DNA of 64,000 nt from positions 62,001 through 126,000 of the forward strand of contig JAJDDD010000010.1 of the NCBI GenBank assembly GCA_029260495.1, written 5' to 3'. Numbering within the stretch: the stretch's first letter is position 1; every line of letters begins with the position of its first letter. The notes beneath the pieces are model-generated. The model saw only the letters and a list, made by a program, of their open reading frames with translations. It was not told the DNA's origin and ran no database searches. This DNA comes from Phycisphaerales bacterium. GTDB lineage: Bacteria; Planctomycetota; Phycisphaerae; Phycisphaerales; UBA1924. Positions 1 to 64,000 of this stretch are shown here, one piece after another. Made by a program: the position numbers and the translations under genes.

Positions 1-545
1 CCTTTTCCTGATGCAGCGCGGGGAAGAAGTTTGGGAACGCGCAAATGCAGTGGCTTGTGAGCGCGGGAGGCCCACTGTTTGAGATAGGCCATCTGGACGC
101 CGGTGGTGGAGTCAACCCGGTCTGCGGCTTCCATAAGTGAGACGAGGGCGATCGCTTCAAGCTCCGGTTCGAGGTCGCGCTGCGCGATGGACTCGCGGAT
201 GGCGTCCACGCGGGCGCCATTTTCAGGCTTGAAGAAACGGGACTTGATGCAGAACGTCTCAGTGAAGTAGCCGGGATCGGGCGCCAGTTGATTGAGTTCG
301 TCGATGAGATCGGTCGCACGCTCGAGCCAGTCTTCAAGGTCAGATTGGATATAGGCGCGAGCGAGCGTCGCGGCGTAGGCGTTGTGATCGTTTGCAAGAA
401 CGCGGAAGCTCGCCTGCTTCAGTGCGCAGCCGACGCGCGAGGTTCCGGAGAAGAGGTCAAGAACCGTTCCGTTCGGTTGAATCGCCTCGATGGCGCCAAC
501 GATAAGCTGGGTCAATAGACGTTTTGAGCCGAGATATTTGATCAT
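1..545 (-). CDS. DNA adenine methylase, COG3392-like (partial)
   Basis: Adenine-specific (N6) DNA methyltransferase of the D12/COG3392 type, cut off by the left window edge; only the first 181 codons are visible. The protein opens with MIKYLGSKR, the usual start of this family. It continues with the SAM-binding motif I as DLFSGTSRVG (about residues 30-39), a motif-II-like NDHN, and the FFKPENGARVDAIRE stretch I associate with COG3392 enzymes. The catalytic DPPY-type motif would lie beyond the edge, so activity cannot be judged. The start is ATG at 545, 30 bases downstream of the rnr stop on the same strand, so it may be co-transcribed with rnr. No restriction endonuclease is visible, so it could be an orphan methylase or part of a system to the left. 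Confidence 0.8.
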   Translation of the reverse strand, partial: MIKYLGSKRLLTQLIVGAIEAIQPNGTVLDLFSGTSRVGCALKQASFRVLANDHNAYAATLARAYIQSDLEDWLERATDLIDELNQLAPDPGYFTETFCIKSRFFKPENGARVDAIRESIAQRDLEPELEAIALVSLMEAADRVDSTTGVQMAYLKQWASRAHKPLHLRVPKLLPRAASGK

Positions 546-575
546 CCCTGAATCCAGATCTCGGGGGTGTGACGA

Positions 576-3014
576 TCACTGCCCTTTGCGTTTGTTTTTG
601 CGATCCTGGCGATAGTCTTTTTTCCGTTTGTCGCGGCTGCGCGAGCGTTGACTTCGTTTCTGCGACCCGGTGCGAGATGCATCAAAGCCGGCGCCTTCAG
701 CAGACCCGATGCCGCCGCCAGCACCGCCGAGTTTGAGCGCCTTGCCGACGCCTTCGCGTTTCTTGGCGCTTTCGTCAGAGATGAGCAACTCCATCTGCCT
801 GCGGGCGAGATCCACTTCGGCAACGATGACCGCGACGCGATCGCCGAGCTTGAAGGAGCGGCCTGAGCCTTCGTGGACGAGCGCCCCGGTGCGCTGATCC
901 AGGCGCCAGCGCCCCCCCCACTTTTCCGGAGTGGGAAGATCCTGAGTGCGCACAAGGCCTTCGACAAGATACTTGTCAAGGCGCACAAAGACGCCGGAGT
1001 TTGTGACACCTGTAATGACGCCGGGAAACTCAGCGCCGATGTGCTCAGACATCAGCTGCATGACGAGGAAGTTGCGAAGCTCGCGCTCGGCTGCTTCAGC
1101 GCGATCTTCCGTGCGGCCGCACTGCGAGCCGATCTGACGGAGCGCTTCGTCGTCAGGGCATGCGGGAGTTTGATTGAGTTTTTTACCCAGCGCTTTCTTT
1201 TCTTTATCGGAGTGCGGCGGGTTTTTGCCGTTGTTGGTCTGCTTCAGGTATTCGCCGAGCGCGCGGTGGACGGTCAGGTCCGGGTAACGACGGATGGGGC
1301 TTGTAAAGTGCGCATAGGCGTCGGAGGCGAGCGCAAAATGCCCGATGTGCGCGGGCGAATACTCCGCTTTGGTGAGTGTGCGGAGAACCGCCATATGAAC
1401 AGCCGGACCCGCTGCGGTTCCGCGCGTGGCGTCGAGAAGCCCCTGAAGCTCTTCGCGCGAAGGACTCTTGGGAATCCGATAGCCCGCGACGCTCACAAAT
1501 TTTTGCAGTTCGCCAAACTCGCCAGGCGTCGGCTCGGGATGAACGCGGCGTAGAAGTGGCACACCGACACTCTCAAATAGCTTCGCGAGAGATTCATTCG
1601 CCTCCACCATGAACATTTCGATGATCGTATGGGTGAAGGCGTCATCCTCAGGTTCAGCGTCAATAACGCGGCCTTCATCATTGAAGATAAGCTCGACCTC
1701 AGGCAGATCGAGATGGATCATCCCAGCTCGCCGGCGACGTTTGCGGATGGCAGTCGCCAAAGAGTTCATCTCACGAACCGTGTCGATAAGTTGCTCGGAG
1801 TACTTGGGCTCGGTGCGGGCGTGCTTGCGAGCTTCCTTGATGTCGCCGTCGATGAGGGCCTGCGCTTCGAGATAGGTCATGCGCTTGGCTGAGTGAATAA
1901 CAGTTGACGCAAATCCGCGCTTGGTGACATTCCCCCTCTTGTCGTACTCCATGTAGGCGCTCTTGCAGAAGCGAGGCACACCTTCCTGAAGAGAACAAAT
2001 TCCGTTTGAGAGCAACTCCGGAAGCATGGGGATGACGAGCCGCGGGAGGTAGACGGAGTTGCCGCGCTCTGCGGCTTCGACATCGAGCGGTGATCCAAGC
2101 TTGATGAAGGAAGAAACATCAGCGATGTGCACACCCAACCGCCAGCCACCGGATTCCGTGCGCGTGAGGCTGATCGCATCGTCAAAGTCGCGTGCGTCGG
2201 GGGGATCGATGGTTGCGATAAACTCATTGCGAAGGTCTTCACGGTCAGGGAAGCCCTTGCCGGAGTCGATGGCGCGTTCGATTTCCTCCTCGAAAGCCTG
2301 GGTGACGTCGCGCGTCTGCTGAATGCAGGATTCGGGAAAATCACCGGGAAGGTTGTGGGCTTCGATGATCGCTTGTGTTTCAACATCGGGCTCGCCGGCC
2401 TCACCAAGGACTTTTGTAATAACGCCCTCTGCGAGGTAATCGCCCTCTGCGTGTTCGATGATCTCGAAAATAACCTTATCGCCGGCCTTGGCGTTCTTGG
2501 CGCCCGGGTCGCGCACCACGACAGGTTGCGTTGCTGCTTTTCCATCGGGCATCACAATCCACTCGGCGCCCCGTTTGACGAGTTCGCCCGAGAAAGACGT
2601 ATGCTTGCGTTCGAGAACTTCGACAATGTCACCGACAAAGTCATTCTTGCCGCGGCGTTTTTCACGGAGCACTTTGGCCCGCACGATGTCACCGGACATC
2701 GCATCGAGCGTGTTGTCTGGGGGAACAAAGAGGTCGCCGTGCGAATACTTGCCCTGGGGGATGAGAAAGCCGAAGCCTTTCGCGTGTTTGCGAAAAGTTC
2801 CCGTGATCTCATCGGGCAGGCCCGGCAGAGCGACCCGATCCCCGGCGCCGATCAGGACGCGCTGATCGCGCTCCAACTCGGTGATTGCCTGGAGAAAATC
2901 ATCACCGTCCTCCTCGGGGACGCCGAGATCGATCGCCATTTGTTCCGCGGTTGCGGCCTCATAAGCGTCGTGGGAGACATGCTTGATAATGCGTTGTTTA
3001 AACCGTTCGGGCAT
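576..3014 (-). CDS. rnr: Ribonuclease R
   Basis: 3'-5' exoribonuclease of the RNB (RNase II/R) family that degrades structured RNA and takes part in mRNA and rRNA turnover in the cytoplasm. The 812-residue protein matches the usual RNase R length. In order: an N-terminal helical region, cold-shock-like OB domains (KGFGFLIPQ, GDLFVPPDN), the RNB catalytic domain with acidic residues in DPPDARDFDDAISL, the RNB signature HFTSPIRRYPDLTVHR, and a C-terminal S1 domain starting near GVITGVTNSGVFV. A Lys/Arg-rich tail ends the protein, as is common in RNase R. A strong terminator separates it from rpoD upstream, so it probably has its own promoter in 3015-3084. Confidence 0.95.
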   Translation of the reverse strand: MPERFKQRIIKHVSHDAYEAATAEQMAIDLGVPEEDGDDFLQAITELERDQRVLIGAGDRVALPGLPDEITGTFRKHAKGFGFLIPQGKYSHGDLFVPPDNTLDAMSGDIVRAKVLREKRRGKNDFVGDIVEVLERKHTSFSGELVKRGAEWIVMPDGKAATQPVVVRDPGAKNAKAGDKVIFEIIEHAEGDYLAEGVITKVLGEAGEPDVETQAIIEAHNLPGDFPESCIQQTRDVTQAFEEEIERAIDSGKGFPDREDLRNEFIATIDPPDARDFDDAISLTRTESGGWRLGVHIADVSSFIKLGSPLDVEAAERGNSVYLPRLVIPMLPELLSNGICSLQEGVPRFCKSAYMEYDKRGNVTKRGFASTVIHSAKRMTYLEAQALIDGDIKEARKHARTEPKYSEQLIDTVREMNSLATAIRKRRRRAGMIHLDLPEVELIFNDEGRVIDAEPEDDAFTHTIIEMFMVEANESLAKLFESVGVPLLRRVHPEPTPGEFGELQKFVSVAGYRIPKSPSREELQGLLDATRGTAAGPAVHMAVLRTLTKAEYSPAHIGHFALASDAYAHFTSPIRRYPDLTVHRALGEYLKQTNNGKNPPHSDKEKKALGKKLNQTPACPDDEALRQIGSQCGRTEDRAEAAERELRNFLVMQLMSEHIGAEFPGVITGVTNSGVFVRLDKYLVEGLVRTQDLPTPEKWGGRWRLDQRTGALVHEGSGRSFKLGDRVAVIVAEVDLARRQMELLISDESAKKREGVGKALKLGGAGGGIGSAEGAGFDASRTGSQKRSQRSRSRDKRKKDYRQDRKNKRKGQ

Positions 3015-3084
3015 TGGGGTGTCTCAAAAGAGTTGGACCAGTAAGGATGCAAGGATAGCGAAGAAGAGAATTTCGACAGGAATG

Positions 3085-3116
3085 TAAAAAAAGGCGACGC
3101 TCCCTCAGCGTCGCCT
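3085..3116 (-). terminator. Rho-independent terminator after rpoD
   Basis: On the minus strand a perfect 10-bp stem (AGGCGACGCT pairing with AGCGTCGCCT, 5-base loop) is followed directly by a run of seven Ts. It lies about 43 bases beyond the rpoD stop and ends the dnaG-rpoD direction of transcription before rnr. Confidence 0.9.
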
Positions 3117-3158
3117 CGTGTAGTCCGCAGCGTGGCGGATTCATCAGTTTTTGCAAGC

Positions 3159-4892
3159 TTATTCGTCTTCTTCAGCGGTCTGCTGGTGGTCAACAAAGCT
3201 GGAAAGCTTGCGCGAGCGGACCGGATGCTGAAGCTTGCGGATCGCCTTCGCTTCGACCTGGCGAACACGCTCACGCGTGACCTTGAAGATGCGACCGACC
3301 TCTTCGAGCGTATAGGTGTAGCCGTCGCCGATGCCATAGCGAAGCTTCAGGATCTCACGCTCGCGGTAAGTCAGCGTCTTGAGCACCTGTTCGATGCGCT
3401 GGGAGAGCATCTCGCTCGCCGCTGTGTTCGAGGGGCTTTCCTGGCGCTCGTCTTCGATGAAGTCACCGAAGTATGAGTCTTCGCTTTCGCCAACCGGGCG
3501 ATCAAGACTGATGGGGTGACGGCTGATCTTCATCACGCGCTGAACTTCGGGGACAGTCATGTCGGCCCGCTCAGCAAGCTCTTCGATAGTGGGCTCGACG
3601 CCGTCCTGCTGAACAAGCATTTTCTGAATATTCCGAATCTTGCTCATCGTCTCGATCATGTGGACGGGGATTCGGATGGTCCGCGCATGATCAGCGATCG
3701 CCCGGGTGATCGCCTGGCGAATCCACCATGTCGCATAGGTGCTGAACTTGTAGCCGCGTTTGTATTCGTACTTATCGACAGCTCGCATCAGGCCGGTGTT
3801 GCCTTCCTGAATAATGTCAAGGAAAGAGAGCCCGCGATTGCGATACTTCTTCGCGATGGAAACAACGAGGCGAAGGTTGCCGCCGGAAAGATCGCGCTTG
3901 CCTTGCTCGTACTCCCAGAAGACGTTGTCGAGATGGCGAACGCGCTCTGCGAGCTCTTCCGGCTCTTCCAGGACAAGTGCGCGCAGGCCGTTAAGCTCTT
4001 CACGCATCACAATGACATCTTCAGGATCAAAGCGGTCGGGATAGCGTTCAGCCTTGGCGAGAGCTTTCTGAAGAGCAAGCATCTTGCGCGAAATGCTCCG
4101 AAGCTTCTTAAGGATCGGCGTAATGCGACTCGTGCGCAAAGAACACTCTTCAACAAGGACAGCCATCCGACGCCGGCGCAAATGCATACGGCGTCTGACA
4201 TCCGCCTCCACCTCGGCGTCTTCGTTGCGCTTGGCCTCTTCGAGTTCTTCCCATTCAGCCTCGCCAACGAGCAGCAGCTTTTTGAGCGTCTCGACGTTGT
4301 AAGGAATGCGGGTGGCGATCTTCTCTTTGGCGTTTTCCTCCGCGGTCGAGATTCTCATCGTGCGATCGAAAGGAAGCTCGCTTTTGTTGACCGCAATCAG
4401 CGTCTGAACGCCGAGCATGACCGCGTGATCATTTTCCATACAACGCCGGCGGAAGATCATGCGCGTGGTTTCGATCTTCTTCGCCAGGCGAATTTCCTCG
4501 TCGCGCGTGAGCAGCGGGATCGTGCCCATCTGCGTCAAATACATGCGGACAGGATCGTCAATGCGCTTGGCTGAGCCCTCGAGGGCTGCTTCAAGGACTT
4601 TTCTGGTTTCGACATCTTCCTTGGGTTTGATGCCGAGAAAGGCTGCTTCATCGAATGGAATGCGACGCGACGCAGCGGCTCTTTTCGCGTCACGATAAAG
4701 CTGAGCTTTAAAATCGCGCAGATCGAGCAGCTTCAGGCCGCGCCGATCCGCCTCCACCAGCAACTGATCCATCCGGCCCGGATCAACCATGTCGTCCGGA
4801 ACAGTGTTATTGATTTCTTCGTAGCTCAGCCAACCTCTGTCACTCGAAAGAGCCAATAGGTCCACCATCGCGGGATGCATATATGCGATCAC
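3159..4892 (-). CDS. rpoD: Primary RNA polymerase sigma factor RpoD/SigA
   Basis: Housekeeping sigma-70 factor directing core RNA polymerase to -35/-10 promoters. The 577-residue protein has an N-terminal region 1.1-like segment ([17 protein letters not shown]) and region 1.2 ([22 protein letters not shown]). The region 2 core is textbook ([56 protein letters not shown]), followed by region 3 (HMIETMSKI) and region 4 with the helix-turn-helix [17 protein letters not shown]. The listed start is a GTG behind a GGGAG element; ATG codons 5 and 9 are alternatives, and the last would start MVDLL as in many SigA proteins. It lies downstream of dnaG as in the classical macromolecular synthesis operon. 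Confidence 0.97.
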
Positions 4893-5052
4893 TTGTCCCG
4901 TTCTCCCAACGCTTGTTTCAAGAGATTCTGTTTATTCTCAACCACAATAATTCGCCTGCCCCGGAGTCTTCCTCTTGTGGGGGCAAACGGCCTCTCTCTT
5001 TCAATCCACGACGAACGCCTTTCAGCGATCATCCGGGCATACAGACATTCAT

Positions 5053-6963
5053 TCATCCACCCGTTGAGCGGGAGACTCTGGGTAAGACTGCGGGGTTTCC
5101 TTCAAGCTCCCGGTGGCGCCGGCTTACACTCGCCAGACGACTGGCAAGGGACTCCGTGGGGTGCTCTGTTTCAATAATTAACGGTGCGTCTTCAGCGGGC
5201 AGGTTGTCATCACGATGGGCATGGCGTTGCCGGGCAGCGGTGCGAAGACAGCCGCCAAGATGTTCGCGCAGGCGATCCGTGTCGTGATCCGTCACTCGTT
5301 CAATCTCCGAAGCAAGGCTCGTCGCAGCCTGTCGTGCCTGTGCGTTTTCCAGTGCCGCGAGAAGGCGGGCGAGGGTGGGCTCGTCATCCGCATCCACCAA
5401 CTCCCAGAACGCCCGGGCGACCTCTCGTGCCGGGTTCCAATCGTAGGCGCCAGGAATCGTCACGTCCCGGGCCGCCGCTCCAAAAGTTCCGAGCAAGCCC
5501 GGCTCACACAGCAAACACCCAAGGGCATGCTCGGCCGCAGACCACTCGGCTGGAGCGAGCATTTCTGCAGGCTCCACAACCGAAACAGGTTGACTTTCAG
5601 ATAGAGTCCGGCGGGGACGGGCAGCATGGCGAAGCTCATCGAGAACTGTCTGCTCACTCACGCCCGCGAGCGCAGCGATCTGGCGGATAATCAGTTGCTT
5701 GCGAAGAGGCGCCACCTGATTCAACCCGATCTCCGCCAGACGGATGAGATCCTGCCGAAGCGCCGCAGCCCGGGCGGAAAGGCCCATCGCGCTCAGCCTT
5801 TCGCCAAGACGAGCAAAGCGGTAGTCAAGGGCGTCAACAGCGCCGTCGATTGCTTCACGGAAGCGCTGGGAGCCCTCCGGCGACTTGAGAAGCTCATCCG
5901 GGTCAGCGCCATCAGGGAGGATCGCGATCTTGACATCAACCGGCTCAGCGAAGAAGACCTCAAGAGCGCGATCCGCAGCGCGAGCGCCGGCTTGATCGCC
6001 ATCAAAGAGAATGACGACTGTGTCACACAGCCGGCGAAGAACGCGCGCATGCTTGGGCGTCAGAGCAGTCCCCAGCGTCGCAACGACGTTGGTAAAGCCC
6101 GCAGCGTGGCAGGCGATAACATCGGTGTACCCTTCCGTGACAACAGCCCGGCCGTCTTCCTGGATGGGTCGGGCGGCGGCGTGCAGGCCGTACAACGTCG
6201 CCGACTTGTCGAAGAGCGATGTTTCGGGCGAGTTCAGGTACTTGGGCTCGTCGGCGTCATCAATCCGGCGGGCGCCAAAGGCAATAGCCCGGCCGGCCTG
6301 ATCGATGATGGGAAAAATAATGCGGTTGCGAAAGGCGTCATACGCCCCGCCGGTGTCTCTATGCTTCGCCAAACCCGCAGCGACCAGCAGATCCTCCGAA
6401 CAGCCTCTTTGCGTCAGTGTCGCAAGCAGGCCGTCCCAGCGGTCAGGGGCGGCGCCAAGCTGGAATGATTCGATAAGCCCTTCGTCTATCGTTCGTTTTG
6501 TCAGAGCGTCGCGGGCGGTCGCGCCGTGCTGTTCGTGCTTGAGGATGGCGCAGAAGAAGTCCAGCGCGGCCCGATTGACCTGCGCAATGTCTGCTCGTGT
6601 GAAGGCTGGGCTGTCGGGATCGAAGTCGTCACCGCCTCCGTCGTCGTTCTTGCGCCAGGGAGTCAGTTCAATGCCCGCGCGTTGAGCGAGAAGCTCGAGC
6701 GATTCGCGGAACGTCATCTTGTGATAGTTCATCACGAAATCAAACGCGTTGCCGCCAGCCCCGCACGAAAAACAGTGGTAAATCTGCTTGTGAGGCACAA
6801 CGCACATCGATGGCTTGTGGTCGTCATGAAAGGGACAAATACAGACATACTCGCGCCCGCGGGCCTTCAGAGCGAGCCGCTCGCCGACAAGATGCACGAT
6901 GTCTGTCTCGTCGAGGACGCGTTGCCGATCGTCAATTGCTGACTTGAGAAGCGCCACGACCAT
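5053..6963 (-). CDS. dnaG: DNA primase
   Basis: Synthesises RNA primers for replication and interacts with the replicative helicase. With the ATG at 6963 the protein has 636 residues. The CHC2 zinc finger has ligands C43, H46, C64 and C67 (CPFH ... CFSC). The primase core follows, then a TOPRIM domain with TEGYTDVIA and the acidic FDGDQAG motif; the C-terminal helicase-interaction region is divergent. The open frame extends 33 codons further upstream, but that part looks non-coding. A GTG two codons inside (6957) has a better-spaced GGAG, so the exact start is uncertain. It lies 160 bases upstream of rpoD, as is common for this pair. Confidence 0.95.
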   Translation of the reverse strand: MVVALLKSAIDDRQRVLDETDIVHLVGERLALKARGREYVCICPFHDDHKPSMCVVPHKQIYHCFSCGAGGNAFDFVMNYHKMTFRESLELLAQRAGIELTPWRKNDDGGGDDFDPDSPAFTRADIAQVNRAALDFFCAILKHEQHGATARDALTKRTIDEGLIESFQLGAAPDRWDGLLATLTQRGCSEDLLVAAGLAKHRDTGGAYDAFRNRIIFPIIDQAGRAIAFGARRIDDADEPKYLNSPETSLFDKSATLYGLHAAARPIQEDGRAVVTEGYTDVIACHAAGFTNVVATLGTALTPKHARVLRRLCDTVVILFDGDQAGARAADRALEVFFAEPVDVKIAILPDGADPDELLKSPEGSQRFREAIDGAVDALDYRFARLGERLSAMGLSARAAALRQDLIRLAEIGLNQVAPLRKQLIIRQIAALAGVSEQTVLDELRHAARPRRTLSESQPVSVVEPAEMLAPAEWSAAEHALGCLLCEPGLLGTFGAAARDVTIPGAYDWNPAREVARAFWELVDADDEPTLARLLAALENAQARQAATSLASEIERVTDHDTDRLREHLGGCLRTAARQRHAHRDDNLPAEDAPLIIETEHPTESLASRLASVSRRHRELEGNPAVLPRVSRSTGG

Positions 6964-7358
6964 AGCTCCATCGCGCTGCGGAAACATTCTCCGCAAGACG
7001 CAGACCGGAAAGCTGACGACAACCACGCAACACGCAAGACGGAGTTCGCCTCTGGTGCGCATGACTTACGAGAAAGCACTGGATGCAGTGGCGCTCGTGG
7101 AGGTGGGTTGGTCAGGTCCGAGAGTCGGCATGAAGCCGGCCGGCCGTGATCCGGGGTTCGAGCACGCTGAATCATTCTAACGCTATCACGCTCACGGGCT
7201 CGGTCAACTGTGCCGGCTGGGAAATTTAGGGAGCGGGCGCCAATTGTTCCGGCGGCCTCAGGCTCCCACCTCTCGAACTCAGGGCAGACGCAACGTTTTT
7301 ACTGGCCGCAGCCACTTATTCGGACCATCTGGCCGCCGGATCGGTATCATCGCCCGCC
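6964..7358. other. Divergent intergenic region dnaG/acyP
   Basis: About 395 bases between the divergent dnaG (minus) and acyP (plus) starts. Only short overlapping frames occur. It presumably holds both promoters, but I could not assign -35/-10 elements with confidence and see no repeat or RNA gene. Confidence 0.4.
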
Positions 7359-7625
7359 ATGCGATACGAGGTGAACTTTGTCGGACATGTCCAGGGAGTT
7401 GGATTCCGGGCGACCGCCCACCGGCTGGCTGTCGAGCAGGGCATCGTGGGGTGGGTCCGGAATGAGCCCGACGGCAGCGTGCAACTGGCAATCGAGGGCG
7501 AACCCAGCGATCTTGACACGTTTCTGGACAACATGCGCTCCCGGCTCGGAGGCCACATCGAGCAAGAACATACTGTGCAGGCCCAAGAGCGCGGCGGATA
7601 CACCGGCTTTGAGATTCGTCACTAA
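7359..7625 (+). CDS. acyP: Acylphosphatase
   Basis: Small cytoplasmic enzyme that hydrolyses the carboxyl-phosphate bond of acyl phosphates such as 1,3-bisphosphoglycerate or acetyl phosphate. The 88-residue length is typical. Family signatures are clear: the phosphate-binding loop GHVQGVGFRA with catalytic Arg near residue 18, the second signature GWVRNEPDGSV with catalytic Asn, and a C-terminal GYTGFEIRH strand. It starts a plus-strand group with the HAD hydrolase (15-base gap) and the DUF418 gene, probably one operon. Confidence 0.93.
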   Translation: MRYEVNFVGHVQGVGFRATAHRLAVEQGIVGWVRNEPDGSVQLAIEGEPSDLDTFLDNMRSRLGGHIEQEHTVQAQERGGYTGFEIRH

Positions 7626-7640
7626 CGCAGCGCCCAATCC

Positions 7641-8345
7641 ATGCTGATTCTCTTCGATATTGATCTCACACTGCTCTCCTCGTTCGGATGCGGCATGCAA
7701 GCAATGGAAGACGCTGGACGCGAGATGTTTGGCCCAGATTTTTCCGGGGAAGGCGTGCAGTACGCCGGACGCCTGGACCCGCTCATTATTGACGACCTCC
7801 TCGCGATGAATGGAGCGCAGCCGGGAGCATCCCAGCGTGATGCCTACGCCGCGACGTATGCCTATCACCTGGAACGAAGCCTGGCAGAGCGCGGGGGGAT
7901 TGACGCCCTCCCCGGCGCGCAGGAGTTGGTTGGAGCCCTGCTTCAGCGCGAAGGCGCGACCATCGGGCTGCTGACTGGCAACTTTGAAAAAACAGGATCG
8001 ATGAAGCTCCGCGCCGCCGGGATTCAGCCAGAAGATTTTTCAGTGCAAGTCTGGGGCTCGGATTCCCCGCACGAGCCGCCATCGCGAGATCACCTGCCAC
8101 CAGTTGCCTGTCGCCGGTACGCCGAGCTTCACGGCGCCGAAATTGCGCCGGAGCACGTTGTCATCATTGGAGATACGCCCTGGGATGTGCAGTGCGCCAG
8201 AGTCAATGGATGCCTCGCGCTGGGCGTCGCGACCGGGCACTATGATGCGGAGCAGCTCGCGAAGGCCGGCGCAAATCGGGTTGTGGCTGACCTTTCTGAC
8301 ACCCAGGAACTGCTTCGATGGATGAACATGACGGCGGCCATGTGA
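7641..8345 (+). CDS. HAD-superfamily hydrolase (phosphatase-like)
   Basis: Haloacid-dehalogenase-fold hydrolase of 234 residues. Motif I is DIDLTLL near residue 6, a variant DxD with the nucleophile and acid Asp. The cap region follows (GMQAMEDAGREMFG), then motif II in IGLLTGNFEKT and the acidic motif IV in VVIIGDTPWDVQCA. The LTGN and IGDTPxDV elements recall phosphoglycolate phosphatase-like enzymes, but the substrate cannot be inferred. It follows acyP closely, and its 3' end overlaps the predicted DUF418 start. Confidence 0.85.
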   Translation: MLILFDIDLTLLSSFGCGMQAMEDAGREMFGPDFSGEGVQYAGRLDPLIIDDLLAMNGAQPGASQRDAYAATYAYHLERSLAERGGIDALPGAQELVGALLQREGATIGLLTGNFEKTGSMKLRAAGIQPEDFSVQVWGSDSPHEPPSRDHLPPVACRRYAELHGAEIAPEHVVIIGDTPWDVQCARVNGCLALGVATGHYDAEQLAKAGANRVVADLSDTQELLRWMNMTAAM

Positions 8346-9703
8346 GCGCAGCTGCAGATGATGCAGCCGCCATCAATGAGAAGAGCGCCCCAGTGACGCC
8401 CGCATTGGCCGCGGAGCTCTCGCCTGTTGCTTCCGGCGAACGGATCGGAGCCATCGACGCCCTGCGCGGCCTCGCGCTCCTCGGCATCTTTGTGATGAAC
8501 ATCATCACCTTCGCCCTGCCAGGCGTCGCGATGATGAACCCCATGAAAGAAGGTGGGTTTGAGGGCGTCGATCGCTTCGCATGGATTTTCAACCACATCA
8601 TCTTCGACATGAAGATGATGACGCTGTTTTCCATGCTCTTTGGCGCCGGCATGATTGTGATGAGCGATCGTGCCCAGCAGCGCGGCGCCCCGCTCGCAGC
8701 AACCTATTACAGACGCATGGGCTGGCTCTTCGTCATCGGAATGCTCCACGCCTATCTCATCTGGTTCGGCGACATCCTCGTTGCGTACGCGATTTGCGGC
8801 TGCATCATCTACCCCATGCGAAAGCTGCGAGCGGGCACGTTGATTGCGGTCGGCCTCTGCTTCACGCTGGTGGCGGTTCCGGTGGTGATCGGATCCGGAA
8901 ATTTATTCGAGACGATGCGTGACAATGCGGCAGCGGCGCAACTCGCAATTGACGCCGGCGAATCGATCACCCAACAGCAAGAGCAGTGGATTGAAGAATG
9001 GGAGGGAATGCGCGGCGTCCTTGACCCAACGGCTGAGGACTTATCACGCGAGCGCGAAGCGATCAAGGAAGGCGGCTACGTCGATGTCATTCTGCACAAC
9101 GCTGAGATCGCACAGATGATTCAGATTCCCGCGTTCCTGATGGTGACCCTCTGGCGCGCAACCGGGATGATGCTCATCGGCGCCGGACTCATGCGAGCCG
9201 GCATGCTCATGGGAACATGGCGAAAAAGTTCGTACGTGAAGCTCATGCTGCTGGGATACGGCGTCGGACTGCCGTTGGTTGGATTGAGCGCACAGTGGCT
9301 CGTCGCCCACGAGTTTGACTTCATCGAACTGAACAAAAGCGGATTTCTCTTTAACTATTGCGGCTCGTTCTTCGTAGCATTGGGACACGCGAGCGCGCTG
9401 ATGCTTCTTTGGAAGCTCGGCGCCGCGCAATTCATTCTTGAATCGCTCGCCGCCGTGGGACGGATGGCCCTGACCAACTACCTCATGCAATCCGTACTCG
9501 GCGTCCTGATCTTCTGGGGCTACGGCATCGCCCTCTGGCAAGAGTACTCGCGCGCTGAGCTTTGGCTCTTCGTGATCGGCGTATGGATCTTCCAGATTCT
9601 CTTCAGCCGATTCTGGCTCAGCGCATTCCGCTTCGGCCCCGCAGAATGGGCATGGCGATCGCTCACCTACATGCGCACGCAACCGATGCGGAAGCAAGGC
9701 TAA
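8318..9703 (+). CDS. DUF418 family multi-pass membrane protein
   Basis: Integral membrane protein of 461 residues with about eight to ten hydrophobic helices. The N-terminal motif RIGAIDALRGLALLGIFVMN is the hallmark of the DUF418/acyltransferase-like family (YeiB relatives). The C-terminal half has the family's GRMALTNYLMQS and FGPAEWAWRSLTY motifs. Members may be membrane transporters or acyltransferases; the function is not established. The chosen ATG lies inside the end of the HAD gene (28-base overlap, AGGA upstream). A GTG at 8341 would reduce the overlap to a few bases. Confidence 0.85.
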   Translation: MDEHDGGHVSAAADDAAAINEKSAPVTPALAAELSPVASGERIGAIDALRGLALLGIFVMNIITFALPGVAMMNPMKEGGFEGVDRFAWIFNHIIFDMKMMTLFSMLFGAGMIVMSDRAQQRGAPLAATYYRRMGWLFVIGMLHAYLIWFGDILVAYAICGCIIYPMRKLRAGTLIAVGLCFTLVAVPVVIGSGNLFETMRDNAAAAQLAIDAGESITQQQEQWIEEWEGMRGVLDPTAEDLSREREAIKEGGYVDVILHNAEIAQMIQIPAFLMVTLWRATGMMLIGAGLMRAGMLMGTWRKSSYVKLMLLGYGVGLPLVGLSAQWLVAHEFDFIELNKSGFLFNYCGSFFVALGHASALMLLWKLGAAQFILESLAAVGRMALTNYLMQSVLGVLIFWGYGIALWQEYSRAELWLFVIGVWIFQILFSRFWLSAFRFGPAEWAWRSLTYMRTQPMRKQG

Positions 9704-9728
9704 AAAAACGCGCGCCCACGCTCGCGTT
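9702..9728 (-). terminator. Probable terminator of the small Cys-rich gene
   Basis: Read on the minus strand, an AACGCG/CGCGTT stem of 6 bp with a 10-base loop runs into seven Ts. It overlaps the stop codon of the 9727-9939 gene and the end of the convergent DUF418 gene, so the hairpin is built partly from coding sequence. Confidence 0.6.
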
Positions 9729-9939
9729 AGCTGGCCTTCGCAATAGGCGAGTAGCCGTCACATCCAGAGTTCGCAGCGACACGCAAATGCAGCGACTCAA
9801 GCTTCGGATGTCCACATTCATCCGTGTAGCCTTCCGGCGCCTGACCGCTCACGCGGATTTGCACCAAACCATTGTCTGCAGCGTGATGTTCACCAAAATG
9901 TGTGCATTTGCCGCACTGGCCGTCGGTGATCTTGAGCAT
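9727..9939 (-). CDS. Small Cys/His-rich protein, unknown function
   Basis: Seventy residues with C9, C12, C42 and C60 plus H14, H18, H19 and H44. The CGKC...HFGEHH pattern and the later ECGHPK suggest a metal-binding fold. No signal peptide or membrane segment is seen. The ATG at 9939 is chosen because AGGAG sits seven bases upstream; the longer open frame to 10023 has no such site. I recall similar short proteins in planctomycetes but cannot name a family. It is a lone minus-strand gene between the DUF418 gene (convergent) and tRNA-Thr (divergent). Confidence 0.7.
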   Translation of the reverse strand: MLKITDGQCGKCTHFGEHHAADNGLVQIRVSGQAPEGYTDECGHPKLESLHLRVAANSGCDGYSPIAKAS

Positions 9940-10244
9940 GGCGTATCTCCTGAACAAGTGACGATTCACTCGCATTAAAAACCCGATCGTGGCGCGAACC
10001 ACTGCGCGCAATAACGCGACCATCCATACTCATGATTCCATACGCCAACCCCCAAGTCGCGTGAGAACCTGTCTCAAATAGGAGTTGAGGCTGGGTCTCA
10101 ATCTCAGTCAGCTGCCGGCCCCCGCAGGGCTGGATTTATCAGACCAAACAAAATCCCGAAGCAAGCCCCCCGCCAACGCCCTCGGCCAACCCGCCCCGGG
10201 CCGGTCTGGACAAACGGGCGGTTCAGGGGGATACTCCCCGACCC
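9940..10244. other. Intergenic region before tRNA-Thr
   Basis: About 305 bases between the divergent small Cys-rich gene and tRNA-Thr. It must contain the promoters of both. I see no convincing ORF, repeat or further RNA gene. Confidence 0.4.
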
Positions 10245-10317
10245 GCCACCTTAGCTCAGTTGGTAGAGCGGAGCTTTCGTAAAGCTCAGGTCTGGAGTTC
10301 GAGTCTCCAAGGTGGCT
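10245..10317 (+). tRNA. tRNA-Thr(CGT)
   Basis: A complete 73-base cloverleaf can be drawn. Acceptor GCCACCT pairs with AGGTGGC, the D-arm is GCTC/GAGC, the anticodon stem GAGCT/AGCTC encloses loop TTCGTAA with anticodon CGT, and the T-arm TGGAG/CTCCA encloses TTCGAGT. It decodes ACG (Thr). CCA is not encoded (the sequence continues TTTG), so it is added post-transcriptionally. The discriminator base is T. Confidence 0.95.
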
Positions 10318-10416
10318 TTGCTTCGCTGGCCCGGGAAGATTGAATCGCAGCGATAGTCTGGACGGTTTGCTGCTGTGCTCGCGGCGCCCACCAGCACTGC
10401 TCGGAATCACGATGCT

Positions 10417-10965
10417 CTAGTAATCCGCCGGGAAGCCAACGCACTTCGGAATAAGAACATTAACGATGCGCTCTTCGCCGTCGCCGTCACGCCCGAAGGT
10501 TCGTTCAAGATAGTCGGTGAGCTGGCGCGTGATGGTGTCGAGATTGGGCTCTTTGAGATGATTGTGATGAGCCGTGCGCATAATCTGCGACACGCCCGTT
10601 TTGATCTCCGCCGCCCGCTCTTCGAGCATCGTTTCGATCTTCTCTTTGTTCTTCGCCTTCACCTTGATCTGAAGTTCAAGCTCCCACAGCCAGACCCTGC
10701 CAGTCTGATGATTCGGGAAGCGATCGTTCACGATCAGAACTTCCTGAAGCTGATTCGTCCCGTCGTCCTCGACAATTTCAACGCCCTCACCCTGCACCTC
10801 GCTGGGTCCGCCGAGCGTGGAAACAACGCCGACCACGACGACGGCTTCCCCGATAAGCAGCCCAAGCACGACAAGGATGGTCTTCAGGGGAAGCTTCTTC
10901 TTCTTCCCCTCATCCTTGGATTGTTCTGTTGTTTCGTCCTTCGCTTCTTCCTCGGGCATGAGCAC
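10417..10965 (-). CDS. fliL: Flagellar basal body-associated protein FliL
   Basis: Single-pass inner-membrane protein of 182 residues that sits around the flagellar stator and modulates MotA/MotB. A charged Lys-rich N-terminus is followed by one transmembrane helix (about residues 27-50, ILVVLGLLIGEAVVVVGVV) and a periplasmic FliL domain ending in VNVLIPKCVGFPADY. It is the last gene of the flagellar run, directly after motB. In Bacillus-type clusters fliM, fliN/Y and fliP follow here; in this window they are absent. Confidence 0.88.
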   Translation of the reverse strand: MLMPEEEAKDETTEQSKDEGKKKKLPLKTILVVLGLLIGEAVVVVGVVSTLGGPSEVQGEGVEIVEDDGTNQLQEVLIVNDRFPNHQTGRVWLWELELQIKVKAKNKEKIETMLEERAAEIKTGVSQIMRTAHHNHLKEPNLDTITRQLTDYLERTFGRDGDGEERIVNVLIPKCVGFPADY

Positions 10966-10993
10966 ACTCCATTGGTATTGACGACATCATGGG

Positions 10994-11755
10994 TCAACCA
11001 CCCCGCGCAAAGCCTTCATCGGTGAGTTCAGCGTCGGGATGAAACTCTTCCACCAACGCTTCCGTCTGAATGATCTCCACGCGACGATTCACCGCCTGCT
11101 CCTCCTCGGTATAACTGCGCGGCGAGAGCGGCTCAGTGTCAGCCATCGCAGCGGACTTCAACAGAATGGGGCGAATCCCGCCCTCCTGAATAAGAAAGTC
11201 CCGAACAGCCTTCGCCCGGTAATAGGACAGGTCTTCAAGATCCCTGTACGGGCTCGATGGAGGCAGCGTCTTGCGCGCAGCATGCCCTCGAATCTCAACC
11301 TTGTTGTTGCGCCCCTTGAACAGCTTTGAGATGCGAAGCAACTCCACCTTGGCGCCATCCATAAGCTCAGCCGACCCAGGCTTAAACGTAAGCGCCCCTC
11401 CCACAGTGAACTTCAGCCCCTCATGAACGCGCGTCACTGTCGTCGTCTTGCCCGTAATGCTCTCATCATTCGCCTTGCTCTGCGTCGTCTCATTGAGCTT
11501 CTCCTTCGAAAGCTCTTCAAGACTCTGAACAAGCGACCGCAATGGCGGATCATCCACCGGCAGCACACCCACACCGCCGGAATACCCGAAGGCATCCTTC
11601 ACTGCAGTCACCACCTTCTGATACTCATGATCGCGTTTGAGCTCGCTAAACGCAGCAAGCAAAATAAAGAACGTCAACAACAGCGACATCATGTCCCCGT
11701 AGGTCACGACCCACTCGGGAATCCCTGCTGGACATTCGCACTTCTTCTTTCCCAT
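10994..11755 (-). CDS. motB: Flagellar motor stator protein MotB
   Basis: Stator subunit of 253 residues that anchors the ion channel to peptidoglycan. The N-terminus has PEWVVTYGDMMSLLLTFFIL, where the Asp in YGDM is the conserved ion-binding residue at the start of the single membrane helix. The C-terminal OmpA-like peptidoglycan-binding domain contains VEIRGHAA and NRRVEII. The family often has AD where this protein has GD. Two Cys near the N-terminus (KCEC) are unusual. Proton or sodium use cannot be told from the sequence. It lies between motA (40-base gap) and fliL. Confidence 0.95.
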   Translation of the reverse strand: MGKKKCECPAGIPEWVVTYGDMMSLLLTFFILLAAFSELKRDHEYQKVVTAVKDAFGYSGGVGVLPVDDPPLRSLVQSLEELSKEKLNETTQSKANDESITGKTTTVTRVHEGLKFTVGGALTFKPGSAELMDGAKVELLRISKLFKGRNNKVEIRGHAARKTLPPSSPYRDLEDLSYYRAKAVRDFLIQEGGIRPILLKSAAMADTEPLSPRSYTEEEQAVNRRVEIIQTEALVEEFHPDAELTDEGFARGG

Positions 11756-11795
11756 AGGAACTCAAATCCATTTCAAGCACAGCCCGCCCGAAGAA

Positions 11796-12587
11796 TCAAG
11801 CCGCCTTCTTCATCACCGCAGCTTCATCGTCTCCACTTTTTCGCTTTGAGAGCGGCAGGAACGTGTACAGCTTCTGCTCTACAACGCGCGGATTGTCACC
11901 CGCCTGGATGCTCATCACACCCTTAATAATAATCGTCTTGGTCAGTACTTCTTCCTTGCTGCGCGTCGCGAGTTTATCCGCGAGAGGAAGAAATATAACA
12001 TTTGCAAGAATCGCGCCGTAAAGAGTTGTCAACAACGCAACAGCCATGCCGGCGCCAATGCCCGAAGGATCTTCCATATCCCCCAGCATGGTCACAAGCC
12101 CGATCAGCGTGCCGATCATCCCAAACGCAGGCGCATAACGACCAATCGAGTCCAGCAGACTCTTTCCAACCGTATGGCGATCAATTAGATTCTCAAGATC
12201 CTGTTCCATGACGCTTTCAATGAGTTCAGGATCAGTCCCATCCACCGCCATCTGAATGCCCTGAAGAATAAAAGGCTCATTCATCTCATGCGTGTGATTT
12301 TCCAGCGAAAGAATGCCGTCACGACGAGCGATCTCAGCGAAGTTCACAAGCTGGCCAATAAGTTTGTGCAGGTCAGTTGGCTTCGAGAAAAACGTGTTCA
12401 ACATCACCTTTGGCATCGAAAGAATACTGCCTAAGGGAAACGCTATGAAAACCGCAGCGATCGACCCAATAATCACAACGATGACCGAGATAGGGTCCAG
12501 GAACATCTCCGGCATGCCGCCGAGCAAAATAGCGCCGACGACCACAATGACGCCGAGAATCAAGCCGATGATTGTGGCAATATCCAC
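11796..12587 (-). CDS. motA: Flagellar motor stator protein MotA
   Basis: Four-helix stator subunit that forms the ion channel with MotB and pushes on FliG. It is about 263 residues from the chosen start. The N-terminal helices read DIATIIGLILGVIVVVGAIL and ISVIVVIIGSIAAVFIAF. A large cytoplasmic loop follows, then the conserved membrane pair (YAPAFGMIGTLIGLVTML and MAVALLTTLYGAILANVIFLPLADKL). I chose the GTG at 12587 because a perfect GGAGG lies seven bases upstream and the protein then starts VDIATII, as MotA proteins commonly do. The frame is open to 12620. Confidence 0.95.
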   Translation of the reverse strand: MDIATIIGLILGVIVVVGAILLGGMPEMFLDPISVIVVIIGSIAAVFIAFPLGSILSMPKVMLNTFFSKPTDLHKLIGQLVNFAEIARRDGILSLENHTHEMNEPFILQGIQMAVDGTDPELIESVMEQDLENLIDRHTVGKSLLDSIGRYAPAFGMIGTLIGLVTMLGDMEDPSGIGAGMAVALLTTLYGAILANVIFLPLADKLATRSKEEVLTKTIIIKGVMSIQAGDNPRVVEQKLYTFLPLSKRKSGDDEAAVMKKAA

Positions 12588-12685
12588 GACGGACCCTCCG
12601 CGCGGCCAGAGGAATTTCACGGACGCGCTCGATGAGCATCGGATGGAGGAGGACGTGACTTAACCGCCTGGACCAATCCCGCAGG

Positions 12686-12883
12686 TCATGAGGGCGCAAG
12701 CAGTGCCCGAAGGCTCCGGCCGTATTCGACCGCAAGATCAATGACCTCTTCCATATCCTCGCGGACGAGAATGTGATCGCCATTCATAAGCGTCAGGACC
12801 GTGTCCGGATTCTGTTCCACAGTCCGGATGATCTCCGCATTCACAACGACCCGCGAGCCGTTCAAGCGAGTGAGAATAATCAT
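12686..12883 (-). CDS. flbD: FlbD/SwrD family flagellar protein
   Basis: Sixty-five-residue protein of the FlbD family (SwrD in Bacillus), encoded next to flgE and the stator genes in many flagellar operons. Family features are LTRLNGSRVVVNAEIIRTVEQ, the D-T pair in NPDTVLTLMNG, and the V-E-V-I segment near the C-terminus. In Bacillus it raises motor torque, which suits its place directly upstream of motA here. AGGGG lies upstream of the ATG. Confidence 0.9.
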   Translation of the reverse strand: MIILTRLNGSRVVVNAEIIRTVEQNPDTVLTLMNGDHILVREDMEEVIDLAVEYGRSLRALLAPS

Positions 12884-12934
12884 CGCGATCCCCTTAACGA
12901 ACCAGTGATTCAGGCCGACGCCGACGTGCGAGAA

Positions 12935-14686
12935 TTATCGACCCAGCGCCACAAGCTGCTGAAGAAGTTGGTCCGTCGTTGAGATAATCCGCGACGCAGC
13001 CGAGTAGCCAGTCGTCGTCAAAATCAGATTGGTGAACTCCTCGCCGAGATCAACATTGGAAAGCTCAAGCGCCGAACCAATCACTCGTCCAGTGCCGAAC
13101 TGAAGGGGCTTCGTGACGATCGGCGTTCCCGAGTTGGGGCCGACCATAAAAAGATTGTCTCCTGCGTCAACAAGGCCTTCGGGATTGGTGAACGTCGCGA
13201 AGGCGATCTGTCCAATCGTGCGCGTCACGCCGTTGGAAAAAGCGCCGGTGAGAACGCCATCCTCGCCAACGGAAAACACCGTAAGCGTGCCAATGGGAAT
13301 ACCGTCCTGAAGCGTCGCAGCCAGCACGGATTGCGCATTGGCGTCGCCATCAACAAGCGCAGTCACAGAGTTTTGCCCCTGGTCAAAGTTGAGCGCAAAG
13401 TCGAGCGGAGATTCAGCCCCGGTGTCAATCCGATCAATCGTAATATTGACCGGCCCCCCCGCGACAAGCTTGCCGTCCGTATCAAACTCAATGGTCCCGG
13501 AAGCGACATTCAGGTTAATGTCGTTCGGATCAATGTTGTCAACGGAATCGACATAGTACCGCCAGCTTGTCCCTGTGCTTGAAGCGGATTCAAACACAAC
13601 TGTAAGATCAACCTCCACCGGCGCCCCGAGTGAATCGTAAACGATAAACGTCGTGCGCACGCTCTCGCCGTCTGCCAGGTCAGTCGCTGGGTCTTGCGTG
13701 ATCGCGAATGGATTCGCAATCGATGCGCTCGCCATATCCGCGATAGAGACGTTGGTCTGATCGAAAATAATGTTGTTCAACTCACCGGAGTTGGTGACGA
13801 TGGTGACAATGCCAGCAGCGTCAATCTGCGCGCCTGTTGTTGCGCCATCCGCGTTGGTCAGCCCGGGAACAATGCCAAATGCTTCATTATAAAAATCAAG
13901 CAAATCCTGAACAGTGGTGGCGGCGTCAATCGTGAGCGACTGATCGGCAAGGGTCTTGTTGCCCTTCATAGCGCCGGAGATGGTGTAAGCAAATGGCTCC
14001 CCGCCTCCTGGAAAAAGCGCAGCGCCAGTTCCATCGTCAAGATTGTTGAGAAGCACATCCGTCGAGAGCATCGGCACACCGCTGACAATATTGTCAAAGG
14101 CCGGCCCGAAGGTGAGCAGCCCGCCCTGTGACGCGATCCCATCAATGTTGGCGTTCAGATTTCCCTGGAACTCGACGTTTTGTGTCGCCTGAGCAATGGT
14201 GAGTGCGCCGACAGGAACATTGACATCGACAAGCTGACCTTCAATGAGATTAAAATTCTCATCCACCGCCAACCCTTGCACTCGCTCGCCTGAAATGGTC
14301 ACAAGATCATTCGCAGCATTGAGCTGAAACGCGCCAGCCCGCGTGTAGAAACTCTCCGATCCTCGCTCGACAATGAAAAATCCGTTGCCCTCGATCGCAA
14401 GATCTGTGTTGACACCCGTTCGTGAGATGGCGCCGTTATTGAAATTGCGCTGCGTTCCAGCGATTTTAACGCCAAGCCCAACCTGCCCGGGATTGGTGCC
14501 TCCCGATGATGCAGAGGGAGACGTGCCGAGACTGAGATTCCGACTCAATGCTGGCGCAAAGAGAACGCGGTTGGACTTGAACGCGGTCGTATTGATATTG
14601 GAGATGTTGTTGCCAATGACCTCAAGCCGGCGCGCATGGACATTCAGTCCGGACAATCCGGTGAGTAGCGATGTGGTTGAGGCCAT
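12935..14686 (-). CDS. flgE: Flagellar hook protein FlgE
   Basis: Builds the flagellar hook, the universal joint between rod and filament. The 583-residue protein has the rod/hook N-terminal motif (LTGLSGLNVHARRLEVIGNNISNINT) and the FlgE/F/G signature NTDLAIEGNGFFIV. A long variable middle domain carries two shell-like segments. The C-terminal helix includes SNVDLGEEFTNLILTTTGYSAASRII. It is longer than enterobacterial FlgE (about 400), with the extra length in the surface domain. AGGAG lies six bases upstream of the ATG. Confidence 0.95.
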   Translation of the reverse strand: MASTTSLLTGLSGLNVHARRLEVIGNNISNINTTAFKSNRVLFAPALSRNLSLGTSPSASSGGTNPGQVGLGVKIAGTQRNFNNGAISRTGVNTDLAIEGNGFFIVERGSESFYTRAGAFQLNAANDLVTISGERVQGLAVDENFNLIEGQLVDVNVPVGALTIAQATQNVEFQGNLNANIDGIASQGGLLTFGPAFDNIVSGVPMLSTDVLLNNLDDGTGAALFPGGGEPFAYTISGAMKGNKTLADQSLTIDAATTVQDLLDFYNEAFGIVPGLTNADGATTGAQIDAAGIVTIVTNSGELNNIIFDQTNVSIADMASASIANPFAITQDPATDLADGESVRTTFIVYDSLGAPVEVDLTVVFESASSTGTSWRYYVDSVDNIDPNDINLNVASGTIEFDTDGKLVAGGPVNITIDRIDTGAESPLDFALNFDQGQNSVTALVDGDANAQSVLAATLQDGIPIGTLTVFSVGEDGVLTGAFSNGVTRTIGQIAFATFTNPEGLVDAGDNLFMVGPNSGTPIVTKPLQFGTGRVIGSALELSNVDLGEEFTNLILTTTGYSAASRIISTTDQLLQQLVALGR

Positions 14687-14800
14687 GACATTCTCCTTCG
14701 TTCCTGCAGATTAACTCGTGTACCAATAACGTGGACGCTGGTTTGTCAGATGACGTGTTGTGCTGTTTCAAGGTCAAAACGAAATCATGTGTGCTCGCCG

Positions 14801-15361
14801 TCACAACTTCGCCAACAGTCGCTGCAGCGCGCTGTTCGCGGGTTGCGCAAGTTGCTGAAGTAGTTCATTTCCATTTGTAAAAGTTGGGAAAGGCAGCGTC
14901 GCAGGGAGCGCCGATCCGTCACTCGCCGCATCGGCGCCGGTCAGCGAAGCGCCGGTCAAGGCAAATGAATCCGAAGCCAGCGAGACTGCTGCGTCAATAT
15001 CCGTCAGTATTGTTCCGGGTTGAGCTTCGCCCGGCGTGAGCTCCGCAACGACTTCGCGCGACGCGATATCAACAATAAGCGAGCGATTATCAACCACCGC
15101 AAGCAATCGCGTGGCGCCGGAAGCTTCAGCAGCGTCTGCAGCCGAGCTCAACCGAGCGATCTGGGACGACGTCAACGAGCCGTGAAAATCAGAGCCAGCC
15201 GCCACCAGGCGACCACTGGTCAGCTCGCCAGCCTGAGCCCCGCGCAGCAACTCTTGAAAATCAACCCCGGGCGCTGCGGCGGCGCGCGCATGTGTCGGGC
15301 CATCAGGCCGGACTCCGGAGCCGAGCAGTTTGAGTAAATCGCCGGCGCGCACATTCATCAC
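14801..15361 (-). CDS. TIGR02530-like flagellar operon protein
   Basis: A 186-residue soluble protein between flgD and flgE. The central part (LTSSQIARLSSAADAAEASG, LLAVVDNRSLIVDIASREVV and ILTDIDAAVSL) fits my memory of TIGR02530/DUF3766. That small family sits between flgD and flgE in many bacteria and has no firmly established role. The N-terminus is Ala-rich and the C-terminus ends in a short amphipathic helix; both are variable. AGGAG lies upstream; GTG and ATG start codons are adjacent. The call rests on both position and motif. Confidence 0.72.
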   Translation of the reverse strand: MMNVRAGDLLKLLGSGVRPDGPTHARAAAAPGVDFQELLRGAQAGELTSGRLVAAGSDFHGSLTSSQIARLSSAADAAEASGATRLLAVVDNRSLIVDIASREVVAELTPGEAQPGTILTDIDAAVSLASDSFALTGASLTGADAASDGSALPATLPFPTFTNGNELLQQLAQPANSALQRLLAKL

Positions 15362-15388
15362 GTCACACTCCTTGAATGATCCATCGCG

Positions 15389-15889
15389 TCAGCCTCCATC
15401 GGGTTCATCAGGCTCGTCCGGCGCCGTATCGGGGTTGGCAGCGGGCGCTTCAGGCTCGTCCCCAGCGTCATCGGTGGCGAAAAGCGCCGGATCAAATATC
15501 TCCTCGATCTGATCAAAGGGCGCCCGCTGGCCATTCAGAAGATTAAGCACCGGCCCTTCGCGCGTCACCGTCACTGATCCAACAAAGCTCTCGACAGATT
15601 GCCCGCGATCATTGCGCCCGACGACATACTTCCCAATCAGGTTCCCCGCTGAAGCCACCTCGCTCTGCTCAATGAGCTGGTTAAAGTTGCGCTGCAGCGA
15701 CAAGTTCGACTCAATAGAGCGAATGACACTGACCTGCTCGAGCACATCCTTGGTCTCGCTGGGCGAGAGAGGATCCTGGTTGGAAAGCTCGGTGATGAGG
15801 ATATTGAGAAACTCACCACTGGTCAGCGCCCCAAAGGGATCTGCCGAAGTTGGCGGGGCGACGGTTGAGACACTGTCAATAGAGGACAT
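15389..15889 (-). CDS. flgD: Flagellar hook capping protein FlgD
   Basis: Scaffold that caps the growing hook during assembly. The N-terminal FlgD motif is clear: ALTSGEFLNILITELSNQDPLSPSET, followed by SNLSLQ and ASAGNLIGKYV. At about 166 residues it is short compared with the enterobacterial protein (about 230) but similar to Gram-positive forms; only a small beta domain follows. The tail is acidic and Pro-rich. The ATG at 15889 gives MSSIDSVST; the open frame begins 14 codons earlier, but that part is not FlgD-like. fliK lies upstream and the TIGR02530 gene downstream. Confidence 0.88.
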   Translation of the reverse strand: MSSIDSVSTVAPPTSADPFGALTSGEFLNILITELSNQDPLSPSETKDVLEQVSVIRSIESNLSLQRNFNQLIEQSEVASAGNLIGKYVVGRNDRGQSVESFVGSVTVTREGPVLNLLNGQRAPFDQIEEIFDPALFATDDAGDEPEAPAANPDTAPDEPDEPDGG

Positions 15890-15989
15890 GGGCGCAGGCT
15901 CCTGCTCCGATTGCCGGCGCTGTGTGCGCATAGACTGCGCAGCTCAACGCTGAAATGGAAATTCTCGGCGATTTTGTGCGCATCCTGCG

Positions 15990-17660
15990 CTACGCAATCG
16001 CGCTCAAACGAACCATATATGACTCATGAAACGAGCGCTCCGCCTCGTTCAAGCGCGCATCATCCTGATGCGCCCCGTTTGTGCGCCCATCCTTGGGCTC
16101 TGCGTCAGGATCCTCCCGACGATCGAAGCTGCCACGACTCCGCCCATCCCCAGCGTCATGCCGGCTGGTGGGGGTGTGTGGGTTTTCGGGGTGTTGCTCC
16201 GCAAGTGTCCCTCCGCCTTTGTTGGCAGGCGAATGCGAGACTCCGCTCGCGAGTTGCACACCGAGGCGGTCGACGACCAGCCCCCTGCTCTCCAGCGCGG
16301 TGCGCAACTGAGACAGATTGGACTCCAGCAACTGCTGTGCCTGCGCGGTGGTTGCGCGAAGTTGCGCGTTGACGGCGCCGGCGTCGAATGACATTTCGAT
16401 GCGCACGCTCCCGAGCGATGCGGGGTGCAGGCGGAGGGTGAGCGACCCCCCCCGCTGTCTGACGACTGCCGCCAGGCCGCGCGTTGCGGTTCGGGCGACC
16501 AGTTCGCGTGAGATGCTTTCTTCCGGCGCATCGGAAGCGGCGGTGGCGGCGCCACTTGTCAGAAGTTGAGTATGGGCGGCTTGTGCGGTGTTGGCGCCTG
16601 TGGTTGTTGAAGGTGGAGGAGCGGGAGTTGACGCCTGCTCAACTGCACTTGTCTGTTGATGCGGCACACGAATGTGCGCACTGTTTGAGTCCGTCCGAAC
16701 AGGCTCAATACGGGAGGCGGACTCGGGCGCTACAGATTCCGGGGTAGCTCGCGGGGTGATTGGTTTGACTGCATCTTCTGATGGAGGCGCCGACGGGAGC
16801 TCGCGCTTGGAGAAGTTTCGATCTTCATGCGCGGTTGGGTTGTCATTGGCGCTGTTTTTGTCGCTGTTTTTGCTGTCGCCGTGAGAAAACTCGGCGAAGG
16901 ATTGCGTGACGCCGGGATCGTGGCGGCCTGTTTCCGGCGTCGGTTGACTCGGTGGAGCTTCGCCAACTGTCTTCAGATTGCTCGACACTGGGGGACGTTC
17001 GCTCGTTGTGTTCGCAGATGTTGAGCTTCGGTTATACGCGGACTGCGGCGGCCTCTGAATGCTCGCGTCATTGGCTTGCTCGCCAGTGTACGCATTGGGC
17101 TCAGAGATGATTGCCTGATTTGTTGTACTTGAGGGCAGTCTATTTTCAGAAAATGACGACGCTTGGGCTACAGGCTTCGGCGCCTGCGGGAGTTCGAGAA
17201 CAACTTCGGGTTGAGGCTTCAATGGCGAGTCCGACGGGGTGGCGCCCTTGCCTGACTCTGTATTGGCTTCGCCAGATTCTTGTGCTGTTGGCGCCGGCGC
17301 GTTCTGGGGCGCGGGTGAGTTTGAGCCCTCGATGTGCGTGGGGGCTGATTCGGGATTGAGTTCGGCTGAGCTTTGCTCCACTGTGAGCGCCGCGCTGGTC
17401 TCCTTGGCACGAGTTTCTTCTGTGCTGACCGATTCTGTGCTTTCATTGGGCGCAAGATGCGTCTCACCCAACGCAGTTTCTGCGATGGGATCGGCAGATG
17501 TTGCGCCTGTGGGGGTTTGCTGAGTCGCAGCTGTATCAAGAGCCGCTGCGAAGGGCTGGGATCCTGTTGACGGATCGCGCGACGCCGCTGCGCCTGGTGA
17601 GAGCGTGGCGGGCGGGTTGAACTGCGAGATATTCTCTATTGGCGTTGCAGCGGCAGGCAT
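15990..17660 (-). CDS. fliK: Flagellar hook-length control protein FliK
   Basis: Secreted molecular ruler that sets hook length and triggers the export switch to filament proteins. The 556-residue protein has a long low-complexity N-terminal and middle part rich in Ser, Pro, Ala, Thr and Glu, as expected for the ruler. The conserved C-terminal Flg_hook domain contains GGSLTLRLHPASLGSVRIEM, VNAQLRATTAQAQQLLESNL and LRTALESRGLVVDRLGV. It abuts the MotE-like gene upstream. Confidence 0.93.
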   Translation of the reverse strand: MPAAATPIENISQFNPPATLSPGAAASRDPSTGSQPFAAALDTAATQQTPTGATSADPIAETALGETHLAPNESTESVSTEETRAKETSAALTVEQSSAELNPESAPTHIEGSNSPAPQNAPAPTAQESGEANTESGKGATPSDSPLKPQPEVVLELPQAPKPVAQASSFSENRLPSSTTNQAIISEPNAYTGEQANDASIQRPPQSAYNRSSTSANTTSERPPVSSNLKTVGEAPPSQPTPETGRHDPGVTQSFAEFSHGDSKNSDKNSANDNPTAHEDRNFSKRELPSAPPSEDAVKPITPRATPESVAPESASRIEPVRTDSNSAHIRVPHQQTSAVEQASTPAPPPSTTTGANTAQAAHTQLLTSGAATAASDAPEESISRELVARTATRGLAAVVRQRGGSLTLRLHPASLGSVRIEMSFDAGAVNAQLRATTAQAQQLLESNLSQLRTALESRGLVVDRLGVQLASGVSHSPANKGGGTLAEQHPENPHTPTSRHDAGDGRSRGSFDRREDPDAEPKDGRTNGAHQDDARLNEAERSFHESYMVRLSAIA

Positions 17661-18346
17661 CAGGGCTCCTCAGGGGCGCGAGCCTGGAGGCCGCGCGTCC
17701 TGAGACGCTCAAGCAATTCCGCTGCCAACTTTGGATCTTCAAACTTCTCAACGATTTTCTTTGCTGTTCGGGTTTGCATCGCGTTGAGATACGCGACCGC
17801 TTGCTCAAACTCGCCCCCTTCAATGAGGGTGGCGAGCAAAGCCTGGGCTTTGGCTGCGGGGAGCGACTGGTAGATCGCGAGAGATTTTTTGAACTGCTTG
17901 CTTCCTTCGAGTTCAGCGATCTCTGTGCGCATCTGCTCGAAGTCATCACGCTCGCTGGCAAGCAGGGCTCGCTCATCCTTAATCTCAGTGAGAATGCGCT
18001 CAAAGCTCGCGGTCATGTCGGCGAGATCGCGCTGGGCGCGGCTGGTCTGTTGGGCGTTCAGTTCGTCAAGCTCAGATTTTTGCAGCAATTTATCTTCAGC
18101 GGTAAGCGGCGGAAGGGCGGCGCGGGCTTCCTCTTCGGCGGTTATGACTGCGGCGGCGGCGACGTCGGCCTCCTCCTCTTCACGCGCTGCCTGCTCGGCG
18201 CGGGTTTCGACGATGATTTCACGAATGCGCTCGACGCGGGGGAGGTCCAGACGATCTGACGTGACGAGCCATCCGACGAAGCCGATGATCGAGAGGAGGT
18301 TGGCGATCGCGAGGACTGTGATGATTCGTATGATCGCTTTAAGCAT
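17660..18346 (-). CDS. MotE/YlxF-like protein (MgtE_N-like domain)
   Basis: A 228-residue protein with one N-terminal transmembrane helix (about residues 5-28) and a long Glu/Ala-rich coiled coil. Its C-terminal helical repeat (YQSLPAAKAQALLATLIEGG, AVAYLNAMQTRTAKKIVEKF, KLAAELLERL) resembles the MgtE intracellular N domain. Proteins of this build lie between fliJ and fliK in many operons: YlxF in Bacillus, and MotE, a MotB chaperone, in Campylobacter. Position and architecture match; the primary sequence is divergent. It overlaps fliJ by one base and abuts fliK, so it is almost certainly co-transcribed. A stator-assembly role is inference. Confidence 0.75.
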   Translation of the reverse strand: MLKAIIRIITVLAIANLLSIIGFVGWLVTSDRLDLPRVERIREIIVETRAEQAAREEEEADVAAAAVITAEEEARAALPPLTAEDKLLQKSELDELNAQQTSRAQRDLADMTASFERILTEIKDERALLASERDDFEQMRTEIAELEGSKQFKKSLAIYQSLPAAKAQALLATLIEGGEFEQAVAYLNAMQTRTAKKIVEKFEDPKLAAELLERLRTRGLQARAPEEP

Positions 18347-18825
18347 CAGAAGAAATCCTCTCTGCCGGCGCGCATGACGGCGAGTTCATCGAGGAATGCA
18401 TTTTCACGGCGTTCCATGTCGCGGCGCCAGCGTTCATATCGGCGCTTTTTCAGAAGCTCGACAGCCTTCCGCCGTTTGGTCGCCTCCAGAAGATCAGCGC
18501 GAGCGCTCCTGACGCGCTGAAGAGCGCCGGCGAGCTCGATTGCAGTCCGCTGGGCAGAGAGGACGAGATGCAGTGAACGCCCGGCCTGAGCGCGGACGGC
18601 GACGGGATCAATCAAGCGATCAACCAGCGCGGCATCATGATCCGGACCAGAAAGGTGGGCGCGGAGGTCGAGCTTGCACTCCTCGATGAGCTCCTGAGCA
18701 GTTCGGAGGCGATATTCGATAGCGAGGCGCTCCTGCTCAATCACAGCGACGTGGCGTTGGCGTTCACGCTCCTGCTGGAGGCGATGTTCGAGGAGTTGTT
18801 CAAGTTCAAAGACGAAACGGGGCAT
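18346..18825 (-). CDS. fliJ: Flagellar export protein FliJ
   Basis: Coiled-coil stalk of the flagellar export ATPase that links FliI to the export gate. The 159-residue protein is almost wholly helical and charged, starting FVFELEQLLEHRLQQERERQ, which is the FliJ pattern. It lies directly after fliI and before the MotE-like gene. Sequence conservation in this family is low, so order and coiled-coil character carry much of the call. Confidence 0.87.
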   Translation of the reverse strand: MPRFVFELEQLLEHRLQQERERQRHVAVIEQERLAIEYRLRTAQELIEECKLDLRAHLSGPDHDAALVDRLIDPVAVRAQAGRSLHLVLSAQRTAIELAGALQRVRSARADLLEATKRRKAVELLKKRRYERWRRDMERRENAFLDELAVMRAGREDFF

Positions 18826-18838
18826 GTTTGCTTCTCAC

Positions 18839-20215
18839 CTAGACGCTGGCGGTTCGAGGCGCGGGCGCTGCTGACTCAACTTGCTGGAGCAATGTTCCCG
18901 CCTCCACCGCGAGAGCGAGCATGCGGCTCTTGCTTTCCTTGAATGATTCAGTTTCGCGTGGTGATTGTTGAAGGAGATCATCCAGCGCGGACTTCAGATG
19001 GATCGCGACATCGGCGGTTGGATTTGAGCCGGACGCGTAGGCTCCGATCTGGAGAAGGTCTTGGACATCGCGATAGGCGGCGAGCAGTTTGAGAATCATG
19101 GTGCGCGCTGCGGTGTGCTGAACATCGGAGACCTCTTCTGCGAGGCGGCTGATGGAATCGAGCACGTCGATGGCGGGGTAATGCCCGCGCTGGGCGAGAT
19201 CACGCGAGAGTATGATGTGACCGTCCAGCACACCGCGGGCGGCATCGGAGATGGGTTCGGTGAGATCGTCACCTTCGACCAGAATGGTGTAGAAGCCGGT
19301 GATGGAGCCTTCACCCTCGACGGCGCCGGCTCGCTCGAGGACTTGCGGGAGGAGCGCAAAGACGCTGGGTGTGTAGCCTTTGGTGGCGGGCGGTTCGCCG
19401 ACGGCGAGGCCGATTTGCCGCTGTGCATGGGCGAACCGAGTGATTGAGTCCATCAGTAGAGAGACATCGGCGCCTTGAGCGCGGAAGTGTTCGGCGATGG
19501 CGCAGGCGACAAAAAAGGAGCGCACACGAAGAAGTGGAGATTCATCGCTGGTCGCGACAACAACGACGGAGCGGGCGAGTCCTTCGGCGCCGAGCGCATC
19601 TTCGATGAACTCGCGCACTTCGCGGCCGCGCTCGCCGACGAGGGCGATGACATTGACATCAGCTTCGGTGTTTCGCGCGATGGTGGCGAGGAGCGTGCTT
19701 TTTCCAACGCCGGGGCCTGCGAAGACGCCGAGGCGCTGGCCGCGCCCGGCGGGGGTGATGAGATCCATGGCGCGCACGCCGGTGGTCAGGCGCTCGCGGA
19801 TGCGGCGTCGTTTGAGCGGAGTGACGGGCGCCGCTGTGATCGGAACGGGGAGGCCGTGGCGCAAGGGAGGACCGTTGTCGATGGGATCGCCCATGCCATT
19901 GAGGACGCGACCGAGCAGGCGCGTTGAGGCGCGAATGGTGGGGGCTGTGCGCTGCGCGACGACGCGGTCGCCGGTCTTGAGACCAGACGTGGCGCCGAGA
20001 AGCATGACGATAGCGCGACGGTTATCGAAGCCGACGATTTCGCCGGGGATGGAGCATTCCGCGGCGCTGGGCTCGATAGTGACGAGAGTGCCGACGGGGG
20101 CGGGGAGGTCATCGACGAGCAGGATGAGGCCGCGCAGGGCTGCGACCGAGCCGGCGATGCGCATGGGCTGAACGCGGGAGATGAGCTCGCAGCTTGAGCG
20201 CAGCGAAGAGATCAC
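18839..20215 (-). CDS. fliI: Flagellum-specific ATPase FliI
   Basis: ATPase of the flagellar type III export apparatus, related to F1-beta. The 458-residue protein has Walker A GPGVGKST at residues 167-174, the DLITP(A)GRGQRLG segment before it, Walker B in VSLLMDSITRFA, and the export-ATPase motif GEPPATKGYTPSVFALLPQVLERAG. It overlaps the fliH stop by four bases, so translation is probably coupled. Confidence 0.97.
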   Translation of the reverse strand: MISSLRSSCELISRVQPMRIAGSVAALRGLILLVDDLPAPVGTLVTIEPSAAECSIPGEIVGFDNRRAIVMLLGATSGLKTGDRVVAQRTAPTIRASTRLLGRVLNGMGDPIDNGPPLRHGLPVPITAAPVTPLKRRRIRERLTTGVRAMDLITPAGRGQRLGVFAGPGVGKSTLLATIARNTEADVNVIALVGERGREVREFIEDALGAEGLARSVVVVATSDESPLLRVRSFFVACAIAEHFRAQGADVSLLMDSITRFAHAQRQIGLAVGEPPATKGYTPSVFALLPQVLERAGAVEGEGSITGFYTILVEGDDLTEPISDAARGVLDGHIILSRDLAQRGHYPAIDVLDSISRLAEEVSDVQHTAARTMILKLLAAYRDVQDLLQIGAYASGSNPTADVAIHLKSALDDLLQQSPRETESFKESKSRMLALAVEAGTLLQQVESAAPAPRTASV

Positions 20216-21009
20216 GGGAGGACTCCGGGGTCGGGCGGGGTGGTGTCTGTGTCGGAGCTGGAATGGGGGTTGGGGTTATCGATTGTGTGTTGTGTGGGCG
20301 TTTGGCTTTTGCGCGGCGCGGGTGAAAGGGCCTCGATGATGCGGGCTACCTGCGTTTCGATGGAGGCGTCAATTTCGCCGGCGGGGGTTCGGATGACGCA
20401 TGAGCCGGGCGTGAGAGCGGGGTCGGGCGTGACCTCTGTGTGAGCGTCATTGGTGAGCGCACGTACGAGATCGGGAAGGGCTTCTTTTGCAATGTGAATA
20501 TCGTCGGGGTGGACCGCGACGACGAGGCGGGAAGCGTGAGCGGCGAGTTCGATGGCTTTTGCGAGTTGTTCGCGCACGCTGGCGGGGTCTGCGGCGATGG
20601 CGCGGGAGATGACACGTTGGGCGATTTCAATAGCGAGCTCGAGGACTGCGTCGCGAGCGTCGTCGAGGATGTCATCGCGCTGAGCACTGAAAGAAGCGAG
20701 AGCTTCGGTCCAGGTTTGCTGGAGGCTTGCAAACTGCTCGTGGGCCTGCTCGATTGCTTGCTCGCGGCCTTCTTGGCGCCCTTCTTCGAGACCTTCGGCG
20801 TGGCCTGCGGCATGGCCCTGGGCGTGGCCTTCTTCTGCGGCGCCGGTAATGAGTTGTTCGCGCTCTTTGCGCGCGTCGGCGAGTATTTTTTCTGCCTGCT
20901 GTTTTGCCTGCGCGATGAGGCGCTGGCCCTGGACGTGGAGATCGCCAAGGTCAAGCACGACGGCGCTGCGCGTCATTTGTTTGGCTTGAGAGTTTTTTAC
21001 AAGGGCCAT
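20212..21009 (-). CDS. fliH: Flagellar assembly protein FliH
   Basis: Regulator and peripheral stalk of the FliI ATPase. The 265-residue protein has a Gln/Glu-rich coiled coil with a run of short Gly-containing repeats (HAQGHAAGHAEGLEEGRQEG), the GxxxG-type repeat that is a FliH hallmark. A C-terminal V-ATPase subunit E-like domain follows (AIEIAQRVISRAIAADPASV, VVAVHPDDI). The tail beyond residue 240 is polar and low-complexity. It lies between fliG and fliI. Confidence 0.93.
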   Translation of the reverse strand: MALVKNSQAKQMTRSAVVLDLGDLHVQGQRLIAQAKQQAEKILADARKEREQLITGAAEEGHAQGHAAGHAEGLEEGRQEGREQAIEQAHEQFASLQQTWTEALASFSAQRDDILDDARDAVLELAIEIAQRVISRAIAADPASVREQLAKAIELAAHASRLVVAVHPDDIHIAKEALPDLVRALTNDAHTEVTPDPALTPGSCVIRTPAGEIDASIETQVARIIEALSPAPRKSQTPTQHTIDNPNPHSSSDTDTTPPDPGVLP

Positions 21010-21055
21010 GGCGCGGGCTCTTGATCTTTCTTGTTTCGATTTGCCCTTGCGAGAG

Positions 21056-22096
21056 TCATACGATCAACTCGCTCTCGCCGCCGCGACCTGAGATGATGAT
21101 TTCGCCGGCGTCTTCGAGGCGGCGGACGATATCCACGATGCGCTGCTGGGCCTGTTCGACATCGCTGACCCGGACAGGGCCCATGTACTGCATATCTTCC
21201 TTGATGAGTTGGGCGGCGCGTTCGCTCATGTTGGAGAACACCTTTTCCTTGAGATCGTCGGAAGCTGTCTTGAGCGCAAGACCCAGCTCGTCGTTGTCAA
21301 CTTCCTTGAGGACCGACTGAATGCCCTTGTCGTTGACGAGCAGAATGTCCTCGAAAACGAACATGAGCCTGCGAATCTGTTCGACAAGGTCGGGGTCTTC
21401 CGTTTCGAGCGCCTCCATGATGGCTTTTTCGCTGGCGCGATCGGCAAGGTTGAGCATCTCCGCGACGGTTGGGACGCCGCCGGTCTTTTCCATGGACTGG
21501 ATGAGCATGGAGGAGAGACGCGACTCCAGCCCGCGTTCGACTTCAGTGATGACCTCGGGGTTGGTCTGCTCCATGTTGGCGATGCGTTTGATGACCTCAA
21601 CCTGTTTTTGCAAGGGTAGACCGGCGAGAATTTCAGCGGCTTTGTAGTGAGGCATGTGGCAGACGATGAGCGCGATGGTTTGTGGGTGTTCGTCCTGAAT
21701 AAACGCGAGCAGGTTTTCGCTTTCAGCTTTTTGTAAGAAGGCGAAGGGCGTCCGCTGAACCTGCGTCTGAATGCGCGCCAGGACTTTTTCGGCGGCTTTG
21801 GGTTCGAGCGTGTCGAGCAGAAGCGTTTTGGCGTAATCAAGACCACCCTCGGCGGCGTATTGGCTTGCGAGGGAGGTGTTGTAGAACTCCTCAACAACGG
21901 AGTAGCGCAGTTTGTCCGGCACGCGCCCGATTCCGGCGAGCTCGCGCGACACTTCCTCGATGGCGTCCTGATCCAGCTCCTTCATAAGACTCGACGCGAC
22001 ATCCGAATCAAGTGAGAGCAGCAGGATGGCCGCCTTGGTGGCGCCTTCAAGATCCTCGATGCGTTCGGGCAGTTTGTCGCCGAGCTTGTACGCCAT
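21056..22096 (-). CDS. fliG: Flagellar motor switch protein FliG
   Basis: Rotor protein that transmits torque from the stator and binds the MS ring. The 346-residue length is typical. It has the N-terminal KAAILLLSLDSDVASSLMKEL, the EHPQTIALIVCHM armadillo motif, and GGVPTVAEMLNLADRASEKAI. The C-terminal torque helix region is MFVFEDILLVNDKGIQSVL followed by ALKTASDDLKEKVFSNMSER, whose charged residues face MotA. It follows fliF closely. Confidence 0.97.
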   Translation of the reverse strand: MAYKLGDKLPERIEDLEGATKAAILLLSLDSDVASSLMKELDQDAIEEVSRELAGIGRVPDKLRYSVVEEFYNTSLASQYAAEGGLDYAKTLLLDTLEPKAAEKVLARIQTQVQRTPFAFLQKAESENLLAFIQDEHPQTIALIVCHMPHYKAAEILAGLPLQKQVEVIKRIANMEQTNPEVITEVERGLESRLSSMLIQSMEKTGGVPTVAEMLNLADRASEKAIMEALETEDPDLVEQIRRLMFVFEDILLVNDKGIQSVLKEVDNDELGLALKTASDDLKEKVFSNMSERAAQLIKEDMQYMGPVRVSDVEQAQQRIVDIVRRLEDAGEIIISGRGGESELIV

Positions 22097-22109
22097 ACCG
22101 TCGGTTTCC

Positions 22110-23789
22110 TCACTCCGTCTCGTTGATCCAGCCCTTGAGCAGTGTTGCCGCCTGGGCTGGCTGATCTTTCACCATCTCCGCGACGCGCTCGACCTTTTCC
22201 CGGATTTGCAGTTCATCGTCTGAAAGCTCAAGGCCGGCGAGCGCTGTCGCGGCTTCGTCGGCTTCGCCGTACATTTCATTGTCGGTTGCGAGTGCGGGGG
22301 GCAGGCCGACGAGCTCTTCAGCGGTAGGCAGGTCTTGCGGTTTGGTTGCTTTTCGCAATGACATGACCATGAGGGCGAGGGAAACAACCGCAAGGGCGCC
22401 GAGGCCGACCGTCTTGACGAGGCCGGATGCGAGAATGCCGCCGCCTCCGCCGGAGGTTCCCAGCAGACCGCCACCAACTCCTGCTTGCAGCGGCCCTGTT
22501 GGTAAATCTGGGATCATGGAAACAAAGACGTTGCCCGGAACGGTTTCGCCGTCTGCTGCGGTTTCAAGTTGCGGCTCGACGCTTTCTTGAATTCGCTGGG
22601 TCTCGGCAGCGATGGCAGCGGTCAGTTCAGCATCGGAGGGCTGGACGGCGTCATCTTCGGCGCCGGTCGTGATGCGCCATGCGCGGATGAAGTAGGAACG
22701 GGGGACGTTGATGGTGGCGTTAATTTTGGTGGGCATGCCGCGCGGATCGACGGTTTGTATGTCGCGCTGGCCGAAACGCGTGTCGGATGTTGCCTCCGTG
22801 ATATTCTCAGTGAACTCAGTGGAGTCGCCGCCGCCTTGCGCGATGTCGAGTCCTGCGTTGCTGCGCACGCCGGCCTCGCCGGAGTTGCTACCGCTGATTT
22901 CTCGGCGTTCATTGGTCGTCTCACTTTCGGGGGCGGTGACGGTTCCTGAACCAGGCTCAAGGTATTCTGTTGTCGACTCTTGTATCTTTCTGATATCCAC
23001 CTGGGCATTGACAGCAATGACGACGCCGTCGATGTAGTTCAGCAGGTCGAGGAGCTTGCCGCGCACACTGCGCTCGATTGTGGTGGCATGTTCAAAGTAT
23101 GCGGTCGCCTGGAGTGCGTCTTCATCGCGCGCACGGTGCTGGGTTCCTGTGCCGCCGTCGATTACTTTGACGGTGCGAACGTTGAGGCCAGCCTTGGCGC
23201 CGGCGATGAGGCTGGCGATGGCGTCAACAGTGTTCTGGGAGATCGGCGCACCGGAAGCGGTGAAGACGGTGGCCGAGGCAGTGGGGACGCGCTGGGCGAC
23301 GCCGATGCCGCTCTCGGGCACGTCGATGAGCACGGTCGCGGAGCGGATTCCATTAAAGGCGGCGATGACGCGGGCAAGTTCGTTTTGCAGCGCGATGTTG
23401 TAGTGCTGGCGCTGCTGGGTGTTGGTGGAGGTCCAGGACTGTTTGTCGAGCAGGTTCGAGAAGAGCAGGACGGTGTCGCTGGGGAGCTGCCCTTGCTCGC
23501 CGAGCCGGGCGACGGTTGAAAGCAGTTGATCGGATGGAACGACGACCTGCCCATTGCGGTCGGCATGGGGGATGTTGTTGGCTTCGAGGAAGGCGACGAG
23601 CTGGACTTGTTGTTCCTGCGAGGCGCCGGGCATGAGCGGGGACATGGTGCGGCCGCCGGCGTACTGGCTGACGACGAATAGCGTCATGAGCAGGACGACA
23701 ACGACACTGGCGATGAGCATCTTGTGGGCTGCGGTCAGCTTCGAGAGTTGCTCGTTGACGCCTGCGAGAATTTGACGAATTCGATCCAC
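22110..23789 (-). CDS. fliF: Flagellar M-ring protein FliF
   Basis: Forms the MS ring in the inner membrane, the base of the rotor. About 559 residues with an N-terminal membrane helix (MLIASVVVVLLMTLFVV), YscJ/FliF ring-building motifs (QQRQHYNIALQNELARVIAA, VLIDVPE, VDAIASLIAGA), a periplasmic beta domain, and a C-terminal membrane helix (VGLGALAVVSLALMVMSL) before the FliG-binding tail. I chose the GTG at 23789 because GGAGG lies exactly seven bases upstream; the open frame begins with a TTG at 23822. The 225-base gap to fliE is the longest inside the operon. Confidence 0.95.
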   Translation of the reverse strand: MDRIRQILAGVNEQLSKLTAAHKMLIASVVVVLLMTLFVVSQYAGGRTMSPLMPGASQEQQVQLVAFLEANNIPHADRNGQVVVPSDQLLSTVARLGEQGQLPSDTVLLFSNLLDKQSWTSTNTQQRQHYNIALQNELARVIAAFNGIRSATVLIDVPESGIGVAQRVPTASATVFTASGAPISQNTVDAIASLIAGAKAGLNVRTVKVIDGGTGTQHRARDEDALQATAYFEHATTIERSVRGKLLDLLNYIDGVVIAVNAQVDIRKIQESTTEYLEPGSGTVTAPESETTNERREISGSNSGEAGVRSNAGLDIAQGGGDSTEFTENITEATSDTRFGQRDIQTVDPRGMPTKINATINVPRSYFIRAWRITTGAEDDAVQPSDAELTAAIAAETQRIQESVEPQLETAADGETVPGNVFVSMIPDLPTGPLQAGVGGGLLGTSGGGGGILASGLVKTVGLGALAVVSLALMVMSLRKATKPQDLPTAEELVGLPPALATDNEMYGEADEAATALAGLELSDDELQIREKVERVAEMVKDQPAQAATLLKGWINETE

Positions 23790-24014
23790 CAGCCGGCCTC
23801 CATGCCGAATATGACCGCGCAATCCTTGCGCTTAAACAAAACAACGACGCCCGAATGGCAGCGCTGCTGGATCGTTTTCGGATGCTTGAGGACGAATCCT
23901 TGATGAATGGGGCGATGAAGCTCTGCGAGGCGGAGCGAGCGCAGGTATTGCGCCTCTGTCAGGGTCGGGACAGGTCGCCTGCAGCGTTGGCGGGAGCTCC
24001 TCAATCAGGGGGGA

Positions 24015-24356
24015 TCAGGTGCGGACCTGTTTGATCTCGTCGTAGGCGTCCATCATCTTGTTGCGAACCTGCAGGAGCATGCGGAAAGCGTTGTCAGCGT
24101 TCTGCGTGGCGAGCAGCACGCCTTCGATGTCGGTGCGTCGGCCTGCTTCGATGTCTTCGATGGCTTGTGTAGCGTCCTGCTGAAGCTCATTCACCTTGTT
24201 GAGGCTCTCCATCAGGACATCCTTGAAAGAAGGCGCGTTGGGATCGGCGATGGGGCCGCCCGCGGGAGTGCGCCCGGGGCCTCCCGGCATCCCCGGCAGC
24301 GGCGGGATAGGTGAGACGCCGCCGGTGTTTCCGATGAGGCCGAGTGGATCAGACAT
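24015..24356 (-). CDS. fliE: Flagellar hook-basal body protein FliE
   Basis: Adaptor joining the MS ring to the rod. The 113-residue protein has a Gly/Pro-rich N-terminus (about 40 residues, longer than usual) and the conserved FliE helices FKDVLMESLNKVNELQQDA, DIEGVLLATQNADNAFRML and QVRNKMMDAYDEI. GGGAG lies seven bases upstream of the ATG. Confidence 0.94.
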   Translation of the reverse strand: MSDPLGLIGNTGGVSPIPPLPGMPGGPGRTPAGGPIADPNAPSFKDVLMESLNKVNELQQDATQAIEDIEAGRRTDIEGVLLATQNADNAFRMLLQVRNKMMDAYDEIKQVRT

Positions 24357-24404
24357 TTCGCTGCTCCCTACTGCATAGCTTTAGACTTCGGGCGGGCGTG
24401 TCAT

Positions 24405-24851
24405 TCATGCGATGAGCCCCAGGGCGCTTGCCATCATCGACTTGGAGGCCTCGGCAACCATCACATTGGCTTCATAGGCGCGCGACGCCTCCATCGCGTT
24501 GAGCCATTCGATAGTTGTATCGATATTTGGATGATTCACATATCCCTCGACCTGATCGTTCGCTGGATTTGTTTCCTTGGCGGCGAGGGGGTGGTTTGGA
24601 TCGAAGACTTTGCGAAAAGGCGATTGATCAAGAGCGATTTCAGAGACGCGAACGCCGAGGGATTCGCCGGATTGGCTGCCTGGCCGGTTGGAAGCGCCCG
24701 GCGCGAGCAACGCGAGGCGGCGGCGGTAGGGATCGGCCTCTCCGCGATCGTTGGCGATGGAGCCAGCGTTTGCGATGTTGGCAGCGATGACGTTGAGGCG
24801 GGTTCGCTGGGCGATCATGCCGCTAGTTGAGATGTCCAGAGCGCCGTACAT
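24405..24851 (-). CDS. flgC: Flagellar basal-body rod protein FlgC
   Basis: Proximal rod subunit of 148 residues. N-terminal motif: ALDISTSGMIAQRTRLNVIAANIANAGS; C-terminal motif: GYVNHPNIDTTIEWLNAMEAS followed by RAYEANV. Both are diagnostic for FlgC. It lies between flgB and fliE, 17 bases after the flgB stop. Confidence 0.97.
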   Translation of the reverse strand: MYGALDISTSGMIAQRTRLNVIAANIANAGSIANDRGEADPYRRRLALLAPGASNRPGSQSGESLGVRVSEIALDQSPFRKVFDPNHPLAAKETNPANDQVEGYVNHPNIDTTIEWLNAMEASRAYEANVMVAEASKSMMASALGLIA

Positions 24852-24868
24852 GGTTTCCCCCCAGAGTG

Positions 24869-25309
24869 TTAGACGCGCTCGCTGATGGCGGTTCGGAGAA
24901 GGTCAAAACGACTGCGAATCATGTCAGAAGCGAAACGATGAGCGGAGGCGTTCTCGACGAGATCCTGCATGAGCCGTTCGAGATCGCGGTTATTGCGGTC
25001 ATGGAAAAGGACATTTCGGCCCGCTTCACGAGGGACGAGTTTAAGATCTCCGCGGGCGTCGCGGCGCAACTCACGGGTTTGGCGGATGTTGAGGTCGCCG
25101 CGCGTGCCGCCGAAGGATTTGCGTCGCTTGTCGATGGCGCTGCCTAGTTCACGCTGAAAATCCTTGATGGAGACATCTTTGGGGCGAAAATCAGGCGTGG
25201 AAACGTTAGCGATGTTATGCGCAATGATGCGATGCCTCTGGCCGGCGAAGCGCAGCATCGCTGAGAGGGTTGGAAGGGCGTCGGCATTGGCGAGATCATC
25301 GATGCGCAT
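24869..25309 (-). CDS. flgB: Flagellar basal-body rod protein FlgB
   Basis: Proximal rod subunit and first structural gene of the fla operon. It has the rod N-terminal motif LSAMLRFAGQRHRIIAHNIAN followed by VSTPDFRPKDVSIKDFQREL. The C-terminal half (DRNNRDLERLMQDLVENASAHRFASDMIR) matches the usual FlgB C-terminus. The ATG at 25309 gives 146 residues, close to normal; ATGs at 25345 and 25402 would extend it. None has a strong ribosome-binding site, so the start is uncertain. It follows the response regulator gene on the same strand after about 140 bases, a likely promoter site. Confidence 0.93.
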   Translation of the reverse strand: MRIDDLANADALPTLSAMLRFAGQRHRIIAHNIANVSTPDFRPKDVSIKDFQRELGSAIDKRRKSFGGTRGDLNIRQTRELRRDARGDLKLVPREAGRNVLFHDRNNRDLERLMQDLVENASAHRFASDMIRSRFDLLRTAISERV

Positions 25310-25449
25310 GGTTGACTTGGAATTCTTCAGCAATCGGCGAGCCATGATTGAATGTGGCGTCAGGCGATGTTCTGTGGGTTTTCGATCACGCTGTGTATGC
25401 AAGGCAGGTTGGATTGCGCAGGACTTGCGCGTCTCTTTGTGTTGGTGAG

Positions 25450-26955
25450 CTAGAGGGTTTCGGAGACGAGCTGCTCTTCCTTCCAGCGTTTGAGTTTGAG
25501 GCCGAGCGTGCGCACGCCGATGCCGAGCGCCTTGGCGGTTCTTTGGCGGTGGCCGTCAAATTGGGCGAGTGTTTCGACGATGACCTGCCTCTCGATGTCT
25601 TCGAGCTTGCGCGGCTGATCAAAAATGATGGGTTGGGAGGGAGCGTCAGTGGGCGTGGTCTTGGCCTCGATGATTGCTGACGGCGCCGGAGCAATCGCGC
25701 GAGTCTGAACCGACAGAGTGGTGCGGGCAGGCGCGGCGCCCCCGAGGAGCCAGGGGTGGATGAGGTCAGCCTCGATGACATCGCCGGGACAGAGCACGAC
25801 AGCGCGCTCGCAGATGTTCTGCAACTCTCGAACATTGCCCGGCCAGGAGTAGGTTTGCAATAGCTGAATCGTATTGGGGCTGATTGTCTTTTTGGCGCGG
25901 CCCTCGCGATTGCAAACGGCGCCTACAAAGTGTTCGGCGAGGGCGGGCACGTCAGCCTGGCGCTCACGCAGTGGTGGGATGTGAATCGGGAGCACATTGA
26001 GCCGGAAGAATAGGTCTTGCCGGAATGATCCCTTCTCAACTTCAGCGGGCAGGTCACGGTTGGTTGTTGCGATGACGCGGACATCCACTCGGATTGTTGC
26101 GCTGGAGCCGACGCGCTCAAAGGCCTGCTCCTGCAGCACGCGCAGGAGTTTTGCCTGAATCTGCGGGCTGACTTCACTGATTTCATCGAGCAGGAGCGTC
26201 CCGCCGTCGGCGAGCTCGAATCGACCCTTGCGCAGGCGCTCGGCGCCGGTGAAAGCGCCTTTTTCGTGGCCGAACAGTTCGGATTCGAGCAGAGACTCAG
26301 CGAGCGCGGCGCAGTTCATGGTGAGGTATACATCATCAATGCGCGGGCTGAGTTCATGGATAGCGCGCGCGACTACTTCCTTGCCGACGCCTGATTCACC
26401 CTGGATGAGCACGCTGCCTTGTGATCCTGCGATGGAGCGAAGCTGACTCTTGACATACTCCATGGCGTCGGATTGTCCGATGATGCGGTTAATGCCGACT
26501 CGCTGGGGGCTGCCCGCGCCCTCCTGAACCGTGATTCGTGATGCACCCGAATCAGCAACGGTAATGCGAAGCACCGCGTTGTCGCGTTTGAGCTTTGTAT
26601 GTTCGATGGCGCGCTTCACCGCGACGAGCAGTTCGTCCCCTTCAAAGGGCTTGGTGATGTAGGTGAATGCGCCGAGTTTCATTGCTTTGACAGCACTGTC
26701 GACGGCGCCAAAGGCTGTCATCATGACGACGGGCAGATCTTCATCAAACTCGCGCACATGTTCGAGCAGCTCGAGGCCTGTCATGCCGGGCATTTTGAGA
26801 TCGGTGACGACGGCGTCGGGTTTGCGCCTTGAGATGATGTCTAGCGCCGCCTGTCCGCCGCTTGCTGCGAGCACGGTGAAACCAGCGCGTTGTAAGGTGA
26901 TGCCAACGCTGTCGCGCAGCATGTCTTTATCGTCAACAACAAGAATAGTGCTCAT
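25450..26955 (-). CDS. Sigma-54-dependent response regulator, FlrC/FleR-like
   Basis: NtrC-family transcription activator of 501 residues. In order: a receiver domain with phospho-acceptor D52 (VVTDLKMPG); an AAA+ domain with Walker A GESGVGKE, the sigma-54 contact loop GAFTGA and LLLDEISEVSPQIQAKLLRVLQ; then a Fis-type helix-turn-helix (RQRTAKALGIGVRTLGLKLKRW). Intact GAFTGA and receiver Asp imply an active phosphorylation-dependent activator of RpoN promoters. It overlaps its partner kinase by four bases and sits just upstream of flgB, so control of flagellar genes as by FlrC/FleR is the natural inference. Substrate promoters were not found by eye. Confidence 0.92.
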   Translation of the reverse strand: MSTILVVDDKDMLRDSVGITLQRAGFTVLAASGGQAALDIISRRKPDAVVTDLKMPGMTGLELLEHVREFDEDLPVVMMTAFGAVDSAVKAMKLGAFTYITKPFEGDELLVAVKRAIEHTKLKRDNAVLRITVADSGASRITVQEGAGSPQRVGINRIIGQSDAMEYVKSQLRSIAGSQGSVLIQGESGVGKEVVARAIHELSPRIDDVYLTMNCAALAESLLESELFGHEKGAFTGAERLRKGRFELADGGTLLLDEISEVSPQIQAKLLRVLQEQAFERVGSSATIRVDVRVIATTNRDLPAEVEKGSFRQDLFFRLNVLPIHIPPLRERQADVPALAEHFVGAVCNREGRAKKTISPNTIQLLQTYSWPGNVRELQNICERAVVLCPGDVIEADLIHPWLLGGAAPARTTLSVQTRAIAPAPSAIIEAKTTPTDAPSQPIIFDQPRKLEDIERQVIVETLAQFDGHRQRTAKALGIGVRTLGLKLKRWKEEQLVSETL

Positions 26956-27920
26956 GAGTCGCCTCCCTGCGGCCCATCAGTGTGAACTGCTGGTTGAGAT
27001 GTTGCTGCGGGAAAGAGCAACTCGACAATCGCGCCGCCCTCCTCAGCGTTGCGGATGCGCACGCCTCCTGCATGCGCATCCATAATTCGATGCACGATCG
27101 CCAGCCCAAGCCCCGTCCCCACCGCCCGCGTGGTGAAGAAGGGGTTGAATGCTCGCTGGATCGCTTCGTTTGAAACGCCAGAACCGGTGTCGCGCACAAT
27201 GATTGCGGTCATTGCTTCGCGCCCGCGCTGCGACGAGGTGCGCGTTCGGTTTTCGATCGCAATGCGCACTTCACGCGGACCTGCCGCTGCGCGATGATGT
27301 TCGTTGATCGCATCGCAGGCGTTGCGAATGACGTTCACGAGCGCCTGATGCACAAGCGCTGAATCACAATGAATGACTGCCTGAGCCTGGATTCCCTGCT
27401 GAACAACTATACGCGCCTCAGCGCTGGTGATTGATTCCGCGCACGCCTCCAGCGCGTGGTTGATCATCTCAATCGCTGAGTTCGATTCTGGTTGAATGCG
27501 AATTTCCCGAGCAAACATGAGCACATCTGACACGACGTGATCAAGCGATTGCACTGCGCGTTTGATTTTCGTCGCGACGACCTGCTCATCTGGGCGATCA
27601 GCCAAATCATCCATGAGCATGGATGCGTACAGTCCGATGGAGCCGAGCGGATTGCGAACTTCGTGGGCGATGCCGGCTGCCATCTCTCCCAAAGCAGCGA
27701 GCTCTCTACTGCGGCGCAGCTCGCGATTTGCCTGGGAAAGCTCGCTTTCAAGACGACTTACTTCGCTGCGCAGAACTTCATGCGTCCCTTGCAATCGGGC
27801 GGTTATTTCGTTGAACTGGGCAAAGAGCTCCGCTAGGTCTGTCTGATTCAAGGCAGGCGCTTCTGCGGAGTTGAAGGAGGTGACCGGGATTGTTGCGAGT
27901 TGAACTGACATGGGCGACAT
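26952..27920 (-). CDS. Soluble histidine kinase, FlrB/FleS-like
   Basis: Sensor kinase of 322 residues without a membrane helix. An N-terminal coiled coil (QLxTHEVLRSEVSRLESEL region) leads into HisKA with phospho-acceptor H86 (GIAHEVRNPLGSI). The HATPase_c domain has the N box around NVIRNACDAI, G1 in VRDTGSGV and the F and G2 boxes (FNPFFTTRAVGTGLGLAI). The cytoplasmic build resembles FlrB/FleS, whose input is the state of basal-body assembly. It directly precedes the FlrC-like regulator and follows the FlgN-like gene, with its ATG touching that gene's stop. ATG codon 4 is an alternative start. Confidence 0.9.
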   Translation of the reverse strand: MSPMSVQLATIPVTSFNSAEAPALNQTDLAELFAQFNEITARLQGTHEVLRSEVSRLESELSQANRELRRSRELAALGEMAAGIAHEVRNPLGSIGLYASMLMDDLADRPDEQVVATKIKRAVQSLDHVVSDVLMFAREIRIQPESNSAIEMINHALEACAESITSAEARIVVQQGIQAQAVIHCDSALVHQALVNVIRNACDAINEHHRAAAGPREVRIAIENRTRTSSQRGREAMTAIIVRDTGSGVSNEAIQRAFNPFFTTRAVGTGLGLAIVHRIMDAHAGGVRIRNAEEGGAIVELLFPAATSQPAVHTDGPQGGDS

Positions 27921-28436
27921 CTATCCTTCCCGATCCTGATATCGAGGCGTCGTCTTTGTCCCTCGTCGCGGGGAGTAGGCAGCCATTGCGGATTTTGCTC
28001 GCGACATCGAGTGCAGTTCGTCAGCGACATTATTCCGACGCTTTTCCAAAGCGGTTCGATCCTCACCATCGCGCTGAGCAATTGTCATGATGAGTTCCGC
28101 GAGGTCGCGCACGCGATCGTTGAATGTTCGCTGTCTACGCGCAGGCAGGTGCTCGATCAACTGCTCCCAGTTCTCCCGGTACGGCACAAAATCCTCTGTA
28201 GCTCGCTGAAAACGATCAAGCATCTCCTGACGTTCCGCGAGAACCTGGAGCAAGCCATCGGAATCGCCTGATTCAATAAGCGATCGCTGGGTCTGGCTGA
28301 GCCGATCAAGGGCATCGACACAGACGCGCTGTTCTTCAAGAATAGCGTCAAGCTTTGGCGCCCAACGATCGGGGTCGTCCATGGCGATCGCGCCGGCGAG
28401 ATTGGCTGATGATCTGTGTGTGGCGTCATTGTTCAT
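27921..28436 (-). CDS. FlgN-like helical protein (candidate export chaperone)
   Basis: A 171-residue, predominantly helical and charged protein without signal or membrane segment. The pattern LDAILEEQRVCVDALDRLSQ, SLIESGDSDGLLQVLAERQE and MLDRFQRATEDF recalls FlgN/FliT export chaperones, which carry a helical hairpin that holds hook-associated proteins. Its place immediately upstream of the flagellar kinase/regulator pair supports a flagellar role. Similarity is at the level of architecture and short motifs only; an unrelated coiled-coil regulator is possible. Confidence 0.55.
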   Translation of the reverse strand: MNNDATHRSSANLAGAIAMDDPDRWAPKLDAILEEQRVCVDALDRLSQTQRSLIESGDSDGLLQVLAERQEMLDRFQRATEDFVPYRENWEQLIEHLPARRQRTFNDRVRDLAELIMTIAQRDGEDRTALEKRRNNVADELHSMSRAKSAMAAYSPRRGTKTTPRYQDREG

Positions 28437-28486
28437 GGTGGTTGCTTTCGCTGCTCATTTCATCGTCATGGGTGAAACATCAACAT

Positions 28487-30988
28487 CTACTCTTCAGAGT
28501 CATTGTGCGCTGCGAGTTGAGCGCTTGATTCAAACCATCGCTCCCAGTGTGACTTCTGCCCAGGATGACTGGGGTCATCAAAGACGGCGTCGGGCAGCTC
28601 ATTCAGGCGCCGCTGGGCTCGCTCGTTGGCGGTCTGGGCCTCTGCCCATGCGCCCTGAGCGACATATGCGTTGACAATCTGCATCATCGCAACGAGCGAA
28701 GCAGGGTCGTCGGCATAGCGCTGGGCTGCAGCGTCATAGTGCGTAATCGCGGCGTCGTACTCACCAAGGTCAAAGGCGCAATCGGCCATGAAGAAGAGCG
28801 CGTTGCGTTGATACAGTTGTTCAAGAGGAGAAAGTGAGCTCTGCGTTCGCGCGTCAAGAAACGCGTGCATTTCGTCATAAAGCGCGGCGGCCCGTCGCAG
28901 GCGAGAATTCCGTTCAGCCATCAACTCGCGCCGGCGCCCCTCGGGCATTGCTTCCTGCAATGTGCGGTCCATCTCGACAGCGCTCAAACGATGGGCCTCG
29001 GCGAGGCGAAATTTCACCTTGGCGATCTCAACATCATCCGGGAAGCGGCGAACAGCTTCATCCAGGCGACGAATCGCATCTTCGTACCTGTCCGCGCGAA
29101 GAAGCAGTCGGCCCAGCTCAAAGAGGGCGTTACGAAACTCCGGAGTTTCAGGAGAAAGACGCAGCCGGCCATCGACAATCATGGAAAGCAGCCGTTCAGC
29201 CTCAGCGTCGTTCTCCATGTTGTCATCAAGCAGGTAGGCCTGCGCGAGTTTGAGATAACTTCGACTTCCTTCGGAAGACTTCGGGTTGGTGTCGATCAAG
29301 TCCTTGAAGAACTGGGCCGCCAGTGCGTGTTCGTTGTTGGCCATGTGCGCCATGCCGATTCGAAAGAGCGCGAGCGGATGACGTGGGTCATCCGCATGAC
29401 CTGATGCGAACTCGTTGTACGCTTCGATCGCGCGGTCAGTTTCCCCTGCGAAATCAAAATCTTCACCCGCTTTCCAAAGTGAGTTTGCCTGGCTGGCGGG
29501 ATCCTCAAGAATAATTGCTCGGGCATGCTGGATGTAGTAATCGCCTGCCTGCGCGAAGTACGCGCGCCCTTCAGCCCGTGTGACCTGATCAATCAAGCTG
29601 AGATCAATATCGCCTGTATTCGTGTCGCGCGCGGGAGCGATGAGATCGTTAGCGAGCGCCTCAAGCGTGCGCGCCAGCATAAGATAGACGCCTGCGGTGA
29701 CGTCTTCACCCTGAAGTGACTCCAGAATTCGGACGTAGCGCAAGGCGTTGTCATAATCAGCGCGAACGAATCGCTCCTGATGTTGCAACGCGAGACTCGA
29801 CGCCAGGCTTTCCTTCGTCACGGACCCACGCCGGGTGCGAAGTGGCAACTGCTCAGCGAGCGTTTGATAGGCAGAGAGTGAGGCTGTCGCATTTCCCAGA
29901 GCGGCTTCCACCTCGGCGAGCCCGAGCATCGCCGGAAGCTCTGCGCCTGTAGCAGGATAATCGTTGACGACGATGGTGAAGGAATCGCGGGCTTCCTGAA
30001 GATCGCCAGCCATCTGGCGCATTCGGCCTTGCAACGCGAAGGCGGCGCCGCGTGTTGGATCAGTTTCCGGAAATTCATCGAGCGCGCGATGGAGTTGCCG
30101 CTCAGCGTCTTCGAATCGCCCCATTTCAAAGTACGCGCGAGCGAGGTAGAGATAAATCTCCCCACCGGTTGATCCGCTGAGGCGCTGGGTCTTCCCGTGG
30201 CGCTGGATCGCTCGAAGCATATGCGTGAGCGCCTCTTCGGGCTCGCCTGAATCCAGGCGGAGCTGCGCCTGCCTGGCGATCATCCACAGGCGATCGTCAT
30301 CAGAGAGCGTTGGGGCAGCGGCAAGCTCGGAGAGCAGGTCAAGCGTGAACTGCACCCGCACGCCCTCTGCTTCAAGACTGCGCATCACCATCCGTTTGAG
30401 CAGCGAGCGCTTCCACTCCTCTTGAGATTCTGGAAGGTCATCCAGCCATCGTCTGGCTTCATCGAACCGCCCGAGTGAGATGAGCGTGTCCGCGTACGCT
30501 GACTGCTGAGCGGGTGAGAGTTGAGCGAGCAGCTTCTCAGCTTCGTCATACTCGGCCAGCACCGCGAGATGGTTGTCGCGCACATCGAGTCCCTGCTCAA
30601 CCTGCGCTCTGTAAATTGTGTCGCCGCGAAGCAGATGGAAACGACGCCTGTCCTCTCGCGTCGCCTCCTTATCAACGAGATGAGGGAGGATCTCATTGTT
30701 GAGCTTGGCGAGCGACTCATCAAATCGCGCGCCCTCGATGAGCAACGCGACATCATCCATCGCGGCGTCGAAGTCAGGCCCCGGCGCCGATGCTGAGGAC
30801 ATGACAACGCCCATCGCGAGCAGCAGAAGGCCACCGCCGAGCGTGGGAATTTGCCAGAGTTCGCGCCAAGATTGTTTTTCCGGCGTCTTTTCCTCCGTGT
30901 CGTCGCCATTCTCAGCGCGCGACGACTCTTCCTCCCCCTCATTGAGGGACTCGGCGGAATTTTCCGGATCGGCGTCGTCCTTGGGCAC
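28487..30988 (-). CDS. Large TPR-repeat membrane-anchored protein
   Basis: An 833-residue protein. The acidic N-terminus (residues 1-40) is followed by one transmembrane helix (about 48-67, IPTLGGGLLLLAMGVVMSSA) and then roughly 750 residues of tetratricopeptide-like helices. Examples are LYLARAYFEMGRFEDAERQL, LGRLLLRADRYEDAIRRLDE and FDLGEYDAAITHYDAAAQRY. The N-in topology would put the TPR superhelix outside the inner membrane. TPR proteins scaffold complexes; no enzymatic motif is seen. It precedes the FlgN-like gene by 50 bases and could belong to the flagellar transcript or to the envelope genes upstream. No specific function can be given. Confidence 0.8.
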   Translation of the reverse strand: MPKDDADPENSAESLNEGEEESSRAENGDDTEEKTPEKQSWRELWQIPTLGGGLLLLAMGVVMSSASAPGPDFDAAMDDVALLIEGARFDESLAKLNNEILPHLVDKEATREDRRRFHLLRGDTIYRAQVEQGLDVRDNHLAVLAEYDEAEKLLAQLSPAQQSAYADTLISLGRFDEARRWLDDLPESQEEWKRSLLKRMVMRSLEAEGVRVQFTLDLLSELAAAPTLSDDDRLWMIARQAQLRLDSGEPEEALTHMLRAIQRHGKTQRLSGSTGGEIYLYLARAYFEMGRFEDAERQLHRALDEFPETDPTRGAAFALQGRMRQMAGDLQEARDSFTIVVNDYPATGAELPAMLGLAEVEAALGNATASLSAYQTLAEQLPLRTRRGSVTKESLASSLALQHQERFVRADYDNALRYVRILESLQGEDVTAGVYLMLARTLEALANDLIAPARDTNTGDIDLSLIDQVTRAEGRAYFAQAGDYYIQHARAIILEDPASQANSLWKAGEDFDFAGETDRAIEAYNEFASGHADDPRHPLALFRIGMAHMANNEHALAAQFFKDLIDTNPKSSEGSRSYLKLAQAYLLDDNMENDAEAERLLSMIVDGRLRLSPETPEFRNALFELGRLLLRADRYEDAIRRLDEAVRRFPDDVEIAKVKFRLAEAHRLSAVEMDRTLQEAMPEGRRRELMAERNSRLRRAAALYDEMHAFLDARTQSSLSPLEQLYQRNALFFMADCAFDLGEYDAAITHYDAAAQRYADDPASLVAMMQIVNAYVAQGAWAEAQTANERAQRRLNELPDAVFDDPSHPGQKSHWERWFESSAQLAAHNDSEE

Positions 30989-31112
30989 GTCAGTAGCGTC
31001 CTTGCTGCTTCAGTAGGCGATTCTTGCGCGGTGGTGTTATCGGGCGACTGGCTCACTGTGCTGCAACCAAACGCGCAGATTCTGCCGAGATTATCGCACG
31101 ACGATCCGCTAC

Positions 31113-32759
31113 CTACTCTGACTGGGCTGATTCATCATTGCTCGCTGGCGGTGTCTTCCTGATGACCAGCGTGCCCGCGACAATGTCGCCCGCATGCCGT
31201 CGATTTGGATCAACAACGACAAAGAGCGTGATCGGCGGCGCGACAGCCTTAATGACGGTGCGCGACAGCGCCTGCCAGGGTGTGGGACGCCCGCCCGCGA
31301 TCGAGACGGTTTGCAAACCGAGCAGCGCTTTCCCCAGTGTTCGCCCCGCGAGCGCCTCACCCGCTGCCGAGTGAGCTGCGTAGATTCCGATGGCTGTGAG
31401 CAAGGGCCAGATACCCCCCGCCGCCGGGGATTGCAGTGGAAACGCTAACAGTTCCAGCGCGCTCACACCCCAGATCGCCTGGGCTCCAAAAAGGGCTGGA
31501 GCGATGTCAATGAGGGCGGCGAACAAACGCTGGCCGGGTTCAGCCATCGCGGCGCCTTGCGGGAGGTCGATCGCCTGTCGCGACGCTGCTTCGGGCTTGA
31601 GAAGAAAGACGAGGATCGTCAGCACGACCGCACTGAGCAGGATGCCGAGAAACTGAATGTCCTCAAGAGGGAGCAGCGTTGGAACGGCTCCGAAATCGTC
31701 ATAAAAGATGCGCCCGGTGATCGCGGAGACGATGATCAGGTGCGGGCGGGCTTCCTCCGCCTCACGCCACGCGAGGCAGATTTTTTCCCCCACGCTGAAA
31801 ATGACGGCGTCCTGAGGCGCGTTCTCAATGCGCGCGACCGCCACATGTCCGCTGTCAGCAATCAGGGAGAGCGAAACGCTTGCATCAGTTCGGGAAGCAG
31901 CCAACAGCCGGTCGCCTGCAGAGATGAGCTGCTCTTCCGGGGTTAGTGACGCAACGTCACGCCGAGTCCACTTAACTTCATGGCGAGGCTGAACAATGAT
32001 CGCTTCTTCATCCGTTTCTACGCTTGCTGATTCTGTGCCAGACTGTTGCTCAACTGGCGCGGGCGCTACCCGGTCTGCCTGCCAAAGAAGTGCTGTTTGA
32101 GCATCGTCGCGAACGAGCAGAGCGAAACCGTCGCCGACTGCGAGCAGTTCAAGATGATCGACAGCGCCCTTGATGCTTTTCGGCAGATCAATGACAGTCC
32201 AATCAACGCCCCACAACGCTGAAAGCGAAATCGCGCCGCCTTCATCACGCTGTAGAGCGACCAAACCCCACCGTGTGTCCACAAAACCGATCAACTCGCC
32301 CTGAACCGGCAGCGACGGCTCAACGGTAAACCGGCCCTCGGGCTCATATATATAAAAACCAGGCGCCGGAGCTGGTGTCGCGGTGAGTGAACGAACCGAA
32401 GCAAGCGATCCGCCGCTGACAGCCCCTTCCTTGCGTTCGCGCGGCGCAAACACCATGCTGACCCGATCACCCCAGGCAGCGAGCGCCATTGGCAGCTCCG
32501 GCAAGCTGCGCGCGGGGATCGCCAACCCCGGCGAAACGCCGTCGCCCGGTATGTGAAGCAGCTTCCCGGCCGGCGCCGCAGCGTTGACCGCGTCACTCTC
32601 CATAACAAGCCACCCGGAGTGGCTCTGGCCCGCGCCGAAGAGAACACTCGCTGCGGTCAATGTCTGAGCGCTGCCAACAATGAATGCCGTCATGATGAGC
32701 GCGCGAAGCGCCTTCGCCGCCCAAGCCGGCGCTGAATGGCTGCTCATCGCTCGCGCCAT
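31113..32759 (-). CDS. RDD-domain membrane protein with exported N-terminal domain
   Basis: A 548-residue protein. A hydrophobic N-terminal segment (LRALIMTAFIVGSAQTLTAA) looks like a signal peptide or anchor. About 320 residues rich in beta strands follow, perhaps a propeller-like sensor domain (VDTRWGLVALQRDEGG, LLAVGDGFALLVRDD). One membrane helix (LGILLSAVVLTILVFLL) leads to a C-terminal RDD domain with PGQRLFAALIDI, GRTLGKALLGLQTVS and VDPNRRHAGDIVAGTLV. RDD domains are three-helix membrane modules of mostly unknown function. The gene overlaps the preceding lipoprotein gene by 16 bases (M1) or about 4 (M5), so translation is coupled. Confidence 0.8.
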   Translation of the reverse strand: MARAMSSHSAPAWAAKALRALIMTAFIVGSAQTLTAASVLFGAGQSHSGWLVMESDAVNAAAPAGKLLHIPGDGVSPGLAIPARSLPELPMALAAWGDRVSMVFAPRERKEGAVSGGSLASVRSLTATPAPAPGFYIYEPEGRFTVEPSLPVQGELIGFVDTRWGLVALQRDEGGAISLSALWGVDWTVIDLPKSIKGAVDHLELLAVGDGFALLVRDDAQTALLWQADRVAPAPVEQQSGTESASVETDEEAIIVQPRHEVKWTRRDVASLTPEEQLISAGDRLLAASRTDASVSLSLIADSGHVAVARIENAPQDAVIFSVGEKICLAWREAEEARPHLIIVSAITGRIFYDDFGAVPTLLPLEDIQFLGILLSAVVLTILVFLLKPEAASRQAIDLPQGAAMAEPGQRLFAALIDIAPALFGAQAIWGVSALELLAFPLQSPAAGGIWPLLTAIGIYAAHSAAGEALAGRTLGKALLGLQTVSIAGGRPTPWQALSRTVIKAVAPPITLFVVVDPNRRHAGDIVAGTLVIRKTPPASNDESAQSE

Positions 32760-33715
32760 CCATCTACTCCTGATCCAACGTCAGCCAGTGCAGGCTGTGG
32801 GCAGGCGGCGTCGAGCACAACGACCTCCGCAGGCCGATGCGCTTGCCGTAATGATTCAAATGAAAATGCAGCGCCGGGAATTTGATCACCCCGACGCCTG
32901 CCATCCGTCATGACAGGCAGCGAAATGCGCAGCTCCCCCTCCTGGCCCGGCTGGGTGATGGTGACGCGCGAGGCTGCATATGGAAAAAATCCACCGACAT
33001 TGCGCAGTTCAACCGGAGCGTAATCTTCAAGTTTGCTCATGACGATGATCTGGCGCGTGTGCGCATCAAGAATCTTGATCCACACAGGCTGGTGGTTTTC
33101 CGGATCGAGAAAGCTCTGCACAAATCCCGTGTGTCCGGGCCGTTCGATCACAAGGTACTTCCCGTCCCGCGTCCAGCCTGTGCGCCCGCCAGTTGTTCGC
33201 ACAGGTAGAGACGTGACGCCCATGAGTTCGATCACATCGCGCGGGTAGGCTGGAAGTCCAACGGGTTCGGCGCACGCGCTGCCGAGATTGGCGTGCCGGC
33301 CCACAAACGCCCGGCCTGCATCCTCCAACTCAAACCACCAGAACCGCTCGCTGTCACACCCGAGCCAGAAGAGGGTCTGCGAAAGTTTACCCACACTCAG
33401 TGCAAGTCGATCCGGCGCCAGCAGTTGAACATGCCCTTCACCCTGCTCGTCTCGCAGATTTCCATCTTCATCCGCGTAGCGCAGACGCACGACCGCTGAC
33501 GCCCAGAGTCGCGGAATCCGCTCTGTCCGCCGGTTGTATTCTTGCACAACTTCGGCGTAGCTCGGCGCCGTCCCACGATCGACGGGCGCCGGACCTGCGC
33601 CAACGCCATCCGTCGCACAGCCCGTGATTACAGACCCCAACCCCACTAAAAAAATTATCGAAAACAAACGAGCAAGCCGCTGAATGCCGCCCGTATTCTT
33701 CTGACTTATTCTCAC
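32744..33715 (-). CDS. Putative lipoprotein, LolA-like fold possible
   Basis: A 323-residue lipoprotein. The signal sequence ends in a lipobox (LGSVITGC, Cys near residue 32). The mature part begins with a helix (YAEVVQEYNRRTERI) and a series of beta strands (LWASAVVRLRYADEDGNL, RLALSVGKLSQTLFWLGCDS, VWIKILDAHTRQIIVMSKLE). Start, length and strand pattern suggest a LolA/DUF4292-like half-barrel, but I cannot confirm homology. It overlaps the upstream 33712-34233 gene by four bases and the downstream RDD gene by 16. These three are therefore a tight operon, probably acting together in the envelope. Confidence 0.7.
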   Translation of the reverse strand: MRISQKNTGGIQRLARLFSIIFLVGLGSVITGCATDGVGAGPAPVDRGTAPSYAEVVQEYNRRTERIPRLWASAVVRLRYADEDGNLRDEQGEGHVQLLAPDRLALSVGKLSQTLFWLGCDSERFWWFELEDAGRAFVGRHANLGSACAEPVGLPAYPRDVIELMGVTSLPVRTTGGRTGWTRDGKYLVIERPGHTGFVQSFLDPENHQPVWIKILDAHTRQIIVMSKLEDYAPVELRNVGGFFPYAASRVTITQPGQEGELRISLPVMTDGRRRGDQIPGAAFSFESLRQAHRPAEVVVLDAACPQPALADVGSGVDGWRER

Positions 33716-34233
33716 GCCGCCCCCCTCAGGGCCATATCAAGCTGCTCGGTGACATCGGCGATGGTGACTTCATCCAGATCGGGATCGACCACCTCGATGC
33801 AGGCCGCATCCGGATCCCAGCCATCTGGGCCGCGCGTCTGGACGAGCAACACGTTCACATCATCACGTTGGAGGGTGCTCTTGTGTCGAAGAATCCTTTT
33901 ACGAATCAGGATCAGCGCCAGGATGAATCGGAATGCCACCCGGCGTCGCTCGCTGACGCCTTCAAGCTGTTCGAACAGATCGAGCAACGCAGTGTCGTCA
34001 ATCAGCGGGTCTGGCTTCGCGTCCGGATGCAGCACGACATAACGCCAAAATCCAAAGAGTCGCCCCGGTCGCGAGCCTTTGTTCCAACCCTCTTCGGAAT
34101 AATCGAGTCGCTCCAGCTCGGCGCCGTCGTCTACCAACGCTGCGACTGCACAATCCCCGGGCTCGAGCGGCTCGCCTGTGGCGGCGCAACGCCCCGTCCC
34201 GCGCGGCACTGAGAACGAGTCAGCTTGAAGCAT
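33712..34233 (-). CDS. Conserved hypothetical protein, planctomycete-type
   Basis: A 173-residue soluble protein starting with a Cys-containing motif (SVPRGTGRCAATGEPLEPGD). It continues with LDYSEEGWNKGSRPGRLFGFWRYVV and a C-terminal half with a helical region (FRFILALILIRKRILRHKST) and acidic strands. From memory, proteins with this N-terminal pattern (a Cys-x-TG-x-x-L-x-PG element, then an aromatic motif) recur in planctomycete genomes. Function is unknown. It is coupled by a four-base overlap to the lipoprotein gene. Confidence 0.7.
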   Translation of the reverse strand: MLQADSFSVPRGTGRCAATGEPLEPGDCAVAALVDDGAELERLDYSEEGWNKGSRPGRLFGFWRYVVLHPDAKPDPLIDDTALLDLFEQLEGVSERRRVAFRFILALILIRKRILRHKSTLQRDDVNVLLVQTRGPDGWDPDAACIEVVDPDLDEVTIADVTEQLDMALRGAA

Positions 34234-34310
34234 GGGGCAAGTCTAGCAGGCTGCGAGCAGTTGTGGCTGCGCGGTGAACGTGCAAACTCATTCAAACCGG
34301 CTCAGACTGA

Positions 34311-34526
34311 TTAGTTGGTTCTGAACATGCGCTGCGATGTGCCGCCCGAGCCAATGCGCGCATGAACCGGGGCTCCACACCGCGGGCACCGCCCCACATA
34401 CATCGTCCCCGCCTGATTCCGGTGGATGCGAGCGTAGACCGAGCAGCACGAAAACCACACGCCGAGCCATGGACGCTGGCCCGATGCCTGATCGCTCTGA
34501 TTTGCAGGACGTTCGCGATTCATCAT
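34311..34526 (-). CDS. Small zinc-ribbon-like protein, planctomycete-type
   Basis: About 71 residues from the ATG at 34526 (34523 is the alternative). The core WLGVWFSCCSVYARIHRNQAG followed by GRCPRCGAPVHARIG and GGTSQRMFRTN carries a CxxC (CPRC) and an earlier CC pair, so a zinc-binding fold is likely. I recall near-identical small proteins in planctomycetes; no function is known. The start lies inside the end of the cyclodeaminase-family gene upstream, a 24-base overlap. Confidence 0.75.
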   Translation of the reverse strand: MMNRERPANQSDQASGQRPWLGVWFSCCSVYARIHRNQAGTMYVGRCPRCGAPVHARIGSGGTSQRMFRTN

Positions 34527-34548
34527 GGCGAAGATCGGCGTGCTCGCG

Positions 34549-35184
34549 TCAGGAGCTTGAGTCCGCCTGGGTGGCGCAGGCATCCCGGATCTCTCGCGCT
34601 AGAGTGACTGCTCGTCGGCAGGCGTCACGACTTGAGCTTGTTATGGCGTCCGCTTCAGCGACGTGCGAAGACTCAGCGAGCAGCGAGGCGTTGACCAGCA
34701 CGTTCTCAATCGCTGCCTCCGCCGCCACGCCCCCCAGCGATGCGGCTATCGCCAGATCGCTCGCCAGCCGGTGTGAGGTTCTGGCTGGCAGCTGCGCGAG
34801 TAAGACCAGAAGCTCATGGCTCACATCAAGAAGCCTCGCGGGAACGTTCATGGCGCCAAAGGCTGCGCCCGCCATCCGCTCCTCCTGAGTTGGGTCGTCC
34901 GCGTTGATCTTCATCGCGTCTGAAAGAGTCGCATAGGCAACGGCATCTTCATCGGCCAGCGACACAAAGAGAGCACGAAGGTCTTTCAGACTTTCTTCCG
35001 CCTGTCGCAGCGATTCTTCGTGCTGCGCGAGTTGCTTCTTGCCAATGGAGTATCGCACGACCATCAGCGCAAGCGACGCTGCCATCGCTGCTGCCAATCC
35101 CGCGACGGCGCCCCCGCCGGGCGTCGGCGTCCGAGCGGAAAGATCATCGAGCAGTTGTTGAACCGTTCGCGTCGCTAGAGACAT
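34549..35184 (-). CDS. Cyclodeaminase/cyclohydrolase family protein (FTCD_C)
   Basis: A 211-residue all-helical protein of the formiminotransferase-cyclodeaminase C-terminal family, acting on one-carbon tetrahydrofolate derivatives. Signatures are LLDDLSARTPTPGGGAVAGL and MVVRYSIGKKQL near the N-terminus, a central DEDAVAYATL segment, and LASDLAIAASLGGVAAEAAI near the C-terminus. As a free-standing domain it could be a methenyl-THF cyclohydrolase (FchA-like) or formimino-THF cyclodeaminase. No other folate or histidine-degradation gene lies nearby. It starts two bases after the TgpA-like gene stops. Confidence 0.85.
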   Translation of the reverse strand: MSLATRTVQQLLDDLSARTPTPGGGAVAGLAAAMAASLALMVVRYSIGKKQLAQHEESLRQAEESLKDLRALFVSLADEDAVAYATLSDAMKINADDPTQEERMAGAAFGAMNVPARLLDVSHELLVLLAQLPARTSHRLASDLAIAASLGGVAAEAAIENVLVNASLLAESSHVAEADAITSSSRDACRRAVTLAREIRDACATQADSSS

Positions 35185-35186
35185 TT

Positions 35187-37433
35187 TCAGCTCCGCTCAT
35201 TCTGTGTTATCTCGCTGCCCGCCACCATGCGCAGTCGGCGCTGCACCGCTTCAAGCAACTCGCCAGCGTGATTCACTTGCGCCGCAGAGAGCGACTGACG
35301 ACCAAACTTTGAACAGTAATAAAGATCAGTTAAGGACGCAGCAGCCTCTGCCAGCTCGAAATCGCGTGACGCCAGGATCTGAGCATGCTGCATCGGCGGG
35401 CGCCACGCTGGCTTGGCCATCCCCGCTCGCGCGAGCGCGCGAAGGAACTCCGCATAAAACATTGTCTGCTTTTGGCGCTCCAGCAAGCCGGGATCGTCTC
35501 GAAGTTGCTCTTGCCATCTTTGTTTCCGAGCCAGCCGCATGCGCACAAACGCGACCACCCGAACCGCGATCAACCCGACACCAAACACACCCGCAAAGGC
35601 GAGAACACCCTGAGTCAGCGCCGCCATCGAGCGCCTGCCAAACTGGGAAAGATCTTCATCCAACATTTGGGCTCTTAGTCGCCCGCCCCCTGCCTGACCC
35701 TGCTCAGCCTCTTCGCCCAGGAAGCGATTCTGCGTACGCTGGTCATACCCGACGACCGTGTCCACCCAGAATCGCTCGGCCGCTTCAAAGAGTGAACGAA
35801 CACCAGCAAGCAGCCCCTCCTTTGGTTCATGGACGGTCGCGATATCTCCGGGTGGGGAAGGGTCAAACGTTTGCCACAACCCTGGCGCCACCAACGCCTC
35901 CATCCACGCGTGCGCATGGCTTTCGCGCACCAAAAAGGTCTCCCGGTCTTCGTCATACTCGATCGCCATGTATCCCGTCACGACGCGCGCATCAATCCCG
36001 ATGCTTCGGCACAACGCCGCCATCCCCGACGCGAAATACTCACAATGCCCACGTTTTGTGCGCAGTAGAAACATCTCGATTGGCTCTTCTCGAACGTTCG
36101 GAGCCAGCATTTCCAGTGTATACCGATATTGGGATTGCAAATATGCTTCAAAAGCGCTCGCGATCGCTGCATCATTCTCTGCATGCCGCTCGTTCAAGTC
36201 GCGCGACATGCCAACATTCGCCAATATCTCCTCAGCCAGATCATGGATCGCGCCTTTACGAAACATTGGCGGTTGCCTGCCTGTTTCAAACCGGGCGCCG
36301 CGCGTCGGAGTTTCGGCTTGGGAAATAACCGTGTAGGAAAATCGCCCGGACTTATTAATGCCAATGGTCTGGTCAGCTGCACCGATTGAATAGGGCGCGA
36401 AGTCGTCCATAGAAAACTGCACCGCTCGATGCATCGCGAAAAGCTTTTGAGACTGCTCATTTCGAAAGGTAATCTCCTGCCGATAAAGAGGCGCATCGGA
36501 CGCCACCGGACTGACCGGAATAACTGCCCCCGGTGAGGTGGTGCCCCGCATTTGCACCGAGTTGCGATCAGAATCGCTCAGCCACTGTCCATCGCGATAT
36601 TCACTAAGAACGGCGCCGCGCATGCGAATTTGTCGATCAAAGACATCCGCTGCGTTTTCGCCGTCTTCATCAAAGACGCGCATCTCGAATACGGGTGTTG
36701 TTGATTCGCTGATAAATCCCTCATCCCCAAGACGCACCTCATCCTGGAATGCGGTGAAGGAGCCAATGGGCGGCGCCCCGATGCCGCCCATCATCGTTGT
36801 TGTCATGCGCCTGGGAATGAACATAAAGACCACAGTTGTGATGATGATCGTCGCCAGCGCACTCGTCAAATACAAAAAACGAAAATCTCTTCGAGAGCGA
36901 ATGGCCCGCAAGCGCTTCGGACTGCACTCTACTGACGGACAAATATTTTCGTCATCATGTTCATGCGCTCGCTGTTCACCAACATGAATCTGATGCAGCA
37001 TGATCGTCCACAGCGCCAACGGCAGATAGATGATGACTGTCATTCCCAGCGCCACAGAGTTGCTGGTCATGCAGGCGCCAAGAACGAGAAAAAGGCTCAT
37101 CGCCAGCATCTGCCCCAGATCGCGCGTCGAAACGCGATCGTAGAGTTTGATCAGAAGCAGCCACACGATGTACCTGCTGATTGCTGCGATCAGATCTTCG
37201 GGCGTCTGTAAGATTGTTGCGAATGTATGCGCCGTGGCTGCGATGAGGAAGGCAGCAATGAGAAGCTTTGGAATCGGCGGGGCGCCATCCCGTCGGGCGA
37301 CAAACCAGGACGCGGCCCACGCGGGAATTGTTATCAGCGCGAGCACTGCGCTCCATTCTGACACGCAGTAGCTGATAATCGCTGCCCCGATTGTCAGAAA
37401 AAGAAACAGCTTGTATCGGCGAGTCAGATTCAT
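35187..37433 (-). CDS. TgpA-like membrane transglutaminase
   Basis: A 748-residue protein with the TgpA/DUF3488 architecture. The N-terminal membrane bundle (residues about 8-210) is followed by an extracytoplasmic transglutaminase core with Cys464 (RGHCEYFASGMAALCRS), His508 (SHAHAWMEAL) and Asp524 (QTFDPSPP), so the catalytic triad is complete. A C-terminal transmembrane helix (about 603-630) and a cytoplasmic DUF4129-like tail complete it. It shares a four-base overlap with the DUF58 gene, the usual partner. The substrate is unknown; TgpA-type proteins are linked to envelope integrity. Confidence 0.9.
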   Translation of the reverse strand: MNLTRRYKLFLFLTIGAAIISYCVSEWSAVLALITIPAWAASWFVARRDGAPPIPKLLIAAFLIAATAHTFATILQTPEDLIAAISRYIVWLLLIKLYDRVSTRDLGQMLAMSLFLVLGACMTSNSVALGMTVIIYLPLALWTIMLHQIHVGEQRAHEHDDENICPSVECSPKRLRAIRSRRDFRFLYLTSALATIIITTVVFMFIPRRMTTTMMGGIGAPPIGSFTAFQDEVRLGDEGFISESTTPVFEMRVFDEDGENAADVFDRQIRMRGAVLSEYRDGQWLSDSDRNSVQMRGTTSPGAVIPVSPVASDAPLYRQEITFRNEQSQKLFAMHRAVQFSMDDFAPYSIGAADQTIGINKSGRFSYTVISQAETPTRGARFETGRQPPMFRKGAIHDLAEEILANVGMSRDLNERHAENDAAIASAFEAYLQSQYRYTLEMLAPNVREEPIEMFLLRTKRGHCEYFASGMAALCRSIGIDARVVTGYMAIEYDEDRETFLVRESHAHAWMEALVAPGLWQTFDPSPPGDIATVHEPKEGLLAGVRSLFEAAERFWVDTVVGYDQRTQNRFLGEEAEQGQAGGGRLRAQMLDEDLSQFGRRSMAALTQGVLAFAGVFGVGLIAVRVVAFVRMRLARKQRWQEQLRDDPGLLERQKQTMFYAEFLRALARAGMAKPAWRPPMQHAQILASRDFELAEAAASLTDLYYCSKFGRQSLSAAQVNHAGELLEAVQRRLRMVAGSEITQNERS

Positions 37434-38662
37434 GACGGCGTCCTTCCCGCTGCGGCGACGGCGTCCTTTTTCTCGTTCGATGAGCGCATGCGTTTCGTTT
37501 CCGAGAAGGCCTGCCCCGCTATCCCTTCACGGCTTCTCTCGGCGGCCTGGCCATTAAGTTGGGAAGCGTCAATGATAATCCGCTCGCGTCCTTTCGAAAC
37601 GCCCGCATCAAAATCACCTCGGTGAACATCAAGATCATTGAGTTTGATCAACGCCAACTCTGTCAACAAAGGGGCAACCGGCGCGCCCCGGGAGCCTACA
37701 CCCGTTGGCGCTGCAATCGCATGCACGCCCGCCGCCGGAACAATCAACTCAACGGTGCGCCCTGCGATCGCCACACGCTCAATCCACCCAGCAGCAATGG
37801 AAATCGCCTGCTCGCCGGATTCCTCTGCTTCCACCGCGTCTGCGGACATGCCCAAACCTTCCCCTGCCGTCGGTGCGCTCAGAAGCAGCACGATCTCAAC
37901 ACGCTTGGCGCTGGGCGCAGACATCTCCCGCACGACAAGCTCCCCCCGCCGCGCCGATGCGCGCCATGCAATTGTCTGGCGACTGTCACCGGGCACATAT
38001 TCGCGCACGCCGACGTACTCGCTGCTGCGCCCGAGGCGACCGAGGACCAACGCCGTAATCTCCCCGCCGTCCGCCTGCCCCGCGGAGATATTCGAAGCCG
38101 GATCAATTGCAGCCGGCAGAATAATCGTCCTGCTCACATTCTCAAATATGATTGATTTGCGCACAATGCCGAAGGGGAAACAACTCTCGACTCGAAAAGC
38201 GATCAGCTCCAACTCCCCGCGTTTGTGTGGAATGACGACCGTCTCAGCCATCGCGGTTCCGCGCGGCGCCACGTGCGGCACAAATGCAACCATCTTGAAA
38301 AAAAACTTCCGCCAATCCCGATGATCCCGCTTTGCCCGCTCGCGCCCGCGCGCCGGTCTGGGCTCCAGTTCTATGATCGTCAGAGCGAACGCCGGAACGA
38401 ACAGATTCCTCGAACGCACCAGGTATCGCACGCGAAACGGCTCGCCCACCCGGCCCGTTGGCGGCATCTCACGCTCCACTTCCAAGCCCATGAGCATCGA
38501 GCCGCTCACGAGCCCCGAAATGAGCAACCCCGCGATCGCCAAACCAAGCGCTACGAAAATAAGATTGTTCTGGCTGTTGACTGCGCCAACCGCGAGCAGC
38601 GCCATGACCGCGACATAGATAACCGCAGAGAGGGTCAGATGATATTGACGACGAGCATGCAC
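37430..38662 (-). CDS. DUF58 domain protein
   Basis: A 410-residue protein with two N-terminal transmembrane helices (VIYVAVMALLAVGAV and FVALGLAIAGLLISGLVSG) and a beta-rich middle. The DUF58 motif is YVGVREYVPGDSRQTIAW followed by RASARRGELVVREM. DUF58 proteins are typically encoded with a MoxR AAA+ ATPase and a TgpA-like transglutaminase. Here TgpA is present but no MoxR gene is adjacent. The role is probably in assembling or regulating an envelope complex; that is inference from the family. Confidence 0.9.
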   Translation of the reverse strand: MHARRQYHLTLSAVIYVAVMALLAVGAVNSQNNLIFVALGLAIAGLLISGLVSGSMLMGLEVEREMPPTGRVGEPFRVRYLVRSRNLFVPAFALTIIELEPRPARGRERAKRDHRDWRKFFFKMVAFVPHVAPRGTAMAETVVIPHKRGELELIAFRVESCFPFGIVRKSIIFENVSRTIILPAAIDPASNISAGQADGGEITALVLGRLGRSSEYVGVREYVPGDSRQTIAWRASARRGELVVREMSAPSAKRVEIVLLLSAPTAGEGLGMSADAVEAEESGEQAISIAAGWIERVAIAGRTVELIVPAAGVHAIAAPTGVGSRGAPVAPLLTELALIKLNDLDVHRGDFDAGVSKGRERIIIDASQLNGQAAERSREGIAGQAFSETKRMRSSNEKKDAVAAAGRTPS

Positions 38663-38723
38663 GCCCTAATCTTACGCCCAGCTTCTCCTGTCGGCGCAAC
38701 ATCGCCGACGGCGCCCGATCAGG

Positions 38724-39212
38724 TCACCGAAACTGCTTGTATTGCTCATACAAGTCATCATCCCCAAGCCACTCGGCGCCCGGATCGCCCGGCGCCAGCA
38801 TGATGAGCACACGCTGCCCGGAAGGTGGCAACCGAAAAGAGTGCACCACGCTTTGATACCCCTTGCGGCGGGCGCCTAGGCCGACATCATAGGTCAAAAA
38901 ACCCACGCCAACCTCCGACACCGACAAACTGAACTCACCTGTCGAATCGGAAACCGTCTCGCCAATCATCTTCTTATTGAGCCGCTCGGGATTGTTCTGC
39001 AGCCGAACGCGAACACCCGCGAGCCCCGCCCCCTCCTCAAAGCGCGGGTCATCCGCTGGAAGCACCATGACATAGCTAATTTCCCCTTCAATGACCTTCC
39101 CGCGCAGTTTGTACGCTGAGCACCCCGAGAGCAACACCACGCTGCACAACGCAGCTGAGAGAAGGCCAGTCCAACAACAGCGCCAACGCCGTGTGCGCGG
39201 AGCCCCCGTCAT
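38724..39212 (-). CDS. Putative lipoprotein with carboxypeptidase-regulatory-like domain
   Basis: A 162-residue lipoprotein with signal peptide and lipobox (LSAALCSVVLLSGC, Cys about residue 31). The mature part is one beta-sandwich domain of the carboxypeptidase regulatory/transthyretin type: a strand after KLRGKVIEGEISYVMVLP, GLAGVRVRLQN, then TVSDSTGEFSLSVSEVG and a closing VLIMLAPGD. Such domains are found on secreted proteins and bind or stabilise. It overlaps the nuoN stop by four bases and precedes the DUF58 gene, so it is coupled to nuo transcription. Confidence 0.75.
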   Translation of the reverse strand: MTGAPRTRRWRCCWTGLLSAALCSVVLLSGCSAYKLRGKVIEGEISYVMVLPADDPRFEEGAGLAGVRVRLQNNPERLNKKMIGETVSDSTGEFSLSVSEVGVGFLTYDVGLGARRKGYQSVVHSFRLPPSGQRVLIMLAPGDPGAEWLGDDDLYEQYKQFR

Positions 39213-40888
39213 GGCTGTTCCCTCTCCGCGTCAGCGCGAATCGTCGCTGCGATGGAGGGATTGACAATTCCCTGTGCAGGTCTGTTTTCAGCATCGACGC
39301 CCGCGATAAATGTCTGCTGGGATCCGAGCTGTGTCGCATCGCCGGAACCGCGCAAGAGTGGCGATACGAACAGCGCCAACCCCACCACCCCGGCAGCGCC
39401 GGCCACCGCCGTCAGACGGCGCCACGGAGCCGGCCCCAGCGCAAGCCTGTCCTCAAACTCATCCCGCTCCTCAAAGAGCGCCGCAGCAGCAATGCGCAGG
39501 TAATAAAATGCTGCGACCGCGGAGTTGATCGCCAGCACAACCACAAGAATCTTTTCGTTCGCTTCCCACGCAGAGGTAAAAAGCGCCAGCTTGCCGAAGA
39601 ACCCAAACAGAGGCGGCATGCCCAACAGCGAGAGCGCACAGACGACCAGCGACCATCCCACCGCAGGATATGTCCTGCACACACTGTTCAGATCGCTCAG
39701 AAGCTCCACTTCAACCATCTCGCCCTTGATTGTGCGCTTCTCAAGCGACGCAATCGCAGCGAAAGCGCCAAGCGTCATCACGCTATAGGACAGCAGGTAG
39801 AACAGCGCCGCAGCCAGCCCGCTTGTCGCAGCGTCACCCTCGCGCCCGGGGCCTGCGATCAAACCCACAAGCATGTATCCCGAATGCGCCACAGAAGAAT
39901 ACGCCAGCATGCGCTTCACATTGTCCTGAAGCAGCGCCAGCACATTGCCCACCGTCATGGTCAGCGCCGCCATCACCCACAGCGTGACGCGGATCTCCGC
40001 TGGAAGCGTGATCCCCGTCGCCCCATGTGTCCAGCCCAGAACACTGACAAGCATGATGAGCACCAATATCCCCGCTGCTTTGGGCGCGAACGCCAAATAT
40101 CCAGCCACCGACGTCGCGGCGCCTTGATACACGTCCGGCGTGTAGAAGTGCATTGGAACAGCAGCAATCTTGAATGAAACACCCACAATCGCCAAAATGA
40201 AACCGAGCAGCAGCATGGGGTTGAGCTCATCAGATTGCGCGAGGGCATTGCGGATTTCCGGCAGACTTGTCGTCCCCATGACGCCATAGATGAGCGCAAA
40301 GCCGTACAAAAAGATCGCCGCGCTGAACGCCCCGAGGAAGAAATACTTCACCGCCGCTTCCTGCGCGCGTAAGCGCCCGGAGCTCATCGCCACCATGATG
40401 TATGTAGGCAGACTGGTCAGCTCCAGCGCCAGGAATATCCAGATCAAATCGTCAGCCGTCACGCACAACATGACGCCGGTGAGTGAAAACAGGAAGAAAG
40501 CGTAAAACTCGCCCCGCGTCGCGCGCAGAGGGTCAAACGCCCGCCCTCGTGCAACATCGCGCTCATACGCACGATCAACTACGCCCGTCAACATCGGCAG
40601 CGCCAGCAATCCCATGACCGCGATCAGCGTTTTAGCGTATGGCATCACACCGGGGAGAATCGCTTCCTTGAGAGCCTCCGTCTCGGCTCCGGGCGATCGC
40701 AACGACAGCCACGCCGCCGCAATGAGCCCAAGCCCCGTCACAATCGCGGCGCTCTTGCGCGCTGCGAGCGACTTGGACAATCCCAGCACCATCACAACGC
40801 ACGTCGCAGCAAAAAGCGCCATCTCCGGATGTAAATAATGCAGCCTTTCGATGATCTCTGAACCGCCGGCGGCAAGTGCGAGAGTCAT
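39209..40888 (-). CDS. nuoN: NADH-quinone oxidoreductase subunit N
   Basis: Antiporter-like proton-pumping subunit of complex I. The 559-residue protein has about 14 transmembrane helices. Diagnostic parts include EFYAFFLFSLTGVMLCVTAD, the Glu-containing FLALELTSLPTYIMVAM, the broken-helix Lys region VKYFFLGAFSAAIFLYG, and AYSSVAHSGYMLVGLIAG. The last 60 residues are a polar extension after the final helix. It overlaps nuoM by four bases and the downstream lipoprotein gene by four. Confidence 0.95.
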   Translation of the reverse strand: MTLALAAGGSEIIERLHYLHPEMALFAATCVVMVLGLSKSLAARKSAAIVTGLGLIAAAWLSLRSPGAETEALKEAILPGVMPYAKTLIAVMGLLALPMLTGVVDRAYERDVARGRAFDPLRATRGEFYAFFLFSLTGVMLCVTADDLIWIFLALELTSLPTYIMVAMSSGRLRAQEAAVKYFFLGAFSAAIFLYGFALIYGVMGTTSLPEIRNALAQSDELNPMLLLGFILAIVGVSFKIAAVPMHFYTPDVYQGAATSVAGYLAFAPKAAGILVLIMLVSVLGWTHGATGITLPAEIRVTLWVMAALTMTVGNVLALLQDNVKRMLAYSSVAHSGYMLVGLIAGPGREGDAATSGLAAALFYLLSYSVMTLGAFAAIASLEKRTIKGEMVEVELLSDLNSVCRTYPAVGWSLVVCALSLLGMPPLFGFFGKLALFTSAWEANEKILVVVLAINSAVAAFYYLRIAAAALFEERDEFEDRLALGPAPWRRLTAVAGAAGVVGLALFVSPLLRGSGDATQLGSQQTFIAGVDAENRPAQGIVNPSIAATIRADAEREQP

Positions 40889-42555
40889 GGCGTCTCCTCC
40901 CGTAGCGCAAGGCTCACGCCAGTCGGCGATTCATCTGCGGCAGTGTCTGCCAGAAGATAAGCATCATCGATAGTTTCACCATCCGCAAAATGTTGGGACC
41001 CTGGATCAAGCAACGCAGCCACCGGGCGCAGCGCTCGATCTACCGGATGCTCAAGCGTCGCGAGCAAAGGCGTTGGGTACACGCCGAGAACAATGCACAG
41101 AATCGCCAACGGCGCCAGTGTCGCGATTTCCCGCATATTCAGGTCCGTCGGCAGCACCGCATGCTCATGATGCCCGCGCGGCTCATGCAGAGGCCCAAAA
41201 ACAATCTTGCCAACCATATACAACAGATAAATCGCCGCAATAATCATCCCCGTCGCAGCCGCCACCGCATACCAGGGGCCGAGCGGCCCGAGCGTCCCGC
41301 CGACGCCAAACGTCGCGCCGCTCTGGAACGCGCCGAGCAGGCACAGGAACTCACTCACGAAACCATTGAGCCCGGGCAGCCCGACTGACGCAAGCATAAA
41401 GAAGACCATGAACATCGACCACACCGGCATTTTCGAGCCCAGTCCCCCTACTTCATCGAGCGAGCGCGTGTGGTATCGCTCGTACATCATCCCGATCAAA
41501 AGGAACAAGGCGCCTGTCGAAAGTCCATGATTAATCATGTACACAACTGAACCCGTAAGCCCAGCTGCATTCAGCGCGACAAGCCCCAGTACGCAGAACC
41601 CAAGGTGGCTCACCGAGGAATACGCAATGAGTTTCTTCACATCCCGCTGGGCCCAGCAAATCAGCCCCGCATAAACAATGCCCACAATCGAGATCGTTGC
41701 GATGACCCCGGCGTATTCAATGAGCGCCGCAGGCGCAAATGGAATCACAAACCGATAAATCGCATAGGTTCCAAGTTTGAGCAACACCCCCGCCAGAATC
41801 ACCGAGCCCGCGGTTGGCGCCTCAGTATGCGCTAACGGCAGCCAGGTGTGCACCGGGAAGAGCGGCACCTTCACCGCAAACCCCGCCATCATCGCCAGAA
41901 GCAACCACCCCTGCTCCCGCGCAGTCAGCAGACGCACCGCTGACTGCATCATGTTTAGATCAAACGACCAGAAGCCATGAATCAAAAACGCCTTGTAGGC
42001 TATGTACACCAACCCCACAAGCGCGATGACCGACCCCGTAAATGTGTACAAAAAGAACTTCGTCGCTGCGAACTTCCGGTTGGAGCTTCCCCACTGCCGG
42101 ATCAAAACATACATAGGCGCAAGTGTGAACTCGAAGCAGGTGTAAAACAGAATAAGATCGCGCGAAGCAAACACACCCATCATCGCAGCTTGCAGCACCA
42201 GCAAGGAGCCGTAATACAAACGCTCGCGCTCATTGATCGCGGTGATCGAACTGAGAATGCATATCGAACTCAAGAGCGCCGTCAACAGAATGAGCAGCAT
42301 CGCCACGCTGTCCACGCCAACGCTGAAACCAATTCCAAAAGAATCGATCCACGTCCAGCTACCGGTAAACTGCATCTGCGCCGACGCTGGCCCAAACCAC
42401 TCGAAGTTAATCGCTGCCCACATCGCCGCAGCCAACGCGATCCCCGACCACGCCAGCGCAATCCACTTCGCCTGCCGCTTTGGGCTCGCCATCACGATCA
42501 CGGCGCCGATCAACGGAATGGCAAGCAACATCGCCAGCATCAGAGCACAACCCAA
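40885..42555 (-). CDS. nuoM: NADH-quinone oxidoreductase subunit M
   Basis: Antiporter-like proton-pumping subunit of complex I, 556 residues, about 14 membrane helices. The essential Glu occurs in FYTCFEFTLAPMYVLI. The Lys/His-containing central segment includes KFFLYTFTGSVIALVG and LFPVHTWLPLAHTEAPTAGS, and AYSSVSHLGFCVLGL is the typical later motif. The C-terminal tail is acidic. It overlaps nuoL by 16 bases and nuoN by 4, consistent with translational coupling. Confidence 0.95.
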   Translation of the reverse strand: MGCALMLAMLLAIPLIGAVIVMASPKRQAKWIALAWSGIALAAAMWAAINFEWFGPASAQMQFTGSWTWIDSFGIGFSVGVDSVAMLLILLTALLSSICILSSITAINERERLYYGSLLVLQAAMMGVFASRDLILFYTCFEFTLAPMYVLIRQWGSSNRKFAATKFFLYTFTGSVIALVGLVYIAYKAFLIHGFWSFDLNMMQSAVRLLTAREQGWLLLAMMAGFAVKVPLFPVHTWLPLAHTEAPTAGSVILAGVLLKLGTYAIYRFVIPFAPAALIEYAGVIATISIVGIVYAGLICWAQRDVKKLIAYSSVSHLGFCVLGLVALNAAGLTGSVVYMINHGLSTGALFLLIGMMYERYHTRSLDEVGGLGSKMPVWSMFMVFFMLASVGLPGLNGFVSEFLCLLGAFQSGATFGVGGTLGPLGPWYAVAAATGMIIAAIYLLYMVGKIVFGPLHEPRGHHEHAVLPTDLNMREIATLAPLAILCIVLGVYPTPLLATLEHPVDRALRPVAALLDPGSQHFADGETIDDAYLLADTAADESPTGVSLALREETP

Positions 42556-44834
42556 ATCACAAGGAGGATAAACGCCAGCCCGCCGGCCATTCCGACTGCG
42601 TAGCTCTGCAACAAACCATTCTGACTCGGTCGCAACCCGGATCCCACGCCGCGCGGCGTCTTCGCCAGCCCATCGACGATCCCGTCAATAATGAACCGAT
42701 CGAACAAGTAACAGATATGCGCCAGCACCCACAGCGGAATGCGGAACAGGAAATCGTACAACTCATCGACATACCACTTGCGCTCGGCCCATTTGCCGAC
42801 CGGCGCGAAAGTCCGTTTGAGTCCGTCGGCCCGTGAAGTAGCCGCTTCCGTGCGCGCGCCGATGAACAGTCCGCCAAATCCTGTTGGCCCGTGCAAAAAC
42901 GCCGCGATCAAAATCCCAATCGCACCGATGATCCCGGAAGCAAAGAAAAGCGCCTCATGCGGATCGAACCCAAGGAAAGTCCCCGGCGCCAGCTCTGCGC
43001 CCGATGCTTCAGCGCCGTGGGCGCCTGCAATCTCATGCGCCGCAGCGCCATGATGCACAAATGGCGACTCGTAATGCGCCGTTGAATCATGCACCAGCCC
43101 GCCGACCCATCCGTGATGCTCGGTGTCAATGAAGTACACACCGACAACCGCCAAACTCCCGACCGCGAGAATCGCGAGCACTGTATTAATCGCCCACTTC
43201 GGCGGATGCGGATGGAAGCTGCTTCCGCCGTGACCTCCATGCCCAGCATGATTGTCGTGCCCATCCTCAGCAGTCATCTCATCTTCCGCATCGCCATGAT
43301 GCTCATCGCCCGGCTCAAACTCGCCCGGCCCCATAAACACGCGAAACCACACACGGAAGGTGTAATACGCCGTCAGCCCCGCAGTAATCAGTGCGATCCA
43401 CCCCAAGACTGCGAAGCCCGGCGTGACAAATGCCTCCGCCAGAATCATGTCCTTCGAGAAATATCCCGCAGTCAATGGAAACCCCGCGAGGTTCAGACAG
43501 CCAATGAGCATCGCCACCGAAACAATCCGCCAGCCCTTCATCCCCCACACGCCCGAGAGCTTGCGCAGGTCAAGCTGCCCCGCAAAGCCGTGCATCACGG
43601 CGCCGCAACACAGGAAGAGCGTCGCCTTAAAGAATGCATGCGTAAACACATGAAACGCAGCCCCCGCGCTCGACAGCACGCCGAGCCCGAGGAACATATA
43701 CCCCAGCTGTGACACCGTTGAATACGCCATAATGCGTTTGATGTCGTACTGCGCCATGCCGATCGTCGCCGCGAGAAGCGCCGTCAGCCCGCCCACCCAC
43801 GCGACGATCACCAGCGCCGTCGGGTTCAGCGTGTAGAGCGGATACGTCCGCGCGATCAGATACACGCCCGCTGTCACCATCGTCGCTGCATGAATCAGCG
43901 CCGACACCGGCGTCGGGCCTTCCATCGCGTCCGGAAGCCAGGTGTAAAGGGGCAGCTGTGCGCTCTTGCCAAAGGCGCCGACCATCAGCAGCAGCGGAAT
44001 CGCCTTCACCGCGAATGGCAACTCCCCGCCCGATGCCCGAATCGCATCGACCTGCTCAAATATCCCCGCATATTCGATCGTCCCAAACTGCACGAACGTC
44101 ATCATGATCCCGATCGCAAGACCGAGATCGCCAATGCGATTCATGATGAAGGCTTTCTTCGCCGCTGCGACCGCGCTCGGCTTCGTGAAGAAGTATCCAA
44201 TCAGCAGATACGAGCACAACCCCACGCCTTCCCAACCAAGGTAAAGCATAAGCAGGTTGTCGCCCATCACCAGCGCGCTCATCGCAAATACAAACAAGCT
44301 GAACGCAAAGAAGAACCGGCAATACCCCGGCCCAACATCATGCGCCATGTACTCGCTCGCATACAGGGCAATGAGCGTCGCGAGCCCCGTCACAAAGAGC
44401 ATCCACAGGATCGTCAAACTATCCAGATACAACCCGAAGTTCGCGATCAGCTCCAGCCCGCCTTCCTGATGAGGCGAAAGATCAATTCCAATCCACCTGA
44501 ACCCATGCACAATCTGCGTCACCCCCGGCGCCGCGATCTCAAAATACGCAAGAATCGTTAATCCAAAACTCGCCCCAAGCAGCCCCACAGTCGTCCACGC
44601 GGGCAGCTTGCTCTTGACGCCAAACGCCCAATACAACCCGCACAGCGCCATCGAAAGCAACGGCAGCAGCGGAATCAGCAAAAACAGCTTATTTCCGCTT
44701 CCTGCGATTGCTGCACCTACAGCATGCGCAGCTTCCGCCGCACCCGCAGCAGCGCCTTCAGCGCCATGCCCATGCGTGGCATGTGAGGCCAGCGTCGCCA
44801 GCTCCGGGATGTTCGAGAGCAGTTCGAGCATCAA
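42540..44834 (-). CDS. nuoL: NADH-quinone oxidoreductase subunit L
   Basis: Largest antiporter-like subunit of complex I, carrying the long lateral helix. The 764-residue protein is longer than the common 610-650. Core motifs are FFAFSLFVFAMSALVMGDNL, LYLGWEGVGLCSYLLIGYF, QLPLYTWLPDAMEGPTPVSA and AYSTVSQLGYMFLGLGVL. The extra length lies in an Ala/His-rich N-terminal extension and two soluble loops in the C-terminal third with strings of His, Asp and Glu (DEHHGDAEDEM, HDNHAGHGGHGG). It is transcribed from nuoK and overlaps nuoM. Confidence 0.95.
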   Translation of the reverse strand: MMLELLSNIPELATLASHATHGHGAEGAAAGAAEAAHAVGAAIAGSGNKLFLLIPLLPLLSMALCGLYWAFGVKSKLPAWTTVGLLGASFGLTILAYFEIAAPGVTQIVHGFRWIGIDLSPHQEGGLELIANFGLYLDSLTILWMLFVTGLATLIALYASEYMAHDVGPGYCRFFFAFSLFVFAMSALVMGDNLLMLYLGWEGVGLCSYLLIGYFFTKPSAVAAAKKAFIMNRIGDLGLAIGIMMTFVQFGTIEYAGIFEQVDAIRASGGELPFAVKAIPLLLMVGAFGKSAQLPLYTWLPDAMEGPTPVSALIHAATMVTAGVYLIARTYPLYTLNPTALVIVAWVGGLTALLAATIGMAQYDIKRIMAYSTVSQLGYMFLGLGVLSSAGAAFHVFTHAFFKATLFLCCGAVMHGFAGQLDLRKLSGVWGMKGWRIVSVAMLIGCLNLAGFPLTAGYFSKDMILAEAFVTPGFAVLGWIALITAGLTAYYTFRVWFRVFMGPGEFEPGDEHHGDAEDEMTAEDGHDNHAGHGGHGGSSFHPHPPKWAINTVLAILAVGSLAVVGVYFIDTEHHGWVGGLVHDSTAHYESPFVHHGAAAHEIAGAHGAEASGAELAPGTFLGFDPHEALFFASGIIGAIGILIAAFLHGPTGFGGLFIGARTEAATSRADGLKRTFAPVGKWAERKWYVDELYDFLFRIPLWVLAHICYLFDRFIIDGIVDGLAKTPRGVGSGLRPSQNGLLQSYAVGMAGGLAFILLVIWVVL

Positions 44835-44841
44835 CGCTGAT

Positions 44842-45216
44842 TCATCCCTTCAACTCCGCCCAAGCGAGCGAATCGAGCGTTTCTTTGCGCCGGAAAAGGT
44901 AGACCACCAAACCCAAGGCCAGCGCCGCCTCCGCAGCAGCAACCGTGAGCACAATAATGACAAACACCTCTCCGGAATGATTCAGATGCAGTCTGCCAAA
45001 CGCGATCAGCGCCAGCGCCGCGCCCTGAAACATGAGCTCCGTGCAAAGGAACATGATGATGAGATTGCGCCGTGAGAGAAACCCCACCACGCCAATCGCC
45101 ATCATCGCCGCTGAAACAAAGAGATAGTGGTACAGCGTCACGCCGGCCATCGGCTCAAAGCCTGTCTGACCGAGCGTCAATGCAGAAAAAAACGCGTCGG
45201 CGCCGAATGCCATCAT
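44842..45216 (-). CDS. nuoK: NADH-quinone oxidoreductase subunit K
   Basis: Three-helix membrane subunit of complex I that links the quinone site to the pumps. The 124-residue protein has about 20 more N-terminal residues than the usual 100. Conserved parts are LYHYLFVSAAMMAIGVVGFL, RRNLIIMFLCTELMFQGAAL with the membrane Glu, and VIIVLTVAAAEAALALGLVV with the second membrane Glu. It overlaps nuoJ by four bases. The downstream ATG in PMAGVTL could give a more standard length. Confidence 0.95.
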   Translation of the reverse strand: MMAFGADAFFSALTLGQTGFEPMAGVTLYHYLFVSAAMMAIGVVGFLSRRNLIIMFLCTELMFQGAALALIAFGRLHLNHSGEVFVIIVLTVAAAEAALALGLVVYLFRRKETLDSLAWAELKG

Positions 45217-46403
45217 GCTGACATCCCCCCGAGTAGCTGCACCGCCTGCGCTTTTTCATCCTGGCCAATCTCAATTTGCTTGCGAGCCAAAATCACCGCG
45301 CCCACAAGCGCCAGCAAAAGAACCACACCTGCAAGCTCTACCACCAGCGGATGCTCACCTAGCAGCGCAAACCCCACCGCTTCAATATTTTGCACACGCA
45401 GGTCATCAGGCAGAACGATGTTCATCGTCATCGTCGAATTCCCGAACGCCTGCGGCCCGCCGAAATCCCAAATGCGATCAATCAACTCAACAACTTGCTT
45501 ATCAATCGGCGCCACTCCTGCCGCCCGCGGCTCATCCTGCATCATCGCACGCCGGGCTTCAATCCGCGCCGCCAGCCGCTCGCCTGCCTGCGTGTTGTAG
45601 TTCAGCAACACCACCGGCTGCGCCATCGGAATCATCACATTGTTGCGTCGTTCACGCACGCGAAAATAGCTGTGCTCAAAATCCGGCCCCTGCGCCGGAA
45701 CAATCGTCCCGTCTGCAAGCACTCTTTGAGGCTTCGTTTCAGGGTATTCTGCCAGCGGCTTCGCCCCATCCAACAGCCCCTGCTGATCCAGCCACCGCTC
45801 GATCTTCTTCGGCACGCGCGCCAAATCCGAAGTCGCGTCATACCCCTCCGCAGGCGTCATTCGACCCGCGCCAGTCGCCATCATTCCTGTCAACACCGCC
45901 AACAACGCAAATCCGCACACCGTTGCGACAATTGGCTCCCGACTGTTCGCATCGTATTCTGTCAGCGCCTCAACTTGATCCTCGCTCGGCGCCTGCGTCG
46001 CCAGCATGATCACAAACAAATAAGTAATCAAAATCGCGCCGGCGTAAATAATAATGAGCGCAAAAGTCAGGAACTCCGCGCCCAGCAGCAGATACATCGC
46101 TGACGAACTGATGATCGTCAATATGAAATACAGCGCCGCGTACACCGGCCGCGGATGGCTGATCACCCGCAACGCCCCTCCCAGTGCGATCGCCCCAAAG
46201 ATGTAGAAAAAAAGATTCGGACGATCCGCCCCAGCGACGATCGCCAGCGTCAAAATCACAAGCCCCAGACCCGTCGCCGCTAAGAGCGCCCCAACAATCT
46301 GCGGGCCGCCCCCCTTCCGAGGCAGCGCCATCGCCACGCCTCCCGCCCCAAGGGCGAGCCCGACGTAAAGAATGATGGGATTGATCAGCCACTCCAACGT
46401 CAT
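45213..46403 (-). CDS. nuoJ: NADH-quinone oxidoreductase subunit J, enlarged
   Basis: Membrane subunit of complex I, 396 residues from the chosen start, about twice the usual 165-220. The conserved NuoJ core (FYIFGAIALGGALRVISHPR, AALYFILTIISSSAMYLLLG, LTFALIIIYAGAILITYLFV) lies at residues 66-133. Two extra hydrophobic helices precede it (about 8-58). After the fourth core helix, about 160 mostly hydrophilic residues (180-340) intervene before a last membrane helix at about 351-373. The ATG at 46403 has GGAG just upstream; an ATG at 46418 is possible. It is the first visible nuo gene; nuoA-I are not in the window, and pgsA is divergent. Confidence 0.88.
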   Translation of the reverse strand: MTLEWLINPIILYVGLALGAGGVAMALPRKGGGPQIVGALLAATGLGLVILTLAIVAGADRPNLFFYIFGAIALGGALRVISHPRPVYAALYFILTIISSSAMYLLLGAEFLTFALIIIYAGAILITYLFVIMLATQAPSEDQVEALTEYDANSREPIVATVCGFALLAVLTGMMATGAGRMTPAEGYDATSDLARVPKKIERWLDQQGLLDGAKPLAEYPETKPQRVLADGTIVPAQGPDFEHSYFRVRERRNNVMIPMAQPVVLLNYNTQAGERLAARIEARRAMMQDEPRAAGVAPIDKQVVELIDRIWDFGGPQAFGNSTMTMNIVLPDDLRVQNIEAVGFALLGEHPLVVELAGVVLLLALVGAVILARKQIEIGQDEKAQAVQLLGGMSA

Positions 46404-46588
46404 CAGGCTCCAGCGCATCGGCCGTCAAGCGGCGACGAAAACGAACACCGCTTCCGGACGAGCCGCGCTCCCGTCCGCGGCAGGCACAATACGCCCGCCC
46501 GGGGGCAGCATCAACCGACCCAACCCCGCTTTCTTCTGAGGACAACCCCTTCTCGCCTCATCCCCCTCGCCGGATACCATCAACCCCC

Positions 46589-47260
46589 ATGCAGCAGGCG
46601 CCCCCCATCACGACGCACTCCCACAACTCCACCCGCGCCCGCATCCCCAATGCGCTCACCACCCTTCGCGTTCTGCTCGCTGCAATCTTCCTCACCCTCC
46701 TCTCTTTCTATCACCACCCCGCCACCAATAACTGGACGCTCCCCGCTGCGACTGCTCTCTTCATCATCGCCGCCCTCACAGACGCCCTCGATGGATTCCT
46801 CGCGCGCAAGTGGGGTGTCGTCAGTCTCTTCGGCCGCGTCATGGACCCCTTCGCGGACAAAATACTCATCCTCGGAGCCTTCCTCATGCTCGCAGGACCC
46901 AGCTTCGTCTCCCATGCCGGCCACTCCGTCACCAGCGTCGCCCCCTGGATGGTCGCGATCATCCTCGCCCGCGAGCTACTCGTCACATCCCTCCGCGGCG
47001 CCTACGAATCGCGCGGCGTCTCCTTCGCCGCCGGCTGGGCCGGCAAAGCCAAAATGACCCTCCAGTCCTTCGCTGTCCCAGCCATCCTGCTGCTCGTCTG
47101 GCTCGCCCCCCAGGAATCACTCCGGGCCGGCGCCTTCTTTTGGATCATTCGCGCCATCGTCTGGACAACCGTCGCCGTCACCGCCGTCTCCGCCTGGCCC
47201 TACCTCGCCAAAGCAATCGCCGCTCGCCCCGCTGAACCCCAGAGGGAGCAAGTCCAATGA
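46589..47260 (+). CDS. pgsA: Phosphatidylglycerophosphate synthase
   Basis: CDP-alcohol phosphatidyltransferase that joins CDP-diacylglycerol to glycerol-3-phosphate in the inner membrane. The 223-residue protein carries the full family signature D-x2-D-G-x2-A-R-x8-G-x3-D-x3-D: DALDGFLAR, then G, then DPFAD. About five or six hydrophobic segments follow. The next gene, overlapping by four bases, is the phosphatase of the same pathway, which favours PgsA over other CDP-alcohol transferases. The + strand is extremely C-rich here. Confidence 0.93.
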   Translation: MQQAPPITTHSHNSTRARIPNALTTLRVLLAAIFLTLLSFYHHPATNNWTLPAATALFIIAALTDALDGFLARKWGVVSLFGRVMDPFADKILILGAFLMLAGPSFVSHAGHSVTSVAPWMVAIILARELLVTSLRGAYESRGVSFAAGWAGKAKMTLQSFAVPAILLLVWLAPQESLRAGAFFWIIRAIVWTTVAVTAVSAWPYLAKAIAARPAEPQREQVQ

Positions 47261-47769
47261 TGTTGCGCACACTCCTGGTCACAGCCGGCGGCCTGGGCTT
47301 CATGCGTCCCGCATCAGGCACATGGGGCTCGATGCCCACCGCCGGCCTCGCGTGGATCATGCTCCTCACCGGCGCTACCGACCTTCTCTACAACGCCGCC
47401 CTCATCGCTGTATGCCTCATCACATCAATCATCTGCATCGCGCTCGGCCCCTGGGCGGAGATCCGGTTCACCAAAAAAGACCCTTCCGAGGTCGTCGCCG
47501 ACGAAACCGCAGGGCAAGCCATCCCCCTGCTCTTCCTCACCCACACCTGCCCGACGCTCACGTCAGCAGATTTCACCCAGCGACTCATCCCAGCCACACT
47601 CGCCGTCGGCGCCGGCTTCGTCCTCTTTCGCATCATGGACATCATCAAGCCGCCCCCCGCCAACGGTCTCCAGCGCCTCCCCGGTGGATGGGGCGTCCTC
47701 ATCGACGACCTGCTCGCCGGCCTCTACGCCGGAATCGTTCTTCACCTCGGCCTCTGGCTCATCTGCTGA
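47257..47769 (+). CDS. pgpA: Phosphatidylglycerophosphatase A
   Basis: Removes phosphate from phosphatidylglycerophosphate to give phosphatidylglycerol. The 170-residue PgpA-family membrane protein has the expected motifs: GLGFMRPASGTWGSMPTAGL near the N-terminus, VVADETAGQAIPLL in the middle and FRIMDIIKPPPANGLQRLPG, then GWGVLIDDLLAGLYAG at the end. It forms a two-gene operon with pgsA (ATGA overlap) and ends three bases from the convergent gdhA stop. Confidence 0.94.
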   Translation: MMLRTLLVTAGGLGFMRPASGTWGSMPTAGLAWIMLLTGATDLLYNAALIAVCLITSIICIALGPWAEIRFTKKDPSEVVADETAGQAIPLLFLTHTCPTLTSADFTQRLIPATLAVGAGFVLFRIMDIIKPPPANGLQRLPGGWGVLIDDLLAGLYAGIVLHLGLWLIC

Positions 47770-47772
47770 CGC

Positions 47773-49164
<1,392 letters not shown>

Positions 49165-49254
49165 TTACGACGCTAGTTCAAGATCAAAAACAACACCCCG
49201 TCCCAAGGCGCCCCAATAGTCGCAAACTCCTGGTTCATTTCCCGGATGATCGCA

Positions 49255-51408
49255 TCACCGAGCCACACCGTTTGATGCCGCCTCCTTGAGCTCAAGCATC
49301 GAAGCGATCTCCCGACGATTCGGCCCGTGAACCCCACTCCCCATCGTAAACCTGACAGTGCACACCAGCCCCTCCGCTTCATACTGCATGTCCACGTCGC
49401 CGCCTAGGTCGTGCTCAACCGAATCTTGAATCAGCGCCGACCCAAAACCGCACTCCTCAGGCGCTGTCACCGCAGGCCCGCCACTCTCGCGCCAATCCAG
49501 CTCCACGCCGCGCTTCACACCGTGAGCCATGACGCGCGCCGTCACCTCAACACGCCCCGCAAACACACTCCACGCTCCGTGCTTCGCCGCGTTCGTCGCC
49601 AGTTCGTGTAGAACCAACCCAAGCGTCGCCGCTGCCTTGGGTTCAAGCATCAAGTCGTCAACATCCACGCGCAACCTCAAAGTGCCTGCATCCGCAAACG
49701 GACGCAACATCGTTCGAACAACATCTTCAAACGAAGCTCCAATCCAGTGAGTCTCCTCAACCAGTGCGTGCGTTCCAGCCATCGCTTGAATTCGCCCGCG
49801 AAATGCCGCTAAAAACTCCGCCAGATCCCTGCTTTGGTCCGCTGTTCGATCTGTGATCGCCGCGACAATCGCCAGGTTGTTCTTCACTCGATGGTCAAGC
49901 TCGCTCATCAAGACCTTCTGCCCACGCTCCGCCCGCTTCCGCTCCGTAATGTCCGTCAGCATCGCCAGCGTTCCAACGAACTCTCCGTGGTCGTCTGTAA
50001 TCGGCGTCGCCGCCACCACCGCCCACAACTCTCCACCATCGTCTCGCCGGAACAGGCAATCATATTGCTCACGCCGCCCAGCCCGGCGCCTCGCTGCATT
50101 CCGACACGCCCGCTCAAGCCATTCACCCTCAACGAAATCAAACACAGAGCTCGACAACAATGTCTCCTGCGAAACGCCCAACATCTCGGCCATCTGCTTG
50201 TTCACATAAGTTGTCCTCCCCTCCGGATCCAACTGCCACACGCCCTCGAGCGTTGTCTCCACCATCCGCCGATACTTCTCCATGCTCTTTCGCAAGTCGC
50301 GCACCGCCTGCTCGCGCTCTATCGCCAAACTCGCCAGGTGCGCCGCTGCCTCGATTAACTGCACCTCATGTGCATCAGGCTCTCCCGGCGTTCCGTGATA
50401 GATCGCAAACGTACCCAACACCTGCCCGGTCGATGAAAGAATCGGCTGCGACCAGCACGACCTCAACCCGTGTTGAAGCGCACAGTCGCGCCACTGCTTG
50501 CATCGCGGATCTGTCTTGACATCAACCACAATATCCCGTTTTCCGAAATACATCGCCGCGCCACAGCTCCCCATCTCCGGACCAATCTCAAACCCATCAA
50601 TCAACGAGTTCCACTCTGCTGGCAAGTTCGGCCCCGCGCCAAGCCGCGCGAGTTTTGTTTCCGCATCCATGAGCAAAACTGAACAACGCCCGGATGGGTG
50701 TTGGCGCTCCACCGCGCAGGCAATCGTCGTCAATACATCTCCAAGCTGCGATCCTGTAATAATTGACTGTAAAATAGCCCGCTGATCCTCTCGTAGACTC
50801 TCATGCCGACGACGATCAGAAATGTCCCGATGGTGGGCACAAATAATGGGACCGCGCGCCCCCTTTACCAGACTCGCTGAAACTTCTACTGGCATCCCGG
50901 AGCCATCGCTCCGACGCATCGTCGCCTCAAAGGTCGCCCCCTCACCTTGCGTCATTTCCTCAAGCAGCGCCGCAAATGTCTCACGCGTGCTCGCTGGATT
51001 AACGTCAGGAATGCGCAGCGCCAGCAACTCCTCCCGCGTATACCCAAGCTGCGCGCATGCAGCGTCATTCGCATAACAAATCGATGCGTCCTGTTCCACC
51101 CAAAGCACCACATCAGGCGCCTGATCAATCGACTCCTGCATCATCAGCCGCTGTTGATTCTTCACTTCCAGTTGACGCACCGCCATCGACCACGCAATCC
51201 GACTGGTCGCCAAACAGGCTGCCGCCAGCGTCGCCAGCGCAAGCGATCCGCCAATGCCCACTTCCAGGAGCCCGGCGCTCCCGCCCATCGCCCAGCAAAG
51301 CAACAATCCCATTGTCGCTGAAGCGGCGATCACACCCAACCAGATTGCACTTTGCACAGCAAGTCGTCGTGGCACCGGCAGCCTCCGATCAGTTGATGAC
51401 TGGAACAC
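49255..51408 (-). CDS. PAS-GAF-PAS sensor histidine kinase, HWE/HisKA_2 type
   Basis: A 717-residue membrane sensor kinase. Two transmembrane helices (about 20-41 and 47-69), PAS domain 1 (about 92-205), GAF domain (about 213-365, with GSCGAAMYF and HGLRSCWSQPI), and PAS domain 2 (about 378-490) precede the kinase core. The phospho-acceptor is His506 (SELDHRVKNNLAI) and the catalytic part has LVLHELATNAAKHGAWS, features of the HWE/HisKA_2 class. The region between the helices is too short to be a periplasmic sensor, so input probably comes from the PAS/GAF domains. No response regulator is adjacent. Confidence 0.9.
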   Translation of the reverse strand: MFQSSTDRRLPVPRRLAVQSAIWLGVIAASATMGLLLCWAMGGSAGLLEVGIGGSLALATLAAACLATSRIAWSMAVRQLEVKNQQRLMMQESIDQAPDVVLWVEQDASICYANDAACAQLGYTREELLALRIPDVNPASTRETFAALLEEMTQGEGATFEATMRRSDGSGMPVEVSASLVKGARGPIICAHHRDISDRRRHESLREDQRAILQSIITGSQLGDVLTTIACAVERQHPSGRCSVLLMDAETKLARLGAGPNLPAEWNSLIDGFEIGPEMGSCGAAMYFGKRDIVVDVKTDPRCKQWRDCALQHGLRSCWSQPILSSTGQVLGTFAIYHGTPGEPDAHEVQLIEAAAHLASLAIEREQAVRDLRKSMEKYRRMVETTLEGVWQLDPEGRTTYVNKQMAEMLGVSQETLLSSSVFDFVEGEWLERACRNAARRRAGRREQYDCLFRRDDGGELWAVVAATPITDDHGEFVGTLAMLTDITERKRAERGQKVLMSELDHRVKNNLAIVAAITDRTADQSRDLAEFLAAFRGRIQAMAGTHALVEETHWIGASFEDVVRTMLRPFADAGTLRLRVDVDDLMLEPKAAATLGLVLHELATNAAKHGAWSVFAGRVEVTARVMAHGVKRGVELDWRESGGPAVTAPEECGFGSALIQDSVEHDLGGDVDMQYEAEGLVCTVRFTMGSGVHGPNRREIASMLELKEAASNGVAR

Positions 51409-51553
51409 TCCAGCCTCTATCGGACTGGAAGCAGTTCAACTATCGGGCTGCCCCCGAACTTTTCATTGGACCGGCGCTCGCCGGTGCATCCATACCGCGC
51501 CCTCCACCCCGAAAAGAGGAACAACATCCCCTTACCAGGGTGGTCGGCCGCAC

Positions 51554-52795
51554 TTACCGCGTCCTCTTCGATCCGCCCTTCACCGTCCTCCAGGCTGCAA
51601 ACGTCAGCACCTGCTCTGCCGCCGGAATTCTCGGCGAAGGAAGCCACCCCCACATCGCCGGCGGCCCCGCGCTCGCCACCGTCGTCGGCGGGTGAAAGTG
51701 AAACGAAATCGGCGCAATATTCGCCAGGCATGGATGGCTGCCGAAATACTTCCACTCTCGATCCAAAGGCCCCGGGCGCGAGCCAAACTCACGCTGCCGA
51801 ACCACATCCACCGGAATCCACTCCCCAGCCTGGGCAGCTTCGTCATACAGAAAGAACTCGACCCACGGATGAATGATCGGCACGGCCGACGCCTCATCCA
51901 CACCAGGATTCCCACACTCCCCGCTCGGATCCACAACAAACGCAGACCCCTCCAGCGAGCGGGCGATGTCAAAGCCGACCACAAGCCTCGCGGGCAAACC
52001 CGCGTTCCGGTACACCGCGCACAAAAGCGCCGCCATGTCGTAATCAAACCCCTGACCCTCTGTCGCAGCGTGAACAGCCCCGTTGATGCGCATCCCCACA
52101 TACCGCCCGTGCCGATCGGGATAGACACCCTGCCCGTTGATCTGCACATGCTCGATCACGCGACCCGCCAGGTGTTTTGCGAGCAGATACGGCTTCACCT
52201 TCTTGGGCTTGCCCTTCGTCCATGTGCGCACAAGCTCAGCGACTGCGGGATCATCCGATTGCACCATGAACTGCGGACGCAGCGCCGATTGCGCAATCGC
52301 GGGCCAATCCTCCTTCGGCCAGTCATATTTCAACGCAACGGACTCATCAATCTTCGTGTCATGCAGCGTCATCGGAATTTCAACCTGCAAACGCAGCGAG
52401 CGCCCCTTTGACTGTGGCATGTCCCAGCGCCCAATCTGTTCACCCGCCATGTAGTCCGGCAACAATGTTGGCTCTGTGTCCAGAATCGTCTGGTCAAACT
52501 TCAACTCTGAGCGCACGCCCTTGATGTCCGCGACGCTCGACGCGGTCCCTTCATTAAGCGGAAACACAACCGCCGCCTCCCGAACAGCAAACTCCCGCCC
52601 AAAGCGCGCGTTCGTGCCCTGCCCATTCCTGCGATACTGCGCGGGATGCGCTTCGATAAAGACATCCGCCTTCACCGTCCATTCCGTCGCGTTGGAAAGC
52701 TGCAGCGCGCCCTTGCCCGCAGCCAGGAGCGGGCCCGCGAGAGAGAAGGCTGCGGCCCCCACGAGCACACAACGTTTGCAGTTGATCATGGGCAT
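51554..52795 (-). CDS. Exported transglutaminase-fold protein lacking the catalytic Cys
   Basis: A 413-residue protein with a signal peptide (CVLVGAAAFSLAGPLLAAG), beta-rich N-terminal domain and a transglutaminase-like core. The family's G-x-Cys motif reads GFDYDMAALLCAVYRNAGLP here, so Asp251 occupies the Cys position. The His (H309, IIHPWVEFF) and Asp (D330, WIPVD) remain. Cys259 is eight residues downstream and does not line up. The enzyme may be inactive as a protease/transglutaminase or use other chemistry. Start at the ATG at 52795 with GGAG six bases upstream; the open frame to 52951 is non-coding in style. It is divergent from comM. Confidence 0.75.
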   Translation of the reverse strand: MPMINCKRCVLVGAAAFSLAGPLLAAGKGALQLSNATEWTVKADVFIEAHPAQYRRNGQGTNARFGREFAVREAAVVFPLNEGTASSVADIKGVRSELKFDQTILDTEPTLLPDYMAGEQIGRWDMPQSKGRSLRLQVEIPMTLHDTKIDESVALKYDWPKEDWPAIAQSALRPQFMVQSDDPAVAELVRTWTKGKPKKVKPYLLAKHLAGRVIEHVQINGQGVYPDRHGRYVGMRINGAVHAATEGQGFDYDMAALLCAVYRNAGLPARLVVGFDIARSLEGSAFVVDPSGECGNPGVDEASAVPIIHPWVEFFLYDEAAQAGEWIPVDVVRQREFGSRPGPLDREWKYFGSHPCLANIAPISFHFHPPTTVASAGPPAMWGWLPSPRIPAAEQVLTFAAWRTVKGGSKRTR

Positions 52796-52953
52796 GTCGC
52801 TCTCCAGAAAATGAGGCGGTCTACGCAGGCGATTCGAGCAAAAAGGGTCGGTTGTTTCCCGAGATTCGGTATCTCCGCCCCTCTGAAGGGTAGCGCGCAT
52901 CAATCGGCGGCGCACAAATCGCTGATCGGTCCATGTTCGGGTATGCTCCACCC

Positions 52954-54525
52954 ATGCTCGCTCACATCCACAGCTTCTTCCTCGCCGGCATCGACGCCCA
53001 CCGCTGTGAGGTCGAGGTGGATTTGTCGGAATCCGGGTTAGCCAAGGAGGACATCGTCGGCCTTCCGGACGCCGCTGTGCGCGAATCGCTTGATCGTGTG
53101 CGCGCAGCCATACAGAACTCGGGATACCCGTTCCCGGTTGGCAGGCTGCTGGTGAACCTGGCGCCCGCCGACGTGCGCAAGGAGGGGCCCGTCTACGACC
53201 TTCCCATCGCGGTCGGCCTGCTCATGGCGACCGGCACAGTGAACGCCAATCGCATTCACGAAGGTCAATCAGCCAATCCGCCCCTCGATCCTCGTCAGTT
53301 TCTCTTCGCGGGCGAACTGGCGCTGGACGGCCGCGTGCGCCCGGTGCGCGGAATCATCGCGATGGCGACACTCGCGCGCCAGCTTGGTCTCCAGGGCGTT
53401 GTCGCGCCGGCGGAGAATGCTGCTGAAGCTGCGGTGGTTGAGGGCGTCGTCACCTACGGCGTGCGCACGCTGACGGAGATTGTCGGTCTTCTCAACGGCG
53501 GGCTCAACATGGAGCCCCACCCGCCCGTCGATGTCGCCTCGATGATTGAGAGCACACCCGCGGAGGTTGACTTTGCGGAGGTGCGCGGGCAGGAGGGTGT
53601 GAAGCGCGCGCTTACGATCGCAGCTGCTGGAGGGCACAATATTCTCATGCTCGGGCCCGCGGGCACGGGAAAAACGATGATGGCGCGGGCGCTTCCGGGA
53701 GTGCTCCCGCCGCTTTCCGCAGAGGAAGCGCTGGATATCACACGGATTTACTCTGCTGGGGGGCATTTGCGCACGAGCGGGTCTGTTGAAGGCGGCGACT
53801 GGGCGGGGCTGATTACGCGACGGCCTGTGCGCGCGCCGCACCACACGGTCAGCTCGGCGGGGTTCATTGGCGGCGGGCAGATTCCCAAACCCGGCGAGGT
53901 GAGCCTCGCCCATCGGGGCGTGCTCTTCCTCGATGAGTTGCCTGAGTTTCCGCGAGGGATTCTGGAAACGCTGCGCCAGCCCTTGGAGAGTGATTCCGTA
54001 AGCATCTCCCGGGTGCATTCGTCGGTGACCTTTCCCGCCAATCTGATGCTTGTCGCGGCGATGAATCCAACGTCGAAGGGGGACATGCCGACCAACGATG
54101 CGAGCCGGCGCGAGATGGATCGGTACCTGTCGCGGGTATCGGGGCCGTTGATTGATCGGATTGATATTCACGTTGAGGCGCCGGCGGTGCCGTGGAAGGA
54201 ACTCTCAGCCAAAGATGCGCGTGGGACGAGCACAGCGGAGATGCGCGAGTGCGTTCTTCGTGCGCACGAGCAGCAGGTGAAGCGCCAGGGATCGGTGCGC
54301 AACGCCCGGCTGCGGGGCAAAGACCTGGATCGGCTCGCGCCTATGGGTGAGCGAGCCCACGCGCTCTTGGGGCAGGCGATCACTGAGCTTGGGCTTTCGG
54401 CGCGGGCGTATGACAAGATTCGCAGAATCGCGAGGACGATTGCGGACCTGGCTGGCGACGAGGCACTGGAAGTAGGACACATCGCGGAGGCGGTGCAATA
54501 CCGGCTGCTCGATCGGCGTGTGTGA
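52954..54525 (+). CDS. comM: ComM/YifB family Mg-chelatase-like AAA+ ATPase
   Basis: Hexameric DNA helicase of the ComM/YifB family, which drives branch migration during natural transformation in competent bacteria. The 523-residue protein has the N-terminal Lon-like fold (EVEVDLSESGLAKEDIVGLP, VNLAPADVRKEGPVYDLPIA). The Mg-chelatase AAA+ domain has Walker A GPAGTGKTMMARALPG, the PFRAPHHT-like motif (RAPHHTVSSAGFIGGG), Walker B VLFLDELPEF and ISRVHSSVTFPANLMLVAAM. The C-terminal Mg_chelatase_C domain ends in the characteristic helical region (LSARAYDKIRRIARTIADLA). The ATG at 52954 is the canonical MLAHIHS start. Confidence 0.95.
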   Translation: MLAHIHSFFLAGIDAHRCEVEVDLSESGLAKEDIVGLPDAAVRESLDRVRAAIQNSGYPFPVGRLLVNLAPADVRKEGPVYDLPIAVGLLMATGTVNANRIHEGQSANPPLDPRQFLFAGELALDGRVRPVRGIIAMATLARQLGLQGVVAPAENAAEAAVVEGVVTYGVRTLTEIVGLLNGGLNMEPHPPVDVASMIESTPAEVDFAEVRGQEGVKRALTIAAAGGHNILMLGPAGTGKTMMARALPGVLPPLSAEEALDITRIYSAGGHLRTSGSVEGGDWAGLITRRPVRAPHHTVSSAGFIGGGQIPKPGEVSLAHRGVLFLDELPEFPRGILETLRQPLESDSVSISRVHSSVTFPANLMLVAAMNPTSKGDMPTNDASRREMDRYLSRVSGPLIDRIDIHVEAPAVPWKELSAKDARGTSTAEMRECVLRAHEQQVKRQGSVRNARLRGKDLDRLAPMGERAHALLGQAITELGLSARAYDKIRRIARTIADLAGDEALEVGHIAEAVQYRLLDRRV

Positions 54526-54577
54526 CCGACCCAGCGGAGCGCGGGCGATTGCGGGAAATGTGGGTTGTCATTAAACA

Positions 54578-54610
54578 ACAAGCCCGCTGGCGCTGGGCCG
54601 GCGGGCTTGT
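54578..54610. terminator. Strong hairpin between comM and the PEP-CTERM-like gene
   Basis: ACAAGCCCGC pairs with GCGGGCTTGT, and the stem continues inward through a G-T pair and two G-C pairs to a 7-base loop. On the minus strand a T-rich tract follows, so it is best read as the terminator of the 54686-55420 gene. It lies 53 bases after the comM stop and may serve both convergent genes. Confidence 0.8.
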
Positions 54611-54685
54611 GTTGGATCGATACTTTGGATCGTCTGACTTTTGCCGGGAAGGCGAAAGATCGACTTATTCAGGGTCGAAGCGCGA

Positions 54686-55420
54686 TCAGGCGCGACGACG
54701 GCGGATTGCTGCGAGGCCGGCGACACCAAAGAGTGCCGCAGCGCCGGGAGCGGGGATGTTGGACGTGCCAGGCGAATCGGCGGGACCAGCGCCAAGGCCT
54801 GTAACAAAGTCACCGATGCCCCAGGCGGAGCCTTCGTCGTTCGTGCGGTAGACGTGACCGGGGACGAACGTGCCGTCCGGGCCGACGCCGCCGCCGAAGC
54901 CGTAGTTCCACTCATCGGCGTTGGCGGCCGGGGGGTTGGGCGTCTCAACGAGTGAGATGCCGTCCACGATAGCGCTCCACGGTGTGATATCGAGCACGCC
55001 GTCACGGTTGGTGTCGAGCGCGTCGCCATCGGCGCCGGTGAAGTCGCGAACGAGGAGATGGCTGACGTTGTCGCCATTCTCAAAGTTCATGCTCGTGGTC
55101 AGATCGACGCTGCCACCGAGTGTGAACGAAGCTTCAACCGCAAGGAAGAAGCCATCAGCCGGGATCGTAAGACCCGACAGATCGACAACCGTCTCGATAG
55201 AGCCGGAGCGCTTGCCGTTGTTGCCCGAACCATCGCCGCTGTCATCGCCGAGGACGATGTAAAACAAACCGTCGAGCGACTCGCCCGGCACGCCGACGAG
55301 CTCAAAGTACTCGTTATTGTCGGTGCCCGTTTCATCAACGCGAATCTCGTTGATTTCCAGGGCGTATGCGGAGCCGGCGATTGCAAACAAAGCCGCTCCT
55401 GCTAACAGATGCATTCTCAT
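54686..55420 (-). CDS. Exported lamin-tail-like protein with PEP-CTERM-like tail
   Basis: A 244-residue secreted protein. Signal peptide (MRMHLLAGAALFAIAGSAYA) is followed by LEINEIRVDETGTDNNEYFEL, a start typical of bacterial lamin-tail (LTD) domains. An acidic DTNRDGVLD stretch could bind calcium. The C-terminus IPAPGAAALFGVAGLAAIRRRR is a PAPG variant of the PEP-CTERM sorting signal: motif, hydrophobic helix, Arg cluster. The protein is thus probably processed by an exosortase-like enzyme and displayed or released at the surface; no exosortase is in the window. Function is unknown. Confidence 0.8.
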   Translation of the reverse strand: MRMHLLAGAALFAIAGSAYALEINEIRVDETGTDNNEYFELVGVPGESLDGLFYIVLGDDSGDGSGNNGKRSGSIETVVDLSGLTIPADGFFLAVEASFTLGGSVDLTTSMNFENGDNVSHLLVRDFTGADGDALDTNRDGVLDITPWSAIVDGISLVETPNPPAANADEWNYGFGGGVGPDGTFVPGHVYRTNDEGSAWGIGDFVTGLGAGPADSPGTSNIPAPGAAALFGVAGLAAIRRRRA

Positions 55421-55836
55421 GCTCTTTCCCTTCCTTCCAAAGTGTCATGTGTCAAACACACAGAAAAACCTGAATCGGCATCAGACGCCGGCCTTCAGAT
55501 CTTGCGCACGGGGAAAGCAAAGTTCACATGCGGAAGCGCAACAGAGGGGAAGCAGACGTGTTTCCCTTCTCTCCCAGACGTGTTCTTCTCCAACCAAGCG
55601 CGCAAGTCCCTCAACCTGCGCATGAAGCCAACGAACTCCGGAGCCACCCATCTCGCGGATGGTCCAGAGTCATTTCTTCATTACAGCCTCTATGGTCGCG
55701 GGAGATGCCCTCAGGATCAATAGGGAAGACGGAAGGAGAGCATTAAGTCTGCCTCTACCCCCAAACGGAGGGCGAACACCCCGGGAAATTGTGGGAAAAT
55801 AGGGAGGGTGCGGCCAGCCAGCGCTGGCAGGACACG
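55421..55836. other. Intergenic region upstream of the PEP-CTERM-like gene
   Basis: About 416 bases without a convincing gene, between the start of the 54686-55420 gene and the stop of the YhaM-like gene. It holds a 10-base direct repeat CAGACGTGTT at 55553-55562 and 55574-55583 (21-base period) and a 12-base palindrome at 55817-55828 just after the YhaM-like stop. The promoter of the PEP-CTERM-like gene should be here. Confidence 0.5.
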
Positions 55837-56859
55837 TCACTTCAGCGGATCGGGGCGGAAGAGGCGAGTGGAGAGGGCCCACTGTTTTTCGGTGAAGTTG
55901 CCGCCGAGATCGTGACTCATCGGGCGATCGGGGCGAGCTGCGTTGAGCGCGATGATCGTTTTGGCGTCGAGGTTGTCGAGCATGGCGACGAAGATTGCTT
56001 CGGGCGTGGCGGGGATTTTGGCGGCGCCGTACTCGGGGAGCGTGTGGTGCGAGAGAATGATGTGCTGAAGAACGGTGACGGCGTGCTTGGGAAGGCGAAC
56101 GCCGTGCTCGCGCATGACTTGTTGGGCGCGGTCGTGAAGCATGATGGCGCCTTCGACGATGTGGCCGACGAGATGGCCGCGATCGGTGTAATCAAAGCCC
56201 TGGTCCCAGGAGAGCTCGCGTGTCTTGCCGATGTCATGAAGGAAGAGGCCCATCATGATGATGTCACGATTGAGCTTGGGATAGAGCGGGCAGACTGCGT
56301 CGGTGAGTTTGAGAAGGTTGAGCGTGTGTTCGAGCAGTCCGCCGAGATAGGCATGGTGCATCGACTTGGCGGCCGGCGCCTGGCGGAACTGGGTCATGAG
56401 CATTTCATCATCGAGATAGACGCGCGCGAGCGCGCGCATGGCGGGATGCTCGAGCGTTTCAAGAAGCGCGACGACTTCAGCCATCATTTCGCTGGCGGGG
56501 CGCTCGGCGCAGGGGACGAGTTCGCGGAGTTGATCTTCGCTGGGCGTTTCGAGCGCGGCGATGTGGTGGAGAATGAGCTGGAGTTCACCTTGATAAGGCT
56601 GGGTTTCACCCTCTGCGTAGACGAAGCCGTTGGTGGGGATGCTGCGGAAGAGCTCCTCGGGGCAGTTCCACATGCGGGCGGGGAGTTCGCCGGTGCGATC
56701 TGAGAGGAGGCAGCGGAGGTAGGGCTTGCCGGAACGGGTGGAGCCGAGCTGGGCGTTTGAGATGGCGAAGGCAGCGGAGAAAGACTCGTTCGGGCCCATG
56801 TCGGTGATGAAGAGTCTGGCGTCACGCGAGGCTTCGGCGGCGGTGAAGATTGAATCCAT
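55837..56859 (-). CDS. YhaM-like 3'-5' exoribonuclease (OB-fold plus HD domain)
   Basis: A 340-residue protein of the YhaM/Cbf1 type. The N-terminal OB-fold nucleic-acid-binding domain (about 25-110) has SGKPYLRCLLSDRTGELPAR. The metal-dependent HD domain has H178 (GGLLEHTLNLL), H208-D209 (MGLFLHDIGK) and later HIILSHHTLPEYG. This order is that of exonucleases acting on RNA and single-stranded DNA in Gram-positive bacteria. Function by homology; activity is not certain. Confidence 0.85.
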   Translation of the reverse strand: MDSIFTAAEASRDARLFITDMGPNESFSAAFAISNAQLGSTRSGKPYLRCLLSDRTGELPARMWNCPEELFRSIPTNGFVYAEGETQPYQGELQLILHHIAALETPSEDQLRELVPCAERPASEMMAEVVALLETLEHPAMRALARVYLDDEMLMTQFRQAPAAKSMHHAYLGGLLEHTLNLLKLTDAVCPLYPKLNRDIIMMGLFLHDIGKTRELSWDQGFDYTDRGHLVGHIVEGAIMLHDRAQQVMREHGVRLPKHAVTVLQHIILSHHTLPEYGAAKIPATPEAIFVAMLDNLDAKTIIALNAARPDRPMSHDLGGNFTEKQWALSTRLFRPDPLK

Positions 56860-56990
56860 AGTGATGTTCGCGTTTCTGTGTCTGGGGGAGTCGATATTGC
56901 GCCGAAGCGGAGCCTGGCGGTGTGCAAGCCGACCATTCTAGGGAGAAGGATGGTCAACCGCAGGCGAGCGGGACGCGATGTGGAGGGCGG

Positions 56991-57335
56991 TCATAGGCCG
57001 GGGATGGGCTGGCCGCACTCGGTGCAATGGCGGGAAGTTGGACGGCGTCCCACGTAGTAGCCGCAGTTTTCGCAGTGGCCGGGCGAGTAGGCGGGGCGGA
57101 CGATGAGTTCGGGATAGGCGAGGCAGATCAGAAAGAGAAGAGGCAATGCAATGACAATTTCAAAGATGGCCATCAGCATGCCCTGGCCCGCGATGACAAA
57201 GACCTGATTGGCGTCGATGAGGAGGCCGTCGCGCCAGGCCATGATGAGGTAGAGGGCCGGGAGCGCAAAGAGCGACGCGATCAAGACGGCGAGCGAAAGG
57301 ACGGCCCAGCCGTAGAGCGTTTGACGCCAGTTCAT
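56991..57335 (-). CDS. Two-helix membrane protein with C-terminal zinc ribbon
   Basis: A 114-residue protein with two long hydrophobic helices (LYGWAVLSLAVLIASLFALPALYLI shortened core, and MLMAIFEIVIALPLLFLICL) and a C-terminal tail. The tail carries CENCGYYVGRRPTSRHCTECGQPI, two CxxC knuckles that should bind zinc. Such zinc-ribbon tails are frequent on planctomycete membrane proteins. Start at the ATG at 57335, with GGAGG eight bases upstream. Function is unknown. It lies 51 bases after the LON-domain gene and may be co-transcribed. Confidence 0.75.
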   Translation of the reverse strand: MNWRQTLYGWAVLSLAVLIASLFALPALYLIMAWRDGLLIDANQVFVIAGQGMLMAIFEIVIALPLLFLICLAYPELIVRPAYSPGHCENCGYYVGRRPTSRHCTECGQPIPGL

Positions 57336-57386
57336 GATTGGACCCTCCATGATTGCGAAGAGGCCGGGAGGAATGGAGCGCCGGGG

Positions 57387-58100
57387 CTAGTTCCAGAAGA
57401 CGCCCTTGGGCGCGTCGGGATCGATTTGCGGGCTTGCGCGGCGGAGAAGTTCGCCGAGATCGCCGAGTTCGTCCTCGATAATTTCGGCGCGGGTGCGCGG
57501 GTCGCCTTCTGCGAGGAGCTGGTACTTGGTTTCCACATCGTTCACGAGTTGGATGGCGATGAGTTCAAGGACTGCCGAAGTTGGCGCGCCGCCCTCTTTG
57601 AGGCAGCCGGCCAGACCCTTGGCTGTGGCGAGCTGATCAAGAGGCGGCTCTGAGAGCACATCACGAAGGCGGAAGCGCACATCTTCGAGCATGTCCTCGT
57701 TGATATCGGTTGGACCGACGGGATGAAGGATGGCGTGACGAAAGAGGCGGACTGCGTCGGGCGGATCTTCCTCATGAATGCGGGCTCTGCACACGCCTTG
57801 GAGGAGGATGTTGTAGCGGCCGCCGGAGAGGCGCTCATGCTGAACGATTTGGCCGACGCACACTGTTTTGCGTATGGCGGGAGCGTGGGCATACTCGAGA
57901 TCAGCCCAGCGATCGTCGCGGAAGGTCGCCATGGCGATCTGGCCGGCGCCATCGAGCGCCTGTGTGACCATCTGCTTGTATCGCTCCTCGAAGATGTGCA
58001 AAGGAACGACCGCGTGCGGGAAGAGCGCGACGGCGTCCAGCGGGAAGAGGGGAACGGGGCGGGCGAAGTTGACGCGGATTGTTTGCGACTCCGGCGACAT
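57387..58100 (-). CDS. LON substrate-binding-domain protein
   Basis: A 237-residue soluble protein consisting of the N-terminal domain of Lon proteases without ATPase or protease parts. The family start VPLFPLDAVALFPHAVVPLHIFEERYKQMV is clear, followed by GQIVQHERLSGGRYNILLQG, then VCRARI. Helices at the C-terminus match the stand-alone family (YcaO-unrelated, LON_substr_bdg). These proteins probably bind unfolded or specific polypeptides; the role is not established. Confidence 0.9.
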   Translation of the reverse strand: MSPESQTIRVNFARPVPLFPLDAVALFPHAVVPLHIFEERYKQMVTQALDGAGQIAMATFRDDRWADLEYAHAPAIRKTVCVGQIVQHERLSGGRYNILLQGVCRARIHEEDPPDAVRLFRHAILHPVGPTDINEDMLEDVRFRLRDVLSEPPLDQLATAKGLAGCLKEGGAPTSAVLELIAIQLVNDVETKYQLLAEGDPRTRAEIIEDELGDLGELLRRASPQIDPDAPKGVFWN

Positions 58101-58158
58101 GCTTTCACTCTAGGCGCTGAACAGAGGGCGCTCCGGCTGGTTTCTGGGGATCCGCTTG

Positions 58159-59706
58159 CTAGAGGCCATAGAGGGGGTGGAGCTTTGCTTTGAGGTAGCT
58201 CATGAGGGACTCATGGCTGAGTTCTTTTCCGGTGATGCGGCGGCAGAGCTCGGGAGCGCTGTAGCGCCGTCCGTGCTGATGGATGTTTTCACTGAGCCAG
58301 CCGATGAGCCCGGAGAACTCGCCGCGCGAAAACTGGGCTTCGAGGTCGGGGATGTCCTGGTTGATTTTGTCCCAGAACTGACCTGCATAGAGATTGCCGA
58401 GCGAATAGGTAGCAAAGTAGCCGATCGCGCCCATGGACCAATGAACGTCCTGGAGGCAACCTTGAGCGTCATCGGTGACGGAGAGGCCGAGATCGTTTTT
58501 CATGCGCTCATTCCAGGCGCCGGGAAGATCCGCGGGCGACAGGTCGCCGCGAATCATGGCGCGTTCAAGATCGAAGCGGAGCATGATATGGAGGTTGTAG
58601 GTTACTTCATCAGACTCAACACGGATGAAGTGCGGGCGGACGATGTTGATGGCGCCGAAGACATCATCGACTGTCGCAGCGCTTGCACCAGAGCCGAGGA
58701 TTCGCTTGGCGTGCGGGAGGGCCCATTCCCAGAACGCTCGGGAGCGGCCCATCTGGTTTTCGAGCATCCGTGATTGGCTTTCGTGGATGCCGAGACTGAT
58801 CGCTTCAGCAAGAGGCTGGCCGAAACGCTCCGCTTTGGGCTGGTTTTGTTCGTAGATGGAGTGGCCGGATTCGTGGAGGGTGGTGCTGATCGCTTCGGGA
58901 AAGTTTGTCGTTGAATAGCGGGTTGTCATGCGCGTGTCGCCGGGCGCGACGGACTCGCTGAAGGGGTGAGTCGAGACAGCGAGTATGCCGCCTTGGTAAT
59001 CGAAACCAACGGCGCCGGCGACAAAGCGATTGAGCTCCTTCTGCTTTTCGATGTCGGTCTGAATGCGCTGCACAGCGTCACTCGGACGCTTGGGCGCGTC
59101 GGCGATTGCGGCGATCAGGGGAGTCAGTGCGGCGCGGAAGGGGACGAAGAGACGATCGACTTCAGCAGACAACATGCCGGGCTCAAAGTCTTCCATCAGG
59201 GCGTCATAAAGTTCGCCGCCGGCGGGGACTCCGTAGCACTCGGCCTTGCGACGGTTGAGATCGACCTGTTTTTCAAGCCAGGGTTTAAAGAGAGCGTAAT
59301 CGCTCTTGGCGCGCGCTTCTTTCCAGGCTTCCATCCCCATGCTGTTGGTTTCGGCCATCTGAACAATAAGCTCAGAAGGGAGCTTGACAGCGCGATCGTA
59401 ATCCCGACGGGCTTCGCGGATGTTGGCGTGCGCGAGCGCATCCTCCTGGATATCCGAGTTGTTTTCACAGGCAGCGAGCAGTTCGCCGATGCGCGGGTCG
59501 GTGCGGCGCTCGTGCGCGAGTTTGGACATCGTCGAAAGCTGCTGGGCGCGGAACGCAGCTGCCCTGGGAGGCATGAGCGTTTCCTGATCCCAGGAAAGGA
59601 GGGCGCCAACTGAGTTGAGGGTGGCTGCCTCGCGGAGCAGACCCAGCAACTCAACGTATTCCTTTGTTTGCTCGGCGGGAGATGCGGGGGCGGCGGTCAT
59701 CGTCAT
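58159..59706 (-). CDS. Carboxypeptidase M32 (thermostable carboxypeptidase 1 family)
   Basis: Zinc or cobalt metallocarboxypeptidase of 515 residues, removing C-terminal amino acids from peptides in the cytoplasm. The metal motif HESGH is at residues 278-282 (TTLHESGHSIYEQN). Other M32 hallmarks are GFDYQGGILAVSTHPFSESV, DTRMTTRY, HESQSRMLENQMGRS (with the third ligand Glu) and VTYNLHIMLRFDLE. Length is normal for the family. It stands alone, separated from the LON-domain gene by about 60 bases. Confidence 0.94.
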   Translation of the reverse strand: MTMTAAPASPAEQTKEYVELLGLLREAATLNSVGALLSWDQETLMPPRAAAFRAQQLSTMSKLAHERRTDPRIGELLAACENNSDIQEDALAHANIREARRDYDRAVKLPSELIVQMAETNSMGMEAWKEARAKSDYALFKPWLEKQVDLNRRKAECYGVPAGGELYDALMEDFEPGMLSAEVDRLFVPFRAALTPLIAAIADAPKRPSDAVQRIQTDIEKQKELNRFVAGAVGFDYQGGILAVSTHPFSESVAPGDTRMTTRYSTTNFPEAISTTLHESGHSIYEQNQPKAERFGQPLAEAISLGIHESQSRMLENQMGRSRAFWEWALPHAKRILGSGASAATVDDVFGAINIVRPHFIRVESDEVTYNLHIMLRFDLERAMIRGDLSPADLPGAWNERMKNDLGLSVTDDAQGCLQDVHWSMGAIGYFATYSLGNLYAGQFWDKINQDIPDLEAQFSRGEFSGLIGWLSENIHQHGRRYSAPELCRRITGKELSHESLMSYLKAKLHPLYGL

Positions 59707-59802
59707 TTCTCTTGCTCTCCATAGGGTATTTCACGCTCAGTGTAGCGACCGCGATCTCGAGCGCTGGAGACGCGTTCGGACGATTGGTGGCGAGAACCGC
59801 GC

Positions 59803-59832
59803 AAAAAAAGCGCCGCTCCGGAGAGCGACGCT
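59803..59832 (-). terminator. Rho-independent terminator after the DUF4332 gene
   Basis: On the minus strand AGCGTCGCTC pairs with GAGCGGCGCT (one mismatch, 4-base loop) and runs into seven Ts. It lies 29 bases after the stop of the 59862-60272 gene. Confidence 0.85.
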
Positions 59833-59861
59833 CGGAATTTACGAGGAATATCGCGGGAAAC

Positions 59862-60272
59862 TCAGTGCTCGATCATCGGCGGAAGCGTCTTGGCTTCATC
59901 GATCCACTTCTGGAGTTGGTCAGCATTGGGAACGCGGCGGGTGAGCTTCTTCTCCGTGTTCACAGCAGTCATTTGCTCAGCCAGGTTGGCTGCGTTGCGA
60001 TGCTTGAGCTCCTTGACGGTGTCAACGCCGGAAGCTTCGAGAAGCTCCGCGTATTCGGAGCCGACGCCGTTGAGTCGGTAGAGGTCAGCCATGTTGGTCC
60101 ACTTGAGAATGCTTCCCTCGGGAAGACCCGTTTTTTCAGAAAGCTCCTTGCGCCCTTTCGCTGTTTTGGCGGCGTTGAGCAGCCCGTCGGTGTCTTTGAC
60201 GCCCGCAGCGACGAGCTTTTCGCCGTACGCGGGGCCGATGCCTTCCATATCCTGAACCGGGTAGTTGGCCAT
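59862..60272 (-). CDS. DUF4332 helix-hairpin-helix protein
   Basis: A 136-residue soluble protein built of two helix-hairpin-helix-like units: IEGIGPAYGEKLVAAGVKDT-type first unit (DMEGIGPAYGEKLVAAGV) and LNGVGSEYAELLEASGVDTV, the pattern of DUF4332. HhH units usually bind DNA or mediate protein contacts without sequence specificity. No enzymatic motif. Start at the ATG at 60272, with AGGAG upstream; the frame is open to 60380 but the extra part runs through repeats and a terminator. It is monocistronic, with terminators on both sides. Confidence 0.85.
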   Translation of the reverse strand: MANYPVQDMEGIGPAYGEKLVAAGVKDTDGLLNAAKTAKGRKELSEKTGLPEGSILKWTNMADLYRLNGVGSEYAELLEASGVDTVKELKHRNAANLAEQMTAVNTEKKLTRRVPNADQLQKWIDEAKTLPPMIEH

Positions 60273-60290
60273 TGATGATCTCCTTAAAAC

Positions 60291-60314
60291 TGGTTGGTTA
60301 ATTGGTTGGTTAAA
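60291..60314 (-). repeat. 12-base tandem repeat in the DUF4332 leader
   Basis: Two copies of a 12-base unit TGGTTGGTTAAT-like (60291-60302 and 60303-60314, TGGTTGGTTA shared exactly) lie about 20 bases upstream of the DUF4332 start. They fall in its probable promoter or 5' leader. Confidence 0.7.
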
Positions 60315-60334
60315 CTTTGTTGTGTGTGACAAGT

Positions 60335-60370
60335 AAAAACGGCGTCGCCTTCGGAAAGGGCGACGCCGTT
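60335..60370 (-). terminator. Strong terminator after the OmcB-like gene
   Basis: A 12-bp perfect stem (AACGGCGTCGCC with GGCGACGCCGTT) followed on the minus strand by TTTTT. It lies 36 bases past the stop of the 60406-62103 gene and isolates it from the DUF4332 gene. Confidence 0.9.
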
Positions 60371-60405
60371 GTTCATTCAAACATTCATCGTGAAAGCCTC
60401 AGCGA

Positions 60406-62103
60406 TCACTCGTAAACGTGCGTCGCTTCGGTTTCCTTGACCTCACGAGTGAGCTGGTCGCTCGTCATGGTCGTGGTGAAGCGCACATCGCCAGCAGAGG
60501 CGTTGTCAACAACGATGCGGAACTGAGCCCGCTGCTTGGGACCAAGCGAAGCGATCGGAGCAAACGTGATGGTCCGTCCGCGCGATGTCGCGTTCGTGGC
60601 GCCGCTACCCGAAACGAAGGTCTGATTCGCCTCAAGCTCACAGATGATCTTGATGTTGGTGCCAGGAGCGGAGCCCTGGTTGGTGACGGTGACGACATAG
60701 GTGGTCTGGCTGCCGACGGGCGCCGGGTCTTCAAGGTCGACGACCTCAAGCAGAATGGCCGGGATGCCGGTGACCTCTGTCGAGCAGGAATCGCGGACGG
60801 TTTCCGCGCAAGCGCAGCTCAGCGACGAGGACATATTGACCGTGCCGGCCGTTCTCGTCGAGATGCGAAGTGTGACATCCTTGGACTGACGAGGCTTGAG
60901 CTCGCCGAGATTCCAGGTGACGGTGTCGCTGTCCGAGGCGCGGCCGCCGTCGCTGGCGCTCGTGAACGTAGCGCCGGAAGGCATGCTGGCGGTGAGCGTC
61001 GCATTCTTACAGACGCCATCGCCGGTGTTGGCGACTGTGAACGTGTAGTTCAGCGGACGACCGATGAACTCGCGCTTGGGGCACGACTGCGTCAGCGTAA
61101 GCTTGGGAGCACGGACAGTCGTGTTAACCTGACCGGAGCTCGCACTGATGTCATCAGCGCTAGAGACTGTCGCCTTGTTCTGATAGGAGCCGGTCTTGTC
61201 GGCGTTAACCCGCGCGGAGTAGCGCTTGGTCTGGCCGGCGGCGAGATCGCCCACATTGAAAGTGATGTTCTGCTTGCCGTCGACGGTGCGAAGACCCTTG
61301 GGCAGCGGATCGTTGATCTTGACGCCGCGAATCGTGCCGGTGCCGGTGTTGGAGACCTCAAACTTGTACTCGAACGGATCGCACTTCAGGATATCCGAAG
61401 GTCCGGTCTTGACGAGGCGGAGCTTGGGTGAAACGACGGCGACCTCATTACAAAGGACAGAGCTGTAAGACGCGGAGGCGCAGGAGCCGACGCTGCCTTC
61501 GGTGGTCGCCGTGCCGTTGACGCGGATGGTCTTGGACTCGTGGGGCCCGAGCTTGCCGATGTTCCAGTTCGCGGCGCCGCTAGCCATGCGGGCCTGCGGG
61601 AAGGAGCTGTTGACGGAGAGCCCGTTGCCGGGATCGTCAGAGACGACAACATCACTGAGTTCCTCACCGGTGAGGTTGGTGACGATGATCTCGTAATCAA
61701 AGGGCTGATTGAGGCGAACCTCGCGCGGCATGCCTTTCTCAACGCCGAGCGCGCTGGTGCGCGCGTTCCCGGTGGGGTACGCGAGCGCTGTCCAGCTGCT
61801 GGATCCGTTGGAGGACATCGTCGGCCAGTTGCCGCTGCGGGGCGCCGGGCGCTTCTCGCTTGGCGTCGCCTTTGGTTTGGGGGCGGCCTTCGATTTGCCG
61901 CTGTCCGCGGCGCGGGCGCGCTGTGAGCTTGCCTTACGCGGGCCTGTGTGGCGGCTCGAAACTCCGTCATCGAAGTCATTATCCACTCTTACTTGTTCAA
62001 AATCAGTTCCGGAATGATCGCCTGAAACACAGCCGCCTGTGAACATCGTGAATGCAGCAGCGCCAGCTAGGGCCAACGCTAAAAAACCTCTCGTCCGTCT
62101 CAT
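60406..62103 (-). CDS. DUF11-repeat lipoprotein resembling chlamydial OmcB
   Basis: A 565-residue envelope lipoprotein. Signal peptide and lipobox (MFTGGC, Cys about residue 25) are followed by a disordered Ser/Lys/Pro-rich segment (about 30-100). About four DUF11 beta-sandwich repeats follow, each with a YxxxVxNxG core (YEIIVTNLTGEEL, YKFEVSNTGTGTIRGV, YTFTVANTGDGVCKNA, YVVTVTNQGSAPGTN). Ten Cys are spread through it, including a CAC. Repeat style, Cys pairs and the final TSDQLTREVKETEATHVYE resemble the cysteine-rich outer-membrane protein OmcB of Chlamydia as I remember it. GAGGAG lies eight bases upstream. Likely a structural or surface protein; no enzyme motif. Confidence 0.82.
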   Translation of the reverse strand: MRRTRGFLALALAGAAAFTMFTGGCVSGDHSGTDFEQVRVDNDFDDGVSSRHTGPRKASSQRARAADSGKSKAAPKPKATPSEKRPAPRSGNWPTMSSNGSSSWTALAYPTGNARTSALGVEKGMPREVRLNQPFDYEIIVTNLTGEELSDVVVSDDPGNGLSVNSSFPQARMASGAANWNIGKLGPHESKTIRVNGTATTEGSVGSCASASYSSVLCNEVAVVSPKLRLVKTGPSDILKCDPFEYKFEVSNTGTGTIRGVKINDPLPKGLRTVDGKQNITFNVGDLAAGQTKRYSARVNADKTGSYQNKATVSSADDISASSGQVNTTVRAPKLTLTQSCPKREFIGRPLNYTFTVANTGDGVCKNATLTASMPSGATFTSASDGGRASDSDTVTWNLGELKPRQSKDVTLRISTRTAGTVNMSSSLSCACAETVRDSCSTEVTGIPAILLEVVDLEDPAPVGSQTTYVVTVTNQGSAPGTNIKIICELEANQTFVSGSGATNATSRGRTITFAPIASLGPKQRAQFRIVVDNASAGDVRFTTTMTSDQLTREVKETEATHVYE

Positions 62104-62982
62104 GTCAATGACTCCTCAGAAAACTGTGGACAGTGAAGCCGCTCAGCCTCGTTCGTGAGGCTCGATGCGCGACTACAAGCGCCCATTTGGGTAAAATACT
62201 GGTGTGTTGAACCGCTATAAAAAAAGCGGTCCCCGGGATTCGACCGGCTCCCCACCCTGAAAGCGCACAGCCGACGGATCCATTCTCAAGGCAATCTTAG
62301 CCTGTAATCAGATCCTTCTGATCGAGGCGAAGAGTATACCGGTTGTTCAACTCACGCGCATGCCTATTCGAAGTTCTGACGTGTCCGATCCAGAGTCTGT
62401 AGGGGCAATCTGGCGAACAACCCCGCTCAAATGACTTCTTGTTTTGTCCGCTCATTGACCTGAAATACGGCAGAAGCGTCGTGAAAACCCACTTTCCACG
62501 AACGCAAATAAAGTTCTCAAAAGAAAATGAACAAAACCCATCCAAACGCGCTTGCGTCTGGGAGATGATCGGGTATCGTAACCCGAACAAGTTGGCAATT
62601 TGTTTCTGCAGGCGAGCTTGGTCCCTGGTCGATTGTGGTTGCGGGCCGGTGGAGGCCCAACATGTCGTGGAACGACATGTCCGGACATCGAGATATTGAT
62701 GCTGATGAGCTTTGCCGGAGTAGCTGGCGGGGTTCGATCGGCTGAAAACGATTTGTTTTGGTAGCTCACTCGGTGTCAGTCATGGGATCGAAGGCCGCAG
62801 ACCCTGGCTGGGCGGGATGATCGGAGGATCGTCTCGGCGAGTTCGGGTTTGCTTTCGAGCCACGCTCGGTTCGCATTGATGGAGATGTGTCAGCGCGATT
62901 GGTTCTGCACGAAGGCGATGTGCCCTTCGAGCGGAAGGCGTGCTGAGGCGTGTTCGTTGAGGTTGGATCGGCGTGGGGAGCG
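62104..62982. other. Gene-poor region with hairpins
   Basis: About 880 bases with no supportable gene. It is less G+C-rich than its surroundings between about 62300 and 62620. Near the OmcB-like start it has a leader with the hairpin GCCTC/GAGGC at about 62143-62158. A GACCGC/GCGGTT hairpin around an A/T run follows at about 62212-62233. Inverted repeats occur at 62569-62586 (TCGGGT/ACCCGA) and 62660-62680. The short ORFs here have no coding character. It could hold the OmcB-like promoter, a small RNA or regulatory sites. Confidence 0.5.
62660..62680. repeat. Perfect 9-3-9 inverted repeat
   Basis: ACATGTCGT and ACGACATGT separated by GGA form a perfect 21-base dyad. It could be an operator or the stem of a small RNA. 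It is not followed by a T run on either strand, so it is not an obvious terminator. Confidence 0.7.
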
Positions 62983-63471
62983 ATGTCATGGCTCTTGACG
63001 GTGCAGCCATTCTCAGGTTCGGACCTGGCGGCGACTTTGTGGCGGAATACCACCCGGGAACGGGCGGCAGGCTCTCGCGGATTGAATCATCTGCGGGCTC
63101 GGGCGCGTTTGACTCAGGCGCCCGCGAGTTCGGAGCCGGTGATTCCAGTGGAGACGCTCAGGCGTTTTCAGAGGAATCTCGCCGGCGCGGGCGAGAGCGT
63201 CGAGGTCGTTCTGCCGGGCTGCTTGAGTCGCTGTGGCGACGGCTGGGGCCAGCACATGGCTCCGGGCGACGCGACGGCCGGCCGGGCGACCGTGTCGAGG
63301 TTTCGCTGCTCGCAGCTCGGGCTGGGGCGCTGCTTGCGATCGAGCGCGCGCTCGCTGAGCAAGGTCTCCTGCTGGAACAGACTGCGCTGGCGCTGGGGTC
63401 GGCGACGCCGACTCGGGCGGTCAAAATGTCATCACCGGCGTCGCTTGCCGACGCACGCAGGGAGCTTCGAT
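62983..63471 (+). other. Possible uncharacterised or frameshifted ORF before lexA
   Basis: In the lexA reading frame an ATG at 62983 (GGGGAG just upstream) opens a stop-free stretch of 163 codons. Its first part reads plausibly (PVIPVETLRRFQRNLAGAGE, SVEVVLPG), but its second part turns Arg/Cys/Trp-rich. In the +1 frame the second part is instead plausible (RVEVSLLAARAGALLAIERA, LAEQGLLLEQTALAL). One explanation is a small gene broken by a frameshift; the other is chance open frames in G+C-rich DNA. No family is recognised. I do not call it a gene. Confidence 0.3.
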
Positions 63472-64000
63472 ATGGCTTTGAAAATGAATCTCACGCCCAA
63501 GCAACTGCAGATTCTCAAGATTATTCGCGACAGTCGGGTTCGTCGCGGCTTTTCGCCGACGATGCAGGAAATCGCAAACGAGTTGAGCGTAAGCAAGGTC
63601 ACCGTCTTCGAGCACGTCGAAGCGCTTATCAAGAAAGGCGCGCTTGTCCGCGAGCCCAACAAGGCACGCTCTTTATCGATTGCTGAAGGTGTCAGCGTTC
63701 CCGACGAAGAACAGCCGTTGCGGTTTCCGTTGGTGGGTAAGATTGCTGCGGGATATCCGATTGAGAAGTACGCGGATGATGATGAGCTGAATCTGCTGAA
63801 TCTGTTCGGGCCGCGCGTCGGCAAAAGCGCGGATGCGACCTTTGCGTTGTGTGTTGACGGTGATTCGATGCGCGATGAGGGGATTCTGGATGGGGACTAT
63901 GTCATCATCGAACGCCGGGACACCGCCCGCGATGGCGAGCGGGTCGTCGCGCTGCTGCCCGATGGGGCGACGACGCTGAAGACGTTCTATAGAGAAAAAG
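63472..64000 (+). CDS. lexA: SOS repressor LexA (partial)
   Basis: Transcriptional repressor of the SOS DNA-damage response, self-cleaving on activated RecA; the last residues are cut by the window end. The N-terminal winged helix (LTPKQLQILKIIRDSRVRRG, SPTMQEIANELSVSKVTVFE) binds operators. The cleavage bond is Ala93-Gly94 (KIAAGYP), and the S24 peptidase pair is Ser132 (VDGDSMRDEGIL) and Lys170 (TTLKTFY), so auto-cleavage should work. Start ATG 63472 has GGAG seven bases upstream. A 6-3-6 inverted repeat GTCGGC-GAC-GCCGAC at 63398-63412 lies about 60 bases upstream and may be an autoregulatory site. 176 codons are visible. Confidence 0.92.
   Translation, partial: MALKMNLTPKQLQILKIIRDSRVRRGFSPTMQEIANELSVSKVTVFEHVEALIKKGALVREPNKARSLSIAEGVSVPDEEQPLRFPLVGKIAAGYPIEKYADDDELNLLNLFGPRVGKSADATFALCVDGDSMRDEGILDGDYVIIERRDTARDGERVVALLPDGATTLKTFYREK

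Follow-up and report, generated by a model that had tools for sequence, protein, structure and literature searches.

Large TPR solenoids encoded with flagellar genes and a FlgY-like gene are known from the Campylobacterota, where PflA and PflB have been described (PMC12222027 and PMC11870540, in part); PflB, of 820 aa, has one N-terminal transmembrane (TM) helix and is defined by this helix and a β-pair (excerpts of PMC11870540). In the same excerpts, flagellar TPR proteins and FlgY are taken as the likely spokes and E-ring of the motor. A TPR scaffold with an E-ring protein is also found, as far as the description in a portion of PMC13023049 allows the likeness to be drawn, in MotC/MotK with MotE of alphaproteobacteria and in FlcA–FlcD with FlbB of Borrelia. 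LolB, the other system of relevance here, is a lipoprotein with a half-barrel fold and an apolar tip between strands β3 and β4. According to passages of a review, it is not identifiable outside the β- and γ-Proteobacteria (PMC11784454), and passages of PMC11885536 report LolB in Bacteroidota, where deletion of the β3–β4 loop of F. johnsoniae LolB1 abolished its function and a Leu-to-Glu exchange impaired gliding.

The window, i.e. the whole analysed stretch of 64,000 nucleotides (G000:C10:62001-126000), belongs to the 3.2-Mb genome of a Phycisphaerales bacterium. In a sequence-only reading, four of its genes, coding for a conserved hypothetical protein (P1), a lipoprotein, an RDD membrane protein and a TPR protein, had been taken as one tight envelope array between flagellar regulators and respiratory genes. 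The four genes proved real (Table 1), the first three overlapping as described, by 4 nt for P1/lipoprotein and 16 nt for lipoprotein/RDD, and a gap of 124 nt separates the RDD from the TPR gene (all by ORF coordinates). The RDD family (PF06271, 41.3 bits at a cut-off of 24.1) and TPR families in the 833-aa protein were confirmed by Pfam, and the same search returned no match of their own for P1 and the lipoprotein of the window. The quartet order was found again in fetched stretches of relatives, and the array is thus more than chance. The supposed location of all four products at the envelope held for three membrane or exported candidates, but not for P1, which shows no TM segment. When the window was scanned for sigma-54 patterns, 19 matches appeared vs 31.8 expected by chance, and the promoter/terminator scan gave nothing informative.

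Table 1. Positions of the quartet, its neighbours and the flagellar genes discussed in the text, numbered from the first letter of the window.
Feature	Position	Strand	Description
Small CC...CPRC protein	34311-34583	minus	directly upstream of P1; recurring neighbour of the module
P1	33712-34233	minus	173 aa
Lipoprotein	32744-33715	minus	323 aa, lipobox Cys33
RDD membrane protein	31113-32759	minus	548 aa; large N-terminal region precedes the RDD domain (residues 406-528)
TPR protein	28487-30988	minus	833 aa, GTG start; heads the flagellar operon
FlgN-like chaperone	27921-28436	minus	next after the TPR gene; PF05130, 32.4 bits, cut-off 30.5
Histidine kinase (HK), flagellar operon	26952-27920	minus	Pfam and conserved gene order
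NtrC-type sigma-54 response regulator (RR), flagellar operon	25450-26955	minus	Pfam and conserved gene order
flgB	24869-25402	minus	start codon not certain; rod match in Pfam at E 0.052 only
flgC	24405-24851		after flgB in flagellar order
fliE	24015-24356		after flgC in flagellar order
FlgY/MotE-like E-ring candidate	17660-18346	minus	228 aa, after fliJ

The occurrence of the four proteins was surveyed in 120 evenly drawn genomes of the class, using cut-offs of E ≤ 1e-3 for the P1 profile, 1e-3 for the lipoprotein profile, 1e-8 for the RDD profile, 1e-20 for a single TPR sequence and 1e-20 for FlhA (PF00771), the latter serving as a proxy for flagella that covers type III secretion too. P1 was detected in 117 genomes, the lipoprotein in 108, RDD in 94, the TPR protein in 60 and FlhA in 93, all RDD counts being upper bounds, since this profile picks up general RDD proteins as well. 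The 27 genomes without FlhA hold P1 in every case, the lipoprotein in 20 and RDD in 20, and none holds the TPR protein, which 60 of the 93 genomes with FlhA possess. The 33 FlhA-bearing genomes without a detected TPR relative indicate that the scaffold proposed below is either not universal or too diverged. Presence of TPR and FlhA coincides within two families: in f81 (17 genomes), 15 members lack both and the two with FlhA have the TPR protein, and in f2 (3 genomes) the two are present or absent together in each member. Occurrence in non-motile genomes, which the sequence-only reading had named beforehand as evidence against its proposal, was seen, with missing FlhA as the sign of such a genome, for the trio of P1, lipoprotein and RDD and not for the TPR protein. 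The flagellar link drawn earlier stands for the latter, which is confined to FlhA genomes and heads an operon, but not for the trio, which also occurs in genomes lacking FlhA. A link to nuo genes was rejected on the limited evidence of 14 P1-holding stretches of 9–20 kb, in which no nuoN, nuoM or nuoL match was found, the flanks of the 80 loci described below being too short for a verdict.

The four genes are two adjacent modules that meet at the junction of two operons, and we hold with high confidence that the trio is separate from flagella and the TPR gene flagellar. The reading that all four proteins form one flagellum-tied envelope complex, in which the trio would help to insert or stabilise motor parts, draws on gene order. 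RDD lies directly upstream of TPR in 10/57 class genomes with both, including 8/8 in the window's family; in the best 80 of 118 matched relatives, a second locus set that overlaps the survey genomes, P1 and the lipoprotein were found upstream on the strand of the TPR gene in 31 of the 51 loci whose upstream flank reaches 7 kb, 26 of these 31 containing RDD as well. Genus g2 (G002, G034, G095, G186) retains the quartet intact with FlhA and FlgY elsewhere, and no flgN, HK or RR was found within 4.4–7.7 kb after its TPR gene, so that TPR stays with the trio there, which speaks against a clean split. The quartet does stay together, as had been expected, in this genus and in many Phycisphaerales, but RDD and TPR are not neighbours in 47 of the 57 class genomes (in 40 they lie on separate contigs, in 7 far from each other), counts in which contig ends may hide neighbours. 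Against one complex there also stand the numbers of trio proteins in genomes without FlhA, and G206, a genome of the window's order, has P1, lipoprotein and RDD in a row without TPR or FlhA. A single four-protein flagellar complex was rejected on the occurrence of the trio without FlhA, and the dedicated inner-membrane complex of the sequence-only reading found no support; we consider the idea improbable. In Phycisphaerales the two modules commonly lie side by side, which allows a functional tie. Adjacency should not be read as one complex.

The TPR gene opens a conserved operon in the order TPR-flgN-HK-RR-flgB-flgC-fliE. Among the 62 loci whose downstream flank reaches 5 kb (best 80 of 118 relatives), both HK and RR follow the TPR gene in all 62, flgN in 59 and flgB in 61. 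In 19 fetched TPR stretches (L099, L101-L118), HK was found after TPR in 17, flgN in 16, RR in 16 and flgB in 14; one of them (L103, genome G218) has motA-motB in place of the usual run, and another (L115, genome G186) has nothing of the flagellar operon after TPR. In three genomes of the window's family (G230, G247, G253), the flagellar genes following TPR extend no further than RR or HK. The distance between TPR and FlhA in the 60 genomes was below 40 kb in 30; the two lie on different contigs in 27 and far apart in 3.

At its N-terminus, the TPR protein carries an acidic stretch of about 42 residues, followed by WQxP at the start of a TM helix (residues 43-67); among 59 relatives W45 never varies, and conservation of P48 is 90% or more. 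The model built from these 59 sequences (pLDDT 90.7) has the hydrophobic helix 43-67, with a less certain pLDDT of about 55-71 in the TM region, and then an all-helical solenoid. It shows the PflB-type plan of one N-terminal TM helix and a TPR solenoid, the latter presumably periplasmic, and its length is similar to that of PflB. Unlike PflA, it has no N-terminal β-sandwich (AMIN-like) domain, and unlike PflB no antiparallel β-pair: no strand of at least 3 residues is modelled, and isolated bridge residues occur only around positions 454 and 461. Strict identity with PflB was therefore rejected, the TM helix being present and the β-pair absent in the model. TPR solenoids resemble many unrelated proteins in structure searches. 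Foldseek listed mainly eukaryotic TPR proteins, with a C. jejuni motor scaffold chain (9hmf_K) as a weak, non-specific match at rank 18 (E 1.6e-8, TM 0.25), and VIA-align gave no flagellar protein or scaffold among the 50 matches listed, which excludes nothing. The YbgF/CpoB label given to the protein (TIGR02795, 98.4 vs 90.1 bits) was rejected as likely repeat-driven in view of 833 aa and flagellar neighbours. YbgF/CpoB, which we take to be a protein of about 260 aa with a coiled coil, C-terminal TPRs and a tol-pal locus, has the TPR repeats in common with the TPR protein, but the latter has a TM anchor and a flagellar operon.

In the FlgY/MotE-like protein encoded further along, a TM helix and a coiled coil precede a C-terminus resembling MgtE_N; a match to MgtE_N itself was obtained for 7 of the 13 members of its family, the window's copy not being among them. 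A strong FlgY-like match (E ≤ 1e-20) was obtained in 60/60 TPR genomes and in 1/60 others (G249), with weak matches in 12 further class genomes, an agreement that partly reflects sensitivity and distance because the FlgY and TPR queries were taken from the same families. By the traits that define flagellar TPR proteins in the available part of PMC11870540, the protein of the window is one, and thereby a potential PflAB homologue in the sense used there, having at least three consecutive TPRs, lying at most five genes from a flagellar cluster and occurring in a species with FlgY. The main text of that source, in the part available, names no planctomycetes; its species tables may hold planctomycete TPR proteins.

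From its model and operon, the TPR protein is probably a stator scaffold, a conclusion that we draw with moderate confidence. It would be anchored in the inner membrane by its single N-terminal helix, with the solenoid predicted in the periplasm, and together with the FlgY/MotE-like E-ring protein of the same operon the solenoid would form the scaffold, like PflA/PflB, MotC or FlcA. A role as a chaperone or in export docking during flagellar assembly, or one in polar placement, not in stator scaffolding, would suit a gene that stands first in the operon and adjoins flgN, and TPR proteins often act as adaptors. We nevertheless hold such a role to be unlikely, since the TM anchor and long solenoid, in their presumed topology, and the lockstep with the FlgY/MotE-like gene fit the scaffold pattern given in the excerpts of PMC11870540.

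The lipoprotein of the trio was modelled from 42 sequences (pLDDT 85.0) and adopts the LolA/LolB half-barrel fold. The best Foldseek match was LolA3 of P. gingivalis (E 2.3e-10), and VIA aligned the model with P. gingivalis LolB (9tpm; Z 18.0, rmsd 3.4, 225 aligned) and E. coli LolB (1iwm; Z 14.2, rmsd 2.9, 169 aligned), further matches being 3bk5 (Z 17.9) and a DUF1329 protein (Z 16.8) and weaker ones RseB (Z 6.3-6.6) and GerS (Z 6.3); the fold alone does not separate LolB from LolA or other members of the superfamily. PF17131 (LolA_like) matched 9 of the 42 family members (best 6.8e-06), and the window's copy matches no LolA family, PF17131 included. The N-terminal lipid anchor is predicted from the lipobox, its Cys being present in 39 of the 42 aligned rows, none of the 39 with Asp at +2. 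In the model, L111 stands in the short turn between strands 3 (103-110) and 4 (113-120); the residue is L, V, A, F or M and thus apolar in 42/42 rows, K110 is invariant, and a weak local alignment pairs L111 with Leu68 (mature numbering) of E. coli LolB. Lipoprotein signal and predicted half-barrel are common to the protein and to LolB of E. coli and Bacteroidota, and an apolar residue at the β3–β4 tip may be so as well, but its sequence is not significantly similar to that of E. coli LolB (hhalign with the lipoprotein family weak, probability 6%), the length is 323 vs 207 aa, and the gene is linked to P1 and RDD. Nothing came of sequence searches of the PDB, whether with the P1 or with the lipoprotein family.

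A LolB-like function of the lipoprotein is suggested with moderate confidence by the model. Its fold makes the outer membrane the likely location, at odds with the inner-membrane complex supposed earlier, and the half-barrel there would take up the acyl chains that other lipoproteins carry, or else some other lipid. The same fold might do a job other than the insertion of lipoproteins into the outer membrane, for instance the binding of a lipid or hydrophobic ligand or regulation of the RseB, DUF1329 or GerS type; DUF1329, RseB and GerS appear in the same VIA list, and no LolA partner stands out clearly in the genome, where PF03548 gave a sub-threshold match only (E 0.17) and Pfam no informative match for the LolA-like ORF. 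Most top rows of Foldseek and VIA, however, are carriers of the LolA/LolB superfamily, the lipobox and the apolar residue at the putative tip are conserved as described, and a LolD-like ATPase is encoded in the genome next to a LolC/E-like permease, which scores below its family cut-off. Another job is quite possible for the lipoprotein, if somewhat doubtful to us.

The LolB-like lipoprotein keeps close company with P1, which lies directly upstream in 90 of the 108 class genomes with both and in 21/23 families. This adjacency was seen in 81/88 genomes with FlhA and 9/20 without, 13 of the 18 exceptions falling in f81. The lipoprotein lies upstream of RDD in 57/87 class genomes with both, and the trio is inverted in two loci (L168, L190). 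In a phylum survey of 149 genomes, 88 of them of good quality, a single-sequence search (E ≤ 0.01) detected P1 in 115, among them 75 of the 88, and the lipoprotein was detected in 11 by single sequence and 23 by profile; outside the class, the lipoprotein is directly downstream of P1 in 7/7 sampled members of f29 and f70. P1 is soluble and belongs to a family without a Pfam or NCBIfam name, in which an R and a W are invariant and a basic helix, LALxLxRKR, is conserved. Its zinc-ribbon N-terminus is degenerate in the window, only the first of four Cys being kept. The CxxC...CxxC motif is complete in 20 of 41 phylum sequences; the lipoprotein was detected in the stretch at 0/20 of these four-Cys loci and at 13/21 others (Fisher p 1.6e-5, the sequences being related and not independent). 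The 41 loci also have an FTCD_C-like gene less than 2 kb upstream of P1 on the same strand (7), a dnaE-like gene divergent from P1 (8) and a PBP-like gene downstream (10), names that we assume from the look of the sequences, FTCD_C of the window being a Pfam assignment. Our guess is that P1 is a cytoplasmic accessory of envelope biogenesis. P1, LolB-like lipoprotein and RDD form an old envelope module, not a flagellar one.

The explanation as a whole, a LolB-like lipoprotein within an envelope trio and, next to it, a separate operon for a flagellar TPR scaffold, appears reasonably probable to us. More tentative, and rather unlikely, is a bolder joint version in which the P1 module would hold a true LolB of planctomycetes that escapes recognition by sequence, the zinc site of P1 having been lost in each sampled lineage with a LolB-like partner, and in which the TPR scaffold of the Phycisphaerales motor would be of a third type, with an inner-membrane anchor but lacking the β elements of PflA or PflB. 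A limited literature search of titles and abstracts found no paper on a LolB, a flagellar TPR scaffold or an RDD protein of planctomycetes. What is new here is the corrected unit and its new members, the kinds themselves being known.

From the lockstep of this TM-anchored TPR protein with a FlgY-like gene, the motors of planctomycetes are predicted to have an E-ring and a stator scaffold. A conserved LolB-like lipoprotein in the Planctomycetota makes the route of lipoproteins to the outer membrane outside the β- and γ-Proteobacteria testable in a further phylum.

Genes surrounding P1, the 173-residue protein that heads the trio with the LolB-like lipoprotein and the RDD protein, were compared among the fetched loci (L numbers), and their coordinates are collected below.

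Genes near P1 and on a second contig of the genome under study (G000)
Feature	Location	Strand	Position
Small protein with CC...CPRC motif	window 34311-34583	-	directly upstream of P1
FTCD_C (cyclodeaminase-like) gene	window 34549-35184	-	upstream of P1
TgpA-like transglutaminase gene and second membrane protein gene	window 35187-38662	-	upstream of FTCD_C gene
LolC/E-like permease gene, then directly LolD-like ATPase gene	L204 4239-6491 (G000:C6)	-	

An FTCD_C-like relative lies within 2 kb upstream of P1 at six other loci (L060, L061, L062, L067, L079 and L080). At L066, L072, L073, L076-L078, L081 and L082, which represent one part of the phylum, P1 has a dnaE-like gene in divergent orientation on one side and a PBP-like gene on the other. 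The small-protein gene adjoins P1 upstream in the window's family and at the more distant loci L053, L057 and L069; its product agrees in size with the PVC signature protein CT421.2 (PMC3444138).

Among the 80 named loci (the best 80 of 118 relatives matching the TPR gene), the TgpA-like gene and its membrane protein neighbour occurred together only at L119. The full planctomycete arrangement was also present at L189, on a contig labelled Cyanobacteria, which is probably a mislabelled bin. The permease and ATPase genes on contig C6 are possibly the LolDF pair of the window's genome.
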